A stretch of 64,000 nucleotides of DNA, from NCBI GenBank assembly GCA_951799425.1, contig OX637406.1, forward strand, positions 29,072,390 to 29,136,389. The letters run 5' to 3'. Below, in pieces: positions 1-64,000 of this stretch. The DNA comes from Ilex aquifolium. Taxonomy: Eukaryota; Streptophyta; Magnoliopsida; Aquifoliales; Aquifoliaceae. A program made the translations under genes and the position numbers. Position 1 is the stretch's first letter. Each line of letters opens with the position of its first letter. The notes below the pieces were generated by a model, which ran no database searches, was not told the DNA's origin, and was given only the letters and a program-made list of their open reading frames with translations.

Positions 1-1060
1 CAAACCTTGATAGTCGTTTGTTATCGATTCCAATATATGATTGTTACTTTATCTCTGATTCCAAGCTTGATATCCGTTGTAATTGATCTCGAGACTTGAT
101 TGTTTCCTTGTCCTTAATTTCCTAAGCTTAATGATCCATTTGTTCTTGGTATCGAAAATTTGATATTCATTTGTTATTCATTCTACCCTTGTGACTCAAT
201 TATTTTCAATATTCAATACTCGATATTCTTTATTCTTAGTTCCAAGACTTGAGTGTTCTTTTGGTCTTGATTTCTAAGCTTCATAATCCTTTGTTCTTGA
301 TTTCACACCTTGATAGTCGTTTGTTATTGATTTTCATAAATGATTGTTCCGTTAAATCTTAATTTCTCCTTTATTCATGACTTTCAAGCTTGATACGCTT
401 TTATTCTTGATTTCCAAGCTTAATATTTATTTGCTCTTGATAGCCAAATTTGATATTCATTTGATTGATTCTAATTATTGTAATTCATGTATTCTTGATA
501 TTCAATATTTGTCATCCTTTGGTTCTTGATTTCAAGATTTGGTTGTTCTTTTGTTTTTAATTTCCCCAGGCTTGATGATCCATTGGTTCTTGATAGAAAA
601 ATTTAATATTCATTTGTTATTGATTCTAACCCTTGTGATCCATTTATTCTTGATATGCAATACTTGATATTCATTAGTTCTTGATTTCAAGACTTGACAT
701 TCAATTACTCTTGATTTCAATACTTGATTTCTCCTTGTCCTTGAGTTCAAAACTTGATACTCTTTAGTTCTTGGTTACAAAGCTTGATATGCATCTGTTA
801 TTGACTCCAAGACTCGATTGTTACTTTGTTCTTTATTTCAAGCTTTGATTGTTTCTTATTTTGATTCCAAAGCTTGATATGGGTTGGTTATGGAATTCGA
901 GACTTGATTGTTCCTTTATTTTGGATTCCAAAAACTTGAGATTCGTTTGTTATTAATTTCAAACCTTGCTTGTTCTTTTGTTTTTGATTTCCAAGCTTGA
1001 TAGCAATTTATTCTTGATTCCAAAGCTTGATTATTTATTTGCTCATGAATTCAAAACTCT
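1..1060. repeat. Degenerate CTTGAT minisatellite
   Basis: This stretch is made of loosely repeated phrases around CTTGAT, such as TTCTTGATTTCCAAGCTTGAT, spaced roughly 50-60 bases and strongly diverged from each other. It has no open frame of note. The right end (from about 835) is nearly identical to 11162-11490, and in both places it runs directly into the same chromovirus pol remnant. That suggests it belonged to the internal region of a transposon rather than being an independent satellite. Confidence 0.7.
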
Positions 1061-1194
1061 AGTGATTGGTAGTGACCACTAAAATGATATTTTCGATGAT
1101 ATTATGTTAATTTTTCTTAAATTATTTCGTTAAAAAAAAAAAAAATGTATATGGATTTGGGAGCTAAAATGGGAGAACAAGTCTGGTTAGGTTT

Positions 1195-1795
1195 CAAATG
1201 TAACCTTTGGTGGATCGTAATTTATATCAGAGTGCGCAACGAACTAACGGAGTAAGGACTACAATGGGGAAACTACGGAGAAGATTCAACTCATCCGAGA
1301 GAGGCTACACCCGGCGCAAAGTAGACAGAAGAGCTATGCGGACCACAAACGAAGATCCTTGGAATTCAAAGTGGTAGATTACATGTTTCCCAAGGTGTCA
1401 CACAAGAAGGGCATGTTTCGATTCGGCAAGAAAGAGAAGTTAGCGCCAAGATAAACCGAACCGTTTGAAATGATCAAAGCGGTAGGCAATGCGGCGTATC
1501 AACTTCGAATACCAGCCCAGCTATCCGGAGTATACGACGTATGTCATGTGTCGATGTTGAGAAAGTGTCAGACTGATACTACGCACATCATAGATTTGGG
1601 GGGACATTGAAGTTCAAGATGGAGCAACCTCTGAGGAACAACCGGTGAAGATTCTTCATACCAAGGAGAAGGTGCTACGCAACAAAGTCATCCGACTAGT
1701 AAAGGTTTTGTGGCAACACCATGGAGTGGAAGAAGCTACATGAGAACCGGAGCAAGAAATGCGGGAGAAGTATCCATGTTTGTTCGCTACTTAAG
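1195..1795 (+). pseudogene. Chromovirus pol 3' remnant (integrase C-terminus and chromodomain), decayed
   Basis: Conceptual translation in shifting frames gives the end of a Ty3/gypsy integrase: a stretch like KSYADHKRRSLEFKV near 1330-1370, then a V-(S/C)-HVSMLRK motif near 1545-1570, then a chromodomain-like end (KVLRNKVIRLVKVLWQHHG, about 1669-1725). Stop codons and frame breaks (near 1450, 1605 and 1741) make it non-functional. The parallel copy at 11530-12107 is better preserved. It sits just before a polypurine tract and 3' LTR, the normal position for the end of pol. Reverse transcriptase, RNase H and protease are absent. Confidence 0.75.
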
Positions 1796-1819
1796 GTAAG
1801 TTTCGAGGACGAAACTTTC

Positions 1820-1835
1820 TTTAAGGGGGGTGGAT
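1820..1835 (+). other. Polypurine tract of family D element
   Basis: TTTAAGGGGGGTGGAT lies directly before the TGTAACACC start of the LTR, after the phrase TTTCGAGGACGAAACTTTC that typically precedes the tract in chromoviruses. This marks 1836 as the start of a 3' LTR on the plus strand. Confidence 0.75.
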
Positions 1836-4141
1836 TGTAACACCCCGTATTTTTCTTTTATAGATATGTATATAGATATATATAGTAAATAATTAATGTA
1901 AAAATGTGGACATGTGTAATGATGTAAGAATGAGCTATATGGGTTGTAATAATAGGAGAAATGCTAGAGATGCATATGGATTGGGAGGTTTGAGTTTCAA
2001 AGATGTTTAAACTTGGAAAGGGTGAATAGACAAGTTTCTAAAGGTTTTTAGGTCAAAATAATGCTTCCATTGAATCCGGAAGGTCGAACAACCATGGGAG
2101 AGGTAATATGAGGTGTATTGGAAGTTAGGAAGTATTTTGGAGTTAAAACCCACTTTAGAGTGAAATTGGGTAAAAAGTATCTTGGACACCTTCTAGTATT
2201 TTAGCCATAAATTTTTATCCTTACATCCAATTGATCTGAAATTTTGACAGTAGATATTACACATCTAGGGCTACAAAAGTGTATCTCTTGGAAATTTTCC
2301 AATTCGACCTCTAAATGGGTCAAAACTGCCCTGGAAGTTGCAGCAGACAACGGGTACCGGTACCGGGTACCGGTACTGCGACTCCAGAAAGTTCTGGGTA
2401 CCGGTACTGGGTACCGGTACCATCCTTCTGACGCCTCTAAACAGTTAAAAGTCGGGATTTTGTGTTATAAGAACCTATCCCACATCCCATTTGCCCCATT
2501 TCTTCATCTCCCTCTTACCCTAACCCTCCTAGAAACCCTTAGAGAGAAAGAGAGAAAGATAAAACTCAAGATCAAAAGGAAAGACGAAGGGTTCACAAGT
2601 GATTCAAGACTCAAACCCTAGGTTTCTTCAAGAGCATAAGGTAGGGGATTTCTTCCTATGTTCTTACATTGAGGCTAGGGCTAAATTATATGTATTCTTT
2701 TGGTTTAAAATCATATGTACTTGCTATTAAATACTTGATTCTTTGTCTCCTTGCATTGATTTCCTTTCTTTTTTACATTTTGGTAGTTGGGTAACTATTA
2801 AAGCTATCTTTTTCACTCTCATCCTTATATACATGATAAGAAATACATGACTCTTGTTCCTCTTGAAATAAATGTCATGTTTTGAACATTGTGATGGTTG
2901 GGTAACTCTTAAATTTCTCTTTTTCATCTTCAAACCTTGGTTTTAAAGAGAAATGGACTTTTCCCTCTATTTTTCCTTAGTATTGCTTTCAAAACTTTAG
3001 TGTTTGATATAGCACACCAAAATGTTACTTATGAGGGTCTCTTGCTCATTTTCTTCCCTCATATTATGAAACATTATATTAGAAATTGTGGAATTTGGTA
3101 ATTCCTTGAAATGTTGATGAATTGAGAATATTTTGGTTTCCTCAATTGTATGGTTGTTGTGAGGGACTTGGATTGCCTTCGAGAGATGCCGTAGAGTGTT
3201 AGAGGTTAGTCTACCTCCGTGGGGGTGAGATGGTTTCCTAGCACTTGTAGTGGGTTGTCATTTGGTAATGAAACCACTATCGTTCACTGGAGTTCGAACA
3301 AGGGATAGTATACTTTTCCTGGGGAGGGACTCGTCACTGCCATTGGGATGGTAGACGCCCTTTCCTAAAATGCTTGTGACTGTGATTGTGATTGGTGGAC
3401 TAGGTACAATCGTTGGGTAGATTCATGAGAAGCAATCAACATACATGGTACGGGGATGAACCAATATACATGAGAACATGAGATTATTATTATTGTTACG
3501 GAATGGTTTCCAACAAGTGCTTGTGGAGGTATGGGACTCCACAAGAACCTGTTGGAAATGGTTATGGTGATAATTGTGACTGAGTTTTACGGTTCATTTA
3601 AATTATTGCGAAATATTTAAACTTGAGATCTATTTAAAAATATCCTGCTTTTCCTTCAAAATGTTATATATGCTACTTGTGAAAATGAGACCAACCGTTT
3701 TATGTGCTTTTCTAAACCTTGTTTGAGTTTGGGAAGATTTTGCTACAGAGCTTCGTGCTCATCCCCTACACTTAATATCTTTCAGATTTGACTTTAGAGG
3801 AGGAGCTCGGTGTGAATGAGCCGGGCCTTGGGGAAGCTTCTTTGGAGGGGTACCTGGATCCCGAGTGGGACACTTAGAGATGCCCCTTTTATTTTGTACT
3901 AGACTAGGAACAAATATGTACAAACATTGTAAAGTCTAGTTTCCTTTTGTAATTCCGCTGCGCTACATTATTAGATTTTTGGGATGTAAATGCCATGGTT
4001 GGGCATATTCTTTTGGATAATGATGTAAATATTTTATGGATGATGAATGAAGTTTAATTTATTTATGGATGAAATTAGTGCTCTCATGATGTGAATGTTT
4101 TAGAATGTAATGCCGTCCAGGGTGGTATTTGGGGCGTTACA
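1836..4141 (+). mobile_element. 3' LTR, chromovirus family D, copy 1
   Basis: The LTR begins TGTAACACCCCGTATT and ends GGGGCGTTACA, so it has TG...CA ends and a short inverted repeat. It is about 2.3 kb and aligns along its length with 8030-10312 and 12158-14362. It carries a cluster of GGTACCGGTACC-type palindromes (2351-2424), then a TATA-like TTATAAG near 2465. This copy lacks the 101-bp GAGAGGTTCC tandem repeats of the other copies; the equivalent region (about 3160-3550) is unique-looking. No matching 5' LTR is in the window, so its element is truncated on the left or runs off the window edge. Confidence 0.8.
2351..2424. repeat. GGTACCGGTACC palindrome cluster in U3
   Basis: Four near-perfect copies of the self-complementary word GGTACCGGTAC occur within about 75 bases, 40 bases upstream of a TATA-like sequence. 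Copy 3 has a related GTACCGGTACGGTACCG cluster at the same place (12672-12772), and copy 2 has ACGTTCGAACGT words (8545-8726). Confidence 0.7.
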
Positions 4142-6215
4142 GTTCGGGGAGCTCTACCCAAAACACAACCTGTGCAATTCTACTGTAATGACCACAACAG
4201 GTCCATTTAACTACCATAAAATCAATACATCAAATTTACATGCTATCCCAAAAGAATAGGCCAAGCTAGGGCCTTTACATCCCCACAAAAGTACTATAAT
4301 ACACAACGGAATTTACAAAATAAAACTAGGCTATACAATTCTCCCAAAAGATTATCCAAGTCTATAACAAAAGAAAGGGGGGGAGGGGGGTCGCTCTACG
4401 CGTCCACCTCGGGATCCACGCTCTCTTCTATCGGAGTCTCCCAATGTGTCGGCCCCTCGACTCCCAACTCCTCGTCAAAGGCAAAATCTGAAAGGTGGGG
4501 ATGTAAGGGGGTGAGCACAAGGTTTTGTAGGAGGATCCTTCCAAACCCATTCAAGGTTTTGAAATCAAGTAAAACAGGTAGGTCACATTTCGCACATACA
4601 TATAAATAAATTTCTAAAATAAAATAAGGACATTTTAAAGGAGATCTCAAGTTTGTACAATAATAAGGAATTGAAAGAGAATAAAACCACGTTTAATTGA
4701 CAAACAATTTCCAACATAATCCACTCCACCATACACCATTTCCACAAGTTATCGCGGCACCCCATACTACCCGAAACTCTTGGAGAAATAATATTTGGTA
4801 CAATGAACAATAATTTCTATTTGGTACCACTCAAGTAGGTTGTCGCTTCTCATGAATCTACCCGACGATTCTACCTCGTTCACCCATTTCCACTAACAAT
4901 CACAGACCAATTTAGGAAGGGCGTGTACCGTCTCATACGGCATTGACGAGATCCTCCCAAGGTGTCTAGTATACTAACCCTTTTCCCCGGTATCCGTGAA
5001 CAATAGTGGTCACTGTCACCACAATGATCCACTACGAGCATTAGGCAACCATCTCACCTCCCATTGGGATAAACTAACCTCTAACGCTCTACGGCAGTTT
5101 TCGAAGGTAATCCAAGTCCCTCACAACACCATACACAAGAGTGACATACCAACAATATACTCAACCTCATATACAAGCAAATTCCATGATTTTCCCCAAT
5201 TTTCACAAGCAAGATACATAATAGAACAATTTAAGAAAACATACCCATTTCGCAAATCATGTTACAAGAGACAAGTTTAAAGGAAATAAGCATGAGATCA
5301 TCAATACAATCATTTTACTACCCAACACAAAGTTCTAGAATTTTCGAAATCAAAATGATGTGAAGATATAGAGAAAAATCCATATTTTCCCAAAAAACTA
5401 GAGTTTGATGGATTTCCAACCATCATTTTGTTAAAATCATGTGAATGTTTGTAAACATACCAAGGGACAAGGAACCCATAACAAATACATACTATTAAGA
5501 GCCAAATTATACATGTATAATAACCCTAACATCAATGGACAAGAATGGAAGAAAACCCTACCTCAATGTTCTTGAAAACCTAGGTTTAGTGTGAAGAAAT
5601 GAAGATTTGATCTTCTTTGAAGTATAGATCTCCTCTTGATCTTGTGTTTTATCCTTCTCTCTTCCTCTATAATCTTTCCTAGGGTTAAGAGGGGTGAAAT
5701 GAATGCTAAGGGGGCGACATTAGGTTTTTATAGGGCAAGAAAATGGAGCAAAACCCGACATTTTCTGTTCAGAAAAAAATCGGGCGTACTGGTACTGTTG
5801 AAAGATTTTTGGTGCAACTTTCATGGTAGTTTTGACCCATTTAGAGGTCGAATTGGAAACTTTTCATGAGATACACTTTTGTAGCCCTAGATGTCTACTA
5901 TCGACTGTAAAAATTTTAGATTAATTGGACATAAGGATAAAAAGTTATGGCCAAAATACTAAGCAGTGTCCAAAATTCTAAATTCTCAAATTTTCTCTAA
6001 AATGTGTTTTAACTCCAAAATACTTCATAACTTCTAATACACCTCATATTACCTCTCCCAAGGTTTTTCGACCTTCCGGACTCAATGGACACCTTATTTT
6101 GACCTAAAAATATTTAGAGACTTATCTAATAACCCTTCTCAAGTTTAAACGTCTTCCTAGTATTTATTCTTACGGTTCCAATATACATGATTTATTCTTA
6201 CGTCATTACATATAT
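4142..6215 (-). mobile_element. Inverted LTR fragment, D/E-like
   Basis: Read on the minus strand this follows the order of a D/E LTR: TATA-like CTATAAAAACC (about 5728-5738), the CCCTAGG leader, the GAGCACAAGG... block near 4500 that matches 45265, and the CGTCCACCTCGGGATCCACGC block (about 4397-4425) matching 45150. It breaks off near 6215, before the expected LTR terminus. Its left end (GGGGAGCTCTACCCAA, about 4146) instead resembles the LTR of element B at 15462, so the LTR may be chimeric. No coding region survives; the open frames here are short and unsupported. Confidence 0.6.
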
Positions 6216-6447
6216 AATACTCACTAAACAAATACATTCATATATGTTAATACAAACATGTGGGGTTTACAGAATGTCTGAGCATATGCATTTGGAAAAG
6301 ATTTCTCCTTCCTGGTGGTATTGTGGAATGGACAAAAATTGGCATTATCGTAAGATGATGATAAAATTGAAGTGAAAGATAATGTGAGCCCGTTAATGGT
6401 AGTTTGGAATTTAATTCATGGTGACGTTGTGAAGACAAGAGGTATTA
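6216..6447. other. Unassigned stretch left of TIR element
   Basis: About 230 bases with a 62-codon open frame (6187-6375) that I cannot assign. No splice sites, repeats or family similarity are recognisable by eye. Confidence 0.3.
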
Positions 6448-6455
6448 GTGTCGGT

Positions 6456-7300
6456 CTAAGAAGCACGGATATAGACACAGGTATCGTGTCTGATACGATA
6501 CGGACACAGGAATACGATAAAATTTTAAAATATAGGAGACGGATATGGTAAGGATATGACTAATTAAAATAATACTATATATTTTTTTTATAAACAATAA
6601 CATTAATAATAAGACCTAAGATGAGTATTTGGTTAATATCTTACAATTGGACAATGAGCTAATATCAAATTGGGTAGTGGGTTAGGCTAATATGTTACAA
6701 ATGGGCGGTGGGTTAAACCAAATTTTACAGTGGGCAACAACTAATAAATAAATTATACCAAAAAAAGGAGAAAAATATTTTTTTTTAAATAACTATTAAA
6801 AATAAATGTTCATTCAAATCGAGAGAGAGAGAGAGAGAGAAAAAAATAACCGGGTTACTGAGATAGCTGATAACTGAAACCAATCACAAAGAGAGAGAGA
6901 GAGAGAGAGAGTGATAGGGTCGGTAGATCTAGGTGGCATCAAATCTCACCGGAGAAAGAAGAAGAAGAGAAAAGAAGGCATCTTGGTCATCGATCGAAGA
7001 GGAAGAGAGCTATACTGATTTTTAGTAAGTCGTCTTCTTTCTTTTTTTCTTTTTTGGTTTCAACTCCTAAACTATTTTAAATCACAAAAAAAAAACCCCC
7101 ATTGTATCCCCGAAATATCCATAATTGTCTCTCCCATATCCCCTACGTATCTCAGCCATATTCGACTATATATTTTTTTCGATTCAGGACACTTTTAGAA
7201 GTGCCAGACACATGTGTTCGGTCGTGTCCCACACGTGTCTGACACGGACACATGTCCGACATCATCACGTCTACCCCACTAGAATATCGGTGCTTCCTAG
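6456..7300. mobile_element. Small terminal-inverted-repeat element (MITE-like)
   Basis: The left end CTAAGAAGCACGGATAT and the right end ATATCGGTGCTTCCTAG are imperfect inverted repeats of about 17 bases. They are flanked by GTGTCGGT (6448-6455) and GTGTCAGT (7301-7308), a candidate 8-bp target duplication with one mismatch. Inside, GACACGG-type words recur near both ends (6470-6505, 7195-7255), with (GA)n tracts at 6823-6842 and 6891-6911. No transposase frame is visible, so it would be non-autonomous. An 8-bp duplication would fit hAT elements, but the termini are not diagnostic. Confidence 0.5.
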
Positions 7301-7308
7301 GTGTCAGT

Positions 7309-8029
7309 AGCGGACATCTTTATAGCTGAGCTTGTGTTTTAATTTGTAAACTCACCAATGCAAATAAACAATGGTATGGACATTGACTTTCGCTTATGGA
7401 TCGACGGTTTGATTGGGATTGAATTTGGTAGTATTTGTATAGAGATTTGTATGTGTTCGACGTGTTTTTTTGTGCTATGTTGGTACGAGTGTCAGCAGGG
7501 GGTGGAGCCAGGATTTATTTGTAATGGGGGGCAAAGTATAACTAATTGTTATATTAAAATCATAATGTTAAAGCTATTCAATTTAACACTAATATGTTGA
7601 TATTTCAATACTGGAAAACCAATCAATCAATAAATGTTATTTCAAATATGATTTATATACAACTAAATTTTAAATATAGAAATATTTAGTTATAAGAATA
7701 TGAAAGAAAAATTTAATCTATTACAAAACACACAAACTTAAATTTCAAGAGGTCAATCAAAAATCAATTAATCAATTGCTATAAAATCTAGAATTCAAAT
7801 ATAGAAGTGCAATTCCATAAGAAATTCATGACAACTATAGCAAATTGAAAAAAAAATAAGATCTTTCGTATAATGTGTGCATGTATTCTCTTCTCCACCG
7901 AATTTCAATTTCTGATTTGTTGATTAAATTCTAATTAGTCATGCTTGCTAGACATTCAAACTTATAAAATGAATTTATGAAAAAAAATCCTTCTATTTTT
8001 TAAAATATAAAGAGTAATGTTATTTGGTA
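7309..8029. other. AT-rich DNA without recognised gene
   Basis: The first 190 bases have an 80-codon frame (7358-7600) with no recognisable motif. The phrase GGGTGGAGCCAGGATTT (about 7500) resembles end sequences of common plant repeats, but I could not define an element. The rest is AT-rich and was the target of the solo LTR at 8030. Confidence 0.4.
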
Positions 8030-8544
8030 TGTAACACCCCGCATTTTCTTTAATATATGTATATAGATATATAGTAAATAATTGTTGTAAAAATGTGGAT
8101 ATGTGGAATGATGTAAGAATGAACTATATAGATTGTAATAGTAGGAGAAATGCTAGAGATGCATATTGATTGGGAAGTTGGAGTTTCCAAGACGTTTAAA
8201 CTTGGAAAGGGTGATTAGATGAATTTCTAAATATTTTTAGGTCCAAATAAGGTGTACATTGAATTCGGAAGGTCGAACAACCTTGGGAGAGGTAATATGA
8301 GGTGTATTGGAAGTTAGGAAGTATTTTAGAGTAAATACACATTTAAGAGAAAACTTGGGTAGAAAGGATTTTGGACACTTCCTAGTATTTTGATCATAAA
8401 TTTTTATTCTAATGTCCGTTGGCTCTGAAAATTTGACAGTAGATATCATACTTCCAGGGCTACAAAAGAGTATTTCACGAAAATTTTCCAAATCAATCTC
8501 TAAATAGGCCAAAAATTCACTGGAAGTTTCAGCAGAAACTGGGA

Positions 8545-8726
8545 TGACGTTCGAACATGAATTGACGTTCGAACGTGAGGGAGTCCCAATACTTTGGTGT
8601 CCGCAGAGCTCTGATGGAAATGAAAAATTACTGGGAGCAACCAACGTTCGAAAGCTAAAGTGACGTTCGAACGTGAATCAATAATTTGCACTAGTGACGT
8701 TCGAACGCCAATGACGTTCAAACGTG
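8545..8726. promoter_or_regulatory. TTCGAACG palindrome array upstream of TATA box
   Basis: Six or more full or one-mismatch copies of (A)CGTTCGAACGT lie within 180 bases. The array ends about 50 bases before CTATAAATAC (8776-8785), the likely TATA box of this LTR. Its position upstream of the TATA box suggests a transcription-factor binding array; the factor is unknown. Confidence 0.5.
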
Positions 8727-9344
8727 AGTTACGAATTCTAAACTTCAGAATCGCGCACAGGAGGTCATTTCTTCCACTATAAATACATAAGGACATCTCC
8801 ATTAGTCCCATTTCAACATTTCAAACCCTAGGAAGACTTAGAGAGGAGGAAAGAAAGGGAAAACACAAGATCAAAGGAGGATTTGCACCTTGAAGAAGAT
8901 CAAAACTTCAAGTTTTCAAGAACACATAGGAAGAAGAAAGGTAGGGGTTTTCTCTCACTCTCTTACATTGACGCTAGGGTATTTATATATGTATGTTTTG
9001 GCTATCAATGGTATATATATGCTATGGAATCATCCTCTCTTAGGCTTTTTGGCAAAGATTACATGTTTTGAACAAAGTTAGGGTTTTACCCATGAAATCT
9101 CTTTTCTAGTTTTAAAACCCTAGTTTTTGGGAGAGTGATGTATTTCTTCTTAAATGCTTTCTTCATTATGAACTTCGAAAACCGTAGTTGTTGTGTTGGG
9201 TAGAAAAATGATGCTATTGTGATCTCATGTATTTTCTTGGTTGGTTGGGGAATTGTTACATGATATATTTTGGGGATGTTGGATAGATGCTTGGAAATTG
9301 ATAAAAATATTGGAATTGTATGCTTGGTTGGGTTTTTTGTGATG

Positions 9345-9690
9345 CCTTGAGGGTGAGAGGTTCCTTATAAGGATGATCATGCCAAAAGAGGACAGTATGT
9401 GATTTTCCTCAAGAGGTTCCTTATAAGGATGCTTGAGAAACCAAGCCTTGAGGGTGAGAGGTTCCTTATAAAGATGCTCATGCCAAAAGAGGACAGTATG
9501 TGATTTTCCTCAAGAGGTTTCTTATAAGGATGCTTGAGAAACCAAGCCTTGAGGGTGAGAGGTTCCTAATAAGGATGCTCATGTCAAAAGAGGACAGTAT
9601 GTGATTTCCCTCAAGAGGTTCCTTCTAAGGATGCTTGAGAAACCAAACCTTGGGGGTGAGAGGTTCCTTGTAAGGATACTCATGCCATGG
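9345..9690 (+). repeat. 101-bp tandem repeats in LTR copy 2
   Basis: Roughly three units begin GCCTTGAGGGTGAGAGG, each with two sub-repeats of AGGTTCCTTATAAGGATGCT. Units differ by a few bases. The same array occurs in copy 3 (13393-13735), and in related form at 39485-39725 and inverted at 14390-14660 and 45515-45780. Confidence 0.85.
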
Positions 9691-10317
9691 GGGACTATAT
9701 TACATAATGTGTGGGAAATGGTTTATATTTTGAAAATGGATGTTTATTAGAATTGGTTATTATTGTTCATTTCTAGTACTATTGCTACTTAAACTTGATA
9801 TCCGTTGTAAAATGTCATTGTTTTACTTCAAAGATTATATATGCTATTTGTGAAATGAGACCGGCCGTTTTAAATGCTTTTCTAAACCTTGTATGGGTTT
9901 GAGAGAATTTTTCTACAGAGCTTCGTGCTCACCCCCTACCGCTAACATTTTTCAGATTACCCGCTTGAGGAGGAAGTAAGGGTCAAGGAGCCCGCTACTT
10001 GGGAGACTCCACTTGACGGGAGTGTGGATCCCAAGGTGGACGCATAGAGCGACCTCCTTTCCTTTTTTACTAGACTAGGACATTCTTTTGGAACATTGTG
10101 TAGTCTAGTTTCTTTTGTTATTCCGCTGCTAAGTTACGTTTGATCCTTTGAGATGTAAATGCCATAGCTTGGCTTATTCTTTTGGGATGATATTGTAAAT
10201 TCTATGGATGATGAATGGAAAATTTTTCTTATTGATGGAATTATATTAGTGCTCTCATGATATGAATGTTTTAGAATGTAATGCCGTCCAGGGTGTGTTT
10301 TGGGGTGTTACATGGTA

Positions 10318-11161
10318 GCATAATGATGTGACAAATTAAATGTTTTCAATATTACTATCTTAATGGTATCAAAGGAGATACCATGTTGAAAGATGAAACA
10401 ATTTAGGTTAAGTTATAGCTTTTCGAATTATAACTCAAAAATGATTGATCACAAAAAATACATGTTTCAAAGGTAAAAGTGAACATTTTAAAGGCTGATC
10501 GTCATCGACATAACATCTTATGATCCGTTACAATATTTATAATCGATCATGATATTTGTAATTGATCAAATAACCTCAAAGAATTATAACTTATTTATTA
10601 AAATCTATAACTTAACGTTTAAAATTTCAATTTTTAGTACAATCTCTCTTTTTGGTATCGTAAATTTATCGTTATTTTTGTTGCAACTCTTAGAATTTTT
10701 CATTAAACTATATCACTTAATACATGTTTAGGTCAAATTTTTTAGATATCAAAAGTATTATTCAACCATGACCAAAAAAAAAAATTTATTCAAATATAAA
10801 GGTACTCATAAATTTTATAAATATTTTAGTGAGGGAAAATTTAAAAAAATCTTAAAATTTTAAAAATTTTAAACATGCCTAAAAACATTTCAAGAGTGCA
10901 AGGGGCAGTTACTCCACACTGCCCCCGTATAAATCCGCCCGTGTCAGGATGATTCTCCCCGAAGAAGACGTATTCATTCTAAGAAATGATAGTTTGCTCA
11001 CTTGAGTTAAGTGGAACCCAACCTGGGGACTCAAAAGCAGGTTAAATTGTAAAGTCCTGTCAAACAAAGAATTGCTTTTCGTACCCTTGCGGTCCACCGG
11101 TGAGCCGGACAAAATTCGAATCTATTACTAAAATATTGTCATTTTCAAACAAAAATATCGA
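10318..11161. other. AT-rich DNA without recognised gene
   Basis: This continues the host sequence of the solo LTR. It is AT-rich with short spurious frames. A GC-richer block (about 10900-11105, with CACTGCCCCCGTATAAATCC) looks like the end of another repeat, but termini cannot be fixed. It ends abruptly where the CTTGAT minisatellite copy starts. Confidence 0.4.
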
Positions 11162-11490
11162 TTTCAAGCTTGGATTGTTTCTTATTTTGATTCCAAAGCT
11201 TGATATGGGTTTGTTATGGAATTCGAGACTTGATTGTTCCTTTATTTTGGATTCCAAAAACTTGAGATTCGTTTGTTATTAATTTCAAACCTTGCTTGTT
11301 CTTTTGTTCTTGATTTCCAAGCTTGATAGCCATTTATTCTTGATTCCAAAGCTTGATTATTTATTTGCTCATGAATTCAAAACTCTAGTGAATGGTAGTG
11401 ACCACTAAAATGGTATTTTCGATGATATTATGTTAATTTTTCTTAAATTATTTCGTTGAAAAAAAAAATGTATATGGATTTGGAAGCAAA
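11162..11490. repeat. CTTGAT minisatellite, second copy
   Basis: Nearly identical to about 835-1160: same order of CTTGATATGGGTTTGTTATGG, CTTGAGATTCGTTTG and AAAACTCTAGTGA blocks, then the same poly-A run and TGTATATGGATTTGG. The shared junction to the pol remnant shows the two loci are copies of one rearranged element. Confidence 0.75.
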
Positions 11491-11529
11491 AATGGGAGGA
11501 CAAGTCTGGTTAGGTTTCAACTGTAACCT

Positions 11530-12107
11530 TTGGTGGATTGTAATTTATATCAGAGTGCGCAGCCAACTAACGGAGTAAGGACTACAATGGGGAAACTACG
11601 GAGAAGATTCAACTCATCCGAGAGAGGCTACGCACGACGCAAAGTAGATAGAAGAGTTATGCGGACCACAGATGAAGATCCTTGGAATTCAAAGTGGGAG
11701 ATTACATGTTTCCCAAGGTGTCACACAAGAAGGGCGTGTTTCGATTCGGCAAGAAGGAAAAGTTAGCGCCAAGATATACCGGACCGTTTGAAGTGATCAA
11801 AGCGATAGGCAATGCGGCATACCAACTTCGACTACCAGCCTAGCTATCTGGAGTACATGATGTGTTCCACGTGTCCATGTTGAGAAGGTGTCACTCGGAT
11901 GCAACTCCAGTCGTGAACCTGGAGGAGATTGAAATCCAAGACGGAGTAACCTACGAAGAACAACCGGTAGAAATTATCGACGCCAAGGAAAAAGTGCTTC
12001 GCAACAAAGTTATCAGATTGGTAAAGGTTTGGTGGCAACACCATGGAGTGGAGGAAGCTACATGGGAACCGGAGCAAGAAATGCGGGAGAAGTAACCATA
12101 TTTGTTC
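11530..12107 (+). pseudogene. Chromovirus pol 3' remnant with chromodomain, decayed
   Basis: From about 11600 the translation follows integrase C-terminus: KSYADH, then a GDYMFPKV-like segment, RFGKKEKLAPRYTGPFEV (about 11740-11795), and VFHVSMLRR (11862 on). A chromodomain follows: RNKVIRLVKVWWQHHG, then VEEATWEPEQEMREK. The last open part is 11862-12095 (77 codons). Stops occur near 11630 and 11843, and the terminal tyrosine-leucine-phenylalanine end seen in the family is cut by a stop at 12093. Chromodomains of this group direct integration to marked chromatin; here the gene is dead. Confidence 0.8.
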
Positions 12108-12141
12108 ACTACTTGAGGTAAGTTTCGAGGACGAAACTTTC

Positions 12142-12157
12142 TTTAAGAGGGGTGGAT
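12142..12157 (+). other. Polypurine tract of family D element
   Basis: TTTAAGAGGGGTGGAT lies immediately before the LTR start at 12158, after TTTCGAGGACGAAACTTTC, as in copy 1. Confidence 0.7.
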
Positions 12158-12671
12158 TGTAACACCCCGCATTTTCTTTTATATATATGTATATAGATAT
12201 ATAGTAAATAATTGTTGTAAAAATGTGGATATGTGTAATGATGTAAGAATGAACTATATAGATTGTAATAGTAGGAGAAATGCTAGAGATGCATATGGAT
12301 TGGGAAGTTGGAGTTTTCAAGACGTTTAAACTTGGAAAGGGTGATTAGATGAATTTCTAAAGATTTTTAGATCAAAATAAGGTGTCCATTGAATCCGGAA
12401 GGTCGAACAACCTTGGGAGAGGTAATATGAGGTGTATTGGAAGTTAGGAAGTAATTCGGGAGTAAAGACACACTTGGAGAGAATTTGGATAAAAAGGAGT
12501 TGGGACACCTTCTAGTATTTTGGTCATAATTTTTTATCATTATGTCCAATTGATCTGAAATTTGGACAGTAGATAGTAGACATCTAGGGCTACAAAAGTG
12601 TATCTCATGAAAATGTTCCAATTCGACCTCTAAATGGGTCAAAACTTCCCTGGAAGTCGAAACAGCCAAAG

Positions 12672-12772
12672 TGTACCGGAACACCATACCGGTACGGTAC
12701 CGTACCGGTACGCCCGAACCAGTAGCTTAACCGTACCGGTACTATACCGTACCGGTACCGCGTACCGGTACG
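12672..12772. repeat. GTACCGGTAC palindrome cluster in U3
   Basis: Repeated overlapping self-complementary words (CCGGTACGGTACCGTACCGG and similar) fill about 100 bases upstream of a TATA-like sequence. This is equivalent in position to the arrays at 2351-2424 and 8545-8726. Confidence 0.7.
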
Positions 12773-13392
12773 ATTTTTCTGACACTCACCGAACAGTTAA
12801 AAAGTCGGGATTTTTGGGTTTAAAAACACCACCTCAAGCCCTCATTTGTCCCATTCTTCACTCCACTCTCATCCTAAACACTTTAGAACCCTAGGAGGAG
12901 ATAAAGGAGGAGAAAGAAACACAAGATCAAGAGGGAGTTACACTTTCAAAAAGATCAAAGCCCTAGATTTCAAGAACATCAAAGTAGGGGTTTTCTCTCA
13001 CTCACTTACATTGAGGCTAGGGTATTTATATATTTATGTTTTGGCTATCAATGGTATATATATGTTATGGAATCATCCTCTCTCAGGCTTTTTGGCAAAG
13101 ATTACATGTTTTGAACAAAGTTAGGGTTTAATACCCATGAAATCTCTTTTCTAGTTTTAAAACCCTAGTTTTTTTTGGGAGAGTGATGTATTTCTTCTTA
13201 AAGGCTTTCTTCATTATGAACTTCGAAAACCGTAGTTGTTGTGTTGGGTAGAAAAATGATGTTATTGTGATCTCATGTATTTTTCTTAATTGGTTGTGGA
13301 ACTTTACATGTTATATTTTGGGGAATTTTGGATAGATGATTGTAAATTGAGAAAAATATTGGAATTGTATGCTTGGTTGGGTTGTTTGTGAT

Positions 13393-13735
13393 GCCTTGAG
13401 GGTGAAAGGTTCCTTATAAGGATGCTCATGCCAAAAGAGGACAGTATGTGATTTTCCTCAAGAGGTTCCTTATAAGGATGCTTGAGAAACCAAGCCTTGA
13501 GGGTGAGAGGTTCCTTATAAGGATGCTCATGCTAAAAGAGGACAATATGTGATTTTCCTCAAGAGGTTCCTTATAAGGATGCTTGAGAAACCAAGCCTTG
13601 AGGGTGAGAGGTTCCTTATAAGGATGCTCATGCCAAAAGAGGACAGTATGTGATTTTCCTCAAGAGGTTCCTTGTAAGGATGCTTGAGAAACCAAACCTT
13701 GGGGGTGAGAGGTTCCTTGTAAGGATACTCATGCC
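13393..13735 (+). repeat. 101-bp tandem repeats in LTR copy 3
   Basis: GCCTTGAGGGTGAGAGG recurs at about 13393, 13494 and 13595, with a partial fourth unit. Each unit contains two AGGTTCCTTATAAGGATGC sub-repeats, the second preceded by TCAAG. Confidence 0.85.
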
Positions 13736-14362
13736 ATGGGGGACAATATTACATAATGTGTGGGAAATGGTTTATATTTTGAAAATGGATGTTTATTAGA
13801 ATTGGTTATTATTGTTCATTTCTAGTACTATTGCTACTTAAACTTGATATCCGTTGTAAAATGTCATTGTTTTACTTCAAAGATTATATATGCTATTTGT
13901 GAAATGAGACCGGCCGTTTTAAATGCTTTTCTAAACCTTGTATGGGTTTGAGAGAATTTTTCTACAGAGCTTCGTGCTCACCCCCTACCGCTAACATTTT
14001 TCAGATTACCCGCTTGAGGAGGAAGTAAGGGTCAAGGAGCCCGCTACTTGGGAGACTCCACTTGACGGGAGTGTGGATCCCGAGGTGGACGCATAGAGCG
14101 ACCTCATTTCCTTTTTTTTTACTAGACTAGGACATTCTTTTGGAACATTGTGTAGTCTAGTTTCTTTTGTTTATTCCGCTGTGCAACTTTAATTAATTTT
14201 TGAGATGTAATAGCCATAATTTGGGCTTATTCTTTTGGATCACTTTGTAAATATTTGTGGATGACATATGGAGTCTCGTTTCTTGAGGAATTATATTAGT
14301 GCTCTCATGATATGAATGTTTTAGAATGTAATGCCGTCCAGTGTGTGTTTTGGGGTGTTACA

Positions 14363-14946
14363 CCCACACAGAATATAATATTGTCCTTTTTGGCATGAGC
14401 ATCCTTACAAGGAACCTCTCACCCTCAAGGCTTTGTTTCTCAAGCATCCTTACAAGGAACCTCATGAGAAGGCCACATCTTGTCCTCTTTTGGCATGAGC
14501 ATCCTTACAAGGAACCTCTCACCCTCAAGGTCTTGTTTCTTTGGTATGAGCATCCTTACAAGGAACCTCTCACCCTCAATATTTTGTTTCTCAAGCATCC
14601 TTACAAGGAACCTCTTGAGAAGGAATGAGCATCCTTACAAGGAACCTCTCACTCATGTTCATCCAAACACCATACAAGAAATATCATACCAACAATTTTC
14701 TCAAATAACAAACAATTTCACAAATCCCCAATTTATCACAATTTCCCCAAATCCACAATTCTCACAAGTGATATTTCGATAGAGCAATTTAAGAAAACAC
14801 ATACGAGAGATCATTCAAAATATCATTTTAATTCCCAACACCAAGCACTAGAGTTTTCAAAACCAAGATTGAGTGAATATAGAGAGGAAAATCCATATTT
14901 CTCAAAAACTAAGGTTGAGAGCAAAAACAAGAGATTTAGTAGTTAC
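14363..14946 (-). mobile_element. Left LTR of element E, outer fragment
   Basis: Nearly identical to 45488-46074, the central part of E's intact 5' LTR, in the same orientation. It holds the inverted GAGCATCCTTACAAGGAACC repeats. It stops at AGTAGTTAC, where an LTR is inserted at 14947. The uninterrupted sequence AGTAGTTACCCAACATTG is present at 46066, which serves as the empty site. Confidence 0.8.
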
Positions 14947-15314
14947 TGTAACACCCCGCATTTTCTTTTATATATGTATATAGATATATAGTAAATAATT
15001 GTTGTAAAAATGTGGATATGTGTAGTGATGTGTGTTTGAATTTGGTAGATTGGAAAAGTAGATATTTAAAATGTTAGTGAAAATAATAGTTGAAATTTAG
15101 TTTTAATAAGTGAAAATATGAAATTTTAGGTCCTAGAACTTGTATTAAATAGGTTTGGTGTAGAAATATGTGTTGGAGAGGTTTGAGATGGATTTGGTTG
15201 GCTTAGGAATGGATTGGAAATGGAAAAGGGATGAAACAACACGTGAACAGTGCACGTGAACAGTGCACTAGCTGCAATTTCAAGTGCGATTTCGACCTTG
15301 ATGCAGTCAATATC

Positions 15315-16829
15315 TGTGATGCCCCAAAAATCCGGGGGTCCGTTGATTACCCATCAACCCGCGGAATACCTATAGATACCTAGTGTCTCGATATCACACT
15401 GTTATGCCCCACTTACCGGGGTCCATAACTTACGAAATTTGGGCAGAGTCTCCTTTTTATGGGGAGCTCTACCCAATACCCAACCTGTGCAATACACAAT
15501 TATCAGACCCATCCGAGGTCAAATATAAAGCAATGGCCGCACCGGGTCCATGTATAAGTAAACATTGGCCACACTGGGTCCAATTAACCATACTTATATA
15601 ACATACAAGGTTCCATCAAATATGATTACCATATTTACATGTCATAAACCATCTTAAAACAAAAGGTTTACAAAATCTTGAGATAAGGCCACACATAGGC
15701 CCCCTTCACCCTTGATGCTCTCCATGGGAGCCAATCGCCGGTGTAAATCCAACACCTGAAATTGTTTCCCGTATAGGGTGAGCACAACGCCCAGTAGAGA
15801 TAAACCTATAGAGGTTACTCTTCCCCTAGATGCACATGCTCATGTAATCATCACATAAACATATAACTAAACATTTCTCATACTTATGCATTCTATGATG
15901 GAATGCAACAATGCTATGCCATGGAATGAAGTGACACTCACCCATGCGTTTCAACCCGAGTCCTCACCGACTCACACAACACAATGCAACGCCAAAGTGT
16001 AATGCAACCCGTCTATTGACGAAAAAATCCTTCCAATGATCGTTATGAAATCCGATCATTATTGGAATCTACCCATTGAATGGGTGTTTTTATAACCAAA
16101 TCTTGTGTTTCCTTTGGGCAACGGATTTTGGAATTTCACCCTGGCTCCGTAAGCATTACACTTTTGCGGAATTTCACCCCGGGAAGTGTATGAACCAAGT
16201 GGTTTAGGGCTTTTCACCCAAGGAAGTCGACATGCCCCTTCTTGCTATACCCAACACAAGTTTTCCTTATGCAATGCAATCATGTGACTCCATGTGACCA
16301 TCGGTCCACATTTCCAAGCCCACATATCAACTACCAAACAAGGTGTTGATTATATCCATGCATCTCCCACACACCAACACTCATGCAATAGTCCCATGAA
16401 TGTGATGCCATGAAAATACTCAAAATGCAATAACTACCACATGAGCAATGTATCCACATGTTCAACATGTCATAACTTCATGGCAATTATATCAAGTGCA
16501 TATAACTACCAAATCTCATATTCATGTCAACATATCAAAGTCATGGCTTGACAACATAGAGCATAATTTCAATTGTCTCTATACACATAAACATGTTATC
16601 ACAATATCATTGAAATAACCTCATTTCATCAACCAAGGCATTTAAACAAACACCTTAAAGGCATACAATATATTTACAAACAATTCATGCCCACATTCAT
16701 CAAATCCTAAGGAGAATTCACACATGTAATTCTCTATAGTTAATTTCAAGGTTGAATTTGTTATGAATACTTTCCAAACACACTTCCTCATCCCAAATTC
16801 ATGGAACCATGCATATCTATATATAAACC

Positions 16830-16902
<73 letters not shown>

Positions 16903-17642
16903 ATACACTTATCTACATCTAGAACAAGAATAGACCAAAGTAGGAGAACCCCTACCTCTTAGGAGTGTAGAAAACCCCTAAAAACACCAAAACCACTCCA
17001 AAACTTTGAATCTCTCAAGATCGCCTCTTTAGATCTTCAGTGAAATTCCTTGTTTTTGGTGCCCACGCGTAGCCCTTGTCGCATAGATCAACTTTGCCTT
17101 TTGAATCGACGAATTCCGACGGACGGAACTCCCGGAATCGGCGAAGGAAAACTTAAAAACCCACTTTTTCTCTCCTCTCTCTCCAAAAACGTGTATACTG
17201 TTTTTTTAGCTGAAGAATCTGAATAAAATCAGATATTTGTTCCCTATTTATAGTCGTAAATGAGCGGTCCACATCGCACCGCATATTTTCGACTTTCGGG
17301 TCCGTTTTTCGTCCCGAAACGACTCATTAAGTTCCGGATTAAGTCCAAATTAATTTTATTAGAACTTTAATCCAATTATAAGGAAATTTTATAAAATCCA
17401 TTACTGGGGACCTTTAAAAGATCCATCGCCACGCAGTTGTCTCGAACTACGTGCAAAAAATCCGACTATCTCGGAATTCGACGAATTTTCTGGTGGTTAC
17501 TAGATTTCGCGTTGCGAATCCAACGACGCACTCCGTTTCCTCATCCGAGGTCTAGAACATATGTATTTTAAATACGCTCAGTAGTGGCAAATGACTATTT
17601 TGCCCTTTTGAGAAAGAAATTCAAATTTTCCCTGGTTTCACA
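15315..17642 (-). repeat. Element B 3' LTR
   Basis: In plus-strand reading it runs TGTGATGCCCCAAAAATCC...GGTTTCACA, 2328 bp. It matches 36075-38398 apart from scattered substitutions and AT-repeat length. A TATA-like CTATTTATAG lies near 17249 (minus sense CTATAAATAG). Confidence 0.92.
16832..16894. repeat. (AT)n microsatellite
   Basis: About 31 AT units within element B's 3' LTR, repeated at the same LTR position in the other copy (37592-37654). The flanking (GT AT) bases differ by one unit between copies. Confidence 0.95.
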
Positions 17643-17660
17643 TTCTCCCCCCCTTAAAAG
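17643..17660 (-). other. Element B polypurine tract
   Basis: On the minus strand a run of As and eight Gs followed by AGAA lies directly against the 3' LTR. It is preceded by TTTCGGGGACGAAATTC, the usual chromovirus lead-in. Confidence 0.8.
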
Positions 17661-17695
17661 AATTTCGTCCCCGAAATTCACATACACATATACAT

Positions 17696-20530
17696 TTAAT
17701 AGCATGCATATGCAACAAGTAATGTACTCTCAATACCAAGCTGTAAGTATGAAAATGTACATCTATCCTCAAACAGGAAAGGGTAATTGGCACGTATGGT
17801 GTCCTCACGCTCCCATGTTGCCTCCTCTACTCCCCGGTGCTGCCAAAGCACCTTCACTAGCCTCACGGTCTTGCCTCGCAAAACCTGTTCCCGGCTATCC
17901 ATGATACGCACCGGTCCCTCCTCGAAGGTCCCATCAGTATCAACCACAAGCTCGCCCCAATCCACCACGTGAGTAGGATCTGGGGTGTACTTCCGGAGCA
18001 TAGAGACATGGAATACCGCGTGAACACCCACTAAATCAGGCGGTAACGCCAACCGGTAAGCGACTGTACCCACCCTCTCAAGTATCTCAAAGGGCCCGAT
18101 ATACCTCGGTGACAGCTTTCCTCGCTTGCCGAACCTGACCACTCCTCTTGTAGGCATCACCTTCAAGAAGACATGATCACCCACCTCAAACTCCAGGGGT
18201 CGCCGCCGTCTATCGGCGTAGCTCTTCTGCCGGCTCTGAGCCGTGAAAAGACGCTTCCGTATCAAGTCCACCTTCTCTGAGGTGTCTCTAATCAACTCTG
18301 GACCCGTAGAGGGTCTCTCTCCAACCTCCGTCCAACAAACCGGAGATCTACAAGGCCTCCCATATAATGCCTCATAGGGTGCCATCTGTATGCTCGCCTG
18401 ATAACTATTGTTATAGGCAAACTCAACCAAAGGTAAATGATCTTCCCAGCTACCCTTGAGATCTAGGACGCATGCCCGCAGCATGTCCTCTAATGTCTGG
18501 ATAGTCCTCTCTGACTGACCATCCGTCTGGGGATGAAAAGCAGTGCTCATCATCAACTGAGTCCCCATGGCTCGCTGGAAACTCTCCCAAAATGAGATGT
18601 GAATCTGGGATCCCGATCCGATACTATAGATACGGGCACCCCATGCAATCGGATAATCTCTCGTATATATAACTTGCAGAATTCCTCCAATGTGAAGGTC
18701 ATCCGCACAGCCAAAAAGTGTGCCGACTTGGTAAGCCGGTCCACTATCGCCCACACCGCATCATGTCCCCGCGATGTCCGTGGCAAATGAGTCACAAAAT
18801 CCATCGTGACATGCTCCCACTTCCACTCAGCTACCTCCAAAGGCTGGAGTAATCCCGCTGGTCTCTGGTGTTCAGCCTTCACTTGCTGACATGTGAGACA
18901 TCTACCAACAAATTCACCAACTTGTCCCTTCATCCCACTCCAATAATACTGACGACGAAGATCATGATACATCTTCGTGCCCCCTGGATGAACCGCAAAA
19001 CGGGAACAATGAAATTCCCTAAGAATCTCCTCTCTTAGATCCGCCAACTGAGGAACCACAACCCTTCCTCGATACCGAAAACTACCATCCGAGTGAATGG
19101 CCCAGCCCTCGTCACCTGTACCTGCCTGTACACGGTCCCGGATGGACAATAGCTCCGTGTCCTGACTCTGGGACTCAATAACCCTGCTCAGTAGGGAAGG
19201 TGTAGCCACCAAACTCCCCAAGGTACCCTGAGCCTGCCCCATGTAATGTAGCCCAAACTGTCCCACAGTCTCGAGCATTTCCCACTCTCGGGAAGCTACA
19301 CTAGCCAAGACTCCCCGTGACTTCCGGCTAAGTGCATCAGCCACCACATTTGCCTTACCGGGGTGGTAATGCAAAGTGAAGTCATAGTCTTCCAGAAACT
19401 CCATCCACCTGCGTTGCCTCATGTTGAGGTCCCGCTGTGTAAAGATGTACTTCAAACTCTTGTGGTCCGAAAACACTTCAAACTGCTCACCGTATAGGTA
19501 GTGGCGCCAAGCCTTCAAGGCAAAGACAATGGCCGCCAACTCCATATCATTGTGGGGTAATTCTGCTCGTGATTCTTTAGCTGTCGAGAACCATAAGCCA
19601 CGACCCTCCCGGACTGCATCAAAACGCATCCGAGCCCGTCCTTAGAGGCATCACAATACACTGTGTACCTCTGTCCCCTCTCTGGAACTATCAGGATAGG
19701 AGCTGAAGTAAGCCTCCTCTTCAACTCCTGGAATGCCTTCTCGCAAGAATCATTCCACTCGAACTTGACCTCCTTCCGAGTCAACTTCGTCATAGGCGCA
19801 GCTAACCTAGAGAAGTCCTCGATAAACCGCCGATAATACCCAGCCAATCCCAAGAAACTGCGTATCTCAAAAACTGACTTCGGCCTCTCCCAATTCATGA
19901 CTGACTCAACCTTCTCCGGGTCTACGGATACACCCGAAGCCGACACTACATGTCCCCAAAAATTTCACCTCAGTAAGCCAAAATTCACACTTGCTGAACT
20001 TTGGCATACAACTGATGGTCTCTCAAGATCTGAAGAACGACCCTCAAGTGATCCTCATGCTCCTCCTCAGAATTGGAGTAAATCAAGATGTCGTCAACAA
20101 AAATCACGACGAACTGATCAAGGTAGGGTTGGAACACCCTATGCATGAGATCCATGAATGCCGCTGGGGCATTCGTCAATCCGAAAGGCATCACTGTGAA
20201 CTCGAAATGCCCATAACGCGTCCGAAACGCCGTCTTAGGGATATTTGTCTCCCTAACCCTCAACTGATGATAACCGGTGCGGAGATCTATCTTGGAGTAG
20301 ACCCGCGCCCCTCTCAGCTGATCAAACAAGTCATCAATCCTCGGCAAAGGGTACCTATTCTTGATAGTAACCCTATTCAACTGCCGGTAGTCTATACATA
20401 GTCGGAGGGTTTTGTCCTTCTTCTTTGCAAATAACACCGGAGCGCCCCAATGCAACTCTATAGTGAAGTCTACATCCCTATGTGGAGGTAATCCCGGTAG
20501 TTCATCCGGAAAAACATCCTCATATTTGCA
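17696..20530 (-). pseudogene. pol: Element B pol: RT, RNase H, integrase, chromodomain; frameshifted
   Basis: Minus-strand translation gives reverse transcriptase (LCIDYRQLN; catalytic FVDDILIYS; about 20455-19985), RNase H ([23 protein letters not shown]), an integrase zinc-binding part (HPGGTKMYHDLRRQYYW ... CLTCQQVK) and the catalytic core (MDFVTHLP; IVSDRDPRF; HPQTDGQSER). It ends in a chromodomain (VRLVKVLWQHRGVEEATW; about 17780-17860). Frame breaks lie near 19985-19940, 19555 and 18595; the last fits loss of one T. About 40 codons are deleted at the RT N-terminus, where DVDFTIEL runs straight into HWGAPVLF near 20450-20465. The gene cannot make a full polyprotein. Family membership is very secure. 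Confidence 0.92.
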
Positions 20531-20866
20531 ACATATCCTAACCCCTAGGGTTGAATTTCCTCCTAAGAATACTTCCAGGATGCGATATATAAAACCACAT
20601 CATGCACAAGAACATGAAAATAATGGTACATAATACGTTCATATCAATTAGCAGGTGTATCATAAACAGGGAAAACAAAAAAAATGTACCCTGGATAACC
20701 AACTGATCCGCTGGTTCAGTCGGTGGCACGTGGTGTAGACACGTCCTTGGGTCCCTGAAGTCCCGGCCTGTGTGTCCTGGCCTTGACCTTTACCCATGTC
20801 CTGGCCCACCTGGCCTGCTTGTGGAGTTCCCGCTCGGAAAGTGGTAGTAGGCGCTTGTGCAGCACC
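20531..20866 (-). pseudogene. Element B gag C-terminus and protease remnant
   Basis: This continues the gag frame of 34946-35721 once element A is set aside. After a Q/G/T-rich linker comes GRVYT and then a frame giving DQLVIQGTFFLFSLF...LLID, the conserved lead-in to the gypsy aspartic protease. The D-T/S-G active site does not follow; instead an unrelated hydrophobic stretch and a stop lead to the RT lead-in [11 protein letters not shown]. Protease is therefore missing by deletion. Confidence 0.7.
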
Positions 20867-22471
20867 TGATTAGCACTCAAAAGTAGCATATTGTTACACT
20901 CTTTTTGGACTAATTATACTTTGATGGAGTTTAAATGATGATATTTTAGGTTCTAAAGTGAAGGAAAGTCCAAAGGCATCAAAGAAGTACATCTGAGGGA
21001 CAAATGCCGAATTAACGCAAGACCAAGGGAGCAATGTCAGGAGAATGCAAAGAATGAAGGACAAAGTGTAATAAAAGCAGGACAAAGTGTAATAAAAGCA
21101 TTTGAAAAATCAGCATTCAGCAACACCACCGTTCATTCTCCACTTGCCCACTTGCCCACTTGCCCAGCCTTCCTACGCCTATAAATAGGCTGCTCCTTCT
21201 GCATTTCAAGGAGAGACCTGAGGGTGGAATTGGTGGAAAAACCAAGAGAGGAACTAAGAGTTAGGAGAGATTTTAGAAGAGTTTTTAGAGAGCAAATTTT
21301 CTTTCATCTTTTGTAGCTTCCATTTCAATTCATGTATTGAAGATTTTATGCTTATGTTCTTATGGTAAGAGTTCTTTCTTCTAATTGTCATTTCTTTATA
21401 GCTTTTATATTTACTTGCTTGTATAAATATAATGGAAGGCTGAGCCTCCTCTTCTAATTGTCATTTCTTTATAGCTTTTATTAATTTCTTTTTATTATAT
21501 CTTGGTTGTGAATTAAACACCAAGTAGTTATTGTTTTCTTTTATGTATTTTTATCTCTTGGTTGTGAATTAAACACCAAGTATTTATTGCTTTCTTTTAA
21601 TTTAAGTATTGTTTTCTTTTACTTCCATTGTTGGAGCTTCCTTCTTCCCCTTAGAGGAGTGAAACTCTTCCACTTTTCTAGAGCTTTACCAAAGCCGTGA
21701 AGGGTGGAACGTGATTCACTTGTTCTTTGTCGAAGAACGACTCCTTGTTTAGATATTTTACTTTAGAGTATTTTACTTTGTAACACCTTTTGGGGATGAG
21801 TACTATTCATCATTCTAGCTTTACCATAGCTATGAAGGGTGAGTAGTCCTCATTCACTCTTTGGGAAGGGATGATAGATATGTAAAAGATTAATCCGGAC
21901 ATTATGTTTGTGTATCACCTTTATGCTTAAATGTTCTATACTCCACTTGATTTTTGGGTGATTGAATGCACCTAGCAAAGTAAATGTACTTTGTATAATC
22001 AACGGATCTTTCTATGATAAATGGATGACTCCTACATGGAAAGATCCATTGATTCAAGGCAAGTACCCTAACTAACTCTTCATGACAAAATTTCAATGTC
22101 CACCATTATTGCACTTCATTCCTATCTTCCGATTAATTTGCCGTTGACACGGGAGTTAATTGAGTTATAAAGCATAAACATAATGCACCGGATAATCAAC
22201 TACATATTCTGATTCCCGAACCAAAGAGTGTTTGTTACATTTAATCATCTTATATTTTGTCTAGAAAAATACCCATTGGAAAGAATTTTACATTCTATCC
22301 AAAACTTCCCACAACTTCAAAATCATAATATTTCCAGTTACAAGTCTTTCTCACTATTTACTTCAAAGAACACCAACCATAGTTCCCTGAGGATTCGACT
22401 CTGGACTCAAACCAGATTATTACTACAACTTGACCGCCTGCACTTGGGTGTACACATTTCGGATCAAGTCA
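20867..22471 (+). repeat. Element A 5' LTR
   Basis: TGATTAGCACTC...GGATCAAGTCA, 1605 bp, same length as the 3' copy and without visible difference. A probable TATA box CCTATAAATAGG (21178-21189) is followed by a purine-rich leader. A pair of direct repeats (TCTTGGTTGTGAATTAAAC, about 21501 and 21556) lies in the later part. Confidence 0.93.
21178..21189 (+). promoter_or_regulatory. Element A LTR TATA box
   Basis: CCTATAAATAGG lies about 310 bases into the LTR, followed 25-35 bases later by CTGCATTTCAAGG, a plausible start of the genomic RNA. It is duplicated in the 3' LTR at 33652-33663. Confidence 0.6.
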
Positions 22472-22477
22472 AGTTTT

Positions 22478-22495
22478 TGGCGCCGTTGCCGGGGA
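22478..22495 (+). other. Primer binding site, tRNA-Asp
   Basis: TGGCGCCGTTGCCGGGGA, six bases after the LTR end, is the complement of the 3' end of plant tRNA-Asp, the primer typical of Athila/Tat elements. Confidence 0.93.
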
Positions 22496-22596
22496 ATCAT
22501 AAAAGGTGTTTTTTTTAGAAAAAAGTGAAAAAAAAAAAAAAAAAAAAACCTCTCTTTTTGTTTATATTTTTGCCTTATTGTGAATAATTTTGTTTT

Positions 22597-24717
22597 ATGA
22601 CTGACACCAATCGCCTCTTTCAAAATTTGCCTGCTGAATCTTCTGGGTCTGTAAATCAACTTGAACCACCTTCACCCAAATCAGAAGCCGATTCTTGTAA
22701 CTTCAATATGGCAAATATTGATAGGCAGGGTGAAGATCATGTGAGAGAGGGGGAAGTACCCAACATTCGAACATTGCGGGATTACTTACATCCCACAAGG
22801 AATAGTGTCCCCTCTTGTTTTGTTTTTCCGGAGAATGCACCCCACTTCACTGTGAAGCCGGGGACAGTGCATTTATTGCCCGTGTTTCAGGGATTGGATA
22901 CAGAAAATCCGTATCTGCATATCAAAGACTTCGAAGAAGTGTGTGGAACATTTCAAGACAATTCTGAATTGACAAAAATGAAATTGTTTTCTTTCTCTTT
23001 GAGGGATAAAGCCAAACAATGGTTACATTCTTTAAAATCTCTTTCAATCCCTAATTGGCAGGCTCTACAGAATGAATTTTTCAGAAAATTCTTTCCTCTG
23101 CACCGCACTAATGCACTCAAAAGACAAATCATGAATTTTTCGATCAAAGAAGGGGAAACTTTTTATCAAAGCTGGGAGAGATTCAAATATCTTCTCCAAT
23201 CTTGTCCACACCATGCTTTTGAAGATTGGACTTTGGTAGGATTTTTCTATGACTCCTTGCCCACTAGGTTACGACAGTTTGTCGAAATGATGGCTCAAGG
23301 AGAGTTCATGGGAAAAAGTCCGGAGGAGGCATTCAATTTTTTTGATACCATATCTGACAGTTCTCAAATGTGGGACTCAGCCTCTCCTACCACTGTAGAA
23401 GCCAAACCACCTACTTTCCAAGGGGGTAAGTATGTCTTGAGAGAAGATGATGATCTTAGAGCAAAAATGTCCACTTTGTCTCGAAAGCTTGAAGCTTTAG
23501 AGATGAAAAAGGTCCATCAAGTTGATGTTGTCCCTCCCACAGAACAAGTGTGTGGGATTTGTGCACTAACAGGGCATCCTACTGGGGAATGTCCGACCAT
23601 TCCGGCATTCAAAGAAGTTTTGTTGGAACAAACAAATGCCATTTCCAATTTCAACAAGCCTTACTCCAACCCATACTCTGAAACATACAATCCAGGGTGG
23701 CGGAACCACCCAAATTTCAGTTGGAGAAACACACAACCAACCCCCATGAATCAGCAACAAAGTCCACAACAACCACCTCAAGGACCTCCACAATATCCTC
23801 ATCAACAAGGGCCACCACAACCACCTCAAGGACCTCCACAATATCCTCCATATCAACCACCACACAAAAGGAACCTTGAAGATACATTGAATCAATTCAT
23901 GCAAACCCAAATGAGCTATAACAATAGTTCTACTCAGGCTTTTATTGATTTCAAGGCCCAGACCACACAATCTTTTGAGGATCTCAAAGGCCACATTCAA
24001 AAGCTGACCCAGTCCATGAGCACACATGAGAAGGGAAAATTTCCTGCCCAACCAAAGCCTCCACAAGGCCAATTTCAGGTGGGAAATCCATCAACTATGG
24101 AAACTCCACAAGACCAAGCCAAAACTGTCACCACATTGAGAAGTGGCAAAAAGATTGACAAGTCCATCAGAAACATGCTGATTCCAGACCCAAAACCAGT
24201 CTCAATTCCAGCCAACCCATTAAGTGAGCCAGAACTTGAAAAAAAAAAAAATGACTGTGATCCCATGATTGAACAAGAACCAGAGCCATCAAGGGAAGAA
24301 GAACCCTTGTGTTCTATTCCTGCTCCTTTCCCTCATAGACTCAAGAGCATACAGAAAGCAAACAATCAGTCTGAAATTTACGAGCTTTTCAAGCAAGTAA
24401 AAATCAACATCCCACTTCTGGATGCAATCCAACAGGTTCCAGCTTATGCCAAGTTTCTAAAAGACTTGTGCACAGTCAAAAGAAGCCAAAATGTTCAAAA
24501 AAGAGCCTTCCTCACAGAGCAAGCCAGTGCCCTAATTCAACACAAAATCCCTTCAAAGTGCGAAGATCCAGGGTGCCCCACTGTGTCATGTGTCATTGGA
24601 AATTTCAAAATTGAGCAAGCATTGTTAGACCTTGGAGCTAGTGTCAACTTGCTTCCTTTCTCTGTCTACCAGCAGTTGGGTTTAGGTGAACTAAAACCCA
24701 CTTGCACCACACTCTAA
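22597..24717 (+). CDS. gag: Element A gag and start of protease (ends at premature stop)
   Basis: 706 codons from the first ATG after the primer site. Residues about 95-240 form the retrotransposon capsid domain (e.g. LRDKAKQWLHSL, WQALQNEFFRKFF, YQSWERFKYLLQSCPHH). A CCHC zinc knuckle CGICALTGHPTGEC is at residues 319-332, and a Q/P-rich repeat stretch with PPQGPPQYP is at about 386-425. The protease starts near residue 665 with active-site DLGA (Asp678). The frame stops at TAA (24715-24717) inside protease. The homologous codon in element C is CAG (Gln), so this is most simply a recent CAA-to-TAA change; pol follows in the same frame. Gag packages element RNA into virus-like particles in the cytoplasm. 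Confidence 0.95.
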   Translation: MTDTNRLFQNLPAESSGSVNQLEPPSPKSEADSCNFNMANIDRQGEDHVREGEVPNIRTLRDYLHPTRNSVPSCFVFPENAPHFTVKPGTVHLLPVFQGLDTENPYLHIKDFEEVCGTFQDNSELTKMKLFSFSLRDKAKQWLHSLKSLSIPNWQALQNEFFRKFFPLHRTNALKRQIMNFSIKEGETFYQSWERFKYLLQSCPHHAFEDWTLVGFFYDSLPTRLRQFVEMMAQGEFMGKSPEEAFNFFDTISDSSQMWDSASPTTVEAKPPTFQGGKYVLREDDDLRAKMSTLSRKLEALEMKKVHQVDVVPPTEQVCGICALTGHPTGECPTIPAFKEVLLEQTNAISNFNKPYSNPYSETYNPGWRNHPNFSWRNTQPTPMNQQQSPQQPPQGPPQYPHQQGPPQPPQGPPQYPPYQPPHKRNLEDTLNQFMQTQMSYNNSSTQAFIDFKAQTTQSFEDLKGHIQKLTQSMSTHEKGKFPAQPKPPQGQFQVGNPSTMETPQDQAKTVTTLRSGKKIDKSIRNMLIPDPKPVSIPANPLSEPELEKKKNDCDPMIEQEPEPSREEEPLCSIPAPFPHRLKSIQKANNQSEIYELFKQVKINIPLLDAIQQVPAYAKFLKDLCTVKRSQNVQKRAFLTEQASALIQHKIPSKCEDPGCPTVSCVIGNFKIEQALLDLGASVNLLPFSVYQQLGLGELKPTCTTL

Positions 24718-27700
24718 TTGGCAGATAGATCTGTAAAAATTCCTAGGGGTATTGTTGAAGATGTACTTGTCCAAGTGGATAATTTTGTCTTCCCTGTAGA
24801 CTTCATTGTTCTAGATACTCATCCAGAAGTTCATTCAGAAACTCCAATTCCTGTCATTCTTGGTCGACCTTTTCTAGCAACCTCCAATGCACTAATCAAT
24901 TGCAGAAATGGTATTATGAAATTGACTTTTGGGAATATGACTCTTGAAATGAATGTCTTTGACATTGCAAAACACCCAAGAGAGTACGAAGAGGTAGAAG
25001 AAATAAATTCCATTGAGTCATTGATACAAGCACATCTGAATGACTCATTCTGTGAGGATCTTAGTGAATCGACTTTGTCAAAATCTGACTCATCTGACTC
25101 TCTGGAACAAAACTCCATTGAGTGTCCTACCTTCAATGTGGGGACATGGGCTCCTAAATTTGAAGAAATTTCATCAAGTGGTACAAAACCACTATCTTCA
25201 AGTGACAGGCCACCAAAGCCTGAACTGAAACCGCTCCCATCTGATCTCAAGTATGCATTTTTAGGTGAGGATAAATCTTACCCAGTGGTAATTTCTTCAA
25301 AAATCACAGACTTGCAAGAAGCTCAATTAATTGAAGTTCTTAAAAGTCATAAAAGCACCATTGGGTGGACCATCGCTGATTTGAAAGGTATAAGCCCGTT
25401 AATTTGTAATCATGCCATATACCTTGAAGAGGACTCAAAACCCTCTCGTCAAATGCAGCGACGATTGAATCCTCACATGAAAGAGGTTGTGAGACTAGAA
25501 GTGCTCAAACTCCTGGATGCAGGGATAATTTTTCCTATCTCCGATAGCAAATGGGTTAGTCCAACCCAAGTTGTACCAAAGAAATCTGGAGTCACAGTAG
25601 TCAAAAATGATGCAAATGAACTTGTGCCAACACGAGTCGTCACAGGATGGCGAATGTGCATTGACTATCGAAAACTCAATCTGGTGACTAGAAAAGACCA
25701 TTTTCCTCTTCCCTTCCTTGACCAAGTCCTCGAGAGAATAGCAGGTCATGAATTTTACTGTTTCCTGGATGGGTATTCCGGATACAATCAAATTGAGATA
25801 GCTCTGAATGACCAAGAAAAGACCACATTCACATGTCCATTTGGCACCTTTGCATTCAAAAGGATGCCATTCGGACTTTGTAACGCTCCTGCAACATTTC
25901 AAAGATGTATGCTAAGCTTGTTCAGTGACATGGTCGAAAAATTTTTGGAAATCTTCATGGATGATTTCTCGGTATATGGTGACTCATTTGATTTGTGTCT
26001 AGCTAACCTAGAAAAAGTTTTGATGAGATGCAAAGAGGCAAATCTGGTGCTTAACTGGGAGAAATGTCATTTCATGGTGAATCAAGGCATTGTCTTGGGT
26101 CACATTGTGTCGTCTGAAAGCATGAAAGTTGATAAAGCAAAAATTGATTTGATAAGGAATCTTCCTGCTCCTAGGGTTGTGAAGGATGTTCGATCATTCT
26201 TAGGTCATGCAGGATTCTACAGAAGGTTCATAAAAGACTTCAGCACCATAGCAAAACCTATGTGTCATCTTTTGTGTCAGGATGTCATTTTCGACTGGAA
26301 TGAAGCGTGCCAAAAATCCTTTGACAAACTCAAAGGCATGTTAATTTCTGCCCCAATAATGCAACCTCCTGACTGGACTCTACCCTTTGAATTGATGTGT
26401 GATGCTAGTGACTATGCTGTAGGTGCTGTTTTGGGACAAAGAAAAGATAAGAAGCCACATGTGATTTACTATGCAAGTAAAACTTTAAATGATGCCCAAA
26501 TGAATTACTCAACAACTGAAAAGGAATTACTTGCTGTAGTATTTGCATTGGAAAAATTTCGATCTTATCTTGTTGGTTCTTCTGTTACTGTATTTACTGA
26601 CCATGCAGCACTGAAATTTTTGCTTACAAAAAAAGATGCCAAACCAAGGCTCTTGAGATGGATCCTCTTGCTCCAAGAATTTGACTTAGTCATTAAGGAC
26701 AAAAAGGGTGTGGAAAATGTGGTGGCAGATCATCTGTCAAGATTAACTTATGAATTTCATGAGGATGGACTGCCAATCAATGAAAAATTCCCCGATGAAC
26801 AACTATTCAGGATTGATGAAACCCCATGGTACGCTGATATTGCTAATTTCCTTGCTACCGGAACACTTCCTCCATTTTTCACTCCCATGGACAAAAAGAA
26901 GTTTCTGAGGGAGGTCCGCAATTTCTTTTGGGAAGATCCCTACGTATTCAAGTACTATAAGGATCAGATCATAAGACGTTGCATCCCCGCTCAGGAAAGT
27001 AGACAGGTAATAACATTTTGTCATTCAGAAGCATGCGGTGGTCATTTTTCATCTCGAAAAACCGCTGCAAAAATCTTGCAGTGTGGATTTTACTGGCCCA
27101 CACTTTTCAAAGATGTCCATGCTTTTTGCGTAACTTGCGATAGATGTCAAAGGTTGGGAAACATTTCAAAAAGAAACATGATGCCCTTAAACCCAATTTT
27201 GGTGATCGAAATTTTTGACTGTTGGGGTATCGATTTTATGGGACCATTTCCCCCCTCCTTTGGCTATCTATACATTTTAGTAGCCGTAGACTATGTATCC
27301 AAATGGGTTGAAGCAATTCCATGCCGAAATAATGATCATCAAACGGTGATCAAGTTTTTAAAAGAAAATATTTTATCTCGGTTTGGAATTCCAAAATCCA
27401 TTATAAGTGATGGGGGTTCTCATTTTTGCAATCGTCCCTTCTGGAATTTAATGAAAAAATACTTGATTTTTCACAAAATTGCAACCCCTTATCATCCACA
27501 GACCAGTGGACAAGCTGAGTTAGCTAATCGGGAGATCAAATTAATTTTGGAAAAAACGGTGAACCCAGATCGCAAAGATTGGTCATTAAGACTAACTGAT
27601 GCGCTCTGGGCATACCGAACTGCTTTTAAAACAATTTTGGGCATGTCTCCCTATCGATTAGTCTATGGAAAGCCATGTCACTTGCCTGTGGAATTGGAAC

Positions 27701-28200
27701 ATAGGGCATACTGGGCTATTAAAGCAATGAATTTTGACTTAGACAAGGCTGGACTGTCACGGAAGCTTCAGATTAATGAATTGGAGGAATTGAGAAATGA
27801 AGCATATGAAAATGCTAAGATTGCAAAAACCAGGATGAAAATTTTTCATGACAAGAACATAGTGCGAAAATCTTTTGAACCTGATCAAAAGGTTCTACTT
27901 TTCAATTCGAGACTTCGCCTATTTCCTGGTAAGTTGAAATCAAGATGGACTGGACCATACATTGTTAAAAAGGTATTTGAACATGGGGCAGTGGAAGTGG
28001 AGAACCCATCAAACGGTAACATTTTTACCGTAAATGGTCAGAGATTAAAACCCTTTGTGGAGAATTTTGTCCAAAATGTGGAGACCATTTTTTTAATGGA
28101 TCCAGAAAGTATCTCCGGATATCACTCCGGAGATTACGCTTGCCGACACAAAAAAGGGTCGGGTCAGTCAGACACCCGACACGATGGACTGCCTTTATAA
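24718..28200 (+). CDS. pol: Element A pol: protease end, RT, RNase H, integrase
   Basis: 1160 codons in frame with gag after the stop, so it has no natural start of its own. It contains the protease C-terminus ([15 protein letters not shown]), RT with [10 protein letters not shown] and catalytic FMDD (residues 413-416 of this segment), RNase H ([25 protein letters not shown]), and the integrase zinc finger (H...H, CVTCDRC). The integrase triad is D839, D898 and E934, with DX35E spacing exactly as expected. The C-terminal part ([12 protein letters not shown]) is complete and no chromodomain follows, as usual for Athila. All catalytic residues are present. Without readthrough or reversion the stop at 24715 would block pol, although copies could still move using enzymes from intact relatives. 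Confidence 0.95.
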
Positions 28201-28204
28201 GGCT
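28190..28204 (+). promoter_or_regulatory. Candidate internal promoter, TATA overlapping pol stop
   Basis: CTGCCTTTATAAGGC contains both the pol stop codon (TAA, 28198-28200) and a consensus-like TATA box. A long pyrimidine-rich leader and the small membrane-protein ORF follow. The same CCTTTATAAG at the pol stop occurs in element C (about 56151 on the minus strand). The second cassette has CCTTTATTAG at 30230-30239. This could drive a separate mRNA for the accessory genes. Confidence 0.5.
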
Positions 28205-28351
28205 CCCATCGCTTTTTTTTTTCTTTTTTTTTCTTTTCCTCACCACACCTTTACTCTTTTCTTTTCTTTTTCTTCTTCTGCTTCTTCTCTTTTCTTCTTC
28301 TTCTCCACTGCATCTGGTTTTCTGTACCACGATCCAACCCATAACAGTACC

Positions 28352-28498
28352 ATGTCTGCATTTTTCGACGACCCTATTCTCCTTCTCATGATCTACATTT
28401 GTTTGTATTATTTACTTATGGCTGTTCTTCTTCGGGCCGCACTGATGATCAAGGGTTTTTGTCCCAACGAAAACCCAGACCACCCCAAAGATGCTTAA
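28352..28498 (+). CDS. Small single-membrane-segment protein, accessory cassette 1
   Basis: 48 codons: a short acidic N-terminus (FFDDP), one hydrophobic segment of about 22 residues (ILLLMIYICLYYLLMAVLL), then a basic/polar tail ending NENPDHPKDA. No family is recognised. Two further versions exist: 30390-30521 and minus-strand 55859-56005. Their sequences are well diverged, but all keep the single membrane segment, similar length (43-48) and an NPD near the C-terminus. That pattern points to a real protein rather than a chance frame. Start chosen as the ATG at the conserved position; a longer upstream frame (28184) is pyrimidine-tract translation. Likely a membrane-anchored accessory or env-substitute; role unknown. 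Confidence 0.6.
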   Translation: MSAFFDDPILLLMIYICLYYLLMAVLLRAALMIKGFCPNENPDHPKDA

Positions 28499-28589
28499 TC
28501 TCTGTTTTCTTTTGGTATAGGTCATCGGCGATTGAACAGATCTCCACGGTTAACTGCGTATTCAAGCTCTACAAACCGAAAAACTCGAA

Positions 28590-28626
28590 ACATTGGGGAC
28601 AATGTTCAGTCTAGGTTGGGGGGTGA
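28590..28626 (+). other. Internal polypurine-tract-like site with short stem
   Basis: CATTGGGGACAATG forms a 5-bp stem around GGGG, followed by TCTAGGTTGGGGGGTGAG. The end closely matches the polypurine tract beside the 3' LTR (TTAGGTTGGGGGGTG, 33326-33340). Element C has the same block at about 55733-55772 (minus). It could be a second plus-strand priming site. Confidence 0.5.
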
Positions 28627-28820
28627 GATCTACAGTTTACAGTAGTTGATCTGCGCAGGTTGAACCCGTAAAAGTTTCTGTAATTTTACTTTTGTTTTTA
28701 TTGTTGTATCTATTCAGATTATGTACCTTGTATTAATGATAATATCTGTGGGTCAGTTTTGATCGTCTTTGTGACTGGAAGACGTAAAAGAACCAGATAA
28801 TGGGTCATAGAGTAGCAATC

Positions 28821-29231
28821 ATGGATGTAAATCTTTTTTGGTTTAGTCTAGGAGTCCTACGTACTTTTCCATCTGATGTACATACCATGATCATGAGAAA
28901 AGCAAGATTAGTAAGGAAGGCTGAAATCAAAGAAAAACAAGCGAAACCCCTCTGTGGCCGAAGCAGTTATTCTAAACGTCGTCGTGCTACACGACTTGGT
29001 GCCTGTAAACAGTGTGGCAGATACTTTCATGAGAAAAGATACAACAAATGTTCTGAACCAATTTCCGGTCGCGCAACCGATCGATTAAACTGGATAAAAC
29101 ATGGGCTGAGTAAGGATTACCCTGATACGCCATGCTATTCCGGTACTGTGCTTAACCGATTTGTGAGAGAGGAAGTTGGGAGAGTTACTAGTTGTCCATT
29201 TTACACAGATACGGAGGGGGAATCGGATTGA
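28821..29231 (+). CDS. Basic cysteine-rich protein, accessory cassette 1 (carlavirus CRP-like)
   Basis: 136 codons from the ATG shared by all three copies (an extra in-frame ATG lies at 28800). An N-terminal hydrophobic-aromatic part (LFWFSLGVLR) is followed by a basic helix-like region. Next come LCGRSSYSKRRRATRLG (residues 44-60), a zinc-type motif C62-X2-C65-X4-H70-X6-C77, PISG, a conserved stretch GLSKDYPDTP, and an acidic end. By memory of the family pattern, the GRS...RRRA...CXXC arrangement and the following P-I-S and G...P spacing resemble the small cysteine-rich nucleic-acid-binding protein of carlaviruses. Those proteins bind nucleic acid and can suppress RNA silencing. Homology is inferred, not computed. 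Probably nuclear or nucleic-acid binding. Confidence 0.75.
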   Translation: MDVNLFWFSLGVLRTFPSDVHTMIMRKARLVRKAEIKEKQAKPLCGRSSYSKRRRATRLGACKQCGRYFHEKRYNKCSEPISGRATDRLNWIKHGLSKDYPDTPCYSGTVLNRFVREEVGRVTSCPFYTDTEGESD

Positions 29232-29600
29232 CCTCTGTGGAAAAGTGTACTGAGGTTGGGAATGAAAGCTGAAGGTCCGAGTCTGTAAATTTTATTTTAT
29301 TTTATTTTTTTTTTATGTTCTGTACAAACTCTTTTGGCTTAAGAATGTTTATTTTGATTCCTTTTAGTATGCATAAAAAAAAAAAAAAAAAAAGGGGTTG
29401 GAATATATAATAAGTAAAATAGAGATGTTGAAATATATAATAAGTAAAATAAAGGGGTTAGTAGTGTAAAATCTGAAATTTTATATTCATTCGGTTTAGT
29501 GAATTGAGAATAATTACAACTTTATTGAAAAAAATTTAATAACACCCCTTTCTTTTGAATAATAAACACTTTATATTTTTTTTCTTTCTTGTGTTACACT
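29232..29600 (+). other. Cassette 1 trailer, A/T-rich
   Basis: Non-coding. It contains the TGTACAAACTCTTTTGG block shared with cassette 2 and element C, long T-runs, an A19-type run (29377-29395), and a directly repeated ATATATAATAAGTAAAATA (29403 and 29433). No gene seen. Confidence 0.5.
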
Positions 29601-30164
29601 TTGTACCCCTACAAATTTTGGGATTCTTGGTGAATTAAGGAATTTCAGGGACGAAATTCTTTTGAGGAGGGTAGATTGTGAGATCCCAAATTTTTGAAAT
29701 TTTTGAAAATGGTTTAAGTATATATATTATGAGTTTTGATGGGAAAGTATAAGGAATAATTAAGTTTTGTGGTTGATATATATAATAAGTGAAATATAGG
29801 GGAGCAAAGTATAACTATTTTAACTTTTATGATAATTGAGTCTTCAGCCACGTGAAGACTGGCAAAAAAAAAAAAAAAAAGTCAAAAGTAGGCAGCCGTT
29901 CATTCATTACATTTTAGAAAATGTGGGTGTGTGCAATTAATGGTATAAAATTTAGTGTGTGTCTGGTTCTTTGTTGGAACCGTGAGTGAAGTACAGTTGC
30001 TTTTATTTATTAAATGTTATTTTTAATGCATGTCACTTTATTTTGTTGTATAATTTTGTTGTTCCTAGTTTCAGATATCGGTGCATGGGTCAAAGCTCAA
30101 GTGCGAGGTGTTCTCTTACCCTACTCATTTTTATTACTATGCACCATTATTGCGTCTGCTGCCA
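29601..30164 (+). mobile_element. Foreign chromovirus fragment: internal 3' end plus LTR start
   Basis: ATTTCAGGGACGAAATTCTT and a purine tract GAGGAGGGTAGAT lie directly before TGTGAGATCCCAAATTTTT (LTR start 29677). This is the standard junction of a chromovirus internal region with its 3' LTR, and the family differs from B, D and E. The LTR part continues for roughly 490 bases and then gives way to cassette 2 near GCCTGCCGACAC. No target duplication is visible, so it may have been acquired by template switching rather than insertion. Confidence 0.55.
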
Positions 30165-30229
30165 TTATTGCGCCTGCCGACACTGCCGAAAGTAAAGTTA
30201 AAAAAAAAAAAAAAAAATCTGAGGAATGC

Positions 30230-30243
30230 CTTTATTAGGCCTT
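30230..30243 (+). promoter_or_regulatory. TATA-like site of accessory cassette 2
   Basis: CCTTTATTAGGCCT corresponds to the CCTTTATAAGGCTC of cassette 1, with one change in the TATA core, and likewise precedes a pyrimidine-rich leader. Confidence 0.35.
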
Positions 30244-30389
30244 CCACCTTTTTCTTTTTCTTCCACCATCACCGGTGTTGGTTCCCCCCTTTTCTCTTTC
30301 CCTTATCTTCTTCTCTTTCTTTTTCTTCTCTTCTTCTTCGTCGTCGTTCTTTCTGTTCTCTGTAAAAACAACTCACCCCCTGTAAATCC

Positions 30390-30521
30390 ATGACCATATA
30401 CGCCGACGATCCAGTCTTTTGTTTAATAATTTGTCTTATATGTTTGTATGTGTACCTGGGTGCTCTTTGTGTTCTCACACTTAGGATGAGGAGTTTCCAG
30501 AGAAACCCAGATATTCCTTGA
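30390..30521 (+). CDS. Small single-membrane-segment protein, accessory cassette 2
   Basis: 43 codons. The N-terminus has ADDP, as in cassette 1 (DDP); one hydrophobic segment (VFCLIICLICLYVYLGALCV) follows, then RMRSFQRNPDIP. The NPD tail matches the other two copies. A conserved untranslated block (GATGAACAGATCT) follows about 35 bases later, as in cassette 1 and element C. Confidence 0.6.
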   Translation: MTIYADDPVFCLIICLICLYVYLGALCVLTLRMRSFQRNPDIP

Positions 30522-31067
30522 GTTGAGTAATTGTTGTATTTTGTTTGTAGGTTTCGGCAGATGAACAGATCTGTACCTTACAACCTTATCTCCACTAGCC
30601 CACTAGTGCTAGTGTTGTAAGTATTGCTTGTTTGTAATTTCATTTATATATATATTTGAAATTTGATATCTACAGCTTGTGATTCTCATGGCTATTTGTC
30701 TTTATAAGATTCCTTGTGAATTTGCTATGCCCTCCAATGACTATGTTGTAATTGCTGTTACAGTAAGATCTGATAATTTGCCAAATAATCCTCCTCAATC
30801 CTATGTATTCTGGGTTTATTCCTTCTTCGTTAATTTGTTTGTTTCATCCTAAATCTTCTTCCTTCCGCTTGTATTTTGGTATACTTTCTCTAGTTTCGTA
30901 GTTTTAGATCTGAAAAAAAAAAAAAAAAAAAAAATTTATTTTTTTTGGATCGCGTTTTTTTTAGTATTTGTACCTGTATTTCATGATCACATCGGATGCA
31001 GCTTCAACTGTCTTTGTGATTGGCAGACGTTAAAGAACCAGATAGAATGTCTTTAGTCTTAGCAAGC
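30522..31067 (+). other. Spacer between the two genes of cassette 2
   Basis: AT-rich and non-coding, with an A22 run (about 30913-30934). The last 60 bases (TCTTTGTGATTGGCAGACG, AAAGAACCAGATA) are conserved upstream of the cysteine-rich gene in all three copies, so they probably belong to its leader. The equivalent cassette 1 spacer is shorter. Confidence 0.4.
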
Positions 31068-31472
31068 ATGGATCCTAAACTTTTTTGGTTTAGTCTAGGA
31101 GTTCTACGCATTTTCCCATCTGATGTGCATGCTGTGATAATGAGAAAAGCAAGGGATGTGAGAAAAATTGAGATCCGAGAGAAACAACAACAACCATTGT
31201 GTGGCAGAAGCAATTTTGCTAAACATCGTCGTTCCAAACGACTGGGTGCTTGTTACCATTGTGGCAGGATATTTCATATGAAAAAACATAATCAGTGTTC
31301 TGAACCAATTTCGGGTCGTGCAACCGATCGATTAAACTGGATAGTGTATGGGCTGAGTAAGGATTATCCTGACACACCATCTTATGCCAGTCCAGGACTT
31401 ACAAGTTATGTGCGACAAGAAGTTGGAAGGGTCACTGATAATGACATAGATCCAAGCGATGACTCGGATTAG
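31068..31472 (+). CDS. Basic cysteine-rich protein, accessory cassette 2 (carlavirus CRP-like)
   Basis: 134 codons from the conserved MD start; the open frame extends upstream without an ATG to 31020. It keeps LFWFSLGVLR, the LCGRSNFAKHRRSKRLG basic region, C62-X2-C65-X4-H70-X6-C77, PISGRATDRLNW, GLSKDYPDTP and the acidic DDSD end. It differs from cassette 1 mostly in the last 35 residues and at many scattered positions, roughly two-thirds identical by eye. The open frame and motif conservation despite this divergence suggest both copies were functional until recently. Confidence 0.75.
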   Translation: MDPKLFWFSLGVLRIFPSDVHAVIMRKARDVRKIEIREKQQQPLCGRSNFAKHRRSKRLGACYHCGRIFHMKKHNQCSEPISGRATDRLNWIVYGLSKDYPDTPSYASPGLTSYVRQEVGRVTDNDIDPSDDSD

Positions 31473-31586
31473 ATTTTGACTATAAAAACAAAGCTGTGGA
31501 AAAATGTGTTTTGGAATGAAGGTTAAGGGTCTGAACTCTTTTGTAAAATATTTTTGTACAAAGTCTGGTTGTTGAAATAAAAATAT

Positions 31587-31850
31587 GGGCCGAGTAAGGA
31601 ACGTCCCGAACTACCAACTAACAGTGTAGGTAGGGATTTGATCCTGAGACGCCATAAATTTCCAAGTTCAATTTGTGCATTTTATCTTCTTTCAATTCTC
31701 ATAGATAAATGAGTATGTGGGCGGAGTAAGGAATGTCCTAAAATGCCAACCTGTAGTGTGGGTAGGGACTTATCCTGAGACGCCATAGTTTTTCAAGTTT
31801 AATTGGTGCATCTAGTCTTCTTTCAATTTTCATAGATAAATGAGTATGTT
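31587..31850 (+). repeat. 132-bp tandem duplication after cassette 2
   Basis: Two units begin GGGCCGAGTAAGGAACGTCC (31587) and GGGCGGAGTAAGGAATGTCC (31719), about 80% alike. The unit start resembles the coding phrase GGGCTGAGTAAGGATTACCC of the cysteine-rich gene, hinting at decayed extra copies of its tail. A single related unit occurs in element C at about 54960-55030 (minus). Confidence 0.7.
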
Positions 31851-33325
31851 TATAATTTTGAATTTTATTTTTCTTGTTTTCTAAAAAAAAAAAAAAAAAA
31901 AAAACCACTTCCTTGAAAAATGGTATTTTCTCTATGCTTAAATGTCAAATGTATATTGCTATTTGTTATTCTTAAGGTAAAGAATGACCAGACTCAAAAA
32001 TAGAATCGGTATATAACCGACATTCCATGAAAAACCTGACATTACCAGTGGAGATGATAAAGAATACCATGGTAAGTTTTGAGCCTTATCATACTTTTGA
32101 GAGATAATTAACATTTATTCAAGTAAGGTCTTTCACTCTCTATTTTTGAATAATCTCATTAAATTTGCTTTGATTGACGCAACTAAGGTAATCTGTTGAC
32201 ATATCCCCAAGAAATCTGTTCATACGACACATACATGTTCACATACTTGAGAAAGGATTTTAGGCCATCTTTGATTTGATATTGAGTCTTAGCCATTTTT
32301 TCTGCAAAATTATTTCCCTAGTCAGCCATGTTTGAGCCCTCAATGTATGATTTCTTCTTTGATAAACCCAAATATTTACCAAGCCACAAGAAAACATACT
32401 GGACACACCATTGCTATCAAATTTTCTTGCACACTCTTATTAATCAATATGACACAGAAATGCAAAGAAATGGGAAAACTGTGGAGATTACTTTTCGATG
32501 ATAAGGAGAATCAATGAAAAAAAAAAAAAAAAGAAATCATTTCTGGGCAAAATGTCGAAAAGCTAGAAAGAAGTGTGCTACATTACAGAATGAAAAGATA
32601 GCTTTTGAAAACCTCTGACGTCATTTCATTAGCCACTGACCTCTGGCCACGCTACAACCTATGAAAAGCCCTAATTGATCTCAAGTCTGTTACATGTGTG
32701 TGTTGTTAATCAAAATTGGGGTATGGTAAATAGTATTTCTTTAAATTGCATCAATATTCTTTCATGAGATTATGCCAAACATGATTAGTTTGTTTCCGTA
32801 AACTTCACTTCCTTCCTAATTGTGCATGTGATTTTTCGATTGGCCACCTTCTGATCACATGCCCCGTGAGAGACAAGTCACTATAATCGGAGTGAATTTT
32901 TGCTGAGAGCATTCTACGAGAGGTTTGTGAAATCGAAGCTATCCATGGAAGGTAGTAAAGTGGAGTGTTTGTTATATAACAATTCTTGTTGCTAGAATGA
33001 TCATTCTTACTACATAGGGAATTTCAAATACCAATATAACAAGTGTTTATTTTTCCGTATATTACGTACCAATGACAGAGAAGTGTTCTATGTTCTAAAA
33101 AAAAAAAAAAAAAAAAGTTTCAACTATCATGGTGCTAATGCATATACACATTTTTTTTCACAATGGAGTTTGTAGGTAGCTTCACTGAAAACCTTCACGA
33201 GACAAAACTCGTCCACTAGGAATCACCTAGGGGTTTAACGGCTTATTGCATATGCTAAATGCAACCGTGTTATCTACGAAAGTGATTTTGTTATGCTGTT
33301 ATTTATTGCTAGAGACCAGCAATGT
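31851..33325 (+). other. Element A 3' non-coding region
   Basis: No supported gene. Blocks of it match the 3' region of element C in the same relative order (e.g. 32330-32480 with about 52390-52500; 32870-33010 with about 51770-51920). The long transposon-protein gene of C (53392-54344) has no counterpart here. Poly-A runs occur at 31884, 32517 and 33098. Confidence 0.5.
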
Positions 33326-33340
33326 TTAGGTTGGGGGGTG
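33326..33340 (+). other. Element A polypurine tract
   Basis: TTAGGTTGGGGGGTG directly precedes the 3' LTR start TGATTAGC. Confidence 0.85.
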
Positions 33341-34945
33341 TGATTAGCACTCAAAAGTAGCATATTGTTACACTCTTTTTGGACTAATTATACTTTGATG
33401 GAGTTTAAATGATGATATTTTAGGTTCTAAAGTGAAGGAAAGTCCAAAGGCATCAAAGAAGTACATCTGAGGGACAAATGCCGAATTAACGCAAGACCAA
33501 GGGAGCAATGTCAGGAGAATGCAAAGAATGAAGGACAAAGTGTAATAAAAGCAGGACAAAGTGTAATAAAAGCATTTGAAAAATCAGCATTCAGCAACAC
33601 CACCGTTCATTCTCCACTTGCCCACTTGCCCACTTGCCCAGCCTTCCTACGCCTATAAATAGGCTGCTCCTTCTGCATTTCAAGGAGAGACCTGAGGGTG
33701 GAATTGGTGGAAAAACCAAGAGAGGAACTAAGAGTTAGGAGAGATTTTAGAAGAGTTTTTAGAGAGCAAATTTTCTTTCATCTTTTGTAGCTTCCATTTC
33801 AATTCATGTATTGAAGATTTTATGCTTATGTTCTTATGGTAAGAGTTCTTTCTTCTAATTGTCATTTCTTTATAGCTTTTATATTTACTTGCTTGTATAA
33901 ATATAATGGAAGGCTGAGCCTCCTCTTCTAATTGTCATTTCTTTATAGCTTTTATTAATTTCTTTTTATTATATCTTGGTTGTGAATTAAACACCAAGTA
34001 GTTATTGTTTTCTTTTATGTATTTTTATCTCTTGGTTGTGAATTAAACACCAAGTATTTATTGCTTTCTTTTAATTTAAGTATTGTTTTCTTTTACTTCC
34101 ATTGTTGGAGCTTCCTTCTTCCCCTTAGAGGAGTGAAACTCTTCCACTTTTCTAGAGCTTTACCAAAGCCGTGAAGGGTGGAACGTGATTCACTTGTTCT
34201 TTGTCGAAGAACGACTCCTTGTTTAGATATTTTACTTTAGAGTATTTTACTTTGTAACACCTTTTGGGGATGAGTACTATTCATCATTCTAGCTTTACCA
34301 TAGCTATGAAGGGTGAGTAGTCCTCATTCACTCTTTGGGAAGGGATGATAGATATGTAAAAGATTAATCCGGACATTATGTTTGTGTATCACCTTTATGC
34401 TTAAATGTTCTATACTCCACTTGATTTTTGGGTGATTGAATGCACCTAGCAAAGTAAATGTACTTTGTATAATCAACGGATCTTTCTATGATAAATGGAT
34501 GACTCCTACATGGAAAGATCCATTGATTCAAGGCAAGTACCCTAACTAACTCTTCATGACAAAATTTCAATGTCCACCATTATTGCACTTCATTCCTATC
34601 TTCCGATTAATTTGCCGTTGACACGGGAGTTAATTGAGTTATAAAGCATAAACATAATGCACCGGATAATCAACTACATATTCTGATTCCCGAACCAAAG
34701 AGTGTTTGTTACATTTAATCATCTTATATTTTGTCTAGAAAAATACCCATTGGAAAGAATTTTACATTCTATCCAAAACTTCCCACAACTTCAAAATCAT
34801 AATATTTCCAGTTACAAGTCTTTCTCACTATTTACTTCAAAGAACACCAACCATAGTTCCCTGAGGATTCGACTCTGGACTCAAACCAGATTATTACTAC
34901 AACTTGACCGCCTGCACTTGGGTGTACACATTTCGGATCAAGTCA
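33341..34945 (+). repeat. Element A 3' LTR
   Basis: 1605 bp; no difference from 20867-22471 found by eye. It is followed directly by the second GCACC duplication (34946-34950). Confidence 0.93.
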
Positions 34946-35721
34946 GCACCCTGAGACTGGTACTGGCTCCTTTGACCCATGGTGGGGTAGGGAGGAACAT
35001 AAGGTGTCTGTGTGTGCCCCTCTGAAGACTGGGACTGGGATGCCCCATAACTCTGGGATCCCTGCCTCTGAGGACAATCCCGCTTCATGTGCCCCGGTTG
35101 GTGGCAATGATAGCAAGTCCGTTGGCCCCCCTGGTAAGAAGGCTTCCGTTTTCTCCCGTCTTGGAAGGATTGACCCACATCCCGACTCATCCAGCCTAAT
35201 TGCAGAGTCTCCGCACATAAAGGAGTAGGAGCTTGGATTGTACCCTGTGGCTGGAACAAATTTCCCTGGTCTGTAGTGGGACAGGGAGGAATAACATGTG
35301 CTTGTACGAGTCCCACTGACGACTGGGTTTGAGAGATGTCGGAACTCCCTGAGGTTTGCCTCAAGGGGCAACTCCTCGTTACATGGCCTTGGGATTTTTG
35401 TCTTTGAGGACAATCCCGTCTCTTGTGGCCTAGCTGGCGACAATGATAGCAAACCCTCTGACCTGCCTGATAACCAAGCCTCGATGTTTTACCCTTTTTC
35501 CATGAGCGTTGATGTCCCACGGAACTCAGACTTTGTTGGATAGCTTGAGCCTCTTGGCTCAGATCTGCACTAGCCTGTACAATGGCAGCAGCCGCTGCAC
35601 TGGTTTGCGCAATGGTAGCAGCCGTAGCACCAAAAGCCTTCACGAAGGCTTGGTGGTCAATGGCTGGTGGTGGTTGGTTGGTTCTCCCACCGCCTCGACG
35701 TCCCCTTCCTCGACTAGCCAT
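34946..35721 (-). pseudogene. gag: Element B gag remnant: zinc knuckles without capsid
   Basis: On the minus strand from ATG at 35721: an R/G-rich start (RGRGRRGGG), an alanine-rich stretch, then CCHC knuckle CYHCRQLGHKRRDC (residues 91-104). After a Q/S-rich spacer comes a second knuckle, CYHCHQPGHMKRDC (203-216). The capsid domain that normally lies between start and knuckles is absent. The knuckle segment with its trailing QSS-rich linker looks duplicated. The frame runs into element A's LTR at the insertion point and resumes at 20866. A nucleic-acid-binding stub is all that could be made. Confidence 0.8.
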
Positions 35722-36059
35722 CTACATTTGTCAGATAGCAAACAAGTCTCACAAGGTATCCCAAAAATAGGGATCAAGATTGAAACTTTGAGAATTCTTC
35801 TCATTGTCTCACTAGCAATGCTTATGCCACCCACTAGTAGACATTTATACCATGAACCACTCTGTTCATCCCTTATTTCGAACCCAAGGTTATGTTTTCT
35901 AACCTAATGTGTTCATTTACATATACATTCTACAATGCATATAATTCACATGTCATGTAACACATAACATATAGCAAACAACCAATTAACATGTATGCAC
36001 ATGAAATGCAATGGTCTAAACCCAATGCCCGACAAGCCCAAGGTTTATCGTAAACCTAT

Positions 36060-36071
36060 GCTCTGATACCA
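36060..36071 (-). other. Element B primer binding site, tRNA-Met
   Basis: The minus strand reads TGGTATCAGAGC three bases from the LTR end, complementary to the 3' end of initiator tRNA-Met, the usual chromovirus primer. Confidence 0.9.
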
Positions 36072-36074
36072 AGC

Positions 36075-37589
36075 TGTGACGCCCCAAAAATCCGGGGGTC
36101 CGTTGATTACCCATCAACCCACGGAATACCTATAGATACCTAGTGTCTCGATATCACACTGTTATGCCCCACTTACCGGGGTCCATAACTTACGAAATTT
36201 GGGCAGAGTATCCTTTGTATGGGGAGCTCTACCCAATACCCAACCTGTGCAATACACAATTACCAGACCCATCCGAGGTCAAATATAAAGCAATGGCCGC
36301 ACCAGGTCCATGTATAAGTAAACATTGGCCACACTGGGTCCAATTAACCATACTTATATAACATACAAGGTTCCATCAAATATGATTACCATATTTACAT
36401 GTCATAAACCATCTTAAAACAAAAGGTTTACAAAATCTTGAGATAAGGCCACACATAGGCCCCCTTCACCCTTGATGCTCTCCATGGGAGCCAATCGCCG
36501 GTGTAAACCCAACACCTGAAATTGTTTCCCGTATAGGGTGAGCACAACGCCCAGTAGAGATAAACCTATAGAGGTTACTCTTCCCCTAGATGCACATGCT
36601 CATGTAATCATCACATAAACATATAACTAAACATTTCTCATACTTATGCATTCTATGATGGAATGCAACAATGCTATGCCATGGAATGAAGTGACACTCA
36701 CCCATGCGTTTCAACCCGAGTCCTCACCGACTCACACAACACAATGCAACGCCAAAGTGTAATGCAACCCGTCTATTGACGAAAAAATCCTTCCAATGAT
36801 CGTTATGAAATCCGATCATTATTGGAATCTACCCATTGAATGGGTGTTTTTATAACCAAATCTTGTGTTTCCTTTGGGCAACGGATTTTGGAATTTCACC
36901 CTGGCTCCGTAAGCATTACACTTTTGCGGAATTTCACCCCGGGAAGTGTATGAACCAAGTGGTTTAGGGCTTTTCACCCAAGGAAGTCGCCATGCCCCTT
37001 CTTGCTATACCCAACACAAGTTTTCCTTATGCAATGCAATCATGTGACTCCATGTGACCATCGGTCCACATTTCCAAGCCCACATATCAACTACCAAACA
37101 AGGTTTTGATTATATCCATGCATCTCCCACACACCAACACTCATGCAATAGTCCCATGAATGTGATGCCATGAAAATGCTCAAAATGCAATAACTACCAC
37201 ATGAGCAATGTATCCACATGTTCAACATGTCATAACTTCATGGCAATTATATCAAGTGCATATAACTACCAAATCTCATATTCATGTCAACATATCAAAG
37301 TCATGGCTTGACAACATAGAGCATAATTTCAATTGTCTTTATACACATAAACATGTTATCACAATATCATTGAAATAACCTCATTTCATCAACCAAGGCA
37401 TTTAAACAAACACCTTAAAGGCATACAATATATTTACAAACAATTCATGCCCACATTCATCAAATCCTAAGGAGAATTCACACATGTAATTCTCTATAGT
37501 TAATTTCAAGGTTGAATTTGTTATGAATACTTTCCAAACACACTTCCTCATCCCAAATTCATGGAACCATGCATATCTATATATAAACC

Positions 37590-37661
<72 letters not shown>

Positions 37662-38398
37662 CACTTATCTACATCTAGAACAAGAATAGACCAAAGTAGG
37701 AGAACCCCTACCTCTTAGGAGTGTAGAAAACCCCCAAAAACACCAAAACCACTCCAAAACTTTGAATCTCTCAAGATCGCCTCTTTAGATCTTCGGTGAA
37801 ATTCCTTGTTTTTGGTGCCCACGCGTAGCCCTTGTCGCGTAGATCAACTTTGCCTTTTGAATCGACGAATTCCGACAGACGGAACTCCCGGAATCGGCGA
37901 AGGAAAACTTAAAAACCCACTTTTTCTCTCCTCTCTCTCCAAAAACGTGTATACTGTTTTTTTAGCTGAAGAATCTGAATAAAATCAGATATTTGTTCCC
38001 TATTTATAGTCGCAAAAGAGCGGTCCACATCGCACCTCATATTTTCGACTTTCGGGTCCGTTTTTCGTCCCGAAACGACTCATTAAGTCCCGGATTAAGT
38101 CCAAATTAATTTTATTAGAACTTTAATCCAATTATAAGGAAATTTTATAAAATCCATTACTGGGGACCTTTAAAAGATCCATCGCCACGCAGTCGTCTTG
38201 AACTACGTGCAAAAAATCCGACTATCTCGGAATTCGACGAATTTTCTGGTGGTTACTAGATTTCGCGTTGCGAATCCAACGACGCACTCTGTTTTCTCAT
38301 CCGAGGTCTAGAACATATGTATTTTAAATATGCTCAGTAGTGGCAAATGACTATTTTGCCCTTTTGAGAAAGAAATTCAAATTTTCCCGGGTTTCACA
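36075..38398 (-). repeat. Element B 5' LTR
   Basis: TGTGACGCCCCAAAAATCC...GGGTTTCACA in plus reading, 2324 bp. It differs from 15315-17642 at roughly 25 positions plus AT-repeat length. Confidence 0.92.
37592..37654. repeat. (AT)n microsatellite
   Basis: Counterpart of 16832-16894 in the other LTR of element B. Confidence 0.95.
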
Positions 38399-39484
38399 AT
38401 ATCTCTCAAAACTCAAAACATGAAAGTTGTAGATACCTTTCTTAGCATTCCATATCATCTTGAATCATCTCAATCGGAGCTCGGATGAGAGAGTTATACC
38501 CAGATAACGGAGCGATGTCAAAATAGTTCAATTAGCTTCGTTTTGCATTTAACGTCTCCATTTGCATCCTAAATCAAAATATAAGAATAATGAGTACATT
38601 TAGGCTTCAAATAAGTATAAAAGGCTTTAAGAAGCACCATTTATCACCTTTTATTTGCAAACAACGCAAAACTTCATTAATAGCCAGTTCGGATGGGTAA
38701 AATAGAAACTTTAGTGTTTCGGGTGTACGTTGACTTTGGTTTTGAGATAAATCATAAAAATAAATGTTTTTAGGTTAAAATAACATTAAAAATGAATCCG
38801 GAACGTCGAAAAACCTTAGGGTAGTCATAGGGATCAAAATGAAGATATTTATTGGCAAAATTGTAATTTTGGAGAAAAATGAAATTTTTGGGCCCAATGA
38901 ACAGTAAAATTCGGGATTTTACTGCCCTTATAACCCCATTATCTTCTCATTTTCTTCATTTCTTCGTTCCACTCTCACACCCCAACCCTTAGAACCCTAG
39001 AGGAAGACTAAGGGAGGAAGAAAAGGGAAGAGGGAGGTCCTTAGAACTAGGGTTTCACTTTCAATCTTGATTCAAGGTAGGGGTTTTTCTCTCATTCACT
39101 TACATTGAGGCTAGGGTATATATATATGTGTGTGTTTTGGCTATCAATGGTATATATATGCTATGGAATCATCCTCTCTTAGGCTTTTTGCAAAGATTAT
39201 ATGTTTTGAACAAAGTTAGGGTTTAATACCCATGAAATCTCTTTTCTAGTTTTAAAACCCTAATTTTTGGAGAGTGATGTATTTCCTTCTTAAATGCTTT
39301 CTTTATTATGAATTTCGAAACCGTAGTGCTTTGTGTTGGGTAGAAAAATGATGTTATTGTGATCTCATGTATTTTTCTTAGTTGGTTGTGGAATTGTTAC
39401 ATGATATATTTTAGGGATTTTGGATAGATGCTTGTAAATTGAGATAAATGTTGGAATTGTATGCTTTGTTGGGTTGTTTGTGAT

Positions 39485-39725
39485 GCACATGAGTGAGAGG
39501 TTCCATGTAAGGATGCTCACCCCTTCTCAAGAGGTTCCCGGTAAGGATGCTTGAGAAATAAGTCCGTTATAGTGAGAGGTTCCTTGTAAGGATGCTCACT
39601 CCCTTCCCAAGAGGTTCCCGGTAAGGATGCTTGGGAAACAATGTAGTGATTGGTGAGAGGTTCCATGTAAGGATGCTCATCCATTCTCAAGAGGTTCTCG
39701 GTAAGGATGCTTGAGAATCAAATGT
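39485..39725 (+). repeat. GAGAGGTTCC tandem repeats in split LTR
   Basis: GTGAGAGGTTCC(A/T)TGTAAGGATGCTCA alternates with CAAGAGGTTC(C/T)CGGTAAGGATGCT in three pairs. It is a shorter, diverged version of the 101-bp array of family D, with CCGG in place of CTTA. Confidence 0.8.
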
Positions 39726-40357
39726 GACCTAAAAGGGGGTGGAGGTTACCACAAAGTATGCCACCTACCGAAAGAATTGTTGGGAATTGTTTATGGCCAT
39801 TAATGATTATTAATTGTATGTGGTGCTTGTTTATTCATTTAAGTAATGTTTTTTAAATAAACTTGAGATCCTTTTTTTAATGTCACTGCTTTATTTCAAA
39901 TTATGTATCTATGTTATGTTAAAAATGAGACCGACCGTTTTAAATGCTTTTCTACCTTGTATGGGTTTGGGAGAATTTTTCTACAGAGCTTCGTGCTCAC
40001 CCCTACCGCTAACATTTTTCAGATTACCCGCTTGAGGAGAACGTAAGGGTCGAGGAGCCTGCTACTTGGGAGACTCCACTTGACGGGAGTGTGGATCCCG
40101 AGGTGAACGTATAGAGCGACCTCCTTTCCTTTTGTACTAGACTAGGACATTCTTTTGGAACATTGTGTAGTCTAACTTCTTTTGTTTATTCCGCTGCGCT
40201 TCTTTAATTAATTTTTGAGATGTAATAGCTATGACTTGGGCTTATTCTTTTGGATAATGTTGTAAATATTCATGGATGACAAATGAAGTCTTGTTTCTTA
40301 AGGGATTATATTAGTGCTCTCATGATATGAATGGTTTTAGAATGTAATGCCGTCCAG

Positions 40358-41145
40358 AATCAAGAATCAAAGGTTTCCTAACATACATTTAGGATTTAAA
40401 GTCAAAAGATATATATACACACACATATATATATATAGCCCTAACCTCAATGAACAAGAGTGAGAGAAAACCCCTACCTTGAATCAAAATTCCAAGTAAG
40501 AACCCAAGCTCTAGTGACCTCCTTCTTCCTTTTTCTTCCTCCCTTAATCTTCCTCTAAGGTTCCAAGAGGTGTGGGGTGAGAATGGAGTAAAAGAATAGA
40601 AGAGAAATGGGAAGAGAATGGTGTTATAAGCCTGCCCAATCCCGAATTTTACTGTTCACATGCTGTTTTGATTTTCTCCAAAATTACGGTTTTGCCACTA
40701 AAAATTTCCAATTTGATCCATATGACTACCCTAAGGTTTTTAGACGTTTCGGATTCATTTTTAATGTTATTTTAACCTAAAAACATTTATTTTTATGATT
40801 TATCTCAAAACTAAAATAAATTTACACCCGAAACACCGAAATTACTATTTTACCCCTCCGAATCCCTATATGAGGTAAACATCTATCTCAATGTTTTTCG
40901 GACCTCCCGGATTCAATGGCACTGTTATTTTGACCTAAAAAAATTAATATATTTACTTAGTTACCCTTATCAACCTTAAACACTTCCAAAAATTAAGTTT
41001 GATCCGAAAGTCAATTCGTTCGAAACTCAAACTTTATGATTAATCTTTCAACAATGATTCTAAGTTTCTACCATCATTTTATTCATATTAGGAGAACTCT
41101 TAAGATAAAAATATCCTTATTTAATTTTTAATACGGGGTTTTAGA
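40358..41145 (-). mobile_element. Left LTR of element E, inner fragment
   Basis: Matches 46113-46950 of the intact E LTR. It starts at AATCAAGAATCAAAGG after the deletion junction with the split LTR, and ends ATACGGGGTTTTAGA where the other copy has TTTTACA. It is the remainder of the LTR whose outer part is 14363-14946. Confidence 0.75.
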
Positions 41146-43439
41146 ATCCACCCCCCTAAAAGAAAGTTTCGTCCTCGAAACTTAATCGTCGAGTTAGTCT
41201 ATCTAATTCTCATTTGGCCATGATGTCTTCACTTCTATTCATCCTTTAAACATCGAAGTCAAGATTAAAATAGAACATCATATCCTAATTTTAAATCCAT
41301 CCCTTCAACTTATACCGTCACTAAAGTTAGTGAAGTCCTCAAGTTTACATTCATTCACTACTTTTGATTATTCTTTATACTCAATAATTTTATGTGATTG
41401 TCTAAACTAGTTCCATATCATGCATAATTGCTAGGTCTCCAACTTATTTCCTATTCATCGGATATCACTTCTCTTTTGAATGTACCAATCATTTTAAAAA
41501 AATCTCATATTTGCTTTTTACATGTAGCTTATTCATAAGCATTTTACAACAATCAAATTCCATTTCACTAATGGGATTACTCATCATTCCTATGTCCAAA
41601 TTATGTTATAATCCAAAACTTAGTAATGCTATTACGACAAGATCTACAATGATTCCATAAATAGATGTATCATTATTAATGACTTTGTTTCTCACTAGAC
41701 TAGAGAAACTCACAATATTTAAAATCTAATAATAGCTTCACATCATATGGACACTTATCAATTTTTGTAGTTCGGTGCACGCCGCAAGATTCCCAACAAT
41801 TATAATCATCAAACTACACCAAGTTTTCCAAGAAATTGAATCTCCCTCTTCAAGCTTATATTCTCTACATTCACCACTGTAACCGTAACTAATGGTTAAT
41901 TCCACTAATATTAAATCTAATCCAATGGCTCGTTGCGCACTCTGATATAAATTAACATCCACCAATTCACAAATCAAAACTAGCCACAAGATAAGAATTC
42001 CCATTGTTTGAAAGTTTTGAGAAGATATGTCAAATTCCACCAAAGTGTACAACTGAAACCTAACCATATTTATCCTCCAATTATAGCTTCTAAAATGTGT
42101 ACACTAACGATCCATCTAATCCATTCAAAGGGAATTTTAGTAATTAACTAACTAACTATAATACTTAGGCTAAGTGCCAAGTTATATCTCCAAGATATTT
42201 GCTCTCAGTCCCCAATCTTGAGCTCAACTCAATAAGCCTTACAATCCTCTTCAGAACTCATTTGTACTCGGATTCATACTTTTAGATCAATCTTAATATC
42301 TCTACATGTTCACCACCTCGATTAAGGCCACTTATTTTATATCTCCCAAGTATTCATTCTTAATCTCTAATCTTGGGCTAGAACTAATACGCATTTAATC
42401 AATTATTAGTGGCTTTCACTAATATCACCACTCTTTTCACGATACATATACTTTCGAATCCCTATGATACCATCCATTACAATATATATCTTGTAATATA
42501 CCAAAATGTGAAGATAGATTGTCAAGGATCCCAAAATATTTTTCAATTCCCTATCACCAAACTTCTTATGATATAATCAAAACTAAAACAAGACTCCCAA
42601 ACTAATGTTCCTCAATTTACCCACATTAGTCATCATAGTCTTTATCATTATTCATAATTCTCAAGATAACAATAATCTGCTAATTACTAAGATAATCATA
42701 GTCAATTATCCCAAAAATTTACATAAGGTTTCTACATCCATGTCAAAGTCAATTTGCATAGGTATCATTATTGATTCCTCAAATTACATCTTTCCAATTT
42801 ATCACCACTAACTGTCAAGTTAGAATCTTCAATATTCATACCAACAATACTCAAGTATAACTAATCAAACATATCTTAATAATGTACTAAAAGAGACAAG
42901 AAAAAGAATTTCATATTTCCCCCCAACACAACTCCAGTAACATTTGAAATATCTCACATAACGATAGAAGTTAACACCAAACATTGAAATCATTCTTATT
43001 TCAATAATTGTCTACTATATCTGACATCGAGCTTTTAAACTCTATAATCTTTAATCCTATAATATCAAGGGTCTAAGGTAACTACTACTACTTAATTAGG
43101 CTTCATAGATTTTCATTTTTATATGTCTATAAGTTTGTTTCCATAACTCGCCCTCAAATTTCCAATCCAAATTTGTGAATACAAGTCAACTGTTAACTCT
43201 CACACTCAACTAAAAGATTTTTGATTGTTAATACTTTAGAGAGTCTAAGTGTAGTGAGCTAAGTCCACCACGAAATAAGGTTACCTAAGTATATCATTCT
43301 CAATGGGTATCCTATTTATGACCCTTATAAACCAATAATACTTCCAAAATAAATTTAATCAATACTCCGTAATATTTTCAAACTAATATTGGGAAGTTCA
43401 AGTATGTAGTTATGAAACAATCACCTATTAATGAGAATG

Positions 43440-43790
43440 CAAAATGTCATATTTTTTTCTCTTTTAATATTTAGCCTTTTATACTTATTTGAAGCCTAAA
43501 TGTACTCATTATTCTTATATTTTGATTTAGGATGCAAATGGAGACGTTAAATGCAAAATGAAGCTAATTGGACTGTTTCGACATCGCTTTGTTATCTGGG
43601 CATAACTCTCTCATCTGAGCTCCGATTGAGATGATTCAAGATGCTATGGAATGATAAGAAAGAGCTCTACAACTTTCATGTTTTGAGTTTTGAAAGATAT
43701 TGGCTGAATCAAGGTCAAAATCGGGCTGGAAGTTGCAGCCAGTGCACTGTTCACGTGCTGGAATCTGATGCACGAAATTCCAGTGGAGAT
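43440..43790 (-). mobile_element. Inverted LTR fragment matching the split LTR, with B's empty site
   Basis: Reverse complement of 38399-38650 joined to about 15240-15314, including CAATATCTTTCAAAACTC, across the point where element B is inserted in the other copy. It therefore confirms ATATC as B's target duplication. How this fragment reached E's internal region is unclear. Confidence 0.65.
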
Positions 43791-44864
43791 TTAATTTATT
43801 AGGACTTTCCTAGCTATATTAGGACTTTATTTTATTAGGATTTTATTAGGACTTTATTAGTACTTTCCTAGTTATATTAGAACTTTACCTTCCTAGTTAT
43901 ATGGGGCTTGAGGAGGTTTAAAAGAAGAAGAAAAAAAATCAGCAGACTTCCAGGCTGCTATACTCCATTTTTCTCTAACTTTATTATTCAAAACTTAGTT
44001 CATCTTAAAAACATCTAAGTGAACCTTACCTCCACACATCCAAATTGGGCTATAACATCTCCTTGACTTCCAAAAATATAAGCAATACTAATATTAGAAG
44101 AGAATACTTAGAGTTGACAAGACACCAAATATTAATCAAATTTTATATCGTTATCCATCAAAATAATTCAATCAACATGGGGGTGTCTCTAAATCAAAGC
44201 CTAAATAGAGAGGAAGCTTGTGCAAGGATAAGTCCTTCAGAGTCTAAGAAGAAAAGCACGACATTTTGGCTATCCCAGGAATACCACAGCGCAGATTTTG
44301 ACCCATTTCAAAGAATAAACTGATTTGACTCAGGTATTTCTAGCGTATGTGGCCTATATGGTTGAGAAGATATACGAGTTAGGATTCCAACAAAAATGAC
44401 GGTGCACCATTTGGACTTTCCTACAAAGAGTTATGATCGAATTAGTGAAAGGTAGTCTGCCGGACTGCTTGGTTCTTCTATGCTTGTCTAACTCGAGTTT
44501 GGGTGTCTTTTGTCACAAATCCTATTTCATACCTATCTTCAATATAGATAATGTCACTTGCATAAAGATTTATGCCTAGAATTATTCATTAACCAAAACC
44601 AAATTACCATCCTTCTTCTAGAATCATCCATAACGACATGATATAGAACAAGCATATCCATCACAATTTTCTTCAATTCTTCTAATCTAGCTAATCCATG
44701 AATTTGAACGAATAATTAATTCATAACCTAACTAAACAACCCATCACACTTATCTTATCAACATATCACTTCAAATGACTTCAAGTCTAGAGTTTCTTTA
44801 ACCTAACCTAATAATCCAGTGATAGTCCACAACCTACAGCTCCCATGTAAAACCTAATTCCTAA

Positions 44865-44876
44865 GCTCTGATACCA
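44865..44876 (-). other. Element E primer binding site, tRNA-Met
   Basis: The minus strand reads TGGTATCAGAGC, five bases from the LTR end GGCGTTACA. Confidence 0.85.
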
Positions 44877-44881
44877 AACTT

Positions 44882-46158
44882 TGTAACGCCTCAAATACCA
44901 CCCTGGACGACATTACATTCTAAAATCATTTACATCATGAGAGCACTAAAATAATCCATCAATAAATAACACTTCATAAAGTCATCCATAGAATTTACAA
45001 CATTATCCCAAATGAATAGGCTCGTCATGGCCTTTACATTAAAAAAAAAATTAACTAATGTAACGCAGCGGAAATAACAGAAGAAAACTAGACTTCACAA
45101 GGTTCAACATGAATATCCTAGTCTAGAACAAAAGAAAGTGTCGCTCTAGGCGTCCACCTCGGGATCCACGCTCCCGTTTATCGGAGTCTCGTAGTGAACC
45201 GTCTCCTCGGCTCCAAGCTCCTCGCCTAGACCGAAATCTGAAAAGATATTATTTGTAGGGGGGTGAGCACTAGGCTCTGTAGCAACATTCCTCCCAAACT
45301 TGAACAAGGTTTTAGAAAAACATAGAAAAGCGATCGGTCTCATTTTACAAATAGCATATGTAATTTTTGAAGTAAAACCTGGACATTTTAAACAGATCTC
45401 AAGTTTACGAACAACAATAAAGTTAAACGGAGAGGTGAAACCAATTACCAACCATGAGCCATGCAATTTCCAAAAGTAAACCAATAACCCACACCGGATA
45501 TAATATTGTCCTTTTTGGCATGAGCATCCTTACAAGGAACCTCTAACCCTCAAGGCTTTGTTTCTCAAGCATCCTTACAAGGAACCTCATGAGAAGGCCA
45601 CATCTTGTCCTCTTTTGGCATGAGCATCCTTACAAGGAACCTCTCACCCTCAAGGTCTTGTTTCTTTGGTATGAGTATCGTTACAAGGAACCTCTCACCC
45701 TTAATGTTTTGTTTCTCAAGCATCCTTACAAGGAACCTCTTGAGAAGGAATGAGCATCCTTACAAGGAACCTCTCACTTATGTTCATCCAAACACCATAC
45801 AAGAAATACCATACCAACAATTTTCTCAAATAACAAACAATTTCACAAATCCCCAATTTATCACAATTTCCCCAAATCCACAATTCTCACAAGTGATATT
45901 TCGATAGAGCAATTTAAGAAAACACATACGAGAGATCATTCACAATATCATTTTAATTCCCAACACCAAGAACTAGAGTTTTCAAAACCAAGATTGAGTG
46001 AATATAGAGAGGAAAATCCATATTTCTCAAAAACTAGGGTTGAGAGCAAACACAAGAGATTTAGTAGTTACCCAACATTGTTTAAAACATGATAATATTT
46101 GCATAGACATCAAGAATCAAAGGTTTCCTAACATACATCTAGGATTTAAAGTCAAAAG

Positions 46159-46243
<85 letters not shown>

Positions 46244-46950
46244 GCCCTAGCCTCAATGAACAAGAGTGAGAGAAAACCCGTACCTTGAATCAAAATTCCA
46301 AGTAAGAACACAAGCTCTAGTGACCTCCTTCTTCCCTTTTCTTCCTCCCTTAATCTTCCTCTAAGGTTCCAAGAGGTGTGGGGTGAGAATGGAGTAAAAG
46401 AATAGAAGAGAAATGGGAAGAGAATGGTGTTATAAGCCTGCCAATCCCGAATTTTACTGTTCACAGGCTGTTTTGATTTTCTCCAAAATTACAGTTTTAC
46501 CACTAAGAATCTTCAATTTGATCCATATGACTACCCCAAGGTTTTTAGACGTTTCGGATTCGTTTTTAATGTTATTTTAACCTAAAAATATTTATTTTTA
46601 TGATTTATCTCAAAATTAAAATAAATTTACACCCGAAACACCGAAATTACTATTTTACCCCTCTGAATCCCTATATGAGGTAAACATCTATCCCAATGTT
46701 TTTCGAACCTCCCGGATTCAATGGCACTGTTATTTTGACCTAAAAAAATTAATATATTTACTTAGTTACCCTTATCAACCTTAAACACTTCCAAAAATTA
46801 AGTTTGACCTGAAAGTCAATTCGTTCGAAACTCAAACTTTATGATTAATTTTTCAACAATGATTCTAAGTTTCTACCATCATTTTATTCATATTAGGATA
46901 ACTCTTAAGATAATAATATCCTTATTTAATTTTTAATACGGGGTTTTACA
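44882..46950 (-). mobile_element. Element E 5' LTR
   Basis: In plus reading TGTAACGCCTCAAATACC...ACGGGGTTTTACA, about 2.07 kb. It contains the inverted GAGCATCCTTACAAGGAACC repeats (45515-45780), a (CA)n/(TA)n microsatellite (46161-46243), and leader sequence with CCTTAGAGGAAGA (minus). The interior matches 14363-14946 and 40358-41145. Confidence 0.8.
46161..46243. repeat. (CA)n(TA)n microsatellite
   Basis: About 32 CA units then nine TA units. The corresponding site in the left LTR (about 40408-40437) has only a few of each, showing large length change since the LTRs separated. Confidence 0.95.
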
Positions 46951-47470
46951 ATAACACTATTGAGAGCGAGGTTACCAAAATTGTGGACAAAGTTAGTAGT
47001 TTAATGAGTAACTTAATGAGACAAAATATGTGAAAATTTTACAACATCAGTGAAAAATTTATAACATTATTGGAAAATTTACAATAACAGTAAACAAAAT
47101 TACCACAGTAGTGGACAAAATTATAACATCAATGGGAAATGTCTTTGGGCAACATAGCTTTTCTCTACTACTATATTGGTTAAAATTATGACATATGTGA
47201 GTAATGTTATAAACTTAAAGGTACATCAGTTGTGGTATCTTCACTCTAAAGGATGGTATATTCGTCCTAAATATTATTAACGTTGCCCAAAATCATCGTA
47301 ATATTATCCTAAAAGTGGTAATATTGTTCTTAACAATGATAATATTATCTCAAATGATAGTAACTTTACCGAATAGTAGTAAATTCACCTTAAATCATAG
47401 TAAATTCACCCTCGATCGTTATAATATCATCCTAAATGATAGTCTTTTTTATCCAATTAACATTCAATTC
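46951..47470. repeat. Degenerate AT-rich repeats, type 1
   Basis: Irregular repetition of phrases such as AAAATTTACAATAACA, AAAATTATAACATCA and GGTAATATTATCCTAAA. No coding frame. Confidence 0.5.
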
Positions 47471-48747
47471 ATTAAATTAACATTCAAATTCATCAAATAA
47501 ATACTAAATTAACATCGATTCATCCAATTAACATTGAAATTTATCAAATTAGCAATTAATTCATCTAATTAATATTCAAATTCATCCAATTAACATTCAA
47601 TTTTTCAAATTAACATATAAATTTATCTAATAAACATTCAATTCATCAAATCAACACCAAAGCACTATGCAATTTCATCTAATATACATTCAATTCATCA
47701 AATTAACATTCAAATTCATATAATTAGCATGCAATTCATCCAATTAATATTCAATTTAACATTCAATTTAACAAAATTAATGACAAATTAACATGCAATT
47801 ACATTCAATTAATATTTTTTTTTTGCAAAAAAAATAAAAAATTAACATTCAATTCATTAAATTAACACAAAATTTACATTCAATTCATCAAATTAACATT
47901 CACATTCAATTGTTTAACATCAAATTTATATTCAGTTTCATCCAATTAACATAAAATTAACATTCAATTCATCCAATCTATATTCAAATTCCTGTAATTA
48001 ACAACCAATTCATCAAATTAACATTCAAAATCATCCAATTAATATTTAATTCATCAAATTGAAACTAAAATAACATGCAATTTCATCCAATTAACATTCA
48101 ATTCATCAAATTGACATCCAAATTCATCTAGTTAATATTCAGTTCATCCAAATACATTAATATTCAGTTCATTAAATTAATATTCAATTTCATCCAAATA
48201 CATTCCATTTATGAAATTAACAATAAAAAAATATTCCAATTCTTAAAATTAATATTCAATTTCATCAAATTAACATTCAAATTCAATTAATTGACATTGA
48301 ATTCATCAAATTAACTTCAATATTAATATTTAATTTTATCAATTTAAACATTTATTTACACTAAATTGACCTTCAATTTCTTCCAATTAAGATTCAAAAT
48401 CATCAATTAAAAATTTAATTTCATCAAATTAAAATCAAATTGAGCATCTATTTAGTTTATTAACATTTGATTTCATCAATTTAACATCTACAACATTTAT
48501 ATATTTAATTTCATTAAATTAACATTTAATTTCATCCAATTGTTATGAAATTTACCTTCAATTTTACCAAACTAATATTTAAATTAATCAATTTAAAATC
48601 TTAATTTCATCAAATTAATAAAAAAATTGGTCTTCAATTTTAATTTAATAAATTTAATGTTAACCAATTGAATTTAAATGTTAATTTTATAAATTGAATG
48701 ATAATTTTGTGTTAATTTAATGATTGAATATTAATTGAATGTAATTG
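47471..48747. repeat. Degenerate AT-rich minisatellite, type 2
   Basis: Dozens of diverged units around AATTCATC(A/C)AATTAACATTC, spaced roughly 22-28 bases and more eroded toward the right. AT content is extreme and no gene is present. Whether it belongs to an element or is a local satellite cannot be told. Confidence 0.75.
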
Positions 48748-49500
48748 TGTAAGACCCTGTATTAAAAATTAAAGAAGGGTAATATTATATTAAGATTTCT
48801 CCTAAGGTGAATAAAATGATGGTAGAAAATTAGAATCATTGTTGAAAAATTGATTATGAAGTTTGAGTTTCAAGCATATTAACTTTTGGGGTAAATTGTT
48901 GAAAAATTGATTATGAAATTTGAGTTTCAAGCATATTAACTTTGGGGGTAAATTGGGTTTTGGAGATGTTTGAGCTTGAGAAGAGTGGCTAAGTAATTTT
49001 ATAAATATTTTTAGGTAAAAATAAGATTTTCATTGAATCTGGAAGGTCGAAGAACCTTGGAAGATATTATATGAGTTGTATTAGAAGTTTATAAATATTC
49101 TAGAGTTAAATATTCTAGAGTTAAAACCTATTTTGTAGAGGATTTGAGTAGAAAGGAATTTGACATAACCTTAGTATTTTGGCTATAAATTTTTATCCCA
49201 ATGTAAGACTGACCTTAAATTTTTACAGTAAAAACTAGACTACAAAAGCTACAAAAGTGTAAATCACAAAAAATTCGTGAATCAACTTCTAACTATGTCA
49301 AAAGCGAGATGGAAGTCAGGAGCAGATTACTACCCGCGCCAAAACGGGAATTCTCTATTGTTTTAGCCTATAAATATCATAGGGTTGTGATCTAAAGTGT
49401 CTTTATCTATCTTTTCAACCATAATAACCCTAGGAAAGTTTGAGGAGAAGAAAATGAGAAATAATGGCTAAATCTTGAAGGATTAACATGTGGTAATTAC

Positions 49501-51405
49501 TGGTTTGATCCGAAATGTGTACACCCAAGTGCAGGCGGTCAAGCTGTAGTAATAATCCGGTTTGAGTCCGGAGTCGAATCCACAAGGAACTTTTGCTGGT
49601 ATTTTTGAGATAAGCAGTGATGGAGACCTATTGATTGTAACCTTTGAGATTTGTTGTGAGTTGTGAGATTTCCTGGACAGAATATAAGATTCTTTCAAAG
49701 AGAATTGTCTTAACAAAATATGAGATAAACTCTAATAAAAAAAAGTCACTCTTTAGTTCAAGGATCTGGACATGTAGTTAATTATCCGGTTTATTATACT
49801 TGTGCTTGATAACTCAATTAACTCCCGTGTCAACAGCAAGTTAATCGGAAGATAAAGATGGACTGTGAGAATTAAGAACATGATTCCGATGTCTTTCTAG
49901 AAGTTTACAAGAATTGTCTATGCCGAGACTTAACCCGTCTACAAACAAGCAAGTGTTTCTATAAGACATCCAATCATGACATTAATATTCCATTCTTTAA
50001 ATGAAGCACAATAAGGGGGAGGATTGAAGGGTAGTCCTAAAGATCTAGCCGGGGTACTTGCCTTGAACCGATGAGTCTTTCTATGCAAGAGTCATCCGTG
50101 TCATAGAAAGAGCCAATGATTATACAAAGTACCTTAACTTTGCTAGATGTAATCAATCATCCAATAAGCAAGAAGAAATAAACGTTAAGCATAAGAATAG
50201 TGCACAAGTATAATTCCCGGATAACTTATACATGTCCTTCTCCTCTTACTAAAGAGTGAATGAGAAACTACTCACTCTTCATGGCTTTGGTAAAGCTAGA
50301 AAAGTGAGTGATGCTCATCCCTCCAAGTAGAGGACTTAAAAGATGAAATAACAATGAACAAGGAGCCAATCTTTAACAAAGATTGAGTGAATCACGTTCC
50401 ACCCTTCACGGCTTTGGTAAAGCTCTAGAAAAGTGGAAGAGTTTCACTCCTCTAAGAAAAAAAGAAGCTCAAGCAATGGAAGTGAAGTACATAAACAATA
50501 AAAGTAGAAGAAAGCTAGTTACATTTGGAGGGTGGCTTCCTCAACCAAGGAATGAAGGGTTGCTTCCTCAACCAAAAGATGAACTAACTCCCTTCTATGC
50601 ATGTAAATGAAAGCATAAGCATAAAACTACTTTTATAACAAGCAAGGAGATGTTGGACTAAAGCCAAACTAATCTCTAAAATAAAGACTTCATACAAGGA
50701 AAATGTAAGCTTAAATCTACAATGTGAGTGGGAGTCTAAGCCTCCATCAACCTCTCTACATGGCTCCCTAAGCTCTCCAACAATGGGAGTATTTATAGGC
50801 AAGAGGAGGAGACAAGAGAGGGTGAAGGAATAGTGTATGCCGCCCAAGTCCAAGTGAAAAACCAACTACTCTGCTGCCAATCTGTGGAGAATGTTCGAAC
50901 GTGATTTGGCGTTCGAACATTGTCTGCCGTTCGAACGTTTCTTCTGTCTTTGCACTATGGGCGTTCAAACGCCAAATGTGCTCTGATCCTCTCACTCGAG
51001 TGATCTGTTGGTCTTCTGTGAAGTTCAGTTTCACACTCTATGCAGTAGTCTCATCTTCAATCAACTCAAGTGCACGTTCGAACGTGAGTTGGCGTTCGAA
51101 CGTGATACTCAAGTGCCTCAGAGCTTCAGTCTTCTTTCCTGACTGCAACACGTCTTCTCTTAGCAGTTGGGTCTGCTACAGTTCAATGTGGCCGTTCGAA
51201 CGTGAGTTGGCGTTCGAACGTTCTGGCTGTGCTTCAAGCTTCTCCAATTTTGTGCTCTAATGTGCTGGTGTTGCATTCAAGTGTGGTACTTGTTGTTCTT
51301 GAGTCTTTGTTCAGTTTAGGGCCTGAAATGACATCACTTAAACTACATCAAAGTACAATTAGTCTTAAAATGACATAGTAATATGCTAATTTTAAATGCT
51401 AATCA
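49501..51405 (-). repeat. Element C 3' LTR
   Basis: 1905 bp; plus reading TGGTTTGATCC...AATGCTAATCA. TATA box on the minus strand CTATAAATAC (50789-50798), just downstream of the palindrome array 50890-51223. Confidence 0.92.
50890..51223. promoter_or_regulatory. TTCGAACG palindrome array in element C U3 (left LTR)
   Basis: Seven or more CGTTCGAACG words, often in pairs spaced by TGAGTTGG or TGATTTGG. They lie upstream (minus sense) of the TATA box at 50789-50798. The same array is in the other LTR at 62945-63278. Confidence 0.55.
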
Positions 51406-51420
51406 CACTCCCCAACCTAA
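51406..51420 (-). other. Element C polypurine tract
   Basis: Minus reading TTAGGTTGGGGAGTG directly abuts the 3' LTR, the same motif as in element A. Confidence 0.8.
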
Positions 51421-53391
51421 ATATTACTAGTCTCTAGTAATACAAAAAAAATCTATTCCTAATGCCATTTTCGTAGGTCATCTGGTTGCATTTAGCTTAT
51501 GCAACACGTCGTTGAACCGCTAGGTTTACCCTAGTGGACGAGTGTTGTCTCGGGAGGGTTTCTAGTGAAGCTACCCAAAAACTTCAGTCGAACAGATGTG
51601 TATGTGAGACTACTGATTAAAGTAAGTTAGCATCATGGTCGTTGAGACACCCAACTCTCAATTTCGACTTATATCCTGCATGTCCCTCTTTCATAGGTAT
51701 CTATTCTATGCAAAAATTAGCATATGTTACATTGGTATTTGGAATTCCCTGTGTAGTAGGAATGATCATTCAAGCAACAGGAATTGTTATATAACAAACA
51801 CTCCCTTTTACCACATTCCATGGATAGCTTCGATTTTACAAACCTCTCGTAGAATGCTCTCAGCAAAAGTTCGCTCCAATTATAGTGACTTGTTTCTCAT
51901 AGATCATGTGATCAGAAGGTGGTCAATCGAAAAATCACATGCACAATTAGGAAGAGAGTGAAATTTTAAGGAAGTAACTACTAATGTTTGGCATAATCTC
52001 ATGAAAGAATATTGATGCAATTTAAAGAAATACTATTTACCATATCCCAATTTTGATTGACAACACATGTATGTAACAGACTTGAGATCAATTAGGGATT
52101 TTCATAGGTTGTAACGTGGCCAGAGGTCAATGGCTAACAAAATGACGTCAATAGAATTCAAAAGCTATCCTCTGTTTATGTAGTGTAGCACACTTCTTTC
52201 TAGCTTTTTGATATTTTGCCCAGAAATGGTATTTCTTTCTTTCATTTTGCTCATTTTTCACTTTCTTGGCAATTTCTTGCCCTTTTTTTTTTTTTTGCTT
52301 CTTTTCTGTTTCAATTGTTCCCATCGATTCCTCTTGTCGTTGAATGGTAGCCTTCATAGCTCTTTCCTTTTTCCTTGCATTTCTATGTCATATTGATTTA
52401 TAAGAGGGTGCAAGAAAATTAGATAGCAATGGTGTGTCAAGTATGTTTTCTTGTGGCTTGGTAATCATACGGGTTTATCGAAGAAGAAATCATACATTGA
52501 TGGCTCAAGCATGGCTGACTAGGGAAAAAATTTTGTAAAAGAAATGGCTAAGGCTCAATATCAAATCAAAGATGGCCTAAAATCATTTCTCAAGTATGTG
52601 CACATGTATGTGTTGTATGTGAAGGTTTCCTGTGGGATATGTCAACAGATCACTTTTAATTGCGTCAATCAAAGCAAGATTAATGAGATTATTCAAAAAT
52701 TGAGAGTGAAAGACTTTACTTGAGTAAACATCGATTGTCTCTCGAAAGCATCGTAAGGCTCGAAACTCACCATGGTATTCTTTGTTATCTCCACTAGTTA
52801 TGTCGGGTTTTCCAGGGGATGTCGGTTATATACCGATTCCATTTTCGAGTCAAATCATCCTGTACCTTGAAAATAAAAAATATCGATGCATATTTGACAA
52901 TTTAAGCATAGAAATAATACCAATTTTCCAAGAGATGTGGTTTTAAGTCTCGGTTGATAAGTTGAGGTGTCAAACCGGTCATGTGCGTAGTTACTCTAAC
53001 AAGCATTCTTAACATCCACATTCGTTCCATCATATATTAATATTAAGCTAAATCTACATATGCATTAAAACAAATAAAAGTGATAAATTGAATCATTCAT
53101 TTCTCAAAATATCGTCGTTTAACATCAACATCAATGATTCAATTCATCCACAATCACACACAAAAACTTACAACATCTTTAACACTACCAAAGAAGAAAC
53201 TCATAAAACTAAGCAATAAACACACAAAAACCATAAACAAGAACAGGGAACCCTCTCTCTCACTCTCCTCCATGTTCACCATCTCCACCAGGTCCACCCC
53301 TCAGAAGTCTAAGAATCTCATCCTGCTTAGCTTCAATGCTAAACATGATATCTCGTAAAGAGCATCGGGTGCTGGTGCTAGGTCCTACCTC
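51421..53391 (-). other. Element C 3' non-coding region
   Basis: No supported gene. Parts match element A's 3' region (31851-33325). Short frames here are not conserved in A. Confidence 0.5.
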
Positions 53392-54344
53392 CTATAGCTG
53401 ATCTCTCTCTTCCTCCATCTCTCTCTCCTCCATCTCATCAAGCTCCTCTTGCACCTCGTCCACTCCATGGGTAGGGGGTATCTCCTGTCTGGTCGCTGGG
53501 CCGCCACTATGACCTTGGCTTCTCTGGAAGGAAGCCTTGTTCAGTGGCCCCATCGGCTTTTGAATCTCCATCTCTGGTCTCACCCTTACCCCGTGATCTT
53601 TGCACATTTCAGTCGCTAGGATGCCGAAGGGAAGTGAATTCCGCTTCACGTCACACCCTTTCTTCATCTCAGTCAACACTAGAGAGGGTAGGTCAATGCT
53701 TTGCCCTTATACAACAATTGGGTCATGTCGGGGAGGATTTCATTCTTTCTTCCTAGCGGAGCAAAGTTGGCAACCGCAATCAAGTTCAATATTTTGTATT
53801 TGTCGGTGAGTTCCCCTTGTCTAAAAAATCTTTTTCCCGTCGAAGAAAAATTAGGCATTCCCGTTAGCTCCCTCCCCACGACATTCATTGCAACGTTCTT
53901 TCTCGGGGGATAAGCGGGACTTGGGACCCGAGGCACTTCTTGCCTAATTTCTCTTATGTAATCCTCGTCCACATCGATGTGGATCCCCCTCACATAACTC
54001 CTTAATGATCCATTGACTATTTCGGCGTTGGAGTAAAACTCCCTCACCAAGTCAACTACGGCCTCTCCGTCGTTTCACAAATACAAGACCCAACCCCTCC
54101 TTTCCATCTCCGCCATTATCCCCAATTCAACAAAATCAGATAAAATGACATCCCTATCACAAACCACAGCATGTTTTTGGTAAAAATGGATGTACCTGTT
54201 AGCTTTTAGAGCTGTGGGGAACCGGGTTTTGTTGTATCTTCGCGTAAGTGGTGGCATTCCTTCTCTCACTTCCACCACTTCCTCGACGAAATTGGGCTCT
54301 TGGGTGTTTGGGTTGCGCCTAGCAGGAAGCTTGACTCTTGGCAT
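53392..54344 (-). pseudogene. 'Putative plant transposon protein' gene in env position, broken
   Basis: Minus-strand translation from ATG at 54344 gives a basic start, then FPTALKANRYIHFYQKH, VILSDFVELGIMAEMERRGW, a stop (54075), VDLVREFYSNAEIVNGSLRS and VRGIHIDVDEDYI. There is a frame break near 53680, then KRNSLPFGILATEMCKDHGV and a glutamate-rich end. The order matches a family of about 300-residue proteins found in many plant retrotransposon-derived loci and labelled putative plant transposon protein; the biochemical role is unknown. With one stop and one frameshift it is dead. It has its own upstream TATA and palindrome array (54554-54875) and is absent from element A. Confidence 0.65.
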
Positions 54345-54553
54345 TTTCGGTTTTTGAGTTTGAGGGCTTTGAAATCTTGGATTTCTTTGTGAAAATGGAA
54401 ATTTTTGATATGGGAATAGTTTTGGGAGGATTGATTTTTAGTCAAAATGGAGAATGGTTGGTGTTTTGGGGTCTGGGTAGTGAAGAGTCACCAAGGGTTT
54501 TTTCGATTTTTCGAGGGTTTTGGATGGTTTTGAAATGAAGAAGACGAACCAGG

Positions 54554-54875
54554 CTTTTATAGCCTGAGTCGTGACGTTCGAACGTTGGTAACATTCGAAC
54601 GTGTCTAGAAGGATTTTAAACAGATTGTTCGAACGTGGTTGTCGTTCGAATGTGGTGAGCTCTCAGTATTTTTGAGTTCTGTCAGAGGTCAAAGTACTGT
54701 AAGTTCTCTTCGTTCGAACGTTCTATTGGCGTTCGAACGTTAATCTCGTTCGAATGGTCTATTGGCATTCAAACGGACTGAGGTCCCAGTACTTTTAAGT
54801 ATCATCAGAAGCTTCATCAGGGGTTAAGTACTGCAAGCAGCTAACGTTCGAACGTCACCTGGCGTTCGAACGTTG
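54554..54875 (-). promoter_or_regulatory. Internal promoter: palindrome array plus TATA box
   Basis: On the minus strand at least six CGTTCGAACG-type words (54875 down to 54573) are followed within 15 bases by GGCTATAAAAGCC (54553-54563). The transposon-protein ATG lies about 210 bases further on. The layout copies that of the element's own LTR promoter. Confidence 0.55.
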
Positions 54876-55137
54876 AATCAAAAATCAAAAATTTCTGCAC
54901 TACATTATACAGAATTAGAAAGGGCTAAACACACAATTTTAAATCAAAAATCTATGGCGTCTCAGGATAAGCCCCTACCCACACTTCAGGTTGGTATTCT
55001 GGGACATTCCTTACTCGGCCCATATTTTCATTTCATTCAAAAGAGTTTATACAAAAAGATTTTTACACTTTTTACAAAAAATTTGTACATTTGGCTTTCA
55101 TCCCCAACAAAAGTACACATTTCCTACAGAAAATTAT

Positions 55138-55548
55138 CTAATCTGAGTCTCCCTCTATGTCTGTGTAGAACGGACAACCAGTGACTCTCCCAATTTTCTC
55201 TCTCACAAATCGGTTAAGCAAAGTACCGGAATAGCATGGCGTATCAGGGTAATCCTTACTCAGCCCATTCACTATTCAGTCTACTCGATCGAGTGCGCGA
55301 CCGGATATTGGTTCAGAACACTGGTTGTATCTTTTCTCGTGAAAGACTCTGCCACACTGTTTACAAGCACCAAGTCTTTTGGCACGACGGCGTTTGGCAA
55401 AGGTGCTTCTGCTACAGAGGGGTTTCGCTTGTTTTTCTTGGATTTCAGCCTTCCTTACTAGTCTTGCTTTTCTCATGATTACAGTATGCACATCAGATAG
55501 AAAAGTGCGTAGAACTCCTAGACTAAACCAAAAAAGTTTAACATCCAT
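55138..55548 (-). pseudogene. Basic cysteine-rich protein (carlavirus CRP-like), broken by one stop
   Basis: Minus strand from the conserved ATG (55548): LFWFSLGVLR, LCSRSTFAKRRRAKRLG, CKQCGRVFHEKRYNQC and PISGRA are intact. The codon for the tryptophan in the copies at 29091 and 31338 is TGA here (55276-55278). Beyond it the frame continues open through GLSKDYPDTPCYSG to a DSD end, giving the same 136-residue length as cassette 1 of element A. One base change therefore separates it from an open gene. Confidence 0.75.
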
Positions 55549-55732
55549 GATTTCTAAGCTTTAAGACTCACTATCTGGTTCTTTAACGTCTGGCAGTCAC
55601 AAAGACGATTGAAGCTGACTCACAAACATAATCATCAATTTATACAAGACAAGGTACATAAAATGATCAGAACAACAACAACAACAGCAAAAATGTTAAA
55701 AATTTACGGGCAAATATGAACTGTATTCTCAC

Positions 55733-55772
55733 ATCACCCCAACCTAAACTGAACATTGTCCCCAATGTTTCG
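55733..55772 (-). other. Internal polypurine-like site with stem, element C
   Basis: Minus reading ACATTGGGGACAATGTTC followed by TTTAGGTTGGGG; counterpart of 28590-28626. Confidence 0.5.
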
Positions 55773-55858
55773 AATTTACCAGTTCACGGATCTTGGAGAT
55801 GAGGTTGAATGGTAGAGATCTGTTCATCTGCTAAAACCTACAAATAAAAATACACAAA

Positions 55859-56005
55859 TTACTCATCTGTGCACAGATCTGGGTTTCGGGTAGGCTGAAA
55901 ATCCTTGTGTGTGAGTGCGAACAAGAGAAGGACACCCGTGAGCAAATATAAGATTACAATGCCAAACATGAAGCAAAAGATTGTGTTTGTCGAGTGTGTG
56001 GTCAT
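55859..56005 (-). CDS. Small single-membrane-segment protein, element C
   Basis: 48 codons from ATG at 56005: a polar N-terminus (MTTHSTNT), a hydrophobic segment (IFCFMFGIVILYLLTGVLLL), then HKDFQPTRNPDLCTDE. It is open and keeps the length and NPD tail of the two element A versions, although the rest of element C is decayed. It lies 150 bases after the TATA/pol-stop overlap at 56151. Confidence 0.55.
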   Translation of the reverse strand: MTTHSTNTIFCFMFGIVILYLLTGVLLLFALTHKDFQPTRNPDLCTDE

Positions 56006-56150
56006 GGGTTGTGTAAAAAAAAATAGAGAAAATGAAGAAGAACAGAAAGAAGAAGAAAAGAAAAGGAAGAAGACGAAGAAGAAGAAGAAATTGGGGGGGG
56101 GGGGGCAACAACGGCGGCTGGGAGAAAAAAGAAGAAAAAAAGTGGGTGTC

Positions 56151-59100
56151 TTATAAAGGCGCCCCAGTGGGTCGGGTTGGATTAGATTTTTCCTGACCCG
56201 ATCCACTTGAGTGTCGGCAGGCAAGACTTTCGGAGGAGTATTCTGGTTCCATTAAAAGAATGGTTTCCACATTTTTAACAAAATCCTCCAAAAATGGTTT
56301 TAACCGTTGACCATTAACAGTAAAAATATTATCGTTTAATGGGTTTTCCACTTCAACTGCTCCATGTCCAAAACACCTTTTTGACAATGTAAGGCCCAGT
56401 CCATCTTGACTTCAACTTACCAGGAAAGAGGCGGAGTCTTGAATTAAATAACAAGACTTTTTGAGAAAGCTCAAAAGATTTCCGCACAATCTTTTTGTCA
56501 TGAAAAATTTTCATACTGGTTTTAGCAATCTTAGCATTTTCATATGCTTCATTTCTCAATTCCTCCAATTCATTTATCTGAAGTTTCCTTGCTAGTCCAG
56601 CCTTGTCCAAGTCAAAATTCATTGCTTTAATGGCCCAGTATGCCCTATGTTCCAATTCCACAGGTAGGTGACACGGCTTTCCAAAGACTAATCGATAAGG
56701 AATAATGCCTAAAATTGTTTTAAAAGCAGTACGGTACGCCCAGAGTGCATCAGTTAATCTTAACGACCAATCTTTGCGGTCTAGATTCACCCTTTTTTTC
56801 AAAATTAATTTGATCTCCCGATTAGCTAACTCAGCTTGTCCACTGGTCTATGGATGATAAGGGGTTGCAATTTTGTGAAAAATCAAGTATTTTTTCATCA
56901 AATTCCAGAATGGACGATTGCAAAAATGAGCACCCCCATCACTTATGATTGATTTCAGAATTCCAAACCGGGACAATATTTTCTTTCAAAAACTTGATCA
57001 CTGTTTGGTGATCATTGTTTCGGCATGGAATTGCTTCAACCCATTTGAATACATAGTCTACAGCCACTAAAATGTATAGATAGCCACAGGAAGGGGGAAA
57101 TGGTCCCATAAAATCGATGCCCAAACAGTCAAAAATTTCAATTAATAGAATGGGGTTTAAGGGCATCATGTTTCTTTTAGAAATGCTTCCCAACCTTTGG
57201 CATCTATCGCAAGTTAAACAAAAGGCATGGACATCTTTGAAAAGTGTGGGCCAGTAAAATCCACACTGCAATATTTTTGCTACCATGGTGTCTTATCAAT
57301 CATGAACAGTTGTTCATCGGGGAATTTCTCATTGATTGGCAGTCCATCCTCACGAAATTCATATGTTAGTCTGGACAGATGATCTGCCACCACATTCTCG
57401 ACACTTTTCTTGTCCTTGATGACAAGATCAAACTCTTAGAGCAAGAGTATCCATCTCAAGAGTCTTGGCTTGGCGTCCTTCTTTGTGAGCAAGAATTTTA
57501 GGCTGCATGGTCAGTGAATACAGTAACAGAAGAACCAACAAGATAAGAACGGAATTTTTCCAGTGCAAAAACTACAGCAAGCAATTCTTTTTCAATTGTT
57601 GAATAATTCATTTGAGCATCATTCAAAGTTTTGCTTGCATAGTAAATCACATGGGGTCTCTTATCTTTTCTCTGTCCCAACATAGCACCTACAGCATAAT
57701 CACTTGCATCACACATTAGTTCAAAAGTAGATTCCAGTCAGGGGGTTGCATTATTGGAGCAGAAATTAACATGTCTTTTAGCTTGTCAAAGGCTTTCTGG
57801 CATGCTTCATTCCAATCAAAGATTACGTCCTGACTTAGAAGATGACACATGGGTTTTGCTATGGTAGTAAAATCTTTTATGAATCTCTTGTAAAAACCTG
57901 CATGCCCTAGGAATGATCGGACATCCTTTACAGTCTTAGGGGTAGACAAATTTTTAATCAGATATATTTTTGCCTTGTCAACTTTCATGCCTTCAGACGA
58001 CACAATGTGACAAAGGACAATGCCTTGTGTTACCATAAAATGGCATTTTTCCCAATTGAGCACTAGATTGGCTTCCTTACATCTGATTAGCACTTTCTCC
58101 AGATTGGTCAAACACAAATCAAAAGAATCACCGTATACAGAGAAATCATCCATGAATACTTCTAAAAAATTTTCAACCATATCACTGAACAAGCTTAGCA
58201 TACATCTTTGGAATGTTGCAGGAGCGTTACAAAGTCCAAATGGCATCCTTTGGAATGCAAAGGTGCCAAAGGGGCATGTGAAGGTTGTTTTCTCCAGATT
58301 ATCTAGTGCTATCTCAATTTGGTTATACCCTGAATACCCATCTAGGAAACAGTAAAATGCATGGCCTGCAATTCTCTCTAGGACTTGGTCAAGAAATGGA
58401 AGAGGAAAATGATCTTTTCTAGTGACCAAATTGAGTTTTCGATAATCAATGCACATTCGCCATCCTGTGACGACTCGAGTTGGTACTAGTTCATTTGCAT
58501 CATTTTTTACCACTGTGACCCCAGACTTTTTGGGCATAACTTGGGTTGGACTAACCCACTCGCTATCAGAGATGGGGAAGATTATCCTTGCATCTAAAAG
58601 CTTGAGTACCTCAGTTCTCACTACTTCCTTCATGTGAGGGTTTAGTCGTCGTTGCATTTGACGAGAGGGTTTTGAATCCTCTTCAAGGTATATAGCATGA
58701 TTACAGATTAACGGGCTTATACCTTTCAAGTCAGCGATGGTCCATCCAATGGTGCTTTTATGGCTTTGAAGAACTTCAATCAATTTAGACTTTTGTAAGT
58801 TTGTGAGCTTAGATGAAATTACCACTGGGTATGACTCGTCCTCCCCTAAGAATGCATATTTGATGTCAGATGGGAGAGGTTTCAATTCAGGCTTTGGTGG
58901 CCTATCACTTGATGAGATTGGCTTTGTGCCACTTGGTGAAATCTCTTCGAATTTGGGAGCCCATGTCTCAACAGCATGAGTAGGGCAACTTGGTGGATTT
59001 GGGTCATCATCTATTGTTTCGGATGAGATGAACTCTAACAAAGAAGATTCAGTAGGGTCCTCACAATATGTGTCATTCAGATGTTCCTGTATCAACGATT

Positions 59101-61449
59101 CAATGAAGTTTATTTCCCTTTCTTACTTTTCTTCTTCTGGATGCTTAGCAATATTGAAAATGTTCAATTCGAGAGTCATATTCCCAAAAATTAATTTCAT
59201 GACTCCATTCCTGCAATTGATTAGTGCATTAGAAGTTGCTAGGAAAGGTTGACCAAGAATGACAAGAATTTGGTTCTCCGAATGTATTGCTGGTTGAGTA
59301 TCCAGAACAATGAAGTCAACAGGGAAGACAAAGTTGTCCACTTGGACAAGCACATCTTCAACAATCCCTCTGGGGGTTTTGACAGATCTGTCAGCCAACT
59401 GGAGTGTGACACAAGTGGGTTTAAGTTCACCCAGACCCAACTGCTGGTAGACAGAGTAGGGTAGCAAATTAACACTGGCTCCAAGGTCTAACAGTGCTTG
59501 TTCAATCCTGAAGTTTCCAATGATACATGACACAGACGAGGGTTTTATGTTGAAGAAGGGCATTGGCTTGTTCTGTTAGGAAGGCTCTTTTTTGAACATT
59601 CTGACCTCTCTTGACTGTGCACAAGTCTTTTAGAAACTTGGCATAAGACGGAACTTGTTTGATTGCGTCCAGAAGTGGGATGTTGATATTTACTTGCTTA
59701 AAAAGCTCGTAAATTTCAGGCTGATTTTTCAACTTCTGTTTGGTTTTGAGTCTATGAGGAAAAGGAGCAGGAATGGAACACGAAGGGTCTTTTTCCTCAA
59801 AAGGTTCTGGCTCTTGTTCAATCATAGGCTGAGGTTCTTCTTCAAGTTTAGTCTCAATTGGTTCAGGCTCAGATGATGGGTTGACTGGGATTGACTCAAG
59901 TCTTGGCTTTGGAATGAGTATGTCTCTGATGGTCTTGTCAATCACCTTGCCACTTCTTAGTGTAGTGACAACTTGGGCTTGGTCTTGTGTGTTTCCTGTT
60001 GTTGAAGGGTTCCCCACATGGAATTGGCCTTGGGGTTGCTTTGGTTGGGCAGGAAACTTACCCTTTTCGTGTGTGACCATGGATTGGGTCAATTTTTGGA
60101 TGTGGCTTTTAAGATCCTCAAAAGATTGAGTGGTCTGGGTTTTGAAATCAGTGAAAGCCTGAGTGGAATTATTGTTATAGTTCATTTGGCTTTGCATAAA
60201 CTGATTCAGTGTGTCCTCAAGGCTCCTCTTTTGTGGTGATTGGTATGGTTGATATGCGGGAGGTCCTTGAGGTGGTGGGTATGAGCCTTGTTGTTGGTTC
60301 ATGGGCATTGGTTGTGTGTTCTTCCAACTGAAGTTAGGGTGGTTTCGCCACCCTGGATTGTATGTTTCAGAATATGGGTTGGAGTAAGGCTTGTTGAAGT
60401 TGGAAACTGCATGTGTTTGTTCCAACAAGACCTCTTTGAACGCTGGGATGGTGGGACACTCCCCAGTAAGGTGTCCTGTTAGCGCACAGATTCCACACAC
60501 TTGTTCTGTGGAAGAGCTAACATCAACTTGATGGACTTTCTTCATCTCTAAAGCTTCAAGCTTTCGAGACAACGTAGACATTTTTGCTCTCAAGTCATCA
60601 TCCTCTCTCAAGACATATTTACCTCATTGGGAAGTAGATGGTCTGGCTTCTACAGTGGTAGGAGAGGCTGAGTCCCACATCTGAAAACTGTCAGATATGG
60701 TGTCAAAGAAATTGAATGCCTCCTCCGGACTTTTTCCCATAAATTCTCCTTGGGCCATCATTTCGACAAACTGACGTAATCTAGAGGGTAAGGAGTCATA
60801 GAAAAATCCTACCAAAGTCCAATTCTCAAAAGCGTGATGTGGGCAGGATTGGAGCAGATCTTTGAATCTCTCCCAACTTTGGTAAAAAGTTTCTCCTTCT
60901 TTAACCGCAAAATTCATGATTTGCCTTTTTAATGCATTTGTGTGGTGTAGAGGAAAAACTTTCTAAAAAATTCATTTTGCAATGCCTGCCAGTTAGGTAT
61001 TGAAAAAGCTTTTAAAGAATTTAGTAATTGTTTAGCTCTATCCCTTAAAGAGAAAGAAAACAGTTTCATTTTGGCTAGTACAGAATTGTCTTGAAATGTT
61101 CCACACACTTCCTCAAAATCTTTTATATGCAGATATGAATTTTCTGCATCTAATCCATGAAACACGGGTAATAACTGCACTGTCCCGGTTTTACAGTGAA
61201 GGGGGGAGCATTTTCAGGAAATATAAAACAGGAAGGGACACTATTTCTTGTGGGATTTAAGTAATCCCGCAAAGTTCGATTATTAGGCACTTCCTCCTCT
61301 CTCATAGGGACTTCTCTGTTTCTCTCATTATTTGTCATATTACTCTCACAAGAGTCTGCTATTGATCTAGGTGAATTTGGTTCAGGCTGATTCACAGACT
61401 CACAAGATTCTACCGGCAAATTTTGATAGTGAGGAGTGTCATCAGTCAT
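56151..61449 (-). pseudogene. gag-pol: Element C gag-pol, decayed
   Basis: From ATG 61449 the minus strand gives all parts of an Athila polyprotein homologous to element A: capsid (61180-60624), CCHC knuckle CGICALTGHLTGEC, Q/P region, protease LLDLGAS, RT with FMDD (near 58145), RNase H (57716-57498), integrase core and tail (57286-56151). Breaks: frameshifts near 61165, 60925 and 57716; stops at about 60622 and 59095 and at 56851; a deletion of about 32 bases before protease; and a deletion of about 240 bases near 57285 that removed the integrase HH zinc ligands. It cannot make active enzymes. Confidence 0.92.
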
Positions 61450-61543
61450 AAAGAAAATAAAACAAAGTTATTTACAGTAACCAAAGAATTTATACAAAGA
61501 TGAAGGTCTTTTTACCTTTTACCTTAAAACACCCTTTCAAAGT

Positions 61544-61561
61544 TCCCCGGCAACGGCGCCA
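61544..61561 (-). other. Element C primer binding site, tRNA-Asp
   Basis: The minus strand reads TGGCGCCGTTGCCGGGGA six bases from the 5' LTR, identical to that of element A. Confidence 0.93.
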
Positions 61562-61567
61562 AAAACT

Positions 61568-63460
61568 TGGCTTGATCCGAAATGTGTACACCCAAGTGCA
61601 GGCGGTCAAGCTGTAGTAATAATCCAGTTTGAGTCCAGAGTCGAATCCACATGGAACTTTTGTTGGTATTTTTGAGATAAGCAGTGGTGGAGACCTATTG
61701 ATTGTAACCTTTGAGATTTGTTGTGAGGTGTGAGATTTCCTAGACAGAATATAAGATTCTTTCCAAGAGAATTGTCTTAACAAAATATGAGATAAACTCT
61801 AATAAAAAAAAGTCACTCTTTAGTTCAAGGATCTGGACATGAAGTTAATTATCCGGTATATTATACTTGTGCTTGATAACTCAATTAACAGTAAGTTAAT
61901 CGGAAGATAAAGATGGACTGTGAGAATTAAGAACATGATTCCGATGTCTTTCTAGAAGTTTACAAGAATTGTCTGTGCCGAGACTTAACCCGTCTACAAA
62001 CAAACAAGTGTTTCTACAAGACATCCAATCATGACATTAATATTCCATTCTTTAAATGAAGCACAATAAGGGGGAGGATTGAAGGGTAGTCCTGAAGATC
62101 TAGCCGGGGTACTTGCCTTGAACCGATGAGTCTTTCTATGCAAGAGTCATCTGTGTCATAGAAAGAGCCCGTGATTATACAAAGTACCTTAGCTTTGCTA
62201 GATGCAATCAATCATCCAATAAGCAAGAAGAAATAAACATTAAACATAAGAACAGTGCACAAGTATAATTCCCGGATAACTTATACATGTCCTTCTCCTC
62301 TTACTAAAGAGTGAATGAGAAACTACTCACTCTTCATGGCTTTGGTAAAGCTAGAAAAGTGGATGATGCTCATCCCTCCAAGTAGAGGACTTAAAAGATG
62401 AAATAACAATGAACAAGGAGCCAATCTTTAACAAAGATTGAGTGAATCACGTTCCACCCTTCCCGGATGTGGTAAAGCTCTAGAAAAGTGGAAGAGTTTT
62501 ACTCCTCTAAGAAAGAAATAAGCTCAAGCAATGGAAGTGAAGTACATAAAAAATAAAAATAGAAGAAAGCTAGTTACATTTGGAGGGTGGCTTCCTCAAC
62601 CAAGGAATGGAGGGTTACTTCCTCAACCAAAAGATGAACTAACTCCCTTCTATGCATGTAAATGAAAGCATAAGCATAAAACTACTTTTATAACACGTAA
62701 GGAGATGTTGGACTAAAGCCAAACTAATCTCTAAAATAAAGACTTCATACAAGGAAAATGTAAGCTTAAATCTACAATGTGCGTGGGAGTCTAAGCCTCC
62801 ATCAACCTCTCTACATGGCTCCCTAAGCTCTCCAACAATGGGAGTATTTATAGGCAAGAGGAGGAGACAAGAGGGGGTGAAGGAATAGTGTATGCCGCCT
62901 AAGTCCAAGTGAAAAACCAACTACTCTGCTACCAGTCTGTGGAGAACGTTCGAACGTGATTTGGCGTTCGAACATTGTCTGCCGTTCAAACGTTTCTTCT
63001 GTCTTTTCACTATGGGCGTTCGAACGCTAGATGTGCTCTAATCCTCTCACTCGAGTGATCTATTGGTCTTCTGTGAAGTTCAGTTTCACCCTCTATGCAG
63101 TAGTCTGGTCTTCAATCAACTCAAGTGCACGTTTGAACGTGAGTTGGCGTTCGAACATGATACTCAAGTGCCTCAGAGCTTCAGTCTTCTTTCTTGGCTG
63201 CAACACGCCTTCTCTTAGCAGTTGGGTCTGCTACAGTTCAATGTGGCCGTTCGAACGTGAGTTGGCGTTCGAACGTTCTGGCTGTGCTTCAAGCTTCTCC
63301 AATTTTGTGCTCTAATATGCTGGTGTTGCATTCAAGTGTGGTACTTGTTGTTCTTGAGTCCTTGTTCATTTTAGGGCCTGAAATGACATCACTTAAACTC
63401 CATCAAAGTACAATTAGTCTTAAAACAACATAGTAATATGCTAATTTTAAATGCTAATCA
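61568..63460 (-). repeat. Element C 5' LTR
   Basis: 1893 bp; matches 49501-51405 with scattered changes and a 12-base deletion near 61890. Its palindrome array (62945-63278) lies upstream of the TATA box (about 62845-62854, minus CTATAAATAC). Confidence 0.92.
62945..63278. promoter_or_regulatory. TTCGAACG palindrome array in element C U3 (right LTR)
   Basis: Counterpart of 50890-51223; most words are intact, and a few carry single changes that break the palindrome (e.g. GTTTGAACG at 63130). Confidence 0.55.
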
Positions 63461-64000
63461 ATTACAATGAAACACGTTAGGATCAAGATCTCAAGAATTA
63501 AGGTAGGATTTCTTTCTCAGATTCATTCATTAATGATTAGTGTTATATAATATATATTTTTCATCCTTATTATGATATAAATAATTGATCTACAATATTT
63601 TTACTGTCATGTAAATCCATGATTCATTTCTTGAACAAAATTCATGATTTACTTCCAAGATCTATTCGTTCTTGATTTAAAAACTTAGTTCTTGATTCCT
63701 ACTCCATATATGTTATAGATCTACAATGTTTTTACATTTCTTTTTAAATATTTATTTCAATTATCGAATAAACACATGATTTACATCCAAATACATGTTT
63801 TACATCAAAAGATTTTGTGTCCTTGATTACAAAACTATAGTTCTTGATTACTATCAATGCAAATATATATTTTTTGGAATCTCTTGTATGTTTTATTGAA
63901 TAATTCCTTTGAAAAAGTTATGGATCCATGATTCTTGTTTGTAGTTGGATTTTATGAAAAGTATTATTATTATCTCTTGTATTGGTGGGTGTGATGAACG

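Follow-up and report, generated by a model that had tools for sequence, protein, structure and literature searches.

Extra ORFs are known from several plant LTR elements, and the accessible text of a paper on active sunflower elements holds that their origin and functions remain unknown (PMC11728184). For Ty3/gypsy lineages, the part of PMC6317226 that was available reports PF03078 in 16% of Athila elements and an additional RNase H (aRH) as the mark of the Tat lineage. Among flexiviruses, the CVB CRP is described, in the sections available of two papers, as binding nucleic acid in vitro, as a silencing suppressor (a weak one according to one of them) and as acting as a transcription factor (PMC9650830, PMC12172455), and grapevine virus A has a homologous protein that the accessible text of PMC4472227 gives as a suppressor. 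LTR elements of N. benthamiana respond to a viral suppressor and heat by forming circular DNA, according to a section heading of PMC12786186. The locus analysed here lies in a 64-kb stretch of DNA (the window, in what follows), in which an Athila-type element carries two ORFs that encode relatives of the flexivirus nucleic-acid-binding proteins (NABP/CRP).

The element and its extra ORFs

The window contains a young Athila-type element and, on the opposite strand, an older relative, element C (Table 1). The young element is a complete insertion with identical LTRs and a 5-bp target duplication, and was recently inserted. Its order is gag, then reverse transcriptase-RNase H-integrase, with the extra ORFs in sense at the env position. 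The primer binding site, which lies close behind the LTR, is presumably a match to a tRNA. The gag ORF contains its own CX2CX4HX4C knuckle, and its protease region was recognised by eye, with no Pfam match. The young copy may be non-autonomous, because a stop at 24715-24717 interrupts the gag-pol frame. A Pfam scan (E<=0.01) found neither a chromodomain nor an additional RNase H family in pol. No Athila-type env ORF was evident by eye among ORFs of >=100 aa in the young element; a PF20167-like match, below its curated cut-off, was seen in element C only.

Table 1. Features of the young element and of element C in the window
Feature	Position	Strand	Remarks
5' LTR, young element	20867-22471	+	1,605 bp; identical to 33341-34945; left flank target-site copy GCACC
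Primer binding site TGGCGCCGTTGCCGGGGA	22478-22495	+	Same stretch after element C's LTR
gag ORF, into protease region	22597-24717	+	706 aa; PF03732 Retrotrans_gag E=1.9e-17
Rest of pol (reverse transcriptase, RNase H, integrase)	24718-28200	+	1,160 aa; PF00078, PF17917, PF17919, PF17921, PF00665
ORF with hydrophobic stretch, upstream of NABP copy 1	28352-28498	+	48 aa; weak candidate; dN/dS 0.54-0.70
Internal polypurine-tract-like motif, integrase to NABP copy 1	28589-28627	+	Matches L001 2574-2612; resembles tract before 3' LTR
NABP copy 1, type 1	28821-29231	+	136 aa; open ATG to stop; PF05515 E=8.1e-11, PF01623 E=6.7e-6
ORF with hydrophobic stretch, upstream of NABP copy 2	30390-30521	+	43 aa; weak candidate
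NABP copy 2, type 2	31068-31472	+	134 aa; open ATG to stop; PF05515 E=5.5e-12, PF01623 E=2.9e-5
Polypurine tract TTTAGGTTGGGGGGTG	33325-33340	+	Before 3' LTR, which starts TGATTAG
3' LTR, young element	33341-34945	+	Identical to 5' LTR; right flank GCACC
Element C	49501-63460	-	LTRs 49501-51405 / 61568-63460 at 95.96%; ATTAC both sides
env-like ORF fragment of element C, Transposase_32-like	53679-54050	-	PF20167 E=9.8e-9, 35.8 bits (curated cut-off 45)
Single NABP copy of element C, type 1	55138-55548	-	One in-frame stop

The initial annotation had described two open ORFs and a third, one-stop copy in element C, and had held the genes to be part of the element at its env position; all three copies are present, and both open ORFs lie between the integrase and the 3' LTR of a complete element. 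A six-frame HMM scan of the window gave no fourth copy, every other match having E >3. Copies 1 and 2 are 72% identical over 123 aligned residues. The motifs said to be common to the three copies are so for CX2CX4HX6C (C62, C65, H70 and C77 in copy 1), PISG and GLSKDYPDTP, whereas the GRS...RR patch is shared by copies 1 and 2 only; element C's copy reads SRS there, with its arginine run unbroken.

Small hydrophobic ORFs are open beside all three NABP copies, and a contig outside the window, L001, has a 42-aa hydrophobic ORF in the equivalent place. A module of two genes (hydrophobic ORF plus NABP) is kept only as a lead, because the dN/dS of the small ORF in three comparisons (see Table 1) makes it less conserved than NABP and conservation of its segment does not exceed that of the neighbouring sequence. 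The hydrophobic stretch adjoins a pyrimidine-rich, splice-acceptor-like sequence, the acceptor-like sites lying at about 28520 and 30550.

Homology to flexivirus proteins

With Viral_NABP (PF05515; curated Pfam cut-off 23), copies 1 and 2 scored 42.7 and 46.6 bits, and with Carla_C4 (PF01623; cut-off 20.9) 26.4 and 24.4 bits. Scores with a profile of three flexivirus NABPs were 65.8 bits for copy 1 and 64.3 for copy 2, whereas the top score among 4,002 decoys was 11.5. The basic patch and the zinc region account for most of the virus similarity: masking of the patch left 19.6 (copy 1) and 14.2 (copy 2) bits, and masking of patch and zinc site together brought the 64-66 bits down to 11-18 (17.8 and 10.8), as against <=6.1 in decoys in either case, the last value being weak for copy 2. 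The similarity to viral CRPs that had been predicted is nonetheless borne out, both copies lying above the curated cut-offs and the signal persisting outside patch and zinc site.

All 12 members of an alignment of the family (A1) match both PF05515 and PF01623 at E<=1 (best E 7.7e-13), and the A1 profile, run against a 5.8-billion-sequence database, recovered apricot vein clearing associated virus (E=3.7e-11) and grapevine virus H (E=6.7e-7). A single hhalign comparison of A1 with the three virus proteins returned 99.3% (E=1.2e-20, 98 columns). The arginine-rich GxS..RR..RLG patch stands beside the zinc-type cysteine motif and aligns with that of the three virus proteins, two of which read GVS and one GRS. 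A fold model of modest quality (pLDDT 68.6, pTM 0.48), built on a 35-row alignment in which 3/35 rows are named viral, found flexivirus proteins in 8/8 matches at E<=0.001 (TM 0.35-0.55), a cherry mottle leaf virus protein ranking first and two prunevirus proteins next. We take the flexivirus genera among these matches to belong to two families. Comparison of the NABP model with PDB structures gave no meaningful match. Prediction from the 12-row alignment gave a poor structure (pLDDT 46), which was set aside.

Judged from profiles and alignments, the predicted window proteins are homologous to flexivirus NABPs. They are homologues and not viral genes, because they are sited in a retrotransposon between integrase and 3' LTR, not downstream of a coat protein gene in the genome of a positive-strand RNA virus. 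The label originally given, carlavirus-CRP-like, holds in that Carla_C4 is matched; it is too narrow, because the best Pfam match is PF05515 and the top fold matches are to cherry mottle leaf virus and prunevirus proteins.

Relatives outside the window

Homologues of the window type were found at 65-82% identity and comprise two sequence types, matching copies 1 and 2. These types also occur apart in other sources, and the two copies are thus not a fresh duplication. The nearest relative of copy 2 (P0009, 89% over 131 columns) and a second protein (P0008) are environmental sequences labelled 'viral nucleic acid binding', yet they belong to the element type. Populus, Orobanche and Xanthoceras have a more distant type of 182 aa; the plant-side family has 739 matches at E<=0.1, and 107/120 among the matches listed are of this type. 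For the 182-aa type, a single contig shows the element setting (L001, on which no LTR was identified); there a 186-aa NABP lies directly behind an Athila-like integrase. Open homologues beyond the window, which the initial annotation would lead one to expect, do exist, that on L001 being behind a second such integrase. Relatives were not confirmed in IMG/VR contigs (five queries) or GTDB contigs (query P0001), phage records held no NABP match, and PHROGs yielded a single match at E=0.38 for P0001 and none for P0002.

Proposed role of the NABP

We consider it probable, at roughly 60%, that an Athila-type lineage acquired a flexivirus-type NABP and keeps it, and that this nucleic-acid-binding protein lets the element be copied despite host silencing. 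An Athila-type Ty3/gypsy lineage would have gained the flexivirus NABP/CRP gene at the env position, downstream of integrase and ahead of the 3' LTR, after which the gene would have duplicated to two types, both kept under purifying selection during transposition. The predicted protein would consist of an N-terminal helical part, an arginine-rich patch for RNA or DNA binding and possibly nuclear entry, and the CX2CX4HX6C zinc site. It would sequester or shield element RNA, or else target small-RNA or transcriptional silencing inside the nucleus, and the element would then be expressed and copied in spite of the host. We infer the acquisition from a virus, the nucleic-acid binding and the silencing suppression alike, the last of these from the viral relatives. 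A counter-defence or regulatory role of a presumed nucleic-acid-binding NABP is the most likely.

Given the same homology, the protein may instead have another job in the element's life cycle, such as RNA packaging, RNA export or transcription from the LTR, and this we regard as a tentative alternative. It would agree with the retention of the basic patch and the four zinc-site residues in 12/12 A1 members, and with the description of the CVB relative as a transcription factor in the accessible parts of PMC12172455 and PMC9650830. However, a second packaging protein would be less needed because gag already holds a knuckle of its own, and silencing suppression is the activity most often named for the viral relatives in what was available of PMC12172455, PMC4472227 and PMC9650830.

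Origin and direction of transfer

The gene may also have arisen in plant elements, or as a plant gene, and been taken over by flexiviruses, which we think unlikely. The size of the plant-side family would suit such a donation, as would the failure of the three named viruses to form a single group in unrooted trees; on the other hand, its distribution over several genera in two flexivirus families speaks for a viral gene of long standing. The gene is patchy among betaflexiviruses, another point for donation, because the accessible text of PMC4472227 lists it only for Vitivirus, Carlavirus and some trichoviruses. The trees of viral and plant proteins on which part of the case depends, which also served to test one origin against two, have long branches, only three named virus proteins and bootstrap values of 52-93 at the deciding forks. 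The first contained 41/127 proteins, P0012, P0013, P0015 and P0017 being dropped as fragments or degraded and the rest left out being of the 182-aa type, thinned by hand; the second contained 26/127. Type 2 was not recovered as a clade in the 41-protein tree, and one origin of the two plant families was not rejected (AU p=0.079).

Acquisition by the Athila-type lineage, the reading preferred above, need not have been a single event. It is conceivable, if somewhat doubtful, that an ancient class of virus-type silencing suppressors is a standing component of Athila-type elements and came from flexiviruses on more than one occasion (or through exchange in both directions). Multiple acquisition would fit because the virus proteins join the unrooted trees between the 136-aa type and the 182-aa type, because the virus profile gives each of the 12 A1 proteins more bits (64-72) than the 182-aa profile does (34-48), and because the NABP and the internal polypurine motif are on opposite sides in the window element and L001.

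Selective constraint

The NABP ORF is under purifying selection. A dN/dS well below 1 had been set as the expectation, and for copy 1 values of 0.22 to copy 2 and 0.27 to element C's copy were obtained, the former being only rough because dS = 0.81. NABP identity is 75-87% versus 52-74% in the flanking segments, and the ORF is the best-conserved part of its module. In a neutral simulation, in which the 86 observed substitutions were redistributed randomly across copy 1's first 369 bases, 0/5,000 runs were as low as the observed dN/dS and the frame stayed open in only 104/5,000, which excludes chance. It is accordingly hard to credit that the gene is an inert passenger, captured as a fragment and then carried along with no function: the stop in element C's copy and the degraded look of P0013 and P0015 point that way, but against it are the simulated and observed dN/dS, the conservation of two NABP types across sources and the diverged family member behind a similar integrase on L001. 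Convergence, in which an unrelated basic zinc protein (e.g., a ribosomal eL43-like gene) merely resembles the viral ones, is the least credible reading, and an eL43 origin was rejected: P0001 has weak PDB sequence matches to eL43 (best E=0.0046) and one source names P0007 'ribosomal protein L37AE/L43A', but the eL43 matches weaken to E 0.16 or worse once the family profile is used (best overall eL37, 0.11), the virus proteins reach 3.7e-11 in a database far larger than PDB, and similarity remains outside patch and zinc site.

Comparison with known systems

Titles and abstract openings in the literature gave no earlier report of a flexivirus-type NABP in a plant retrotransposon, and the main text of a 121-genome screen (PMC9289625) is without 'carla', 'NABP' and 'PF01623'. 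The window's extra ORF has a clear relative with known viral activities, making the extra-ORF question directly testable. If the NABP suppresses silencing and the Populus, Orobanche and Xanthoceras relatives sit in elements, a virus-type counter-defence gene would be part of a widespread retrotransposon lineage, and transposon control would be linked to virus evolution; if Athila-type elements do carry such an ancient suppressor class, RNA viruses and a plant's own transposons would both confront it with the same suppressor family. For plant virology, some environmental 'viral nucleic acid binding' labels cover element-type sequences.

Gypsy elements of Phalaenopsis with an AlkB-type RNA demethylase ORF (PMC9289625) are likewise a Ty3/gypsy lineage that gained and kept an RNA-directed domain, and AlkB domains occur in flexiviruses too, but that ORF is reported to be closest to human and Arabidopsis RNA demethylases and is another protein in another lineage. 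Endogenous flexivirus fragments such as cucumber CsFRLS1 are also flexivirus-related sequence in a plant nuclear genome; CsFRLS1, as described in the accessible text of PMC3136472, is replicase-like with retrotransposon-like sequence nearby, whereas the window gene is an open, replicated part of an element.

With the flexivirus NABP/CRP of trichovirus, prunevirus, vitivirus and carlavirus, the window proteins have in common scores above the cut-offs, a GxSxxAxxRRAKRLG-type patch, the zinc-type cysteine pattern, a similar length and a similar order of parts; they differ in belonging to a chromosomal LTR retrotransposon, as two tandem copies, and in a C-terminal part and zinc spacing of their own. 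The LTR-gag-pol-extra ORF-LTR layout is shared with Ty3/gypsy elements of Athila type that have env-like ORFs (PF03078 / PF20167), where the extra ORF likewise occupies the env position in sense orientation, and element C retains a PF20167-like fragment, but the extra ORFs in the window are relatives of a viral NABP and not the usual Athila ORF. We know of no sequence relation between the window NABP and either VANC of VANDAL DNA transposons or the dsRNA-binding-like extra ORF of Tekay. Those proteins too are element-encoded, with a proposed or shown anti-silencing function in the available text of PMC12844716 and PMC11728184; what sets the window protein apart from them is that it has viral relatives of known biochemistry.

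NABP copies and their host elements

As claimed in the initial annotation, the window holds two open genes and a third copy with one stop, here assigned to the flexivirus nucleic-acid-binding proteins (NABPs; see table); the third is on the minus strand, and a six-frame profile scan of the whole 64-kb window found no fourth. Copies 1 and 2 are 72% identical over 123 aligned residues. The motifs first listed (a GRS...RR basic patch, CX2CX4HX6C, PISG, and GLSKDYPDTP) occur in all copies, except that the copy in element C has SRS for GRS. Behind copy 2 are two head-to-tail repeats of ~130-140 bases, 82% alike, in which stretches resemble DNA coding for GLSKDYPDTP; from sequence, they are perhaps decayed remnants of an additional NABP copy.

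NABP genes, host elements, and associated features (positions in the window unless L001 is named)
Feature	Position	Strand	Remarks
NABP copy 1	28821-29231	+	open frame, 136 residues
NABP copy 2	31068-31472	+	open frame, 134 residues
Element C NABP	55138-55548	-	one in-frame stop
Young element LTRs	20867-22471; 33341-34945	+	identical, 1,605 bp
Element C	49501-63460	-	LTRs 96% identical, ATTAC on each flank, single NABP with stop
Small ORFs with hydrophobic stretch, upstream of each NABP	28352-28498; 30390-30521; 55859-56005 (-); L001 1572-1700		42-48 aa
Internal polypurine-tract-like motif	28589-28627; 55744 (-); L001 2574-2612		CATTG.GGACAATG...GGTTGGGG or similar
Head-to-tail repeats	31575-31849		behind NABP copy 2
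L001 NABP	1787-2347		186 aa, after integrase region; PF05515 34.1 bits; PF01623 20.4, just below cut-off

Copies 1 and 2 are located between the integrase and the 3' LTR of the young element, which is flanked on both sides by GCACC; TGGCGCCGTTGCCGGGGA lies shortly after its 5' LTR, and a polypurine tract precedes its 3' LTR. With no differences across the LTRs, it must have inserted very recently. Pfam detected gag, reverse transcriptase, RNase H, and integrase; one stop at 24715-24717 breaks the gag-pol frame of this copy, and both NABP genes are retained open. Apart from a domain criterion and a PF20167-like fragment, the Athila lineage name is our assumption. Neither a chromodomain nor the additional RNase H family was found in the young element by a Pfam scan (E<=0.01), and by the criterion separating Athila from Tat in excerpts of PMC6317226, Athila therefore fits and Tat does not. 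The fragment, in element C, scored 35.8 bits, under the cut-off of 45; PF20167 is tied to Athila ORF1 in excerpts of PMC11728184. Element C is an older relative of the young element.

Direct repeats of 2.3 kb (15314-17642 and 36074-38398, 98.8% identical) bracket the young element, and visual inspection showed pol-like minus-strand ORFs within 17696-20455 and a zinc-knuckle ORF at 34897-35721. Apparently, the young element landed inside another LTR element.

The three small hydrophobic ORFs in the window gave dN/dS values of 0.54-0.70, which points to weak constraint. Pyrimidine-rich stretches at ~28505-28525 and 30540-30555 end in TATAG/GT and TGTAG/GT and look like putative 3' splice sites upstream of the NABP genes; a conserved TGAACAGATCT stretch comes after the pyrimidine-rich stretches in all three copies.

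Two sequence types

The initial protein search yielded 10 proteins at E<=0.01 among 28 candidates; their identities to copy 1 were 65-82%. Aligned, copy 1 and homologues P0003-P0007 (type 1) share FHEK and YSGT, and copy 2 and P0008-P0012 (type 2) have FHMK with YASP, YTSP, or YSSL. In a 41-row tree, type 1 formed a starred clade (98/95), and copy 2 clustered with P0009, to which it is 89% identical, and P0011 (92/95); a type 2 clade was not recovered in that tree, P0008 and P0010 lying in an open fork and P0012 having been left out. Because the two types recur across separate sources, copies 1 and 2 split before the window element diverged from the sources of P0003 and P0009. P0007, of type 1, and P0015, which has an internal deletion and ends like type 2, are each listed with one 2,941-base contig, probably the same, suggesting a tandem pair in another source.

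Relationship to viral NABPs

The proposed similarity to carlavirus cysteine-rich proteins (CRPs) was borne out: both open copies exceed the curated Pfam cut-offs of Viral_NABP (PF05515) and Carla_C4 (PF01623), the former more strongly. Profile A1, built from 12 window-type proteins, matched 19 proteins at E<=1 among 387 candidates, including those of apricot vein clearing associated virus (E=3.7e-11) and grapevine virus H (E=6.7e-7), and hhalign compared it with three virus proteins at 99.3% (E=1.2e-20). Conversely, a profile of three virus proteins scored the copies at 65.8 and 64.3 bits; the top decoy, among the best 3,709 of 4,002 shuffled or reversed sequences, reached 11.5. The bulk of this signal falls in the basic patch and zinc region, as the copies scored 19.6 and 14.2 bits with residues 43-61 masked, and 17.8 and 10.8 with residues 43-78 masked. 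These scores are still above the top masked decoy (6.1 bits, among the best 3,307 of 4,000), so the similarity is not confined to the short zinc motif.

The structural model of copy 1 (pLDDT 68.6, pTM 0.48) came closest among viral models to a cherry mottle leaf virus protein (E=8.5e-6, 33% identity), followed by two prunevirus proteins. All eight fold matches at E<=0.001 were flexivirus proteins, some of the viruses being presumably members of those families; with RMSDs of 5-12, and three named virus rows in the alignment behind the model, the matches support a flexivirus relationship but do not prove it. No solved structure resembled the model at E<=0.001.

Selection and conservation

Purifying selection, one of the checks initially proposed, was evident. 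Nei-Gojobori dN/dS was 0.22 over 123 codons (0.27 over 134) for copies 1 and 2, 0.27 for copy 1 and the element C copy (135 codons, stop skipped), and 0.26 for the latter and copy 2 (122 codons). None of 5,000 neutral re-deals was as low as the observed ratio, and the frame stayed open in 104. Within its module, NABP shows the highest conservation: its identities in three comparisons were 75.0, 87.3, and 76.2%, whereas the small upstream ORF had 52-60%, the leader 56-74%, the stretch ahead of the leader 53-59%, and the stretch behind NABP 54-68% (gaps excluded throughout).

A wider plant family

A profile that included the virus proteins found 739 proteins at E<=0.1 among 2,067 candidates. Among the best 120 of these, 107 fit the profile of a distant, 182-aa plant type best, 11 the window type, and 2 the virus profile; the 182-aa type includes proteins of Populus x canadensis, Populus alba, Orobanche hederae (an asterid), and Xanthoceras sorbifolium (a rosid). 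It also includes clusters with as many as 566 members, a size that may stem from repeated sampling in addition to multiple copies. On profile comparison, the 182-aa type is related both to the window type, at 97.5% (E=8e-12), and to the virus proteins, at 98.1% (E=1.1e-13).

The element setting of the 182-aa type is known from a single contig, L001 (DAIEQH010000041.1), a 3,330-base plant-like retrotransposon sequence in the record of Candidatus Nomurabacteria isolate clean1184 and evidently a contaminant of that bacterial genome. Its integrase region (positions 1-1542) has 72% DNA identity to that of the window. The internal polypurine-like motif, present in both window elements and distinct from the tract that leads into the 3' LTR of the young element, follows the NABP gene in L001 but precedes both copies in the young element; this opposite order reflects either rearrangement or a second acquisition. 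In unrooted trees, with only three named virus proteins included, weakly supported branches placed the virus proteins between the two plant families, and a single origin of those families was not rejected (AU p=0.079).

Possible function and precedents

Silencing suppression is common among carlavirus CRPs (excerpts of PMC9650830), the protein of grapevine virus A has this activity too (excerpts of PMC4472227), and a section heading in PMC12786186 has Nicotiana benthamiana LTR elements forming circular DNA upon viral suppressor and heat stress. By homology, the NABP would bind nucleic acid, may suppress silencing, and is likely of viral source. Most economically, the element would encode its own predicted silencing suppressor or RNA-shielding factor. 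The main rival is that NABP serves LTR transcription or packaging instead; for packaging, however, the gag ORF already has its own zinc knuckle.

Both the element type and the protein family are known, but we found no report of NABP in LTR elements in the literature searched; most subscription journals lay outside it, and priority is thus not established. The closest parallel is an AlkB-type ORF in Phalaenopsis Gypsy elements, described in excerpts of PMC9289625, where 121 genomes were screened and 15 extra domains passed the filter; neither Carla nor NABP is among the nine named in a main-text section. In cucumber, the flexivirus replicase-like sequence described in excerpts of PMC3136472 lies outside any element's gene set, whereas the NABP genes lie within one.
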